Below, in pieces: positions 1 through 37,380 of a stretch of 37,380 nt of DNA. How positions within the stretch are numbered: position 1 is the stretch's first letter; every line of letters begins with the position of its first letter. The position numbers were made by a program, and so were the translations under genes. The notes under the pieces were generated by a model that saw nothing but the letters and a program-made list of their open reading frames with translations, had not been told where the DNA came from and did no database searches. Source of the DNA: Saccharomonospora saliphila YIM 90502. GTDB lineage: Bacteria; Actinomycetota; Actinomycetes; Mycobacteriales; Pseudonocardiaceae. The DNA lies in NCBI RefSeq assembly GCF_000383795.1, contig NZ_KB912640.1:289731-327110 (forward strand), in the 5' to 3' direction.

Positions 1-381
1 CTGCGGGACCTGCTGCGCGCCCTGCGGGTGCTGAGCCTGCTGCGCGCCCTGCGGATACCCCGCCTGGTGAGCACGCGGGTCGTCCTGCGCGCCCGGTGCC
101 CCCGGGGAGCCCTGCGGCGTGGCGTACGGGTTGTACTCCGCTGCTGACTGGGCGCCCTGTGGACGCCCCTGTTCGGATGGCTGCTGTGCCGCCGGGTCGT
201 GCGCGGACGGCCGCGGGTCCCCTCCCGCACCGGAAGCCGACGCCTCGGCGCCGGAGGACTGCGCGGCCCGACCCGGAGCTGCCCACGGGCTCGGCTGCTC
301 ACGATCGGGCGCGTCGCCGGGCTCCGGTGTCCCGGATGGCTCACCGGGTCGGTTCTGAGCAGAAGGGTCGTAGTCGGTCAT
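1..381 (-). CDS. N-terminus of a probable HtrA/PepD-like S1C serine protease (partial)
   Basis: This is a 127-codon 5' fragment that runs off the left window edge. The ATG is the only plausible start, because the next upstream ATG meets a stop after two codons. The visible part starts MTDYDPSAQNRPGEPSG and is a disordered tail rich in Pro, Gln, Gly and Ala, with a short repeat of PQGAQQ near the window edge. No catalytic domain is visible. In mycobacteria and relatives the mprAB two-component genes sit next to pepD, an HtrA-like protease whose cytoplasmic N-terminus is similarly low in complexity. The protease call therefore rests on gene context and composition. It could instead be another membrane protein with a Pro/Gln-rich N-terminus. 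Direct repeats resembling a response-regulator site lie 30-55 bp upstream. Confidence 0.5.
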   Translation of the reverse strand, partial: MTDYDPSAQNRPGEPSGTPEPGDAPDREQPSPWAAPGRAAQSSGAEASASGAGGDPRPSAHDPAAQQPSEQGRPQGAQSAAEYNPYATPQGSPGAPGAQDDPRAHQAGYPQGAQQAQHPQGAQQVPQ

Positions 382-410
382 GACTTCATGATGCGCCGAT
401 CCCCTGAGAG

Positions 411-436
411 CACGCTGAACTCACGCTGTGGTCACG
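411..436 (-). promoter_or_regulatory. Direct-repeat array upstream of the protease-like gene (possible MprA-type operator)
   Basis: CACGCTG occurs at 411-417 and 422-428, and TCACG at 421-425 and 432-436, all in 11-bp phase. Sixteen bases at 421-436 match 1428-1443 at 15 positions. OmpR-family regulators bind direct repeats with about one helical turn of spacing, and such a regulator is encoded at 2976. Assigning the site to that protein is inference. Confidence 0.4.
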
Positions 437-526
437 ACGAGAGTTCGCGCCACGCGCCCCCGCCGACCGGGGGCTGCCGGACACAGCACGCCGGCGTGAC
501 GTAAGTCACGCATTGCCGGGTCCGGT

Positions 527-1318
527 TCACTCGTCCGAGCCGATCGGCCCCGGGGCGAGCACCAGCTCGCCGACGTGCGCGGAGAGCACCCGACGGGCCT
601 GGTCGCGGAGTCCGTCGTCGCTGACGAGGACGTCAGCCTCGGCCAGCGTGGCCACCGTGGCGAGACTGACGGCGTTGAACCGGGTGTGGTCGGCCAGCAC
701 CACGAGCCTGCGTCCGGCCTCGATGAGGGCGCGGTCCGCCTCACGCTCGCTGAGGTCCGGCACCGTGAAGCCGGGGCCCTCCGCCATGCCGTGCACGCCG
801 ACGAACACGAAATCGAGGTGCAGGCCCCGCAGGGTCTGCACGGCGACCGGGCCGACGAGGGCGTCCGACTGCGTCCGGATGCCCCCGGTGAGCACCACGT
901 CGCGGTCCTGACGGGGTGTTCCACCGAGAATGTCGGCCACCCGCAGCGAGTTGGTGACCACGGTGAGGTTCTCGACGTGACTCAGTGCCCGCGCCAGTGC
1001 GCGGGTCGCCGCGCTCCCGGACATGCCGATCGCGGACCCGGGCCGCACCCGCCGAGCGGCGGTGGCCGCGATCGACTGCAACCGCGTCCGGTGTCCCCTC
1101 GACGACTCGCCGGCCGCCGACCCGTCGAACCCCGGCAGGCGCACCGAGGTCGCGCCGCCGTAAACCTTTTCCACCAGGCCGCGTCCGGCGAGCGCGTCGA
1201 GGTCGCGCCGGATCGTCATGTCCGACACTCCGAGCCGGGAGACGAGTTCACTCACGCGGACCGCGCCGGTCCGTCTCGTCTCCTCGAGGATGACTTCTTG
1301 TCGTTGCCGCGCCAGCAC
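527..1318 (-). CDS. DeoR/GlpR-family transcriptional repressor
   Basis: This 263-residue protein has the full DeoR-family layout. An N-terminal winged HTH (about residues 5-58) carries the signature SDMTIRRDLDAL. The C-terminal sugar-phosphate sensor domain (about 75-255) has GMSGSAATRALARAL, TVVTNSL, LTGGIRTQSDALVGP and ADHTRFN. The start is GTG, with GGAG about 8 bases upstream. Members bind a phosphorylated sugar and repress a nearby catabolic operon, but no sugar operon is visible here, so the ligand and targets are unknown. It lies between the sensor kinase and the protease-like gene. Its upstream gap contains a copy of the repeat also found before the protease-like gene, which suggests shared control. 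Confidence 0.9.
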   Translation of the reverse strand: MLARQRQEVILEETRRTGAVRVSELVSRLGVSDMTIRRDLDALAGRGLVEKVYGGATSVRLPGFDGSAAGESSRGHRTRLQSIAATAARRVRPGSAIGMSGSAATRALARALSHVENLTVVTNSLRVADILGGTPRQDRDVVLTGGIRTQSDALVGPVAVQTLRGLHLDFVFVGVHGMAEGPGFTVPDLSEREADRALIEAGRRLVVLADHTRFNAVSLATVATLAEADVLVSDDGLRDQARRVLSAHVGELVLAPGPIGSDE

Positions 1319-1416
1319 CGTTCACTCCGTCCTGCGAGCACGCCCGACCACCACGAATTTTACGCGAATCGGCGCACGCTGGGTGGCCGCACCCACGCGG
1401 GGAGTGAGCGGCGGGG

Positions 1417-1449
1417 TCTCACTTCCGTCACGCCGTGGTCACGTCGCCG
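1417..1449 (-). promoter_or_regulatory. Second copy of the 11-bp-spaced TCACG direct repeat
   Basis: TCACG begins at 1428 and 1439, preceded by the related TCTCAC at 1417, again in 11-bp phase. The core at 1428-1443 differs from the site at 421-436 at one position only. It lies about 100 bp upstream of the DeoR-type gene and just beyond the 3' end of the sensor kinase gene. Regulatory function is inferred from the duplication. Confidence 0.4.
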
Positions 1450-1470
1450 CGCCCGGCACCCTCCACTCGG

Positions 1471-2979
1471 TCAGGAGGAGGCGGGTGTCCCGGCACCCGG
1501 GTCGCCGGGGATGCCGGGCAGGCGGATCGTCATCAGCGCGCCGCCCTCCGGCCGGTTGGTCGCGTAGACGGTGCCTCCGTGCCGCTCGGCGGCCTGCTTG
1601 ACGATCGCCAGACCCAGGCCCGATCCGGGTAGCGTGCGGGCCTCCGACGAGCGGTAGAATCGGTCGAAAACGCGGGGCAGGTCCTCGGGGGCCATCCCCG
1701 GGCCCGCGTCGGCGACCTCCACGACCGCCGTGCCGTCACCGAGCGGGCGCAGCGACACCCCCACCGTCGACCCGGCCGGAGAGAACTTGACCGCGTTGTC
1801 CAGCAGGTTCAACACGGCACGCTCCAAGGTGCTGGGGTCGCCGGTGAGCACCCAGGGGTTCAGGTCGGCGCGGAAGTCGACCTCGGCGGCGCGCCTGCGC
1901 GCGCGATCCAACGCGCGCTCGACGATCTCGACCAGATCGACCCGTTCGTCGGTGTCCTTCGGCGCGTCCTCGCGCGCGAGCTCCGACAGGTCGCCGATGA
2001 GCTGGGTGACCTCGTCGAGCTGGCCCCGGATGTCGGATTCGATGTCGGCACGGTCCCGCTCCGACAGCACGGGCGCGCCCTCCCGGTTGGCCGCGAGCAG
2101 CAGCTCCAGGTTGGTGCGCAACGACGTCAGCGGGGTACGCAGCTCGTGGCCCGCGTCGGCGACGAGCCTGCGCTGCCGCTCCTGCGATTCGGCCACGGCC
2201 GCGAGCATGGTGTTGAAGCTGTGGGTGAGCCGGGCCAGCTCGTCGTCCCCGCTGACGGGGATGGGGCGCAGGTCCATCGTCCGCGTCACGCGTTCGGTCG
2301 CCGAGGTGAGGTGTTCCACCGGACGCAGTCCCGCCCGCGCGACGGCGGTACCCGCCGCCGTCGCGACCAGGATGCCCGCGCCGCCGACGAACAGGAGGAC
2401 GAGCGCGAGCCGGCCCAGCGTGCGTTCCGTTGGCGCGAGCGACTGCGCCAGCACCATCGCCACGCCGTTGCCCGCGGGTAGGGCGATCACCCGCATGCCC
2501 GTGGACTCGTCGGTGCGCAGTGACGAGTTCTGCACGCCCCGCGCCACCGCGAGTTCACTCCCGCCCCACGGCGGCGGGTTGCCCGCCCTCGGATACACCA
2601 GGTCACCGCTCGCGGTGAGCAGGCCGACCTGGATGTCACTGCTGACGAGGAAGGCACCGGGGATCGACTCGACCCGCGACTCCACGGTCGGGCTGCGCAC
2701 AGCCGCCTCGGCGCGGTCGGTCAGGTTCTCGTCGAACGACTGGTACAGGTTGTCCCGCACGGTGAAATAGGCACCGAACGAGACCAGCGCGACCGTGCAG
2801 CCGACACAGAGCGCCACGAGCAGCATCACCCGCGTGCGCAGTGAGAACCGTCGCGCGCGCCCGGCGGTACCGGGGGCCGTGCCGCTCGGCGCCCCGGTGT
2901 CCGGCCCGGCGGTGCCGTTCCCGGCGGTAGCGCGTCCGGGGACGTCCTGTCCGGTGCCGGGCTCGGGTGTGTGGCTCAC
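1471..2979 (-). CDS. mprB: Sensor histidine kinase, MprB-like
   Basis: This 502-residue membrane kinase begins with a Pro/Gly/Thr-rich cytoplasmic tail of about 45 residues. It then has a transmembrane helix (about 51-74), an extracytoplasmic sensor loop (75-189), a second helix (190-214) and a HAMP segment. The HisKA motif [14 protein letters not shown] places the phospho-acceptor at about His278. The HATPase domain has N, G1 and G2 motifs ([26 protein letters not shown]). MprB homologues sense envelope stress and phosphorylate MprA. The gene overlaps the upstream regulator gene by 4 bp (ATGA), so the two are translationally coupled. Its length matches the family. The symbol reflects similarity in architecture and context, not proven orthology. 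Confidence 0.88.
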
Positions 2980-3665
2980 GGAGGCGTCTCCCGCAGCACG
3001 TAGCCGACGCCGCGCACCGTGTGGATCAGCCGGGGCTCACCGTCGGCCTCGGTCTTGCGCCGCAGGTATCCCACGTAGACCTCCAGCGCGTTGCCCGAGG
3101 TCGGGAAGTCGTACCCCCACACCTCCTCCAGGATGCGGGTGCGCGTGAGGACATGCTTCGGGTACGTGAGGAACAGTTCGAGCAGGGAGAACTCGGTCCG
3201 GGTGAGGCTGATCGAGCGTTGCCCCCGCGTCACTTCGCGGGTCTCCGGGTCGAGGGTGAGGTCGGCGAAGGAGAGTACCTCCGAGCGGCCCTCGCCCCTT
3301 TCACCACCGGTGCGGCGCAGCAGCGCACGCAGGCGCGCGAGGAGTTCCTCGAGCGCGAACGGCTTGGGCAGGTAGTCGTCGGCGCCCGCGTCCAGCCCGG
3401 ACACCCGGTCGGACACGGCATCCCGCGCGGTGAGCACGAGGATCGGCAGGTCGTCGCCGATGCCACGGAGCCTGCGGGCGACCTCGAGCCCGTCGAGGCG
3501 GGGCATCATCACGTCGAGCACGAGGGCGTCGGGCCGGTGGGCGGCGACCTTCTCCAGGGCCTCAGCGCCGTCACCGGCCAGGTCGACCTCGTAGCCGTTG
3601 AACGCGAGCGACCGTCGCAGCGACTCCCGGACGGCCCGGTCGTCGTCGACAACGAGTATGCGCAT
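2976..3665 (-). CDS. mprA: OmpR/PhoB-family response regulator, MprA-like
   Basis: This 229-residue regulator has a receiver domain (about 1-115) with the acidic pair DDD at 7-9, the phospho-acceptor Asp51 in LVLDVMMP, and Thr and Lys in LTAR and YLPKPF. A winged-helix OmpR_C domain follows (about 135-226), containing [12 protein letters not shown] and VYVGYLRRK. It is the cognate partner of the overlapping kinase gene. In actinobacteria this pair controls envelope-stress genes including pepD. The repeats at 411-436 and 1417-1449 are candidate binding sites. No matching repeat is visible directly upstream of this gene, so autoregulation is not supported by sequence. Confidence 0.9.
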
Positions 3666-3725
3666 GGCACCAGTCTGACCCCTGTGGCTGAGAAGCTCCT
3701 GAACACGCCGCCACAGGCGGGTGCG

Positions 3726-4376
3726 TCAGCTCACCAGGCCTCCCCGGTAGGCCAGCAGCGCCGCCTGCACGCGGTTCGCGGCGCCGATCTTGGACAGTAC
3801 GGCGGAAACGTAGCCCTTGACCGTGGCCTCCGACAGGTGCAGGTGCCCACCGATCTCCGCGTTGGACAGGCCCTGGCCGATCAGCGTCACCACTTCGCGT
3901 TCGCGTTCGGAGAGGGAGGACAGCATCTCGCGGGCGGGTGCGGCGGCACGCTGCTCGTGGCGGCGCGCGTTCACCATCCGCGCCGCCACGCTCGGGTCGA
4001 GCACCGCGCCACCGCGCGCCAGGTCGCGGATCGCCCGGATGAGCACGGCAGGCTCGATGTCCTTCAGCAGGAAGCCGTTGGCCCCGAACCGCAACGCCAG
4101 GCTGACGTACTCGTCGATGTCGAAGGTGGTCAGCATCGCCACTTTCGGCGGGTTCTGCAGACCCTGGATGGCACGAAGGGCGCGGATGCCGTCGTCCGGC
4201 GTCCGCATCCTGATGTCCAACAGTGCGACGTCCGGGTGAAACCGCCGGGCCGCCTCCAGTGCCGTACGCCCATCGGCCGCCTCGCCGACGACCTCGATGT
4301 CCGGCGCCGGGGCCACCATCGCACGCAGCCCGGACCGCACGAGCTCTTCGTCGTCAGCGAAAATCACTTTCAGCAC
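3726..4376 (-). CDS. NarL/FixJ-family (LuxR-type) response regulator
   Basis: This 216-residue protein starts at a GTG preceded by GGAGG with 5 bases of spacing. A longer in-frame ATG start 45 bases upstream would add an Arg/Pro-rich tail and remove that ribosome site, so I rejected it. The receiver domain begins LKVIFADDEELVRSGL and has the phospho-acceptor Asp54 in ALLDIRM. The C-terminal LuxR HTH (about 150-210) contains LSEREREVVTLIGQGLSNAEI. NarL-type regulators are usually encoded beside a HisKA_3 kinase. None is present here, so this is an orphan, or its partner lay beyond the tRNA and was displaced by the element. Confidence 0.9.
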   Translation of the reverse strand: MLKVIFADDEELVRSGLRAMVAPAPDIEVVGEAADGRTALEAARRFHPDVALLDIRMRTPDDGIRALRAIQGLQNPPKVAMLTTFDIDEYVSLALRFGANGFLLKDIEPAVLIRAIRDLARGGAVLDPSVAARMVNARRHEQRAAAPAREMLSSLSEREREVVTLIGQGLSNAEIGGHLHLSEATVKGYVSAVLSKIGAANRVQAALLAYRGGLVS

Positions 4377-4424
4377 GAGCGCCTCCGGCGGCCGACGGAA
4401 GCGGGTTCCCCGCCTCCGCATCAG

Positions 4425-4444
4425 GTTAGTTACTGTTAGGTAGT
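4425..4444. repeat. Two tandem 10-mers, GTTAGTTACT and GTTAGGTAGT
   Basis: Two imperfect 10-bp tandem units lie between the NarL-type gene (leftward) and a short rightward ORF at 4457. This is an AT-richer patch in GC-rich DNA. It could be an operator for a TetR- or MarR-type regulator, or part of a promoter. No further support is visible. Confidence 0.3.
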
Positions 4445-4456
4445 GGAGGTATTACA

Positions 4457-4513
4457 ATGAGCGACCCGCACTCCAGTCAAGGCCCGTTCGGGCACGCTGA
4501 GCCGACGCGCTAA
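4457..4513 (+). CDS. Possible 18-residue ORF with a strong ribosome site
   Basis: An ATG preceded by TGGAGG (8-9 bases upstream) opens an 18-codon frame (MSDPHSSQGPFGHAEPTR) ending in TAA, about 30 bp before the tRNA. The ribosome site is better than that of most genes here. It could be a short leader, or the surviving start of a gene lost from the backbone. No family is recognisable, and chance cannot be excluded for so short a frame. Confidence 0.3.
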   Translation: MSDPHSSQGPFGHAEPTR

Positions 4514-6524
4514 GGTGTGAGGCGGAGTCGAGGAACTCGACTGCCCTCGTAGCTCAGGGGACAGAGCACCGCTCTCCTAAAGCGGGTGTCGCAGGTTCGA
4601 ATCCTGCCGGGGGCACGTACAGCATCTACACTCCCCGCGCCTGCTGGCTGAGCAGGCGTGTTGTGTGTAGATGGCATGGTTTGAGTGATCCTTTCTGCCG
4701 CGTGGGCGATGTGGGGTAGGTCGTCGGCGGGCAGCTTGATCGTGATGGTCACCTCGTCGCTGTCGCCGTTGAGCGCCACCGTGAGTTGGGTGGTCTCGAA
4801 CAGCCGCCGCAACAGCGCTTCGGGGGCGTGGGCGAGGTTCAGCGCCAGGTACGGCAGGTGATCGAGTAGCGCGGTGTCGTCGATGCCGGGTTTGATGGAC
4901 TCGGCCTGGTCGGCGGCGTCCAGCTCGGCAATAGCGGCCAATGTAGCGTTCTTCTGGGCTTCGAGATCGTTGTAGCTGCCGCGCAGGCCCTTGGTGAACG
5001 GGTCGTCGGGGTCGCCGTCGGCGGCTTGCCGCAGGATCGAGTCCTGCCGTCGGGCGATGTCGGCGAGCACCCGTTGCAGCCGTTCCCGCTCGGCGTGCCG
5101 CTGCTGGGCTTCGCGGTCATCGACGCTGTCCAGCTCGGCGGCCAGCAGCTCGCGCCGCTGCTGGCCGAATACCCGGTCGGCGAAGAACCGCGACACGGCA
5201 TCCAAGATCGCGTCTTCGCGGAGGTAGACGGTCTTGGGATGGCCTGCGTCCGTGTCCGGGCGACCTCGGTTGTTGTTCCTCGGCCAGCACATGTAGTAGG
5301 CGCTGTTGCGGCGTTGGTTGCCGAACATTCGCCGCCCGCAGGCACACAGCACCATGCCGCGCAGCAGATAGCTCCGCCGTGTAGCCGGGTGGGCGTTCTT
5401 GTCCCCGCCCGCCCGAGAGCCGCGCTTGGCTTGCCGCTGCGCGGTCATCTCATCGAACATCCACTTCGGGATCAGCGGCTCGTGGGTCGGCTCCGGCGAC
5501 CACACCCACTTGACCGGATCGTTGACCTTGCCGTGCCGCGAGCGGGAAGCGCGCCGGTTGAACACCTGATACCCGGTGTACTTGGGGTTCTTCAGGATCT
5601 CGTAGACGCTGGTCTTGCCCCACGCACCCCGCGCTCGCGTCTTGCCCGGCGGCTCCGGCGGTGGGTACTTGACCGGATCGGCGTTGAGCCGTTCGGCGAT
5701 GGTGTCGTAGCCCAATCCCTCGTGGTAGCGCCACTTCGCGATCTGCGCGACGGTCTCCGCTCGCACTCCGTCAGGCTCCAAGCGGCTCTTGGTGTGCCCG
5801 CGTGCGGCCTTGGTCGGATTGGGGTGCCGGTAGGTCTTGGCCTTGTACCCATAGGCGGGTTTGCCGATGTTGTAGCCCTCCCGGACGTGGGTGCACAGCC
5901 CGCCCCACGATGTTCGAGGGTGTTGAGGACTTCGTACTCGGCCACGGACTGGTTGATGCGGCGCTGCAACACCCGCTGCGCCCGACTCCCGCTCACGGTG
6001 ATCGGCTCGTTCGAGGCGAACAGCGGCGTCTCAGCCTTCTCTAGCTCCCGCTCGACCGACAGCCCCTCGTAGGCGCGGCGGGCCACACGGGAGATGGACT
6101 CGCAGATCACCACATCGAACCGGCGGCCGGGATGCGCGGCCTCGGCCAGCAGATCAGCGATACCGCCGTCGCGGGCGATGGGGATGTCGAACCGTTCGTA
6201 GTTCTCCCCGTGCCCGCGTGCGTCCAGTTCCATGCGGCCGGATTCCACATCGTAGAAGTGCGCCACGATCACCCACGACTCGGGAATCGCGGTCTTGCAG
6301 TTGCCCAACTGCCGCTGCAACGACTGACGCGGGTCTTGCTGGTCCTCAGTAGAGGTTCGGCCGATGAACGCTACGCGCACCTCGTCCCGCAGCAGAGCGG
6401 TGGGCATTCCCAGCGGCGAGACCGCATAGTCCGACAACCCGGACGGTCCCGACTCCGGCGCGGCCCGTCGGGTCAGCGCCGGAGCGGGGGGGGGATTCGC
6501 CACGGGTTCCTCCGAGGTCGTCAT
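4510..6524 (-). pseudogene. Large serine recombinase, split by a one-base frameshift and overlapping tRNA-Arg
   Basis: The 5' part (from 6524) encodes the resolvase-type catalytic domain with the nucleophile Ser in VAFIGRTSTEDQ (about Ser58), then DVESGR and SRVARR. Near 5911-5916 the frame is lost: the family continuation WGGLCTHVREGYNIGKPAYG is in the next frame, as if one base after GAACA were deleted. The 3' part encodes the Recombinase domain (YEILKNPKYTGYQVFNRR), a zinc ribbon (CACGRR...YYMC), a coiled coil and a variable tail. Its last 36 or so codons are antisense to tRNA-Arg and end at 4510, inside backbone DNA. Intact, it would be about 670 residues and catalyse integration and excision. 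The frameshift could be a sequencing error, but as given the catalytic and DNA-binding parts are separated. Confidence 0.85.
4543..4615 (+). tRNA. tRNA-Arg (anticodon CCT)
   Basis: A 73-nt cloverleaf. The acceptor stem GCCCTCG pairs with CGGGGGC (one T-G pair) and is followed by discriminator A. The D arm is GCTC..GAGC, and the anticodon stem CCGCT/AGCGG encloses loop CTCCTAA, giving anticodon CCT. The T arm is GCAGG TTCGAAT CCTGC. CCA is not encoded. It sits at the junction of backbone-like genes (left) and accessory DNA (right), and is the likely integration site of the element whose recombinase gene crosses it on the opposite strand. Confidence 0.95.
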
Positions 6525-6856
6525 GCGGCTTCACCGTCCTCAGTAGACTCATCGCGGGATTGCTGTTCGGCGGCCCAGTGCAAGAGATCGCGGATCACGG
6601 CGGCCAGCTCACCACGCAGTCGCTCACCCTCAGTGCCGCCAACCCGGTTGATATGCCCGGAGAATCGGCGGGCACCACCGCGTTTCTGCTTCTGATCATA
6701 CCACCAAACGTCCTGGTCAGGGGCACTTTTCGGCAGGTTTTCTACATCGTCATCTGGTGCTTTTCGGGGCAGCGGGACCACCACGCGGTCGTGGTCGTCA
6801 CCGCTGCCGGTCGGGTTGTGGTCGGGCTCGTTCGGGGTGTTCCACTGGGGGCACAT
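6521..6856 (-). CDS. Small hypothetical protein upstream of the recombinase
   Basis: A 111-residue acidic protein with no recognised family. Its stop overlaps the recombinase start by 4 bp (ATGA), so it is the first gene of a two-gene unit. The N-terminus is rich in Asn, Asp and Pro. The middle has an aromatic patch (QDVWWYDQKQKRGG), and the C-terminal half (about 75-100) is predicted helical (GERLRGELAAVIRDLLHWAAE). Position and coupling suggest an element accessory factor, for example a recombination directionality or DNA-binding helper, but no HTH can be pointed to. Function is unassigned. Confidence 0.6.
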   Translation of the reverse strand: MCPQWNTPNEPDHNPTGSGDDHDRVVVPLPRKAPDDDVENLPKSAPDQDVWWYDQKQKRGGARRFSGHINRVGGTEGERLRGELAAVIRDLLHWAAEQQSRDESTEDGEAA

Positions 6857-7300
6857 AGCGCACCTCCGGTGCCCGCGAGCCCGCGTTCGCGCGGGAGGTC
6901 GCGGGCGCTGGTCGGCAGCATGGGCAACCGTCTACGCAGCGGACACGCACCAGCCCGGATCACCCGCACCCGTACCGGTTCGGCTTGATGGGGGGCGGGC
7001 ACGCGCCATGACGCGCGCTGGCATGGGCTGGCGGTGTCGGGCTGTTGCGGGCCGGTGGGCTTCGACTACCCGACTGCACTCGGGCACCCGTCGGGGCCAG
7101 CGCTCACCGGCCAGGCGTTCCGGATTCTCACCGCCCGGAGACCTTCGCGAGACCACCGCCGAGACCGAGCGAGACCGGTGTCTCGTCTCGGGATTCGCGG
7201 TCTCGGTGTCTCGCCGAGGAGTCTCGGCGCGTCTCGCCGTGACGCGACACGCGTGGGCGGGTCGACACGAGAACCCGGAAGATCGTGGGCGGACACAGAT
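6857..7300. other. Non-coding interval containing a GAGAC/GTCTC array
   Basis: No convincing gene lies in these 444 bp. Short frames on both strands lack ribosome sites and family features. Part of the interval is the promoter region of the 6521-6856 gene. The rest lies downstream of the Replic_Relax gene and contains the dense pentamer array at 7138-7235. It is a candidate cis-acting site for replication or transfer of the element. Confidence 0.5.
7138..7235. repeat. Convergent array: four GAGAC then six GTCTC
   Basis: GAGAC starts at 7138, 7149, 7161 and 7171. GTCTC, its reverse complement, starts at 7180, 7185, 7200, 7208, 7221 and 7231. Orientation flips once, at about 7177, making a large imperfect palindrome centred on CGAGACCGGTGTCTCG. 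Spacings on the left are 11, 12 and 10 bp, close to a helical turn. Ten copies in 98 bp is far above chance. It resembles iterons or an oriT/clt-type protein-binding site. Confidence 0.6.
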
Positions 7301-8671
7301 TTAGGCGGGGCGCTTCCACCGCTGTCCGGGCGACGCGGTCGCCCGGGGCGTGGGGTTGGTCGCGTCCTGCTCGGTGTCGGGGTCGGTGAGTACCAGGTCG
7401 CCGAAGTCGTGGCCGTGCCGGTTGGCCTCGCGCATCGCGTCGGTGGTCCCGTCGCGGTAGGTGCCCTCGTCGTCCTCGTCGCCGTCGAGCACGGGTACCG
7501 CTCGGCGTCGGGTGGCCAGCTCGCGCAGCACGATCGGGGCGCCGGTATCGGTGGTGCCGCCGATCCGGGCGGGCAACTCGCCCAGCCGCACTCGTGTGGC
7601 GTGCTCAGGCACGGCCGTGACCACCGACCACACCGCGCCCGCCGGACCGTCCGGGTCGCCGTGATCGCGAGCGGCGGTGGCCACCGGCACCAGGAAATGC
7701 TTGGCCTGCAACGCTGTCCGCAGGTTCTGTTCGCGGCGGGCGCTGGTGGTCCAGATCAGCACCATGCCCGCCAACCGCGCCGGGTCGTAGCGGTTGCTGT
7801 GCGGCTGATCCGCGCCCATGTAGCGATCGAGCTTGTCCACCACCCGGCGCACCGGTTCAGTGCCGGTGTCGTGCTCCAGGAAGAACCCCAACCACGTACC
7901 GTCCTGGTACCAGCAGCCGTAGCCATCGGGGCCGATCTGGTGCTCGTAGAACTCGGTGATCCACTGCTCCGAGCGCCACGTATGCAACCCTTCGCCCTCC
8001 GGTCGCCCGTCATACGCCGAGAACGGCGCGCCCAATCCGCTACGGCGGCAGTAGTCGGCCAGGTCGGCGAAGAACTGGTTCACGCCCAGTAAGTGACCCA
8101 GCCGGGGCGATTCGAGGATGCGGCGCAGCCGGTCGGCGTGCGTGGCCGGACGCGGCGCCATCGTGCCGCGCTGCGCGGCCAGCAGTTCGGCGCCGCGATA
8201 GCCAAGCAGGTAGTGAAACGGCTTCGAGCCGCCTTCGGCGCGATACGGCTGCGTGCGCCACAGCACGCCAGCCTCAGTCAGCGCCAGCAGCCGATGCTGC
8301 GCGCGTGAGATCGACGGGAACAACAACGCGCGAAGCTGCTCGGTAGTCAGAACATGATGCTCCGCCACGAGTTCGAGCACAGTTCGATCGCGAGGCGTGA
8401 GCTGCGCCCACAGTGCCCCGTCCGGTTCTCCGGCTGCCGCTTTGCGGCTGCGCCCCCGCAGGGCAGACGTGGAAAGAGACTGATTGTGACCAATCAGTCG
8501 GGAACGCGCGGCACGGGACTTGTCCCCGCCCTGACCTGCGCCAGCGCGGCCAGCGCCCCCTGCGGATGCCCCGGCGGCCCTGGGACGCACCGCACCCGCA
8601 GCCCCATCCGTAGAGCCACCCGCCACGCCAGCCGCGCGGGCTTGTTCGTCCTTGTCATTGCGGTCAGCCAT
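7301..8671 (-). CDS. Replic_Relax (replication-relaxation) family protein
   Basis: About 456 residues. A low-complexity Ala/Gly-rich N-terminus (about 1-75) precedes a winged-helix region (LTPRDRTVLELVAEHHVLTT, then EQLRALLFPSISRAQHRLLAL). The conserved Replic_Relax core follows (HLLGVNQFFADLADY, WITEFYEHQIGPDGYG, FFLEHDTGTEPVRRVVDKL). The family is carried by actinobacterial plasmids and integrative elements and is thought to act in replication or DNA relaxation, though its biochemistry is poorly defined. I prefer ATG 8671, since GGGGTGGTGAG lies just upstream; GTG 8680 would add three residues. It is divergent from the pPIWI-RE operon, and the GAGAC/GTCTC array lies about 65 bp beyond its stop. 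Confidence 0.8.
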   Translation of the reverse strand: MADRNDKDEQARAAGVAGGSTDGAAGAVRPRAAGASAGGAGRAGAGQGGDKSRAARSRLIGHNQSLSTSALRGRSRKAAAGEPDGALWAQLTPRDRTVLELVAEHHVLTTEQLRALLFPSISRAQHRLLALTEAGVLWRTQPYRAEGGSKPFHYLLGYRGAELLAAQRGTMAPRPATHADRLRRILESPRLGHLLGVNQFFADLADYCRRSGLGAPFSAYDGRPEGEGLHTWRSEQWITEFYEHQIGPDGYGCWYQDGTWLGFFLEHDTGTEPVRRVVDKLDRYMGADQPHSNRYDPARLAGMVLIWTTSARREQNLRTALQAKHFLVPVATAARDHGDPDGPAGAVWSVVTAVPEHATRVRLGELPARIGGTTDTGAPIVLRELATRRRAVPVLDGDEDDEGTYRDGTTDAMREANRHGHDFGDLVLTDPDTEQDATNPTPRATASPGQRWKRPA

Positions 8672-8976
8672 GCTCACCACCCCGTGTCGTTCGGACCTGT
8701 ACTCGCCCCTGAAGTCCGAAAAACACGGGGGTATTGGCCCGCAACCACCAAAAATGTGAGCAAGGTCATAACTCGACAGGGCGGCGTGACGGCACCGTGA
8801 ACAGCGACCGATGACCGATCGGCCTCACCTATTCTGCCAGGGACCGCGGCAGGACAGCAGGAGCGCCTGCGACTCGCACTGGAGCGAGACTTCCGATGAG
8901 CAAACTCAGCATCAACATTAGGTAGCAGCCCGCTACTCTACGCAACTACCGGCGTTGATGTCGGTGGGTGCCGTTA
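8672..8976. other. Divergent intergenic region between Replic_Relax and the pPIWI-RE operon
   Basis: About 300 bp without a gene. It must contain promoters for both directions, but no clear -35/-10 pair stands out. A small inverted repeat, GTAGC (8922-8926) and GCTAC (8932-8936), lies about 40-55 bp before the pPIWI-RE start and could be an operator. Confidence 0.45.
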
Positions 8977-10128
8977 GTGTCTAACGCCGTGCATGCGAAT
9001 GACGCTGACCTTCGTTCCGACAGGCGTGTGACGACGGCTGCCTTGCGGGCGGCCGTGGCGTGGACGCGCCGCGACTCGGAGGCTTACGCGTGGCGTGAAT
9101 TGTCGCGCATGACGGGCGTGGTGTCGCACGTCCTCGGTCCCGGTCGCGGCCCTGCGGGGCCGTTGGACCTGGTCCGGTTCTTGCAGGGACCGCTGTCTGA
9201 ACTGTTGCCTGGTGCCGACGTGCCTGATGCGCTCGGGAATCTTGTTCTCCTCGATCGGTCAGGGGAGTTGACCGATGGGGCCGTCGAGGTGGGCTGCGAG
9301 TACACGGAGGCGTTGTTCGAGGCCGTGGATGATCCCGCCCAGCAATGGTTGCCGTCGTGGGCATGGCAGCGAGCGGAACAAGTACAGCGCGCGGTTTTCG
9401 ATCGTCTGATCAGCTCTGGGAACACCCAGGACTACACCGTGAGCCGACGGTTCTTGATCGAGCATCCCGCCGGCGATGAGCGGGAGCTGGTGGAGCTCAG
9501 AAACGCGGCCGGCGCTCTGCCGGTGGCTCACTATGACCAGATCCCGCCCGACCGTGTGTACGGAAACCACGGTGGTACATGGTGGTGGCCATGCCCGGTC
9601 TGCCGGTGGCCGATGCGTGTCAACGGCGAGTCCGTGGAGTGCGGCTACAGCCATCACGACGCACGGTTTCGCCTCGATGTCACTGAGGCGGACCGAACCA
9701 CCTCCCCGCGGTTGGTGAAGGTGTCGCCGGCCCGGCTGCGCACGCCGCAGGCCAGGGAAGCGGATGGGGCGCGCTGCGTCGACTTGGCCGTGTGGCGGTT
9801 CGTCACGGTTCCCGGTGTGCCAGAGCTGGAGTTGGAGCGACGCCTGCTGCGCGTTGGCGGTGTGGACGTGCGGATGTGGCCGGATCTGGATCGCGTCGAT
9901 CTCGTGGCACGCACGAAATCCGGGCGGAAATGGGAGATCGATGTGAAAGACCATGCTGACTTGAACACCATCGTGAACAACGCTCCCGCGGCGCGGGATG
10001 TCGTCGTCCCCGATTACCGGCGTGCCCAGGTACGACCGTTGGCTCGGGCCTTGCCCGACAAACGAGTCTGGGCGGTGAGTAGCTTCGTGCGCCACGTCCG
10101 CAAGCAGACGGGAGAAGCGTCGGCATGA
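8977..10128 (+). CDS. pPIWI-RE system REase-fold protein (pPIWI_RE_Y/REase type)
   Basis: About 383 residues. The N-terminal half is helical and matches the expected pPIWI_RE_Y region. A zinc ribbon follows, with CPVC at 206-209, Cys222 and nearby His226/227. The C-terminal domain has a restriction-endonuclease-like core: Asp308 in DLDRVDLVA, then EIDVKDH with Asp322 and Lys324, a plausible metal-binding D...D-x-K site. Proteins of this type are the nuclease partner in the three-gene pPIWI-RE island. I prefer GTG 8977, with GGTGGG 7 bases upstream; GTG 8968 is an alternative. It overlaps the helicase gene by 4 bp (ATGA). Family assignment rests on motif order and the neighbouring genes. Confidence 0.78.
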   Translation: MSNAVHANDADLRSDRRVTTAALRAAVAWTRRDSEAYAWRELSRMTGVVSHVLGPGRGPAGPLDLVRFLQGPLSELLPGADVPDALGNLVLLDRSGELTDGAVEVGCEYTEALFEAVDDPAQQWLPSWAWQRAEQVQRAVFDRLISSGNTQDYTVSRRFLIEHPAGDERELVELRNAAGALPVAHYDQIPPDRVYGNHGGTWWWPCPVCRWPMRVNGESVECGYSHHDARFRLDVTEADRTTSPRLVKVSPARLRTPQAREADGARCVDLAVWRFVTVPGVPELELERRLLRVGGVDVRMWPDLDRVDLVARTKSGRKWEIDVKDHADLNTIVNNAPAARDVVVPDYRRAQVRPLARALPDKRVWAVSSFVRHVRKQTGEASA

Positions 10129-13100
10129 ACGATGACGAGGAACTGGATCTCGGGGCTGTCGAGTTCGTTGTCGGTGGAGCTTTGGGTCTAGCGGCTCATT
10201 TCTTCCCCCGGGTAGGTAGTGATTCCACGACCTATGTCGACGTGGCGGATGCGTGTTTTCTGTTGTCGGGGCAGGTTGAGGTGTGGTCACGGTGGCCGAA
10301 GTTGGACCGCGTGGATCAAGTCCGGATCGCCCGGCTGTTGCGATTCCGCCCGGTCGAGGTCGCCAACCGGAACGTGTTCGCCGACCTCGTCGAGACCCTG
10401 GTTCCACGGCGCATCGCGGGTTTCCGTGTGCTGGACCGTGATCGGCTGGTTGTCGACTTGGGGCGAGCGCCGTTGGACTATGTGGACGAATGCGTGGCGG
10501 CACTCATGGCCGAGCGCGAGTTTCAGGAGCGCCGGGCCGCGAGTGTCGCCACGACGGGCTCGTACGGCACCCCGCTTTATGTTCCTGGTGCTGATCGCAG
10601 CCGCACGCGCACCGTGGACGTGCGCTATGAGTTGACGATCGCCGACGAGGTATCGCCGGAACGACCGATCTCGTTGGGGCCGCCGGCTGAGTCGGACGTC
10701 GTGAAGGTGCCGGTCTCGGAGTTGCGTGAGATCGCGATGCGGCTGGATGACGCCTTCGGCCACGAGCACCGGACTCGGTCAGTCGATGAGATTTTCACGC
10801 ATCTTCGAACCGGTGACGGCGAAGACGTGGGCGAGATGTGGTCGCTGCGCGCCGGGCCTACCCGCGTGCTGCAGGCCCCCACGGGGGCTGGCAAGAACGT
10901 GCTCGCCGAGTTGCTGGCCTGCTGGTGTGCCGAGAACGGCCTCGTGACCAGCATGGTCGTACCGACCAACGCCACCGTGGTGCGGACGGCCTACAGCATC
11001 GAGCGAAGCCTGCGGGCACTGGAGATCGACGGCGAGGTCGTGCCGTTGACCTCGCCGAATTCGGCACAGCAGGTCGCGGAAACCACCGCGCGCGGAGCTG
11101 GTTCGGATGGGCTGGGCCTGTGGGCGATGGACCGACTCGCCTACGGGTGTTCGCTCACGCCCGCAGCTGTCGCTGAGGAAGCGGTCGATGCCTGGGATCC
11201 TGGCCGCGAGCCGTGCGCGAATCTGCGCAAGGTGGGCCCCGACGGTCGAGTCTCGGGTAGCCGCTACACCTGTCCATGGAAACCCTCGTGCGGCAAGTAC
11301 CGCAACGCGCGTCAGGCATCTACCGCGTCGGTGATTGTGACCTCCCATGTGAACTGGCTGGTCGGGGCGCTCCATGTGCCGGTGGAGGCGCAAGGCCGCA
11401 TCGAGGAGAACATCCGGATCGAAGAGTTGTTGCTGCACCGCAGTGACCTCGTCCTCATCGATGAGATCGACGACTTTCAGGCCAAGATGATCAACCAGAG
11501 CGCCCACGGCCTTCTGCTGGCGCATCGTCGGCGCCGTGCGACGCCGCCGCCGTTGCGGCAGCTCGATGGAGAGCTCAACGATGCCTCGGGACGTGTCGAT
11601 TCATCGATCGAGCACGCTGTCCGGGCCGCGACCGCGCAGGCCCGATACCTTGCCGAGAACTACACGGGGCATCTCTCCGAAGGCGAATTCCGGCGGCAAC
11701 GTCGCAGCCGGAAGAACGGGCACCCCATGTTGGAACGCTGGCTGTTGCCGCGGAAGTGGGATGGGTGGCTCGCCGCCACGCTGTTCGGGCTCGCTGACGG
11801 TGAGCAGCCACAGCGAGTCCACTACGAGGCTTTGCAAGGGCTCTTTCCCGACGAGGGCGACCCCGAGCGAGTCCCGGATTGGCTACGGCCGATCAGGGAC
11901 GCATTGGCCCAGGTCACGAGCCTCACGACGGGCGATGACGAGTTTCAGCGTGCCAGGAACCGTATCTATGCGACGTTGGGTGAGTGTCCGTATGAGGGCA
12001 CTCGGTTAGCCGAGGAAGAGCATCGCGCCACGGCGACTGACCGGCTGATTCGACGCGCTTACCTCGAACGTCTCCGTGCCTTGCTGTTCCGGTTCGTCTA
12101 CGCGGCACCGCAGTTGCAGGCATCAGGTGTGCATTCAGCGCGCGAGATCGCCGAAGCGCTGGGGCAGTACGCCGCCTGGCGCGCGGCACCATACGGGCCG
12201 CTCGGTCGATCGTTGTTCGCGTTCACCGAGCACTACGACCCCGATCGGCCCAACGACACCGCGTTGCGCGTGAACGCGTTTGGCGGCGATCCGCACAGTT
12301 ACGTCACCGCGCTCGGAGAAGTGACCGCGTTCGCGCACCTGGGGCGGCCCCGAGCCGTGCTCGGCCTGTCCGCGACCTCGTATTTCCCTGGCGCGCCCCA
12401 CCATCACGTGTTCACGCGCCCAAGCTGGTGGGTCGCCGACGATCACACCGGTGGCGTGCGGCTGAAGGCATCACCGATTTCGGACGAGGAACGCGAGTTC
12501 CTGCGCGTCTCCGGCACCTACGGGAAGACACGCACCGCGGTGTTGGTCAAACTCGGTGAGTTGCTGTGGAAAAAGCACCTTGCCCCGGCCGTGCGCAACC
12601 TCGCGGCGAATCCCGAGACCGCTCACCGGCAGCGGTTGTTGCTGGCCACGACCTCCTATCAGGGAGCGCGTGACCTCGCCGAGGGCATCAGCAACGCCGG
12701 GGTGCCCGCGGAACGCATCGTCGTGGCCGTGCCCGCCGACGACACCGGTCCGCGGCAGACCGGCCGATGGGTGGAGCTACCTGCCGACCAGCTCGAATCG
12801 TTCGGCCGCGATGTCGACGGGACGGTGCTCATCGCGCCGCTCGCCCGCGTGCAGCGCGGGCTCAACATCGTCGACCACGACGGATCGTCGCTTCTCGGGT
12901 CGGTCTGGCTCGTGGTGCGGCCAGTGCCGCTGGTGGATGAGCCTCCGGAGATCTTGGCGCATGTCCACGCCCGTGCCCGCTCAGCGATCCGCCCGAGCAC
13001 AGACCCCACCGCCGTGTTGGACATCGTGCGCCAGGTCGCTGGGCGTCACTTCGAGGAACTGTTCACCACGCTCCCGTACTTCACGACGCTGCCTGGGGAA

Positions 13101-13373
13101 ACCCAGCTGGCGATCGTCGCTGAAACCCTCAACGGCCTGATCCAGCTTGCCGGGCGCGCACGACGCGGCGGAGCCATCGGCGAGATCCATCTCGTCGACT
13201 ACGCCTTCCTCGACACCCGGGCACAATCCGACCTGCCGAGCCTCATCAGGAGGCTGCGTCAGCACTGGCACGACCACGGCCAGTTGGATCTGCTGCGGCA
13301 GTTGTACGGCCAGACCTTGGACGAGATCTTCACCTTCGCCGACAACCGGGAGGACAACGGTGACGACGACTGA
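10125..13373 (+). CDS. pPIWI-RE-associated DinG-like superfamily 2 helicase (pPIWI_RE_Z)
   Basis: This 1082-residue protein has Walker A APTGAGKN at 251-258 and a DEAH-like box in DLVLIDEIDD at about 442-451. Between them are four cysteines at 342, 364, 383 and 389, placed like the iron-sulfur cluster ligands of DinG/XPD helicases. The C-terminal helicase half includes LLATTSYQGARDLAEG and a motif-VI-like region LIQLAGRARRGG. Burroughs, Iyer and Aravind described a DinG-type helicase as the second constant member of the pPIWI-RE island. It presumably unwinds DNA or R-loops for the PIWI and nuclease subunits. It overlaps the genes on both sides, by 4 bp upstream and 14 bp downstream, indicating one operon and possibly one complex. 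Confidence 0.85.
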   Translation: MNDDEELDLGAVEFVVGGALGLAAHFFPRVGSDSTTYVDVADACFLLSGQVEVWSRWPKLDRVDQVRIARLLRFRPVEVANRNVFADLVETLVPRRIAGFRVLDRDRLVVDLGRAPLDYVDECVAALMAEREFQERRAASVATTGSYGTPLYVPGADRSRTRTVDVRYELTIADEVSPERPISLGPPAESDVVKVPVSELREIAMRLDDAFGHEHRTRSVDEIFTHLRTGDGEDVGEMWSLRAGPTRVLQAPTGAGKNVLAELLACWCAENGLVTSMVVPTNATVVRTAYSIERSLRALEIDGEVVPLTSPNSAQQVAETTARGAGSDGLGLWAMDRLAYGCSLTPAAVAEEAVDAWDPGREPCANLRKVGPDGRVSGSRYTCPWKPSCGKYRNARQASTASVIVTSHVNWLVGALHVPVEAQGRIEENIRIEELLLHRSDLVLIDEIDDFQAKMINQSAHGLLLAHRRRRATPPPLRQLDGELNDASGRVDSSIEHAVRAATAQARYLAENYTGHLSEGEFRRQRRSRKNGHPMLERWLLPRKWDGWLAATLFGLADGEQPQRVHYEALQGLFPDEGDPERVPDWLRPIRDALAQVTSLTTGDDEFQRARNRIYATLGECPYEGTRLAEEEHRATATDRLIRRAYLERLRALLFRFVYAAPQLQASGVHSAREIAEALGQYAAWRAAPYGPLGRSLFAFTEHYDPDRPNDTALRVNAFGGDPHSYVTALGEVTAFAHLGRPRAVLGLSATSYFPGAPHHHVFTRPSWWVADDHTGGVRLKASPISDEEREFLRVSGTYGKTRTAVLVKLGELLWKKHLAPAVRNLAANPETAHRQRLLLATTSYQGARDLAEGISNAGVPAERIVVAVPADDTGPRQTGRWVELPADQLESFGRDVDGTVLIAPLARVQRGLNIVDHDGSSLLGSVWLVVRPVPLVDEPPEILAHVHARARSAIRPSTDPTAVLDIVRQVAGRHFEELFTTLPYFTTLPGETQLAIVAETLNGLIQLAGRARRGGAIGEIHLVDYAFLDTRAQSDLPSLIRRLRQHWHDHGQLDLLRQLYGQTLDEIFTFADNREDNGDDD

Positions 13374-15864
13374 CGGCGGCCTGCACACCCTAACCTACCA
13401 GGTCGATCCCGACGCGCTGGGCCAGTTGGCGCTGTACCCGTTGACCTCGTCCTTTCGTTCAGCGTGGGACCACTTCGAGCAGACGGTCAAACGCCGGAAC
13501 AACCGGTGGGACGTCACCCCGCGCTACTCCAACCTCGCCACTGCGCTCACAGCGGTCACCGGGCAACCAGTACGGCTGTTCCCAACCAAGGACCTCTCCC
13601 GCGCACAAAAGAGCGCGGGGGTCGACTCACTGTTGGTGACAACTGAGCCGATCGACCCGTGGCTGTTGACCATCGCCGTACGCACGTTTGAACGCCTCTC
13701 CCTGGACAACGAGAACGCGGACACGCTTGCCGAGCACCTGACCGGGCTCACCCCCGAGATCACTAACCTCTCCGAATACGTCGACTATTCGGACGGGCGC
13801 GTGTCCGCACCTGGCTGGATTTATCGCATCGCACAGTGGAACCTCGCCGCGACGATCGCGGAGCAACCGCTGCTCATCGACGGGCACCTGCCCATTGCGC
13901 TTCGCCTGGATTCCGAAGCCAACCTCGTCGCCTGGGACGACCCCATCAGCCGTACCTGGAGCAACGGGCCTCGCCACGCGACGGTCTACCTCGACACTCG
14001 CATCGTCACCTTGCCCGGAGCCGCCCACCTCTGCCTACGCATTGATGCGCACGTGGCACGCATGCCGCACACCTGGTGGAACGTCAAAACCGCATGGATC
14101 GCACCGAACGACGACCATCAGCCACTCCTGCGCTTGCCTGTGCGCGGCCCGTGGCCAGCGAAAGGGCAGCCGAATCCCCTCTATCGCGACCACGTGGTCG
14201 ACATCCTCCACGCCTGCCAACTCAATCCCTTGCCGAACCTGCCGGATGCTCCCGTCCACGAACCGACGCCGGTGCGATTGATCGGCAATCCCTCGACTCA
14301 CCCGATCGGTAAAGCCCCCGGAGCACGGTTCCTTTTCCAAGCTCAGCAACAGCTTCAGCAGCGCCTGGGACTTCCCGAGCCCGCCTACCGGCGCACCAAG
14401 ATCACCGCCCGCACAGCCGCCACGGGATTCGTCCCGGCCAGCAAGATCGATCAAGCTGTCCGCGTATCGGGCACCGCTCGAATCCGGATCGTCTGCCTCT
14501 ATGGCGACCAGGCCACACGTCGCCGCATGATCGACGCACTCGCCACCTACACCACTACGGAAACGAACCCACTCGTCGGGGTCGCCGACGACGTGCCCAT
14601 CTCCCTGACTCCGCACCTGGCTGCGGTCTTTCATCACGATCCGGAGCTCGTGGCACACGGTGATCACTCGCGTGACCTGGACGGACTCACGTGCCTCACC
14701 GGTGACGACGATCAAGCCGTGATCGCCTGGGTCGAAACCTGGTGGGACGGTTCAGCGGTCGAGCACGACGCCAAGCCCATCCTGCGGACGGAGTTCGGCA
14801 AACGCGGGATCGTCGCGCAGTTCCTCAACTCCAACTACACGGCGAAAACGCCACGCCGCAGGAAAGACGGAACCATCCCGCCCGCAGAAGACCATCCCGC
14901 TCAGAGCGCCCTGCGTGATCTGTTCCGCCAAGCGGGAGTGATCGACGACCGCCTTGCCGCCGCGACCACCAACGACCGCACCGCGCCGCTGTCCCGGGCA
15001 GCGACACTGGTCGGCGTCCACATCCGCCAGCACACCCCGCGCCGCAAGAACGGCAGCAAAGAACCCAACAAGCTCGTCGTCCAAATGGTCGCCATCCACG
15101 CAACACCCGCGGCCGACGAGTCCTGGCACGTCGAAATGTACGACGATGCCGAAGGGTGGATCTCCTATCGACAAGCCAACGCACGCTACTACGCTTCCGA
15201 CATCGGCAACGCCGACCTCAACCGCACCCGCGACAAGGCACCCCTCGTTCGCGAGTACGTCGACCAGGCGCTCAGCGCCCTGCCCCAGAACGTTCCGCTG
15301 GTGGTCTTCGCCGATGCCGAAGCATGTCAGAGCATCTGGCCAGGCCTGACGCATTCTCGCTTCGGCGAGGCCACGGTTCCGGGATCCACCAGCGACCACC
15401 CCGATCTCGCTGTCGTGCGCTGCGCCTCTGAAACAAGGGCGCCGCGCGCAAGCCACCAAGATCACACCCGCCGCGTCACCGACTCGCACAAACCGGACCT
15501 GCCACGCGCGGAAGTCTACGAGCATGAGGAAAACGGGGTGCTGAGCTGGTTGCTCGCCCAGCCCTCCCGCGTCCACCGCTCAGGTGCCGAAGGCCGAGCC
15601 GGTACCGACTACACCCGCTGGACCTTGCCCGAAAACCGCGACCGGTGGATGGAAGGAGACTGGCACGGCCTGGGCGCGATCGAGATCGCCGTGGCCCGCC
15701 CCGGCACCTGGCAACCACGCGACTTGGCCGCCCTCACCGCGCGGCTGTGCAACCAGGCCCCCTCATGGGACGACCGCACCAAGTTGCCCTCACCTTTGCA
15801 CCTGGCGAAATCCTCCGACGAAGACCACCCCGGTCACCCGCCCGATGAGATCGACGAGGCGTAA
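13360..15864 (+). CDS. pPIWI-RE protein (prokaryotic PIWI with R and E signature)
   Basis: An 834-residue protein. The start is GTG 13360, preceded by GGGAGGA. A longer in-frame ATG at 13147 lies deep inside the helicase gene and is rejected. The N-terminal region (SSFRSAWDHFEQTVKRRNNR onward) fits the pPIWI_RE_X domain. The middle (about 355-560) would be the MID-like module. The C-terminal RNase H-fold PIWI domain has VVFADAEACQSIWPGL (Asp652), typical of this family. VVRCASET gives Arg687 and Glu691 near the position of the R and E that name it. Such proteins are predicted to use nucleic-acid guides in restriction of invading DNA. It is the last gene of the operon. Confidence 0.85.
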   Translation: MTTTDGGLHTLTYQVDPDALGQLALYPLTSSFRSAWDHFEQTVKRRNNRWDVTPRYSNLATALTAVTGQPVRLFPTKDLSRAQKSAGVDSLLVTTEPIDPWLLTIAVRTFERLSLDNENADTLAEHLTGLTPEITNLSEYVDYSDGRVSAPGWIYRIAQWNLAATIAEQPLLIDGHLPIALRLDSEANLVAWDDPISRTWSNGPRHATVYLDTRIVTLPGAAHLCLRIDAHVARMPHTWWNVKTAWIAPNDDHQPLLRLPVRGPWPAKGQPNPLYRDHVVDILHACQLNPLPNLPDAPVHEPTPVRLIGNPSTHPIGKAPGARFLFQAQQQLQQRLGLPEPAYRRTKITARTAATGFVPASKIDQAVRVSGTARIRIVCLYGDQATRRRMIDALATYTTTETNPLVGVADDVPISLTPHLAAVFHHDPELVAHGDHSRDLDGLTCLTGDDDQAVIAWVETWWDGSAVEHDAKPILRTEFGKRGIVAQFLNSNYTAKTPRRRKDGTIPPAEDHPAQSALRDLFRQAGVIDDRLAAATTNDRTAPLSRAATLVGVHIRQHTPRRKNGSKEPNKLVVQMVAIHATPAADESWHVEMYDDAEGWISYRQANARYYASDIGNADLNRTRDKAPLVREYVDQALSALPQNVPLVVFADAEACQSIWPGLTHSRFGEATVPGSTSDHPDLAVVRCASETRAPRASHQDHTRRVTDSHKPDLPRAEVYEHEENGVLSWLLAQPSRVHRSGAEGRAGTDYTRWTLPENRDRWMEGDWHGLGAIEIAVARPGTWQPRDLAALTARLCNQAPSWDDRTKLPSPLHLAKSSDEDHPGHPPDEIDEA

Positions 15865-15990
15865 CCGACCCTCCGCCAGCCCCGTGTCGTCATGGTGGTC
15901 AACTACCCTCAGTGAGACACGGCGTATGTTGCCGTAGGCGAGGCTCAACACGGTGAGCTTCGCCACTCGTACGAGTAGGAGTAGAGCAAC

Positions 15991-17529
15991 GTGGCAGTTC
16001 GTGGTGATGGAACGGATGAGAGCTCGGCGCTGCCCTTGCCGCTGACTCTTGCCGAGCTGGAGCAGTATCTGGCTAGAGCCGCGGACCTACTGCGCGGTAG
16101 CATCGATCAGGCGGACTTCAAGGCGTACATCTTTCCGCTGATGTTCTTCAAGCGGATCAGCGACGTTTACGTCGAGGAGTATAACGCCGCTCTCGCAGAG
16201 TCAGACGGTGACCACGAGTACGCTTCGTTCGCCGAGAACCACCGCTTCCGCATCCCGCAGGGCAGCCTCTGGGAGGACGTTCGGGCTCGGACCGAGAACG
16301 TTGGGCAGGCCCTGGTGACAGCGTTCCGGGAGATCGAGAAGGCCAACCCTGCAGTGCTCTACGGTATCTTCGGCAATGCCGCATGGACCAACAAGGATAA
16401 GCTGCCGGACGCGAAGCTGCGGGATCTTATCGAGCACTTCTCGGCCAAGGATCTGTCCAACGCCTCGGTCTCCCCGGACGTGTTCGGTCAAGCATATGAG
16501 TACCTGATCAAGCGCTTCGCCGATCAGGCGAACAAGAAGGCTGGCGAGTACTACACCCCGCGTCCGGTGGTCTCTCTGCTGGTCAACATCCTGGATCCGC
16601 AGGAGGGTGAAACCGTCTACGATCCGGCGTGCGGCACCGGCGGCATGCTGATCGAGGTCATCGAGCACGTCAAGGCGGCCGGGGGTGACCCGAAGACATT
16701 GTGGGGTCAGCTTTACGGCCAGGAAAAGGTGCTAGCGACGTCCGCGATGGCGCGGATGAACCTGTTGCTGCATGGCATCGAAGACTTTCAGATCGTCCGC
16801 GATGACACACTGCGCATGCCGGCGTTCTTCGACGGCCCACGATTGGCCCGTTTTGACTGTGTAATCGCCAATCCGCCCTTTTCACTCAAAAAGTGGGGTG
16901 AGGAGGCATGGGAGTCGGATCGGTGGGGGCGCCACGAGCTCGGCGGTGTGCCGCCAAAGGGATACGCCGACTGGGCATGGGTGCAACACATGCTGAGCTC
17001 GGCATCGCCCAGGACGGGGCGTGTAGCGGTAGTCCTGCCTCAGGGAGCATTGTTTCGCCAAGGCGCGGAGGCCCGTATCCGGGAGCACGTACTTAAGGCC
17101 GACCTCGTCGAAGCGGTGATAGGTCTGGCATCAAACTTGTTCTATGGCACTGGTCTCGCGGCGTGCGTGCTCATCCTGCGCAAGCGGAAACCCGCGGAAC
17201 GCAAGAACAAGGTGCTGTTCATCAACGGTGAGAAACTATTCAAGCGGGGCCGCAACCAGAACACCCTTGAACCTGAGCATGCCGAGACTCTACTGAAGGC
17301 ATACCACGCGTTCACCGACGAGCCCGGGCTGACCGCCGTCGCGTCACTCGACGAAATTGCCGACAACGGCTACAACCTCAGCATCCCCCAGTATGTCGAG
17401 CCCGCCGACAACGATCAGCAGGTCACGTTGGAGCAAGCCTTGGCCGATCTCGAAGTCGCGCATACCGCCATCCGCGAAACCCGCGCAGCATTGGAAACTG
17501 AACTGACGAAGTGGGGGTTGTCCGCGTGA
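15991..17529 (+). CDS. hsdM: Type I restriction-modification DNA methyltransferase subunit M (first copy)
   Basis: This 512-residue N6-adenine methyltransferase subunit has an N-terminal HsdM_N helical domain (about 20-165). The catalytic domain follows: SAM-binding DPACGTGGML at about 211-220 and catalytic NPPF at about 294-297 in CVIANPPFSLKKW. The start is GTG with AGGAG 9 bases upstream. It begins an operon with a second hsdM (4-bp overlap), hsdS and hsdR, about 126 bp after the pPIWI-RE gene. It is intact in length and motifs. It is clearly diverged from the second M subunit, so the pair is not a recent duplication. Confidence 0.93.
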   Translation: MAVRGDGTDESSALPLPLTLAELEQYLARAADLLRGSIDQADFKAYIFPLMFFKRISDVYVEEYNAALAESDGDHEYASFAENHRFRIPQGSLWEDVRARTENVGQALVTAFREIEKANPAVLYGIFGNAAWTNKDKLPDAKLRDLIEHFSAKDLSNASVSPDVFGQAYEYLIKRFADQANKKAGEYYTPRPVVSLLVNILDPQEGETVYDPACGTGGMLIEVIEHVKAAGGDPKTLWGQLYGQEKVLATSAMARMNLLLHGIEDFQIVRDDTLRMPAFFDGPRLARFDCVIANPPFSLKKWGEEAWESDRWGRHELGGVPPKGYADWAWVQHMLSSASPRTGRVAVVLPQGALFRQGAEARIREHVLKADLVEAVIGLASNLFYGTGLAACVLILRKRKPAERKNKVLFINGEKLFKRGRNQNTLEPEHAETLLKAYHAFTDEPGLTAVASLDEIADNGYNLSIPQYVEPADNDQQVTLEQALADLEVAHTAIRETRAALETELTKWGLSA

Positions 17530-18412
17530 GTGCGACGGACCGCATCACTCAGCGCGAGTTGGAGTCGTATCTCTGGGGTGCAGCGGTGCTGCTGCGCGGA
17601 TTGATCGACGCCGGGGACTACAAGCAGTTCATCTTCCCGCTAGTATTCCTTAAACGCCTGTCCGATGTCTACGACGAGGAACATGCAGCAGCGTTGCAGG
17701 TATACGGCGACGAGAATCTCGCCGATCTGCCGGAGAACCATCGATTCGCCATTCCCGACGGCGCGCATTGGAATGATATTCGCGCGGTGACCCAAAATGT
17801 CGGAGCCACGATTCTCAATGCGATGCGAACGATCGAGAAGGCGAATCCAGACACGCTGCTCGGGGTATTCGGCGACGGCGATTGGGGCAACAAGAGCCTT
17901 CTGCCCGACGCCACGCTCAGAGACCTAATCGAGCACTTCTCCACCAAAACCCTCTCGGTCGCAAATCTTCCGGAAGACGAACTTGGCCAGGGCTACGAAT
18001 TCCTAATCAAGAAGTTCGCCGATGACTCTGGACACACAGCGCAGGAGTTCTACACCAACCGTACCTTGGTGCACCTTATGACAATGATGCTCCGGCCTGA
18101 ACCCGGCGAGAGCGTCTACGACCCAACCTGTGGTACCGGCGGTATGCTCATCTCCACCGCCGCCGAGCTACGCCGCCAAGGTAAGGAGTGGCGCAATCTC
18201 GGACTGTACGGCCAGGAACTAAACTACGGAACCTCCGCTATCGCCCGGATGAACCTGTTCCTGCACGGCATCGCCGACGGACACATTACCCATGGCGACA
18301 CGCTCACCAAACCCGCATTTCTGGACCGCCGCAGCCGGCTCCGTACGTTTGACGTGGTTCTGGCCAATCCACCCTACTCCATCCGAAACTGGAACCGATC
18401 CGCCTTCACTAA

Positions 18413-19263
18413 GAGCTCCTAACGTATTCGGTTGGGGAGTCGGCGCCAGCAGATGATGCTGGTGGCGAGGGTGAGGAGGCCGTGGTGGATGTCGGTGCGG
18501 CGTTCCCACCGGGTGGCCAGGCGGCGGAACTGGTGCAGCAGCGCCAGGGTCTGTTCGACGACCCACCGTGCTGCCTGGACGTTGTCGCGGGTGCCGCGTC
18601 GGCTGATCAACGGGCGGATCCCTCGCCGCCGCAGCGCATCGCGGTAGGTGTCGTAGTCGTAGCCTCGGTCAGCCACGAGCACGTCAGGGTTTGCGGCGGG
18701 GCCTGCCTCGCCGTCCCCGTACCGGTCGGGATGGCCCCGACCAGCGGCAGAAGCTGAGTGATGTCGTTGCGGTTGCCGCCGGTGAGCCGCACCGCGAGGG
18801 GGATGCCCCCGCCGTCGCAGATCACATGGTGCTTCGAGCCGGTCTTGGCCCGGTCGACCGGGCTCGGCCCCGTGTCCGGCCCCCCTTTTCGCGCGCACGT
18901 GCGAAGCATCCACACACGCCCGGGACCAGTCGATGGCCGCGGCCGCGTTCAGCTCCGCCAGCAACACCTCGTGCAACCGGTCGAACACCCCCGCCTCCTG
19001 CCAGTCCCGCAACCGCCGCCAACACGTCATGCCCGAGCCGAAGCCCAGCTCCTGCGGCAGGTCCTCCCACCCGATCCCGGTGTAGAGCACGAACAAGATG
19101 CCCTGCAACACCTGCCGATCCGGCAACGGCTTCGGCCCCGTCCTGCCCGCCGGACGCACCGGCAACACCGGCTCGACCCGCGACCACAACTCATCCGACA
19201 CCACCCACGGCGCACCCACACCAAGACCATCTCAAACCAAGATCATCAATGTGTTAGGGGCTC
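18413..19263 (-). mobile_element. IS5-family insertion sequence, complete copy in hsdM
   Basis: An 851-bp element. Imperfect terminal inverted repeats begin GAGCTCCTAAC on the left and, read inward, GAGCCCCTAAC on the right. It is flanked by a 3-bp TAA duplication (18410-18412 and 19264-19266), typical of the IS427-like group of IS5. Excision in silico restores the hsdM frame exactly, which fixes the ends. A nearly identical copy starts at 37129 in the same orientation. Confidence 0.93.
18419..19219 (-). CDS. IS5-family (IS427-like) DDE transposase with an internally out-of-frame segment
   Basis: One 266-codon frame covers the IS. It has the N-terminal domain (DELWSRVEPVLPVRP, GIGWEDLPQELGFGSGMTCWRRLRDWQ), a first catalytic Asp in CVDASHVRA, a second in VLVADRGYDYDTYRD, and Glu in RWVVEQTLALLHQFRRLATRWERR. 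Between about 18880 and 18710 the family sequence (KGGPDTGPSPVDRAKTGSKHH, HVICDGGGIPLAVRLTGGNRND) is in a neighbouring frame. The long frame therefore carries nonsense in its middle. One shift falls at a run AAAAGGGGGG, where programmed frameshifting is known in this group. The second shift back suggests an additional indel. Activity of this copy is doubtful. Confidence 0.85.
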   Translation of the reverse strand: MGAPWVVSDELWSRVEPVLPVRPAGRTGPKPLPDRQVLQGILFVLYTGIGWEDLPQELGFGSGMTCWRRLRDWQEAGVFDRLHEVLLAELNAAAAIDWSRACVDASHVRAKRGAGHGAEPGRPGQDRLEAPCDLRRRGHPPRGAAHRRQPQRHHSASAAGRGHPDRYGDGEAGPAANPDVLVADRGYDYDTYRDALRRRGIRPLISRRGTRDNVQAARWVVEQTLALLHQFRRLATRWERRTDIHHGLLTLATSIICWRRLPNRIR

Positions 19264-19878
19264 TAAGGACCCCTACGGCCGCAATACCTGGGGAGTCCCA
19301 CCCCAGAACGCTGCTGACTACGCCTTCATTCAGCACATTGCACAGAGCCTTGATCCCAATTCTGGTCGAGCGGCGATCCTCCTGCCCCACGGGGTGTTGA
19401 CACGCGTTTCAGAAGCCTCGGTGCGGCGAGCGATGGTCGAGTCAGACCTCGTTGAGGCAGTCATCGGCCTTGCTCCTGGCCTGTTCTACAACTCATCAAT
19501 GGAGGCGATCGTCCTCGTGCTTCGGGCTCGTAAACCACGGAACCGCCGCGGCCGAGTTTTGTTCATCAACGCAGTCAACGAGTTCGCTCGGGAACAAGCA
19601 CAGTCATTTCTGCGGGAGCAGCACCAACAAAAGATCCTCGCGGCATATGACAATTTCGCCGACGATGAGGGCTTCGCTGCCGTCGTCACTCACGAGCAAA
19701 TCGTTGAAAAGACGTGGAGCCTCGCTATTCCTCTATATGTAAAGTCGCCGAGCAGTGGACGAGCGGCCGCCGGCGTCAATGACATCGAAAACGCTGTCGA
19801 GTCGTGGCGCGACTCCTCCGCCCGGGCAGACACCGCCGTTGAAAGTGCGCTCAATCAGCTCAGGTTGCGGGTGACGCA

Positions 19879-21060
19879 ATGAACCTCGACCTCGCGAAGA
19901 CCGACTGGAAACGAGTTCGGTTGGGAGATGTGATCCGTCGCTCGCGGGTACAGGTAGACCCTGCCAGCGGCAGTGTCGAACGGTATGTAGCAGGCGGGCA
20001 CATCGACGGCGATAGTGTCACGATCGAGCGGTGGGGGGACGTCGATGATGGGCAGATGGGCTCTACATTCCGATACGTCTTCAGCCCCGGGCAGGTTCTT
20101 TTCGTTTCGGCTCGACCTTATCTCCGAAAAGTCGGCGTGCCCGACTTCGAAGGGGTCGTGGCCGACAAGACCTACGTCCTCGACGCCGTCGCAGAGAACG
20201 GTCTACTGCAAGAGTTTCTCCCCTTCATTCTCTCTTCCGACCGATTCGTCGAATACGCAACCGCAGAAGCGACGGGCTCCATGAACCCGCGTCTCCTCTG
20301 GGGACCGATGCAACGCTACGAATTCGACCTTCCGCCCCTCGACGAACAGAAACGACTCTCGGACCTGCTTTGGGCGATCGAGCGCCACGAGCGATCCGTT
20401 CGTTTCTCCGTCGAATCCGCGGAGCTAATTCAAGCTCGACTCAGGTCGAATTTGTTCGAGAAGGAGCGGAATACCGTTCCTGCGCCAGATGCTTTCGATA
20501 TAACTATCGGGCGCCAACGGTCTCCAAGGAATCAGTCAGGCGACCATATGGTTCCCTATATGCGGTCGGCAAACGTGACACCCGACGGCATAGACCTCGA
20601 TAACATGAAGAGGATGAACTTCTCGCCAGAGGAACAAGAAAAGTTCGCCCTGAAAAGTGGTGATGTGCTTGTCTCGGAGGGCAGCGCGAGCGCAAAATCG
20701 GTCGGAATGCCTGCGGTTTGGAGAGGCGAACTCGATCAGGTCGTCTGTTTCCAGAACACGCTCTTGCGCTACCGAGCCGTGCCTGACGTGACCCTGCCGG
20801 GTTTCGTTGAGCAGTGGTGCCGATGGGCCTTCGAGACTGGGGAATTTCGCCGCGCTTCCTCCGGTACAAACATCCACCATATCGGCACCAAGGGGGCGTC
20901 TGCGATGAAGGTTGGACTTCCGAGCATCGAGGAACAAGCTCGGTTCCTCCATGATATCTCTACCATAGGCGAGGCAGTTGCTGCGGCGTCATCTGAATCT
21001 AAGTCGGTTGCTGCCCTCCGTACGGCAGTATCAACTCAGGTCTTCGGAGGCTCCGGATGA
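19879..21060 (+). CDS. hsdS: Type I restriction-modification specificity subunit S
   Basis: This 393-residue specificity subunit has the usual two target recognition domains (about 10-165 and 205-370), each followed by a helical conserved region. The first ends at DLPPLDEQKRLSDLLWAIER, the second at GLPSIEEQARFLHDIS. These place two M subunits and read the two halves of a bipartite site. It overlaps hsdM2 upstream and hsdR downstream by 4 bp (ATGA in both cases). The second recognition domain looks poorer in GC than its neighbours, as expected for recognition domains exchanged by recombination. The target sequence cannot be predicted from the protein. Confidence 0.93.
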   Translation: MNLDLAKTDWKRVRLGDVIRRSRVQVDPASGSVERYVAGGHIDGDSVTIERWGDVDDGQMGSTFRYVFSPGQVLFVSARPYLRKVGVPDFEGVVADKTYVLDAVAENGLLQEFLPFILSSDRFVEYATAEATGSMNPRLLWGPMQRYEFDLPPLDEQKRLSDLLWAIERHERSVRFSVESAELIQARLRSNLFEKERNTVPAPDAFDITIGRQRSPRNQSGDHMVPYMRSANVTPDGIDLDNMKRMNFSPEEQEKFALKSGDVLVSEGSASAKSVGMPAVWRGELDQVVCFQNTLLRYRAVPDVTLPGFVEQWCRWAFETGEFRRASSGTNIHHIGTKGASAMKVGLPSIEEQARFLHDISTIGEAVAAASSESKSVAALRTAVSTQVFGGSG

Positions 21061-23990
21061 CTTTTAACGAGGCTAACAGTGTTCGCGACTTCGTACGCGA
21101 TCTGCTCGCTTCCATCGACGTCCAGTTCGTTCAGGGCAGCGAGTTGCCGCGGCGGGCCGATGAGGTGCTGCTGGAGACGCAGGTCAAGGACGCTTTGATC
21201 CGGCTGAACCCCGAGATCGAGGAGGCACCGCAGCGCGCCGATGAAGTGATCTACCAGCTGCGGTCCATTATTCTGTCCGCGAGGCAGTCGCCGCGTCCGG
21301 TGGTGGCGAACGAGGAGTTCGCCAATTGGTTGACCGGGCAGAAGTCGATGCCGTTCGGCCCGGATGGGGCGCACACCACGGTACGGTTGATCGATTTCGA
21401 GAACCCCGCCGCGAGCGCAAACCACTGGATCGTCTCCACCGAGGTCACCTATGGCATCGGCCGGGTGGAGCGTCGGTTCGATGTGGTGCTGTGGTGCAAC
21501 GGTTTTCCGCTCGTGGTGGGCGAAGCGAAGTCTCCGGTAAGGCCGGCGTACTCGTGGGTCGACGCGGCGGCGCAGATTAACGAGGATTATGAGGTCAACG
21601 TCCCCAGTTTCTTCGTGCCGAACGTTCTGAGTTTCGCCACCGAAGGTAAGGACTTCCGCTACGGCTCGTTGGGGATGCCGGTCGACCTGTGGGGACCGTG
21701 GCGTGAAGAGGACGGCGAGTCTGCACCTGCACCGGTCGGCCTGGCTGCGGTTAAACAAGCCGTCGAGGGCGTACTGACGCCGTCAGCGGTGTTGGAATTT
21801 CTGCGGTTCTTCACCTTGTTCGCTACAGACAAGAACCATCGCAAGATCAAGATTGTCGCCCGATTCCAACAGTTTCAGGCCACCAACCTCATCGTTGAAC
21901 GGGTCCTGCACGGCAGGATCAAGCAGGGTCTGATCTGGCACTTCCAGGGGTCAGGCAAGTCTCTACTGATGGTGTTTACCGCGCAAAAGTTGCGGGCCTC
22001 TGCTGGACTGACCAACCCAACCGTACTCATCGTGGTGGACCGCATCGATTTGGACACCCAGATCACTGCGACGTTCAACGCCTCTGATGTACCGAACCTG
22101 GTCTCTACCGACAGTCGCAAGGAGCTCCAGGAACTCCTAGTGGCGGGCGTCCGCAAGGTGATCATCACGACGGTGCACAAGTTCGGTGAGGCATCTGGGC
22201 TACTCGACGATCGCAGCAACATCATCCTGATGGTCGATGAGGCACACCGGTCACAAGAGGGCGATTTCGGGCGTAGGATGCGCGAGGCGCTCCCGAACGC
22301 GTTCCTCTTCGGCTTGACCGGTACCCCGATCAACCGTCGTGACCGCAACACGTTCGTCTGGTTCGGCTCCGAGGAAGATGAGAGCGGCTACTTGTCCCGC
22401 TATGCCTTCCAAGATTCGATCCGTGATGGTGCAACACTGCCACTGCACTTCGAACCGCGCCTGTCTGACATTCACCTCGATGAGGACGCGATCAACGCCG
22501 CGTTCGAGGAGCTAGCCCGGCAACACCAGCTCACCGACGACGACAAGATCGCCCTATCCACGAGAGCCGCCTCGATCGAGGCGCTACTCAAGACCCCGGA
22601 GCGGATCAGCAAGATCGCCGGTGACATCGCTGACCACTTCATGACCAAGGTCGATCCGCAGGGACTTAAGGCACAGGTCGTCGTCTACGACAAACCCACT
22701 TGCGTCGCATATAAAGAAGAACTCGACGACCTGCTCGGACCGGATGCCTCGACCATCGTCATGAGCCGCGACGCGCGCGATCCGCAAGAGTGGAAAGAGA
22801 AGTACACGCCCGACCGCGACGAGCTAGAACGGATCAGCGCACGTTTCAACGACCCGGCGGACCCGCTCAAAATCATCATCGTCACGGCCAAGCTGCTCAC
22901 CGGCTTCGATGCACCAATCCTGTACGCACAGTACCTAGATAGGCCGCTGAAGGAACATACTCTCCTGCAGGCGATCACGCGTACCAACCGACCGTACCCG
23001 CCCCACAAAACGCACGGTCTTATTGTCGACTACCTCGGCATTTTCGACGACGTTGCCAAGGCGTTTGCGTTCGACGACAAGAGCGTTCAACAAGTCATCA
23101 GCAACGTCGCCGTACTTCGTGGCCAACTGGAGCCAGCGATCCAGGCTGCCCTCGCGTACTTCCCTGGTGTGGATCGCACCCTCGGGGGGTACGAAGGACT
23201 CGTCCAAGCCCAGAGTGCGCTCGCCGATGATGAGACTAGAGACTCGTTCGCGGCAGCCTACAGTGTCGTATCTCAGCTCTGGGAGACGCTCAGTCCAGAT
23301 CCGGTCCTGTGCGACCACGAAGCAGATTACCGGTGGCTGACAGATGTCTATGAATCCGTTCGACCGTCCGACGTTACTGGCCGGCTGGTCTGGCACACCC
23401 TAGGTGCTAAGACGCTAGAGCTCATCAATGAGCATGTGACCGTTGAAGTGCCTCGGACCGATCTGGAAACCATCGTCCTCGACTCACAGGTCATCGAAGA
23501 TCTGATGTCTGGGAAACGCAAAGACATCGACCCCGTCGAGGTCGAGAAATGGATTACCGCCCGGATCGCGAAACACGTTGGCAACCCGATCTTCATCGAA
23601 CTCGGCAAACGTCTCAACGCACTGCGTGAGAAGTACGCGCATGCCCAGCAGGCGAGTCTAGAGTTCCTCAAGGAGCTCTTCGAACTGGCACGGGACACCG
23701 TTGCCGCGGAAAAAGAAGCCGCCGAGGTACCACGTGAAGAGCTCGGTAAAGCCGCACTCACCGAGCTCTTTGAGTCCCTGAAGGGTGACGACACCCCCAT
23801 CATCGTCGAAAACGTGGTCAACGAGGTTGATCAAGTCCTGCGCACCGTCCGCTTCGATGGCTGGCAAAATACCCACGAAGGAGACCGGTTGGTTCAACAA
23901 GCGCTGCGCAAGACCCTCTACGTCAAGTTCAAGATCCGCGAGAACGAGGTCTTCGAACGCGCCTTAGGCTACATCCGCGAGTATTACTAA
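21057..23990 (+). CDS. hsdR: Type I restriction endonuclease subunit R
   Basis: This 977-residue motor nuclease has an N-terminal PD-(D/E)xK domain with FDVVLWCNGFPLVVGEAKSP (Asp near 142, Glu-Ala-Lys near 155-157). The SF2 translocase follows: Walker A HFQGSGKS (about 295-302), DEAH in MVDEAHRSQ (about 393-397), LTGTPI, TGFDAPILYAQYLD and QAITRTNRPY. A helical C-terminal region is expected to dock on the MTase. It appears intact. It is the last gene of the operon, and its TAA overlaps the convergent creatininase-like gene by 4 bp, so there is no terminator between them. Restriction needs a working M2S complex, which the IS in hsdM2 may have removed. Confidence 0.95.
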   Translation: MTFNEANSVRDFVRDLLASIDVQFVQGSELPRRADEVLLETQVKDALIRLNPEIEEAPQRADEVIYQLRSIILSARQSPRPVVANEEFANWLTGQKSMPFGPDGAHTTVRLIDFENPAASANHWIVSTEVTYGIGRVERRFDVVLWCNGFPLVVGEAKSPVRPAYSWVDAAAQINEDYEVNVPSFFVPNVLSFATEGKDFRYGSLGMPVDLWGPWREEDGESAPAPVGLAAVKQAVEGVLTPSAVLEFLRFFTLFATDKNHRKIKIVARFQQFQATNLIVERVLHGRIKQGLIWHFQGSGKSLLMVFTAQKLRASAGLTNPTVLIVVDRIDLDTQITATFNASDVPNLVSTDSRKELQELLVAGVRKVIITTVHKFGEASGLLDDRSNIILMVDEAHRSQEGDFGRRMREALPNAFLFGLTGTPINRRDRNTFVWFGSEEDESGYLSRYAFQDSIRDGATLPLHFEPRLSDIHLDEDAINAAFEELARQHQLTDDDKIALSTRAASIEALLKTPERISKIAGDIADHFMTKVDPQGLKAQVVVYDKPTCVAYKEELDDLLGPDASTIVMSRDARDPQEWKEKYTPDRDELERISARFNDPADPLKIIIVTAKLLTGFDAPILYAQYLDRPLKEHTLLQAITRTNRPYPPHKTHGLIVDYLGIFDDVAKAFAFDDKSVQQVISNVAVLRGQLEPAIQAALAYFPGVDRTLGGYEGLVQAQSALADDETRDSFAAAYSVVSQLWETLSPDPVLCDHEADYRWLTDVYESVRPSDVTGRLVWHTLGAKTLELINEHVTVEVPRTDLETIVLDSQVIEDLMSGKRKDIDPVEVEKWITARIAKHVGNPIFIELGKRLNALREKYAHAQQASLEFLKELFELARDTVAAEKEAAEVPREELGKAALTELFESLKGDDTPIIVENVVNEVDQVLRTVRFDGWQNTHEGDRLVQQALRKTLYVKFKIRENEVFERALGYIREYY

Positions 23991-24703
23991 CTGTTGATGG
24001 TCTTGAGGTGGTCGGCGAAGGACGCGGCGAGGCTGTCGAGTGCGGCCCTGCCCTTGGCTGCTGTGGCTTCGGAGGGGCGGCCGATGATGCCGTTGATGGT
24101 GTAGCCCTTCATGCCGGTGACGAGCAGGTGCGGCCGGTTGTTGGCTTCGTGGTCCGCGTCAGCGTAGGTGTCACCAACCAGCTCGGGGTGGGTGTGCAGA
24201 AGGATCGAGGTTTCCATCTCACCGCCGTGCATGTCGTCGTGATTGGTGGTGACGGCTCCGGCATGGGCGCGGGCGGCGGACCAGTCGTCGCGGCCGGGAA
24301 AGAGGAGGACTCTGCGATCTTCCACGTTGGCTTGTTGGGCGATGTTGGAGAGCACGTAGTTGCCGCCGTGTCCGTTGACCAGGGCGAGCTTGGTGATGCC
24401 CGATCGTGCCAGTGACGTGCGGATGTCGTCGATGACGTTGATCAGGGTGCTGGCGCTGATGCTGACCGTGCCGGGATAGCCGGGCAAGCCTTCGTGCTCG
24501 TGGGAGCACGAGAGGGTGATGGGCGGCAGTAGGAGCAGGTCGTACGTTTCGGCGATCCGCGCGGCGATGGTGCAGGCGATCACGGTGTCGGTCGCGAGCG
24601 GGAGGTGTTCGCCATGCTGCTCGAAGCTGCCGACCGGCAGGATGGCAACGCGGGCGTTGCGGCGGGCTTCGTCGGCGGCGGTGGCGCTGGTGAGCAGATC
24701 CAC
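23987..24703 (-). CDS. Creatininase-family amidohydrolase
   Basis: A 238-residue protein. The start is GTG 24703 with AAGGAGA about 6-12 bases upstream. The open frame reaches 25111, but the extra part is Pro/Thr/Ser-rich shadow of the upstream gene. Metal-binding motifs of the family are complete: GSFEQHGEHLPLATDT, LVNGHGGN and HGGEMETS. Relatives include creatinine amidohydrolase, MftE of mycofactocin maturation and formamidopyrimidine-type amide hydrolases, all cleaving small amides at two metal ions. Here it follows the regulator gene at 24735 by 31 bp on the same strand and lies next to a nucleotide/sugar-type operon. Its substrate is likely a small cyclic amide in that pathway. No mycofactocin genes are present. 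Confidence 0.88.
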   Translation of the reverse strand: MDLLTSATAADEARRNARVAILPVGSFEQHGEHLPLATDTVIACTIAARIAETYDLLLLPPITLSCSHEHEGLPGYPGTVSISASTLINVIDDIRTSLARSGITKLALVNGHGGNYVLSNIAQQANVEDRRVLLFPGRDDWSAARAHAGAVTTNHDDMHGGEMETSILLHTHPELVGDTYADADHEANNRPHLLVTGMKGYTINGIIGRPSEATAAKGRAALDSLAASFADHLKTINS

Positions 24704-24734
24704 GCGGTTCTCCTTGCTGTTGATGGGACGGGCG

Positions 24735-26084
24735 TCAACGCAGCGTGGTTCGCAGCGTGTGGCGCAGGTGTTGGGCGTGGTCGTGCGCTCCTGCCGTGTC
24801 CAGCAGTTCGGATGCCCGGTGAAGCTGATGCTTGGTCCGGGCTGATCGTGTCTCAGCGGCGATGGCGAGCGAATGTTGTGCCACGGTGAGAGCTTCGTCG
24901 GGTTGTTCGGTACCGGCGTGCGCGATGGCGAGTCGCGCAAGGCACAAGCCGAGGTCGCGTCGGAAGTCTGAGTGCCACTCGGCGAGTCCCTGCTGAAGGG
25001 TTGCGAGGGCCTTGGCTGGTTGACCGAGTTCGACCCAGCAGTGGGCCGCTTCCATCTCGACGTAGCTGGGGGTGCAGTAGCGTGCGATGTCCCCGTCGTC
25101 GTCCGGGGCATCCGAGGCGTGCTGGAAAGCGTGATCCAGTGCGCGGGAACAATCGTCGTAGCTTCCGGCGAGCGCGTAGCCGTGTGCTTCCTGACGGAGT
25201 GCTACGGCCTTGAGACTCGGGGTCAAGCCGCCGGGCTTCTGTAAGGCCGCCCGAGCGAAGGCAATGGTCAGGTCCGGCTTGCGCGCATCGCTGGCGATGT
25301 TGCTTTTACGCATCCGGATATAGGAGGTCAGGTGCGCATCGCCTGCCTCTTGCGCAAGGTCAAGGGCAGTGTTCGACCAGCGCATCGCGGCGTGAAGATC
25401 ACCGGCATCCTGGTGGAGCCAGCCGGTGAACTCGGCGAACCGTGCGGCGACGTAGAGCAGGTCGCCGCGGTTTCGTCCGCGGCTTTCGGTCAGCAGTCGT
25501 TCCGCGAAGCTCGTCTGCTGTGCGGCGACGGGCAACAGCGAGTGCGGCCCAGCAAGGTTGTCCGTGGTTACGTACTGGTGAAGGGTGCTCAACAGCGACC
25601 CCGCCAGCGCCGGCTCGGTGCGCTCGGCTGCGGCGGGCACCACGGGGCCACCAGGCAGCCGGAGAACACCGTCCGCCTTCGGCGGTTCAGGATCGGGTTC
25701 GCCCACGTCGAACCACAGCAGCTCGGCTGGGATGCGCAGCCGCCGGGCATAGTGAACGAGCTTGTCCAGATCACGCACCCGGTTTCGCCCTGCCTCGATG
25801 CGGCTGAGTTGACCTTGGGTGAGGTTCAACCAGCGGGCGACATCGCTTTGCGGGAGAGGCTTGCGCCCGTGTGCGGGGTGACGGCGGTAAGCGCGTACGA
25901 CCACACACATGTCGCGGGAGGCCAGTGCGTCCCGCATTTGGTCGCTGTGCCAGAAGTCGGACCCGAACCGTGGGGCTTGGTCCTGTTCACCCCCATGAGC
26001 GCAGGGTGAGCACAGTGACGCTGCGTTATCGCGAGCCAGGCGCGCACCGCACCCTGCGCAGTATCGAGCGCCGCTGTGGCTCAT
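24735..26084 (-). CDS. Zinc-ribbon, XRE-type HTH and TPR-like regulator
   Basis: About 449 residues. An N-terminal zinc ribbon has cysteines at 9, 12, 25 and 28 (CAGC...CSPC). An XRE helix-turn-helix follows at about 70-110 (PLPQSDVARWLNLTQGQLSR, then IEAGRN). Then come TPR-like helical repeats over about 150-445 (AAMRWSNTALDLAQEAGDAH, ARAALQKPGG, ALATLQQGLAEWHSD). This layout occurs in actinobacterial regulators of secondary metabolism and development. I prefer ATG 26084, preceded by GGTGGAG; GTG 26093 is three codons longer. It diverges from the operon starting at 26262. The palindrome at 26153-26169 in the shared intergenic region is the natural candidate for its operator. It is probably co-transcribed with the creatininase-family gene. 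Confidence 0.88.
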   Translation of the reverse strand: MSHSGARYCAGCGARLARDNAASLCSPCAHGGEQDQAPRFGSDFWHSDQMRDALASRDMCVVVRAYRRHPAHGRKPLPQSDVARWLNLTQGQLSRIEAGRNRVRDLDKLVHYARRLRIPAELLWFDVGEPDPEPPKADGVLRLPGGPVVPAAAERTEPALAGSLLSTLHQYVTTDNLAGPHSLLPVAAQQTSFAERLLTESRGRNRGDLLYVAARFAEFTGWLHQDAGDLHAAMRWSNTALDLAQEAGDAHLTSYIRMRKSNIASDARKPDLTIAFARAALQKPGGLTPSLKAVALRQEAHGYALAGSYDDCSRALDHAFQHASDAPDDDGDIARYCTPSYVEMEAAHCWVELGQPAKALATLQQGLAEWHSDFRRDLGLCLARLAIAHAGTEQPDEALTVAQHSLAIAAETRSARTKHQLHRASELLDTAGAHDHAQHLRHTLRTTLR

Positions 26085-26152
26085 GATCTCCACCTTCGAT
26101 GATGATCGTTGTCGTCTCGATCCGGAACCAGGCTAGCTCTGGAGAGCCCGAA

Positions 26153-26169
26153 TATGCGCGTCGCGCATA
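26153..26169. promoter_or_regulatory. Perfect 17-bp palindrome in the divergent promoter region
   Basis: TATGCGCG (26153-26160), a central T, then CGCGCATA (26162-26169). It lies about 70 bp before the regulator start and 93 bp before the Prim-Pol-like start. A perfect 8+8 dyad between a DNA-binding protein gene and a divergent operon is typical of an operator. Which protein binds it is inference. Confidence 0.6.
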
Positions 26170-26261
26170 GCGACCATGCGGATGGCGGCGTTCCCAGCGA
26201 GTAGATCGTTCCTAGCGTCAGCAGACAGTAACGCCATGTTGACCCGAGGTGGCGATAGCCG

Positions 26262-26909
26262 ATGAACGATCGCACCAATGCCGTTCGGCAGCCGACGATG
26301 GCGCCTCTCCTGCCGGGGCTGCCGGGACTGGCGTGGACCGAGATTCGCCAGGCCGCTGTCGACTGCGCCGCGCGCGGCTGGCCGGTTCTACCAGGGACCT
26401 ACCAGCTCGCGGAGCACGCGGGCTGGCTGGGCAAGCCGGGCGCGGTGGGGCTGGAGCCGGTGGACGAGCTGTGGCCGCTGGCAGCCACGCGCGATCCGGA
26501 CCGGGCGATGGACTGGTGGACTCGGCGGCCGTACGCGGTGCTGCTGGCCTGCGGAACCTCAGTCAGCGCCATCGAAGTGCCCGCAGTTCACGGCAGGCGT
26601 GCCCTCGCCCATGCCGCCGGGCAGGAAGCAGGGCCGGTCGCCGCGACCCCCTTCGGCTCCTGGTTGTTCTTCATGCGTAGCGATGACGGCCCGCTTCGGC
26701 CGGAGCTGGCCGACCCTGCTCGCGCGCAGTTGCACGACGGCGGGACGTGGCTGCCTCTCCCGCCCAGTGCCCGTGAAGGCCACCCTTACCGCTGGAGGGT
26801 GTCGCCCTCCAGCGTCCGCTGGACGCTTCCTACCTCAACCGAGGTGCAACGAGCCTTGGTCGCCTCACTGCGCCGCCCGCACACCAACGCGGAACCGGGC
26901 ACCGCGTGA
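26262..26909 (+). CDS. Prim-Pol-like (bifunctional DNA primase/polymerase N-terminal) protein, probably inactive
   Basis: A 215-residue protein with GAGGTGG 9 bases before ATG. The sequence fits short actinobacterial members of the Prim-Pol family (AAVDCAARGWPVLPGTY, WLGKPGAVG, AMDWWTRRPYAVLLACG, GPVAATPFGSWLFFMR). The usual catalytic D-x-D strand is replaced by SAIEVPAVHG, so polymerase or primase activity is unlikely. Such proteins are common in actinobacterial elements and may serve as DNA-binding or regulatory relics. It is the first rightward gene of the metabolic cluster, 92 bp before the DUF4254 gene. It may mark the element's own replication module rather than the pathway. Confidence 0.72.
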   Translation: MNDRTNAVRQPTMAPLLPGLPGLAWTEIRQAAVDCAARGWPVLPGTYQLAEHAGWLGKPGAVGLEPVDELWPLAATRDPDRAMDWWTRRPYAVLLACGTSVSAIEVPAVHGRRALAHAAGQEAGPVAATPFGSWLFFMRSDDGPLRPELADPARAQLHDGGTWLPLPPSAREGHPYRWRVSPSSVRWTLPTSTEVQRALVASLRRPHTNAEPGTA

Positions 26910-27001
26910 CCCCAAGCCGCGCCTGCGCCGAGGACGCGCCCCGACCCCCTCGGCGCAGGCGCTCCCACGCACACCGAACTCGACACAGGAGAGGTGCGGT
27001 C

Positions 27002-27571
27002 ATGGCCGACCCCGACGACCCGACCACGAACGCCCAGGTAACAAAGCGGGTTCGAGACCTCTTACCCCGCTCCGCCTCAATCATCGAAGCGTTCCGCGAG
27101 ATCACCACCCACGATCACCCTCGTCACGTTGTCCTGGACATCGCGGGCGATCTCGCGATCCATCATCAGCGGCAATGGCACGCCGAGAACGCCAGCCGAG
27201 CAACAGGGATCTCGGCGGACGATATCGCCGCCTGCAAGCAGCTCATCGACGAACTCAACGCCGAGCGTGTCGCCCTCGTCCAGCGGATCGATACGTGGGC
27301 CGACCAGCAGATTAACAGCCGCGTTGAGGCCTCGCTGCACACCGAAACGTTGGGCTCGGTGATCGATCGCCTGGCGATCGCATGGGTTCGCGCCAGCAAC
27401 CTGACGGATACGGGCGAGACCCGCGACAAAGCGCGCTTGGCGCTGCGCCAGCTCGCCGAGCTGGCCGACGCCTACGACGACCTGATCCGCGATGTCGCCG
27501 CTGGTCACCGACGACTCCCGGCATGGCGACCCCTGAAGAGCTATCGGAGCACAGATGAGCAACAGCGTTGA
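27002..27571 (+). CDS. DUF4254 family protein
   Basis: A 189-residue, mostly helical protein. ATG 27002 has GGAGAGG about 8 bases upstream; the open frame extends further left but without a ribosome site. The sequence fits DUF4254 (LHTETLGSVIDRLAIAWVRA and TRDKARLALRQLAELADAYD are typical). In other organisms members sit in sugar or nucleotide clusters beside glycosyltransferases, but no activity is established. It overlaps the kinase fusion gene by 17 bp, so the two are coupled. Its conserved Glu, His and Arg could form a small active site or a subunit interface. Confidence 0.78.
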   Translation: MADPDDPTTNAQVTKRVRDLLPRSASIIEAFREITTHDHPRHVVLDIAGDLAIHHQRQWHAENASRATGISADDIAACKQLIDELNAERVALVQRIDTWADQQINSRVEASLHTETLGSVIDRLAIAWVRASNLTDTGETRDKARLALRQLAELADAYDDLIRDVAAGHRRLPAWRPLKSYRSTDEQQR

Positions 27572-29432
27572 ACCCAGCGCGGTGTCCCTCAACGGCGTCG
27601 ACAACGTCGGCAAAACAACCCAACTGGCCTGGCTGTCCCGAGGTCTGCCCGGTGCGCACCTGGTGAAAACCGTTGATCGCTGGGATTCCCGCTGGCAGCA
27701 GGTCGCCTCGGGTGACTTCGCGCATTGGTGGTTCGTCGCCTCCAGCACCGCCGAGCACGCCGAGTTGGTGCTGGACAGCCACGCCGCCCGCCGGACAGGA
27801 AGCGGGCGGCTGGCCTTGGAGGACCGGGGCTTGCCCATGCTGCTGGCGACCTGCGCCGCCACTGCTGTGGTCAAGGACAGGCTGCCACCGGCCAAAGCAC
27901 TCCAACTGGTCGAGCACATCGCCGCCGATCTGCCAGCCGCCGAATACCGCCCAGAAATGCACGTGCTGTTGCGGCGCTCGCCGGACCCCACGCACGAGGC
28001 GCACGAAGCACTCCGCCGCGAGGCGAAGCCAGTAGGCCAGCGGTACGCGGCGTATCAGCACGCGCTCGCCGAGATCGTATCTCTCCAGGTCGAACGCGGT
28101 GACTACCACGCGGTGCTCGATCTCGGTGATGATCCGATTCTCGATGTCCAGCAGCGGATTCGGGAGTGTTTATCCGAACTCGGTGTCAACGCCCATGCGT
28201 TGCCAGCCGCCGCGCTGGATCGGCTCTGGGTGCTGGCGGGAATGTCCGAGAGCGGCAAGAGCAGCGTGGGCGAGCTGCTCCGCGACGAGCACGGGGTCAC
28301 CCGCATGAAGATCGGCTACCTGCTGGACGTGGCCGCCCTACGCGCCGGTGAGGCCGACCCGTATGCCTGGTCAGAGTCGGAGCAGGCCGAACGGCTCACC
28401 GAGGAAGTCTTGCGGTTCGCCGAGACCACCAAGGCCCGCACGATCAGTGTCGAAAGCGCCCACCGTTTCGAGGCGACAGCGCACCTCCAGCGCGTGTGGG
28501 GCGAGCGTTGCCAGGTGGCCTACGTGGATGCCGACCCGGCTGTCCGGGCCAGCCGAGCTGCGGAAACGGAAGCACGCTTACGTGCCCGTGACGAGACCAA
28601 GCACGAACGTGGCGCGGATCGCATCGTCGATATCGCCGATCACGTCATCGACAACACGGGTTCGTTGGCCGCGTTGAAGCTCGCTGTTCACCGGCTAGTG
28701 TCGATAGTGGACGTACGGCGGATCTCACTCGATATCAGTGATCCCGACACGCGAGTCGAATGGTTGCGGCAGGCCAGGGATCACGTCGTTGACGATCGGG
28801 TTGCGCTTGTCCTCGCCACGGGCACGACCGGCACGGCGAGTTGGCGGGACGGCTGGAGTGATCTGGACCTTCTGGTCGTCCGCGATACCGCACCCGCCGA
28901 CTGGCTCCGCCGCACGCAGAACACATTCCCACGCCCGGACGGGATCAAGACTGCCGTCAGCGTCTTCACGACGAGCGACATCGACGCCCTGCGGGTACCG
29001 CCGCGTGTGGTGCAATCGCTGCGCCGTGCCGCACAGGGAGTCGGGGTGCTCTACCACCGGCCGGGCTACCGGGTTCCCGTCCCGGTCAATGCGCATGGAG
29101 ATCGGACCAGTCGGGGGGAACTCGGGCTGATCCTGATGACCACACGGCGCCTGCTGGCGGACTCCGAAACCGACGTGCGGGCAGTGCACAAGCATCTGGT
29201 GCTGCTGGCGAAGATCCTCTTGCGCGCTGACGGTTACCACTTCGATGACGCCGAGGACGTGCTGGCGGCTTTCCGTGATCTGCACCCAGACGCGGCCTGC
29301 GAGCCTCCTGGCCTCGACGACCTGATCCACCGCCCTGACGACCCGGCTGTACGTCGGCAACTCATCGAGACCACCGACCGATTGCTGAGCTATGTCGATC
29401 GACTCGACCACATCGTGAGGACCAGCGCATGA
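27555..29432 (+). CDS. Three-domain protein: dTMP-kinase-like, second P-loop kinase, and nucleotidyltransferase
   Basis: A 625-residue fusion. Domain 1 (about 8-210) resembles thymidylate kinase, with P-loop GVDNVGKT at 14-21 and LEDRGLPML. Domain 2 (about 225-395) is a second P-loop kinase of the dephospho-CoA-kinase/AAA type (AGMSESGKSSVGEL near 229-242), with a DETKHERGADRIVDIADHVI segment. Domain 3 (about 400-625) is a Pol-beta-fold nucleotidyltransferase with GTTGTASWRDGWSDLDLLVV: the GS-like turn and the D-L-D metal pair are present, followed by helical repeats. The joint presence suggests successive phosphorylation and nucleotidyl transfer on one substrate. ATG 27555 has GGAG about 10 bases upstream. 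It overlaps the next gene by 4 bp. Confidence 0.82.
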   Translation: MSNSVEPSAVSLNGVDNVGKTTQLAWLSRGLPGAHLVKTVDRWDSRWQQVASGDFAHWWFVASSTAEHAELVLDSHAARRTGSGRLALEDRGLPMLLATCAATAVVKDRLPPAKALQLVEHIAADLPAAEYRPEMHVLLRRSPDPTHEAHEALRREAKPVGQRYAAYQHALAEIVSLQVERGDYHAVLDLGDDPILDVQQRIRECLSELGVNAHALPAAALDRLWVLAGMSESGKSSVGELLRDEHGVTRMKIGYLLDVAALRAGEADPYAWSESEQAERLTEEVLRFAETTKARTISVESAHRFEATAHLQRVWGERCQVAYVDADPAVRASRAAETEARLRARDETKHERGADRIVDIADHVIDNTGSLAALKLAVHRLVSIVDVRRISLDISDPDTRVEWLRQARDHVVDDRVALVLATGTTGTASWRDGWSDLDLLVVRDTAPADWLRRTQNTFPRPDGIKTAVSVFTTSDIDALRVPPRVVQSLRRAAQGVGVLYHRPGYRVPVPVNAHGDRTSRGELGLILMTTRRLLADSETDVRAVHKHLVLLAKILLRADGYHFDDAEDVLAAFRDLHPDAACEPPGLDDLIHRPDDPAVRRQLIETTDRLLSYVDRLDHIVRTSA

Positions 29433-30019
29433 CTGCCGAAGACCTGACCACAGCCCGCAGCGTCCACACGGCCGCAGACGGTTCCGGATATGACGCTCGC
29501 CGAGTGCGTCGCCTTGGTGTCGGGCCTACCGCCCGCGAGGTCCGGATCGTGCACGAACTCGACGGCATCCTCAGCGAGGTTCACCCGGCTACGCTGCTGC
29601 GTACCGGCCAAGCCTTGTGGCAGGCATGGTGTCGCCATTCCGCCTTCACCATGCCCGATCTGCTCCTGGGCCTGGACGCGGGCGGGATTCTGCCGACAGT
29701 CGCGGTCGCGCTGGCCAGCGAATTGCCGTACCGCCTGGCATGGAAGCTCGATCTCGATCTTCCGGACAAGCACCAGTTCAGCGAACTCCACGCCCGACGG
29801 ACCGAGGTCTTCACCTACGGAGACCTCGCCAGAACGCGGGTGCTCATCGTGGATGACGAGATCACCACAGGCGGCACGCTGGCCAACCTTGTCGACGTTC
29901 TGCGCGGAGCGGACGCGGAGGTGGTTGGGATCGCATGCCTGATCGAAGACACCACCGGCGGCGCCCGCCCGCCGTTGCAATCCTTGGGGGTGCCGCTGTG
30001 CACGCTGACGCACCTGTGA
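29429..30019 (+). CDS. Type I phosphoribosyltransferase
   Basis: A 196-residue protein with the PRPP-binding signature VLIVDDEITTGGTLANL (about 137-153) in the standard fold. GLDAGGILPTVAVALASEL forms the pyrophosphate-binding loop region and a flexible hood precedes it. Overall it looks like an adenine/orotate phosphoribosyltransferase relative. The paired acidic residues and TGGT loop are intact, so it should bind PRPP. Its base or acceptor is unknown. In this operon it would join a ring or amide to ribose 5-phosphate, or release one. The start overlaps the preceding stop (ATGA) and the stop overlaps the next start (GTGA). Confidence 0.85.
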   Translation: MTAEDLTTARSVHTAADGSGYDARRVRRLGVGPTAREVRIVHELDGILSEVHPATLLRTGQALWQAWCRHSAFTMPDLLLGLDAGGILPTVAVALASELPYRLAWKLDLDLPDKHQFSELHARRTEVFTYGDLARTRVLIVDDEITTGGTLANLVDVLRGADAEVVGIACLIEDTTGGARPPLQSLGVPLCTLTHL

Positions 30020-31083
30020 ATCCGTGGACGACCGGCACGATGAGCCAACATCGCGGCGGTCGTCGCATCGTGCGCCGCGAACACGCTCCATTGGGCCGCT
30101 GCTTGCCGTACCAGCGCGCCGCTGGTGAAGGACCCGATGCTACCGGCGGAGCCGAAGCGACGCGGCGTTTAGGCTGGTCGGTCGTCCTCGGCAATCGCGG
30201 ACTCGGCGACATGATTCTCGCGCTCGCGCTAGCGCGTGCCCTCTCCGACGGCACCGACCACGATGGCGAGTTGCACTACCGAGGACCGCGCCCACGGCTG
30301 ATGCAACGTTGCCGTCTGCCGATGAGCACCAGCCACAACACCCCGCCCCACATTGTCCAAAACGGACATAATGATGGCCTGACGTTCCACGCGATTCCCG
30401 AGAAACCCCAAGCATGGCTTGATGTTCTGGACCACGAACACGTCGAAGCCCACACCGCGCTGCCAATGCGGTACTACCTCGCGACCGAACAGACCCTCGG
30501 CGTCCGGTTACCCGCTCGCCACGCGCCGCTACCGGGTTTCACCTCAGCTGAGCGGGAACGACCGTTTCACGTGGTGTTTGTCTCGGCGACCAGTTGGCCG
30601 ACCCGGAAAGACTACGGGGCTGAGGGCTTCGCTCTCGTGGCAAGAGTTCTCGCGGACCGGTTAGCCGCACCCTGGTCGTTCACGTTGATCACCAGCACGG
30701 ACGCCGCACCTACTCAGCACCCTGAGCTGGACACCCTGACCGGACCAGACGCGGTGGACTGTCTCGACGTGTTCGCCTCTGCCGAGGTGGTGATCGGCAA
30801 CGACACGGGGCTTACGCACCTGGCCGCCCTCACCGAACGGCCCGATGGCACCGGGCCGCAGGTCATCGGGCTCTACGGCCGTCATGCGCATGCCAAATGG
30901 AACACCGGTTCGGATCGACATCACGCCATCGCCACACCGTTCTCGCAGATGCTCGCAGCGGCGGATCGATGCCCGGTGCGCGACCGCCTCGACGACGCGC
31001 TGTGGTCGACGTCGGCGGATCTGACCGGCATCCCGGCCGAGATGATCGCGGAGTTCGCCGCCAAGGTCACGGGCTGGTGGTGA
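30016..31083 (+). CDS. Glycosyltransferase family 9-like protein
   Basis: A 355-residue protein starting at GTG 30016, which overlaps the previous stop (GTGA); a longer frame from 29935 lies inside the upstream gene. The first domain begins VVLGNRGLGDMILALALARA, the GD-x4-L motif of GT9 heptosyltransferase-like enzymes. The second has VVIGNDTGLTHLAALTE, the conserved donor-binding loop, and VIGLYG. These are GT-B fold enzymes that move a sugar from a nucleotide-sugar. With no lipopolysaccharide in this organism type, the acceptor is probably a soluble intermediate of the pathway. An extended N-terminal tail (about 60 residues) is unusual and low in complexity. Confidence 0.78.
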   Translation: MNPWTTGTMSQHRGGRRIVRREHAPLGRCLPYQRAAGEGPDATGGAEATRRLGWSVVLGNRGLGDMILALALARALSDGTDHDGELHYRGPRPRLMQRCRLPMSTSHNTPPHIVQNGHNDGLTFHAIPEKPQAWLDVLDHEHVEAHTALPMRYYLATEQTLGVRLPARHAPLPGFTSAERERPFHVVFVSATSWPTRKDYGAEGFALVARVLADRLAAPWSFTLITSTDAAPTQHPELDTLTGPDAVDCLDVFASAEVVIGNDTGLTHLAALTERPDGTGPQVIGLYGRHAHAKWNTGSDRHHAIATPFSQMLAAADRCPVRDRLDDALWSTSADLTGIPAEMIAEFAAKVTGWW

Positions 31084-32228
31084 GTCCAATGCTGCGGATC
31101 AGGCACCACCGGCGCTTCACGGCCAACCACACCTGGCATGTCGACTGGGCAGGACAACGCTTCTTCGTCAAAGCCAACCCGCACCGCAACGAAGCGCGCA
31201 TCGAAAAGTCTGGGCACGCCCGTCTACGACCCTTCTATCCGGTGCCACGACTGCGCGGAGCCCGCCGCATCGGCCGGTGGAGCGTCCTGGTCTACGACCG
31301 GTGGCCCCACCTCGGCCCAGACCACGGGTTGCTCCTCGACGAGATCGCCTACGCCGATCACACCGGCGACACGGGGCGTCTCGATGCCTGCCTGTCGGCT
31401 GTCTTCGGCCACTACCGGCAGGTGATCGCACGCAGCCTGCGCCACACGACGAACAGCGAGACCGTCGGCAAACTCTACGGCGAACGCGCCGCCCCGGACG
31501 GCAGGCTGGATCGCTACTACACGGCCAACGCACCATGGCCGATCCCGACAGGCGACGGCCGAAAGCTACGCCCATTCGACCTCACCCGGACCCAACTGAC
31601 CGTCAACGGCCGAGAACACGCACTTGACTTCGCCCACGTGCTGACCTGGTTACGGGTGCACTTTGCCCGGAACAACCCCGTATGGGCGGCGGTGACGCAA
31701 GGCGATCCCACCGATGTCAACATCGGCTGGTCACCACAGGGCGGACCTGTGTGGTTCGACTACGACACCGGCGGACTCAACGCCCTACCCGGCGAAATCG
31801 CCTGTTTCCTGCTCTACCAGCGCCTGCACGGCGCCTGGCTCACTCCGCACTACAACTCAACGGCCTTTCACGATCATCCGACCGCGCTCGCCCCGGGCAG
31901 CCTCGCCGAACCGATCGTTCACATTGAATACGACGGGGCATCGCTGGTGATCGACTACGAGCACGTTCCCAGCCCTGCGCGTCAGCATGTCCTGCACCGG
32001 TACCTCAGTGAGATCGTCCACCCGCTGACCAGCCACATCAGCATCGACGACCTCATGGACTGGCTACGTCCCTACCTGGTGATGCGTCTGCTCGCCGTCT
32101 ACCACCTCGGCGACCTCGAACCACGCGATACCGCGCTGTCCCTGGCGCTGCTGACCGAAGCGCTCGATCCCGCGACGACGCTCGCGAGCTTCCTTGCTCT
32201 CACGCCGTCAGAAACGGAGGTCGGCTAA
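31080..32228 (+). CDS. APH/choline-kinase-like phosphotransferase with an altered catalytic loop
   Basis: A protein of about 382 residues. GTG 31080 overlaps the previous stop (GTGA); ATG 31089, with GGTGGTGAG upstream, is equally possible. The N-lobe has FFVKANP with the ATP-binding Lys and a possible helix-C Glu in NEARIEKSG. The catalytic loop reads TQGDPTDVNIGW, where family members usually have HGDLxxxNI, so the His is replaced. The metal-binding segment is VWFDYDTGGLN in place of IDWE-like sequence. The C-lobe is otherwise normal (GEIACFLLYQRLHGAWL). It may phosphorylate a hydroxyl on the pathway product, perhaps as self-resistance. A substrate-binding non-kinase role is possible. Confidence 0.7.
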   Translation: MSPMLRIRHHRRFTANHTWHVDWAGQRFFVKANPHRNEARIEKSGHARLRPFYPVPRLRGARRIGRWSVLVYDRWPHLGPDHGLLLDEIAYADHTGDTGRLDACLSAVFGHYRQVIARSLRHTTNSETVGKLYGERAAPDGRLDRYYTANAPWPIPTGDGRKLRPFDLTRTQLTVNGREHALDFAHVLTWLRVHFARNNPVWAAVTQGDPTDVNIGWSPQGGPVWFDYDTGGLNALPGEIACFLLYQRLHGAWLTPHYNSTAFHDHPTALAPGSLAEPIVHIEYDGASLVIDYEHVPSPARQHVLHRYLSEIVHPLTSHISIDDLMDWLRPYLVMRLLAVYHLGDLEPRDTALSLALLTEALDPATTLASFLALTPSETEVG

Positions 32229-32229
32229 C

Positions 32230-32976
32230 GTGTCTCGTCCTGTCGCCATCGTCACCGGAGCGGGTTCCGGCATCGGCGCTGCCATCGCTGCCCGCCTCGC
32301 AACTCGCTACGACCTGATCCTGACGCACCTCACCCGTGACGATGACCTCCGCAGCGTGGTGATCCATGCCGAACAAGCGGGGGCAACGGTTGTGACCGTG
32401 ACCGGTGACCTCACCTCGGAAGCAACCCTCGACGCTCTTGCGCTGGAGACCGACCACGCCGCCGAGCGGCTCGCGGTTCTCGTCTCCAGCGCGGGCGCCT
32501 ACCCACGCATCCCGTGGAACGACCTGGACCTTGCCACGTTCCGCCAACAGGTCGAGATCAACCTGACCACCCACGCCGCGTGCGCCCAACTCGTTACGCC
32601 TGCGCTCGCCGCGCAGGACCAGGGACGTATCGTCGTCGTATCCTCAGTGCTCACCCAGCTCGGCCGAGTAGACCTCGCCGGGTACATCGCTGCCAAGAGC
32701 GGACTGGAAGGACTCGTTCGAGCGCTGGCCCGCGAACTCGGGCCACGCGGCATCACGGTCAACTGCGTCCGGGCCGGTTCCATCGAAGTACCCGCCGAGC
32801 ACGCCGTCGTCACAGACCACGACGCGATGATCGCCCGACAGCTCGACCGGCAATGCATCAAACGGCGTGGACAGCCGGACGACATCGCCACCGCCGTCGA
32901 CTTCCTGACCTCTCCCGGCGCCGGTTTCATCACCGGCCAATGCCTGACCGTTGACGGGGGCTGGTGCATGACATGA
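32230..32976 (+). CDS. Short-chain dehydrogenase/reductase
   Basis: A 248-residue SDR starting at GTG 32230 with CGGAGG 9 bases upstream, one base after the previous stop. The cofactor loop is TGAGSGIGAAIA. The catalytic Ser is in VVVSSVLTQ and the Tyr-x3-Lys is GYIAAKSG. The usual NNAG is SSAG. It follows the FabG-like pattern and ends at LTVDGGW. It would oxidise or reduce a hydroxyl/keto group using NAD(P)H on a pathway intermediate. It overlaps the next gene by 4 bp. Confidence 0.9.
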   Translation: MSRPVAIVTGAGSGIGAAIAARLATRYDLILTHLTRDDDLRSVVIHAEQAGATVVTVTGDLTSEATLDALALETDHAAERLAVLVSSAGAYPRIPWNDLDLATFRQQVEINLTTHAACAQLVTPALAAQDQGRIVVVSSVLTQLGRVDLAGYIAAKSGLEGLVRALARELGPRGITVNCVRAGSIEVPAEHAVVTDHDAMIARQLDRQCIKRRGQPDDIATAVDFLTSPGAGFITGQCLTVDGGWCMT

Positions 32977-33620
32977 CCTCCCGCCCTCCGTCCGACCACC
33001 ACCCCTCATCGAGGCGCTCCGCGCCCAGGCGCATCGTCTGGATGCGCCACGGCACCTGCGATGATGGACTGTGCCGCCCCGGAGCCCACGCCCGCCCTGA
33101 CAGTCCCCTCACCGTCGGTGGCACGGTCGAAGCCGAGTTCACCGCCCGCCAGCTCCACGACCATCACTGGCCGCTGGCCCTGGTGGTCTCCAGCCCACTG
33201 CGCCGAGCCCGACAGACCGCCTCAATCATCGCGAGGACGCTTGGTGCGTCCGTGGTTCATCCGGTTGATGCCTTCGCCGAGTGGCGCGCACCCGCCTGCG
33301 TCCTCGGCCGCACCGCCGCCCAGTACCCACCCACCTATCGCGCATGGCGCCAGCAACGCGCCCACGACCCCGACAGCGCTTTGCCCGGCGGTGAAAGCCT
33401 CCGCGCATTCGCGGAACGAGCGATCGAAGCCGCCCACATCGCCCACGACCTTGCCGCCAGCCACGGCCCTGCCCTGGTCGTATCCCACCGGCTGCTCATC
33501 GGGGCCATCGCAGCCCTGCACGTCGGTCACCGCAACCCCGCTGACATCTTCAGCTTTGCCAGCGAATTCCGCCTCGCCCCCGCCGGGCTATGGGCACCCG
33601 ACCGAGGAGAATCCCCATGA
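32973..33620 (+). CDS. Histidine phosphatase superfamily (phosphoglycerate-mutase-like) protein
   Basis: A 215-residue protein starting at ATG 32973, overlapping the SDR stop (ATGA). Catalytic RHG is in IVWMRHGTCDD. The second motif is VVSSPLRRARQTA, the acid/base region contains LPGGESLRAF, and the second catalytic His is in VVSHRLLIG. All key residues are present. The closest known roles are small-molecule phosphatases such as alpha-ribazole phosphatase or sugar phosphatase. Placed after kinases and a phosphoribosyltransferase, it probably removes a phosphate from an intermediate. It is coupled to the downstream methyltransferase by a 4-bp overlap. Confidence 0.9.
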   Translation: MTSRPPSDHHPSSRRSAPRRIVWMRHGTCDDGLCRPGAHARPDSPLTVGGTVEAEFTARQLHDHHWPLALVVSSPLRRARQTASIIARTLGASVVHPVDAFAEWRAPACVLGRTAAQYPPTYRAWRQQRAHDPDSALPGGESLRAFAERAIEAAHIAHDLAASHGPALVVSHRLLIGAIAALHVGHRNPADIFSFASEFRLAPAGLWAPDRGESP

Positions 33621-34387
33621 CCAGCAGCGATGAGCACGGTGACCGACTCCCGCATGAATCCGAACACGAGCGGTCGGTCCGCCACCGGCTAGCACACCTG
33701 CTGGCCGACAGCCCCATCCCGCCAGAAGAGCTGGTCGACAACCTGGCGCTGTACCTGCGGCGTCAGCCGCTCACCGATCTCCTGTCCCTGGATGCGCTGT
33801 ACCGAATGATCATCGATGTGCCTGGCGTGATCATGGAGTTCGGTGTACATCGCGGACGCCATGTCGCCGCCCTGACAGCGCTCCGAGGTGTCTACGAGCC
33901 CTACAATCCGCACCGCCGGATCATCGGCTTCGACACCTTCACCGGCTTCCCCGACGTGGCCAAGATCGACGCCACCGCCGCGAGCGCAGTGACCGGCAGG
34001 TTCGCCGTGCCCGCCGACTACCCCGACCACCTGCGCGACGTACTCAGCACCCACGAGGACGCCGAACACCTCGGTCATATCCGCCGGACGCTCCTCGTTG
34101 AGGGCGACGTGCGCGACACCCTACCCCGCTACCTCGATCAGAATCCGCACACGATCATCGCCCTGGCCTACTTCGACCTCGATCTCTACGAACCCACCCG
34201 CGACACGCTCAAGGCCATTCAGCCGCACCTCACACGCGGAAGCGTGCTGGCGTTCGACCAGCTCACCCACGCCAAGTGGCCAGGCGAAACCGCCGCTCTA
34301 CGGGACACCCTTGGTATCGATCATGGCAACCTGCACCTATTACCCGGCCGTACCACACCGACCTATCTGCGATGGGGCGCGAACTGA
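33617..34387 (+). CDS. TylF/MycF-like SAM-dependent O-methyltransferase
   Basis: A 256-residue methyltransferase starting at ATG 33617 with GAGGAGA about 7 bases upstream. A helical N-terminus precedes motif I VIMEFGVHRGRHVAAL. FDTFTGFPD, the characteristic segment of macrocin-O-methyltransferase relatives, is followed by VEGDVRDTLPRYL. FDLDLYEPTRDTLKAIQPHL supplies metal-binding acidic residues. TylF and MycF methylate sugar hydroxyls of macrolides and need magnesium. A sugar-like substrate fits the glycosyltransferase in the same operon. It is the last gene of the operon and ends 2 bp from the convergent NUDIX gene, leaving no room for a separate terminator. Confidence 0.88.
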   Translation: MTSSDEHGDRLPHESEHERSVRHRLAHLLADSPIPPEELVDNLALYLRRQPLTDLLSLDALYRMIIDVPGVIMEFGVHRGRHVAALTALRGVYEPYNPHRRIIGFDTFTGFPDVAKIDATAASAVTGRFAVPADYPDHLRDVLSTHEDAEHLGHIRRTLLVEGDVRDTLPRYLDQNPHTIIALAYFDLDLYEPTRDTLKAIQPHLTRGSVLAFDQLTHAKWPGETAALRDTLGIDHGNLHLLPGRTTPTYLRWGAN

Positions 34388-34389
34388 GA

Positions 34390-34866
34390 TCAACCGACGG
34401 TAGCCGCCTCGGCTAGCAGCGCTTCGCGGTTGGCCAGGATGAACTCCTTCAACGCGGTCGGCTTCAAGTCGATCGAGGTCAGCTCGTCGCTGCGCAGGTC
34501 GATTCGGTCCAAGTCATAGCCACCTCGGGACGGGTCGCTGAACTCCGGACCGCTACGAGTGGACTCATCGAGCGTGGCCAGCCGCGCGACGAAAAAGTGC
34601 TGCACCGCGACCCCGGCATCCGACGGCGAACTGAACAGGAACACCTGTGAAGCCCCAGCCGCCTCGGCGCCCAGCTCCTCGCTCAGCTCGCGGTACAGGG
34701 CCGCCTCGATCGAGCTATCGCTGTCCTCAACACCGCCGCCCGGCGCCGTCCAGTAGGGCTCTTGGCCAGGCTTCGTGCGCTTGATCAGCACCAATCGGCC
34801 GTAGCCATCGATCAAGATCGCCCGTGCGGCGCGCCGTCCCACCGTCACCGTCAACTGCTCTGTCAT
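34390..34866 (-). CDS. NUDIX hydrolase
   Basis: A 158-residue protein. ATG 34866 is preferred, with AGGT just upstream; the frame extends to 34923 without a better site. The full Nudix box is present: GGGVEDSDSSIEAAL, then YRELSEELG, giving G-x5-E-x7-R-E-x2-E-E-x-G. Such enzymes cleave nucleoside diphosphates linked to another group. It converges on the methyltransferase gene, so it is not in the operon, but it fits the nucleotide/sugar theme and may clear or activate a nucleotide-linked intermediate. The C-terminal part (TSIDLKPTALKEFILAN) is typical of the small NUDIX proteins found in such clusters. Confidence 0.9.
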   Translation of the reverse strand: MTEQLTVTVGRRAARAILIDGYGRLVLIKRTKPGQEPYWTAPGGGVEDSDSSIEAALYRELSEELGAEAAGASQVFLFSSPSDAGVAVQHFFVARLATLDESTRSGPEFSDPSRGGYDLDRIDLRSDELTSIDLKPTALKEFILANREALLAEAATVG

Positions 34867-35026
34867 GTTACCTAGCTTACGGTCCGCCACTTCGGCCCCA
34901 TTCACGGCAGTCACCTGATCCACGACCGTACGTCACACAGGGAACGAACGGCGTTCTACGCTGGGCCAAAATCCTAGGGCGAACCCTCGATCACCATAAA
35001 GACGATCACGCCATTACCCCAGTGAC

Positions 35027-35371
35027 ATGACAGTCCATCGAGATGAAGCGCTCTTCGAGGATGCATGCCATCTCAAGGCCGCAGTCACCACCACTGGGGA
35101 GATGGGCGGTGACGCAGGGCACGGGGGTTGGACAGAGATCACGCTGACGAACTCCGAGGGCAACTGCGGAATCGAGATCGACACCGGGACCGCGCATCGG
35201 ATCGATGCTGATCAGGTCACCATCCGCGTGCGCGGCGACGCCGAGATGGTGGTACTGGCCAACGCGCTTGAATGGGCCGGTCGCCGGTTGCGTGAATTCG
35301 CAGGCGACCGTGCCGAACCGGTCGACGGAGAAGCGGATGCCGTCTGGGAGACGGACGAGCCGCACGCGTAG
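35027..35371 (+). CDS. Small acidic hypothetical protein
   Basis: A 114-residue acidic protein of no recognised family. It has a mixed alpha/beta appearance (AEMVVLANALEWAGRRLREF is a clear amphipathic helix near 72-91) and an acidic C-terminus. The ribosome site is weak. It stands alone, divergent from the NUDIX gene across about 160 bp and convergent with the DUF2637 gene, which it approaches to within 8 bp. Codon usage is consistent with coding. The function is unknown; small acidic proteins of this kind are common accessory genes of actinobacterial elements. Confidence 0.6.
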   Translation: MTVHRDEALFEDACHLKAAVTTTGEMGGDAGHGGWTEITLTNSEGNCGIEIDTGTAHRIDADQVTIRVRGDAEMVVLANALEWAGRRLREFAGDRAEPVDGEADAVWETDEPHA

Positions 35372-35379
35372 AAGCAAGA

Positions 35380-36177
35380 TCATCGCTCCGGAGCCCCGCC
35401 GGTAGCCACTGCCAGCCCACAGTTCAGATCGTGCGCACGTAGATCGACTGGTGCACGGTGTGACTGGCCAACAACCTGATGGGTCGACGGGTCGCGTTCA
35501 CGGGCTTGAGTATCGACCGCGCCCGTCGACTTCCACCGTCGCAACACCCTCCTGCCGTAGTTGTTCGTGCCCGCGATCCGGTCCAGTTCGGCGCCAGTGG
35601 GTTTGCGGCCCTTGGCTCGTTCCGTCTGGAAGTAGGCCCACATCCGCTGCTCTGCCGTCGGTTCCTCCGGCGAACGAGTCTTGTTCGAGACCACCGCGAG
35701 ACGCACCGGCTGGCCGGTCTCGCTGTTTGTTTCGCCGGTCTCGTCGGTCTCGGTGCCGGTCTCGGCGCGGTGGCGCTTGAGCGCCCGGTTCAATAGTTCG
35801 ACCGACAGCAGCAGGGCCAGCGGCGGGCACGCGGCCACCGCGACGGCGGGCACGCTCAGCTCGGGCGCGGCCGTCACATTGGCAAGCAGAGACAGGCTGA
35901 CCCCGAACAAGAACGACACCCAGGCCGACCACCGGCCGCTGTCGCGGCGACCGTGCCCGGTCTTCCACAGCTCGACCGTGGCCATCGTCAGCAGCCCGTC
36001 AACCAGAAGCGGCCAGATCGTCGCGCTGGTCTCATCCGCGCCGAATCGCAACGCGAACTCGCGTCCGTGCCGAAACGAGGCATAGGCGGCTCCGACGGCT
36101 ATCGCCCCGACCAGTGAGCATTGCAGCCATAGCGCACGATCACGCCCCGGCCGTGCTGCGTTTGGCGTGGTGTTCAT
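35380..36177 (-). CDS. DUF2637 (SpdB-like) membrane protein
   Basis: A 265-residue protein. The N-terminal half holds four predicted membrane helices (SLVGAIAVGAAYASF; WPLLVDGLLTMATVEL; WVSFLFGVSLSLLANV; VAVAACPPLALLLSVELL). A cytoplasmic C-terminal half follows, beginning with a Glu-Thr-rich linker (ETGTETDETGETNSETG) and a probable helix-turn-helix-like segment (KGRKPTGAELDRIAGTNNYG). DUF2637 proteins are carried by conjugative actinobacterial plasmids and integrative elements and are linked to intramycelial spread. The linker DNA contains a second convergent GAGAC/GTCTC array. It overlaps the upstream small gene by 4 bp. No FtsK/TraB translocase gene, the usual neighbour, is in the window. 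Confidence 0.85.
   Translation of the reverse strand: MNTTPNAARPGRDRALWLQCSLVGAIAVGAAYASFRHGREFALRFGADETSATIWPLLVDGLLTMATVELWKTGHGRRDSGRWSAWVSFLFGVSLSLLANVTAAPELSVPAVAVAACPPLALLLSVELLNRALKRHRAETGTETDETGETNSETGQPVRLAVVSNKTRSPEEPTAEQRMWAYFQTERAKGRKPTGAELDRIAGTNNYGRRVLRRWKSTGAVDTQARERDPSTHQVVGQSHRAPVDLRAHDLNCGLAVATGGAPER
35687..35763. repeat. Second GAGAC/GTCTC array, inside the DUF2637 gene
   Basis: GAGAC starts at 35687 and 35698. GTCTC starts at 35717, 35738, 35747 and 35759. Orientation flips once, as in the array at 7138-7235. Part of it is explained by Glu-Thr codons in the protein's linker, so it may be coding coincidence, but the flip and the same pentamer are notable. Confidence 0.4.
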
Positions 36178-36398
36178 CGGCGATCACCACCTACGCGGCG
36201 GCGGGCCATCGTGGGGTCGGCTCCGGCTACCTCGCCGCAGCGGCCTTCGCAGGCGAACACCTGCGAACCGGTCAGCGACCGACCCACCAGAAGCGACACG
36301 ACCCCTGAAGCGCGGAGGTAGTCACGTCCGCAGACCACGCACGCCAGCCCGTCGGCCTGCGCAGCGGTCAACCCCGTGATGATCTTCTCGGGATTCAT
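36174..36398 (-). CDS. Small zinc-finger-like protein
   Basis: A 74-residue protein with two cysteine pairs, CVVCGRDY (about residues 20-27) and CEGRC (about 50-54), fitting a compact zinc knuckle. The segment between contains VGRSLTGSQVFA. Its stop overlaps the DUF2637 start by 4 bp, so the two form one unit. Similar tiny zinc-binding proteins accompany DUF2637 in actinobacterial elements. A role in regulating or assembling the transfer apparatus is plausible but not shown. Confidence 0.65.
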   Translation of the reverse strand: MNPEKIITGLTAAQADGLACVVCGRDYLRASGVVSLLVGRSLTGSQVFACEGRCGEVAGADPTMARRRVGGDRR

Positions 36399-36589
36399 CC
36401 GGCATCACCGCCCTGACGGCGGCGCCGAGCGATCCCGACGGTGGCGGAAACCCGCAGCTCACGACGCGAGCGGTTTGTTGTAGATGCTGTACGAGCCTCG
36501 CCGGGGGCGCCCAGGTCAGAGGATTGCAGGCCAGGTCAGGGACCGTCCGCGTGGTGCCGTGCGTGGTGCGAACGCCTTACTCTCGCACC

Positions 36590-37128
36590 ATGACGAACGC
36601 TGGGGGACGGCACCAGAAGCGCCACCGAGGTCAGATCGAGACGCTCCGCAGCGGCGCTCTGCGGGTGAAGGTGTATGCCGGAGTCGACCCGCTGAGCGGT
36701 CGCAGGCACTACCTGCGCGAGACGGTGCCCGCAGGCCCGAACGCCGAAGCCGAAGCGGAGAAGGTCCGCATCCGCCTGATCAACGAGATCAACGAGCGCC
36801 GCAACCCGCGCACGAGCGCGACGGTGAACCAGCTCTTGGACCGCCACCTCGAACTGCTGAACGTCGACCGGACGACCCGAGAGCGGTACGAGAGCGTCGT
36901 TCGCACACACGTTCGCCCGCTCATCGGCCGGACACCGTTGGCGCGGGCTCGACGGCGAGACCTTCGACGCTTTCTACAGGACGCTGCGGACCTGCCGATC
37001 ACACTGCGGCGGGCGCACGTTCGTCGAACACCGCACCAGAGTCGAACACGAATGCACCGACAAGTGCCGACGGGACGTATGCAAACCGCTGTCCACGGGG
37101 ACGCTGCGAAAGATTCACTGGTGCTTGA
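36590..37128 (+). pseudogene. Tyrosine integrase N-terminal region, frameshifted and IS-interrupted
   Basis: From ATG 36590 the frame encodes the arm-binding and SAM-like domains of an actinobacterial phage-type integrase (IETLRSGALRVKVYAGVDP, TSATVNQLLDRHLELLNVD, YESVVRTHVRPLIGRTPLAR). At about 36948 one extra G shifts the frame; the family continuation (LDGETFDAFYRTLRTCRSHC, then LSTGTLRKIHWCLRA) is in the next frame. It runs directly into a second copy of the IS at 37129. The catalytic domain with the R-H-R-Y residues would lie beyond the IS, outside the window. The gene is broken twice, so it cannot make a working integrase. Confidence 0.85.
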
Positions 37129-37380
37129 GAGCTCCTAACGTATTCGGTTGGGGAGTCGGCGCCAGCAGATGATGCTGGTGGCGAGAGTGAGGAGGCCGTG
37201 GTGGATGTCGGTGCGGCGTTGTCACCGGGTGGCCAGGCGGCGGAACTGGTGCAGCAGCGCCAGGGTCTGTTCGACGACCCACCGTGCTGCCTGGACGTTG
37301 TCGCGGGTGCCGCGTCGGCTGATCAACGGGCGGATCCCTCGCCGCCGCAGCGCATCGCGATACCTGTCGTAGTCGTAGCC
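37129..37380 (-). mobile_element. Second IS5-family copy, cut by the window edge
   Basis: The first 252 bp match the IS at 18413-18664 with only a few substitutions (for example near 37186, 37220 and 37364), in the same orientation and with the same GAGCTCCTAAC end. TGA at 37126-37128 fits the TNA target preference seen at the first copy. The right end is outside the window. It is inserted in the tyrosine integrase gene. Confidence 0.93.
37135..37380 (-). CDS. C-terminal part of the IS5-family transposase (partial)
   Basis: Eighty-one codons and a stop are visible, equivalent to the C-terminus of the transposase at 18419-19219. They contain the catalytic Glu region (RWVVEQTLALLHQFRRLA) and the terminal WRRLPNRIR. 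This part is in frame and undisturbed. Whether the upstream part shares the frame disturbance of the first copy cannot be seen here. Confidence 0.85.

What the first reader, a model, noticed from the sequence alone, without database searches (positions are those of the whole stretch)
8977..15864. Complete pPIWI-RE three-gene defence cassette on an integrative element
REase-fold protein, DinG-like helicase with four well-placed cysteines, and a PIWI protein with the R/E region are all present, overlapping by 4 and 14 bp. The module was predicted computationally as guide-dependent restriction, and few members have been studied. The operon is intact while neighbouring mobility genes are broken, suggesting selection for it.
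Basis: partly seen in the sequence, partly recalled or inferred. Interest (0 to 1): 0.7.

Follow-up and report, generated by a model that had tools for sequence, protein, structure and literature searches.

The report
Inactive-Argonaute helicase–nuclease defence operon
A bacterial genomic island carries an intact three-gene pPIWI-RE operon (a guide-binding PIWI protein that has probably lost its own cutting site, a helicase with an unusual ATP-binding motif, and a DNA-cutting enzyme), a real but little-studied kind of suspected defence against plasmids and phages.

Summary
Window 8977-15864 encodes REase, DinG-like helicase and PIWI genes, overlapping by 4 and 14 bp, that meet the pPIWI-RE models. 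It lies on a ~31.9 kb island in tRNA-Arg(CCT); one congener shows the empty site. The serine recombinase is frameshifted; the operon is open.

The REase motif is intact. Best model: a guided, non-slicing PIWI brings a helicase and a separate nuclease to the target, as DdmE does for DdmD. (2) The helicase Walker A reads GKN in this copy and three sisters; 116 of 117 others have Ser/Thr. (3) Other actinobacterial operons often have a fourth gene: an HTH regulator (57 of 126 loci) or a RecB/Cas4-like nuclease (35 of 126); the 15 scored loci with a lost REase motif all have the latter. The window has neither.

Membership is near certain; the mechanism is inferred. New variant of a known kind.

The parts
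4543..4616 (+). tRNA-Arg (anticodon CCT), integration site; left end of the island just after its 3' end
   Evidence: homology with congeners stops at window 4614 in 10 of 11 congeners; the eleventh (G009) matches there only in a piece on another contig
4513..6524 (-). large serine recombinase, split over two reading frames (Resolvase part 5595-6524; Recombinase and zinc-ribbon part 4513-5781)
7301..8680 (-). Replic_Relax (replication-relaxation) protein, open frame
   Evidence: Pfam PF13814 3.1e-41
8977..10128 (+). pPIWI-RE REase protein: Y domain, zinc ribbon C206/C209/C222, PD-(D/E)xK-type domain with D305, D308, D322, K324
   Evidence: model pLDDT 89.6
10125..13373 (+). DinG-like SF2 helicase (PprDinG); four Cys 342/364/383/389; Walker A GAGKN (N258); DEID 446-449
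13360..15864 (+). pPIWI-RE PIWI protein: X, MID, RNaseH domains; H554 at first catalytic position, D652, H814, R687, E775; MID K472 and Q487
   Evidence: model pLDDT 91.6
15991..23990 (+). adjacent type I RM system: hsdM1 15991-17529, hsdM2 (interrupted) 17511-19882, hsdS 19879-21060, hsdR 21057-23990; neighbour, not claimed as part of the operon
18414..19267 (-). IS5-family insertion inside hsdM2, with TAA on both sides and ends that are near inverted repeats (ends read by eye); transposase 18422-19219
   Evidence: near-identical copies elsewhere in the genome
36500..36508 (.). right attachment core (GCCGGGGGC, shared with the tRNA end); right end of the island
   Evidence: junction with the empty site of congener G010

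Best explanation
An intact pPIWI-RE operon carried as cargo of a tRNA-Arg-integrated island. Shown by sequence: the three genes, their order, overlaps and family models; an intact PD-(D/E)xK motif in the REase; an iron-sulfur-type four-Cys SF2 helicase; a PIWI protein with Argonaute fold, conserved MID pocket residues and a substituted first catalytic Asp. Inferred: the PIWI protein holds a short guide by its 5' end in the MID pocket, pairs with the target (an R-loop or single-stranded stretch of replicating or transcribed foreign DNA), does not cut it, and recruits or activates the helicase; the helicase opens or moves along the target and the REase cuts the exposed DNA. This is the working logic of DdmDE (inactive Argonaute plus helicase-nuclease) with the parts on three polypeptides. 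The most likely targets are plasmids and other mobile elements. In this lineage the helicase has Asn in place of the Mg-coordinating Ser/Thr of Walker A, so slow or conditional ATP turnover is likely.
For: Family models met. Order REase-DinG-PIWI in 61 of 65 fetched family loci and 78 of 80 named actinobacterial loci. PIWI model closest to TtAgo (5xou_B Z 18.9, rmsd 4.8, 515 aligned) and RsAgo (6d8p_B Z 18.1). Position 554 is never Asp in 125 actinobacterial sequences (H 75, W 37, Y 9, others 4) nor in 11 plasmid-borne relatives from cyanobacteria, proteobacteria and Bacteroidota; in the P. stutzeri protein D525A and D610A abolish cutting (PMC10991935, passages). MID D470 125 of 125, K472 122 of 125, Q487 123 of 125. 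REase D305/D308/D322/K324 in 107 of 122 including the window. REase model aligned to PD-(D/E)xK nucleases, among them DdmD over 127-381 (8u0u_A Z 5.7, 177 aligned, rmsd 5.0; 9bf1_A Z 5.4, 193 aligned). Low dN/dS against sisters (0.11-0.37). Patchy: 1 of 12 genomes of the genus, 64 of 297 of the family carry PF13032.
Against: No experiment on this copy or lineage. The only tested member, from P. stutzeri, cuts by itself and its deletion gave a ciprofloxacin (replication) phenotype, not a defence phenotype (PMC10991935, parts 1-2 of 4 and passages). I had no relative with Asp at the first position to anchor that column; it rests on strand position, motif and residue spacing. The DdmD match is weak (Z below 6; Foldseek found no PDB match of the REase at E<=0.001) and profile searches of PDB sequences found no Argonaute, DdmD or REase relative. 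Window-specific changes at otherwise conserved PIWI sites (A319, Gly in 124 of 124 others; Q657, Arg in 118 of 125) and GKN could mean decay.
Confidence: 0.55

Rival explanations
1. RNA-guided, R-loop-directed restriction as first proposed in 2013: the PIWI senses RNA-DNA hybrids made by transcription or replication of invaders, DinG unwinds them and the REase cuts; no DdmDE-like recruitment or DNA guide.
For: DinG-like helicases act on R-loops; proposal read in PMC3702460, section 6. P. stutzeri PIWI-RE cleaves only with RNA guide/DNA target or the reverse (PMC10991935).
Against: Not really separable with sequence alone; the two models share most steps. The guide type is unknown here.
Confidence: 0.25
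2. A chromosome-maintenance device (replication termination or decatenation), as suggested by the ciprofloxacin sensitivity of the P. stutzeri deletion.
For: PMC10991935 passages.
Against: Patchy presence (1 of 12 congeners), location on an integrated island and presence of relatives on plasmids of several phyla fit mobile cargo better than housekeeping.
Confidence: 0.1
3. A decaying module: GKN in Walker A, A319 and Q657 in PIWI, and a broken recombinase nearby mark an operon on its way out.
For: Changes at sites otherwise nearly invariant; broken recombinase and hsdM2.
Against: All three frames are open; GKN is shared by three sisters at 61-75% helicase identity, in records named Nocardia, Saccharopolyspora and a Pseudonocardiaceae MAG; dN/dS 0.11-0.37; Q657 is shared with the Nocardia abscessus copy.
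Confidence: 0.1
4. PIWI still cuts, with a changed metal site (H554, D652, H814).
For: H at 554 is the commonest residue (75 of 125) and D652 (73 of 125) and H814 are often kept.
Against: D525A in the P. stutzeri protein abolished cutting; residue 554 is also W, Y, S, C, Q or R in relatives, and 652 is Ser in a whole related clade.
Confidence: 0.07

Closest known systems
pPIWI-RE three-gene systems (Burroughs, Iyer and Aravind 2013, PMC3702460; PADLOC PprRE/PprDinG/PprPIWI)
   Same: Gene order, overlaps, domain models, R/E pair, four-Cys helicase, zinc ribbon and REase motif.
   Different: GKN Walker A (Ser/Thr in 116 of 117 other actinobacterial helicases and 11 of 11 plasmid-borne ones); Leu923 in all four sisters where 117 of 117 others have Ala, although plasmid-borne relatives also show Val or Leu there.
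PsPIWI-RE of Pseudomonas stutzeri (PMC10991935)
   Same: Same family, linked to DinG and a nuclease gene; R and E kept.
   Different: It has the two catalytic Asp residues and cuts alone; the window has His at the first.
DdmDE (plasmid defence of Vibrio cholerae; structures 8u0u, 9bf1, 9bgk)
   Same: Works-like: inactive Argonaute-type protein plus SF2 helicase plus PD-(D/E)xK nuclease; weak structural match of the REase protein to the DdmD nuclease part.
   Different: Three polypeptides instead of two; DinG-type four-Cys helicase; no sequence-profile match to DdmD found in the PDB sequences.

Membership tests
pPIWI-RE three-gene system | PIWI protein with X, MID and RNaseH_pPIWI_RE domains | tested here: met
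   PF13111 1.3e-21, PF18157 1.8e-10, PF13032 2.6e-50; PprPIWI 2.5e-88
pPIWI-RE three-gene system | conserved Arg and Glu of the RNaseH domain | tested here: met
   R687 and E775 present; both 90% or more in 61 aligned proteins; that R687 is the family's R is inferred from spacing to D652 and E775 against R639, D610 and E718 of PsPIWI-RE
pPIWI-RE three-gene system | REase gene with Y domain, zinc ribbon and REase fold | tested here: met
   PF18154 7.1e-18, PF18156 1.1e-14; C206/C209/C222, D305/D308/D322/K324
pPIWI-RE three-gene system | DinG-type SF2 helicase with four cysteines | tested here: met
   PprDinG 5.9e-137; four Cys in 121 of 121
pPIWI-RE three-gene system | Z domain at the helicase N terminus (pPIWI_RE_Z) | tested here: inconclusive
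   no Pfam hit at E<=0.001, yet the PADLOC helicase model aligns from residue 39
pPIWI-RE three-gene system | gene order REase, helicase, PIWI with tight spacing | tested here: met
   overlaps of 4 and 14 bp
DdmDE | Argonaute-type protein without a complete catalytic site | tested here: met
   H554 in place of Asp; no Asp-bearing relative was at hand as an anchor
DdmDE | one DdmD polypeptide with helicase and nuclease | tested here: not met
   helicase and REase are separate genes
DdmDE | homology of the nuclease part to DdmD | tested here: inconclusive
   VIA Z 5.4-5.7 over 127-381; no Foldseek match at E<=0.001
DdmDE | DNA-guided plasmid elimination | not testable with these tools
   needs experiment
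tRNA-integrated mobile island | empty site in a relative and attachment cores at both ends | tested here: met
   G010 joins the tRNA flank directly to window 36502 onward; GCCGGGGGC at both ends. The other two congeners fetched (G003, G001) matched only the tRNA side
tRNA-integrated mobile island | working recombinase and transfer genes | tested here: not met
   recombinase in two frames; no FtsK/Tra-type hit among the window ORFs scanned with Pfam (not every ORF was scanned)

The most novel reading that the evidence does not exclude
The GKN lineage is a distinct pPIWI-RE subtype in which the helicase works as an ATP-gated clamp or very slow motor rather than a processive helicase: the non-slicing PIWI and the clamp hold a hybrid on the target, and the REase is the only catalytic effector. 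More broadly, actinobacterial pPIWI-RE operons would be modular: an inactive PIWI plus helicase core that is served by interchangeable nucleases, either the REase or an upstream RecB/Cas4-like four-Cys nuclease that takes over when the REase site decays.
Probability: 0.25. Interest if true: 0.7.

Novelty: new variant of a known kind. Interest (0 to 1): 0.5.

Why it matters
pPIWI-RE was predicted in 2013 and, in the papers I could search, has one experimental study. The survey here says that, in 125 actinobacterial and 11 plasmid-borne members, the PIWI protein lacks the first catalytic Asp, which makes the one studied, cutting member a poor guide to the family and points to an inactive-Argonaute plus helicase-nuclease logic like DdmDE. 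It also gives directly testable handles: a naturally fixed Walker A Asn, and a fourth gene encoding a second nuclease that is present in every scored locus where the REase motif is lost.

Tried and rejected
Guide source nearby: Rfam found only the tRNA, and the repeat search of 4300-30000 showed no array. Type I RM as part of the system: its HsdM-like neighbours occur in 12 and HsdR-like in 11 of the other 130 deduplicated loci, at no fixed place, so I treat it as a defence-island neighbour. A recurrent downstream partner: none; the best was an NB-ARC/TPR gene with 9 ORFs within 600 bp downstream. Phage-borne copies: no helicase match in the phage collection and none confirmed in viral contigs. 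Solved-structure relatives by sequence: none convincing for PIWI or REase; the helicase profile hit reverse gyrase around Walker A (3.4e-5), E. coli DinG 6fwr at 0.051 and XPD at 0.41-0.56. An exact second copy of the tRNA 3' end in the own genome: not found; the right end was found instead through the empty site. A relative with Asp at PIWI 554 as positive control: sought through plasmid searches, none found. The link between REase decay and the upstream nuclease cannot be tested as independent events: only 2 losses on the tree, both inside the nuclease-bearing clade. Of six further REase proteins too short for the main alignment none reads DDDK; five have the upstream nuclease, the sixth (L070) has only 1.5 kb upstream in hand.
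Full report
Observation. Pfam and PADLOC models identify REase+Y, PprDinG and X/MID/RNaseH domains far above their cut-offs. The helicase has no Pfam hit at E<=0.001, so the Z domain was not confirmed.

Setting. The window lies in contig C53 of a 4.03 Mb, 145-contig genome that is 83.66% complete. The loci of its family include contigs with the same lengths as named Pseudonocardiaceae records (for example L075 and L099, 102319 bases, Saccharopolyspora shandongensis), so the host family is most likely Pseudonocardiaceae (inference). DNA left of 4614 is conserved in the congeners: the main matches of 10 of 11 stop at 4614, the 3' end of tRNA-Arg(CCT), and the eleventh (G009) reaches it only in a piece on another contig. 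In congener G010 the tRNA flank runs directly into DNA that matches window 36502-37129 at 86% (and a second copy 1.9 kb further on), while the two other congeners fetched matched only the tRNA side. GCCGGGGGC stands at both ends, next to an inverted GTACAGCATCTACA arm. The island is therefore about 31.9 kb, from ~4615 to ~36500. It carries a serine recombinase in two frames, Replic_Relax, the operon, a type I RM system whose second hsdM is interrupted by an IS5-family element, a creatininase, an HTH/TPR gene, a Prim-Pol domain ORF, a block of sugar- and nucleotide-type enzymes, and a DUF2637 gene.

Relatives. PF13032 occurs in 1 of 12 genomes of the genus and 64 of 297 of the family. I fetched 65 family loci: all three genes stand in order in 61 of 65. 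A genome scan with the helicase alignment returned the best 80 of 273 confirmed loci; all three genes were found in 78 of 80. All 80 bear actinobacterial names, which also reflects the query. Relatives of the helicase occur on plasmids of cyanobacteria, proteobacteria, Bacteroidota and Streptomyces (26 records); none was found in phages or confirmed in viral contigs.

PIWI. The AlphaFold2 model (61 sequences) has mean pLDDT 91.6. Foldseek's 50 listed matches are Argonaute/PIWI structures (best E 3.6e-14); the second look puts T. thermophilus Argonaute first (Z 18.9, rmsd 4.8, 515 aligned). Residue 554 lies in strand 548-558 and D652 at the end of strand 647-652, the expected places of the two catalytic Asp. 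In 125 deduplicated actinobacterial sequences residue 554 is H 75, W 37, Y 9, S/C/Q/R one each, never D; 652 is D in 73. In 11 plasmid-borne relatives 554 is never D. D525 and D610 are required in the P. stutzeri protein, R639 and E718 are not (PMC10991935, passages); that paper also says that few members keep the full tetrad. I had no Asp-bearing relative to anchor the column. The MID residues D470, K472, Q487, D520 and R523 are kept in 122-125 of 125; I recall K and Q of this pattern as the guide 5'-end ligands of Argonautes.

REase. Model pLDDT 89.6. D305/D308/D322/K324 read DDDK in 107 of 122. Foldseek gave no PDB match at E<=0.001; the second look lists PD-(D/E)xK proteins: Upx 9wuf Z 8.4 (90 aligned), Cdn1, Can2 and Card1 about 6-7, DdmD Z 5.4-5.7 over 127-381. 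Values under 8 may be only a common arrangement.

Helicase. Walker A is GAGKN. Asn at 258 occurs in 4 of 121: the window, a Pseudonocardiaceae MAG (L096/L097), Nocardia abscessus (L098) and S. shandongensis (L075/L099); the other 117 have S 99, T 17, G 1. The 11 plasmid-borne relatives have S or T. The same four have Leu at 923, where 117 of 117 others have Ala; outside actinobacteria that site also shows Val and Leu. All other motif residues checked are kept. The four share 61-75% helicase identity with the window and dN/dS is 0.11-0.37 over the three genes, with dS above 1. In PIWI the window alone has A319 (Gly in 124 of 124 others) and shares Q657 with L098 (Arg in 118 of 125).

Fourth genes. 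Clustering of neighbouring ORFs in 130 deduplicated loci showed two recurrent genes directly upstream of the REase gene on the same strand. Representatives are an HTH_3 protein (L104, 5.2e-12) and PDDEXK_1 proteins (L175 1.9e-15, L037 1.1e-22). With profiles built from them, 57 of 126 loci have the first, 35 the second, 33 neither and 1 neither with a short flank; none has both. The nuclease keeps D393, E406, K408, Q426 and four Cys (285, 499, 502, 508; L037 numbering) in 35 of 35, a RecB/Cas4-like pattern (family pattern recalled). The REase motif is lost in 15 of 28 nuclease-type loci scored, 0 of 51 regulator-type and 0 of 28 others; six short REase proteins scored later also lack it, five of them with the nuclease and one (L070) with too little upstream DNA. 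These are only two losses on the tree. Neither gene is found in the window (any ORF of 40 aa or more) or upstream of the three sisters, which have 8.7-8.8 kb of upstream DNA. In the helicase tree (106 rows; of the four GKN copies only the window and L098 are rows), the pair is sister to four nuclease-type loci, L040, L055, L077 and L175 (support 100, FastTree only).

Mechanism. The anatomy fits a guided, non-cutting PIWI that brings a helicase and a separate nuclease to the target. The review PMC12904381 (passages) describes DdmDE as a guided, catalytically inactive Argonaute that recruits a helicase-nuclease to plasmids (its text exchanges the names DdmD and DdmE, by my recollection). Whether guides are DNA or RNA here is unknown; the 2013 proposal favours RNA-DNA hybrids (PMC3702460, section 6).

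Literature. By name I found 13 papers in the searched library, of which I read the outline, section 6 and passages of PMC3702460 and parts 1-2 of 4 plus passages of PMC10991935; the others I saw only as listings. RecB and Cas4 do not occur in the main text of PMC3702460. I found no description of the GKN variant or the nuclease-type fourth gene in these searches, which cover open-licence papers only and no supplements.

Verdict. A true member of the pPIWI-RE kind, with a lineage-specific helicase variant: new variant of a known kind.

Noticed in passing
L032-L176, directly upstream of the REase gene (for example L037:962-2533, L175:7149-8837): RecB/Cas4-like PDDEXK_1 gene in 35 of 126 pPIWI-RE loci; catalytic and four-Cys residues kept in 35 of 35; present in all 15 scored loci whose REase motif is lost.
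   Followed up: partly
L104:7379-8671 and 56 more loci: HTH_3-type regulator gene directly upstream of the REase gene in 57 of 126 loci, never together with the nuclease gene.
   Followed up: partly
window 15991-19882: Type I RM system with two tandem hsdM genes; the second is interrupted by an IS5-family element, near-identical copies of which lie elsewhere in the genome.
   Followed up: partly
window 36502-37129 and own contig about 1.9 kb further on (38451-39078 in window-based numbering): The DNA right of the island is present twice, next to an IS5-family copy.
   Followed up: no
L188:8003-12814, L189:7903-12706: Bradyrhizobium and Microvirga plasmids annotate the PIWI-RE gene as a very long protein (about 9.3 and 10.2 kb of coding sequence), a possible fusion.
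   Followed up: no
window 26262-34923: Cargo block with a Prim-Pol domain ORF, AAA_18-like, phosphoribosyltransferase, glycosyltransferase 9, SDR, histidine phosphatase, TylF-like methyltransferase and NUDIX genes: looks like a sugar or nucleotide biosynthesis cluster on the same island.
   Followed up: no
G004:C56, G005:C7, G002:C1, G008:C14: Four congeners carry 37-45 bp repeats of the tRNA-Arg 3' end a few to about 11 kb downstream, as if other elements use the same site.
   Followed up: no
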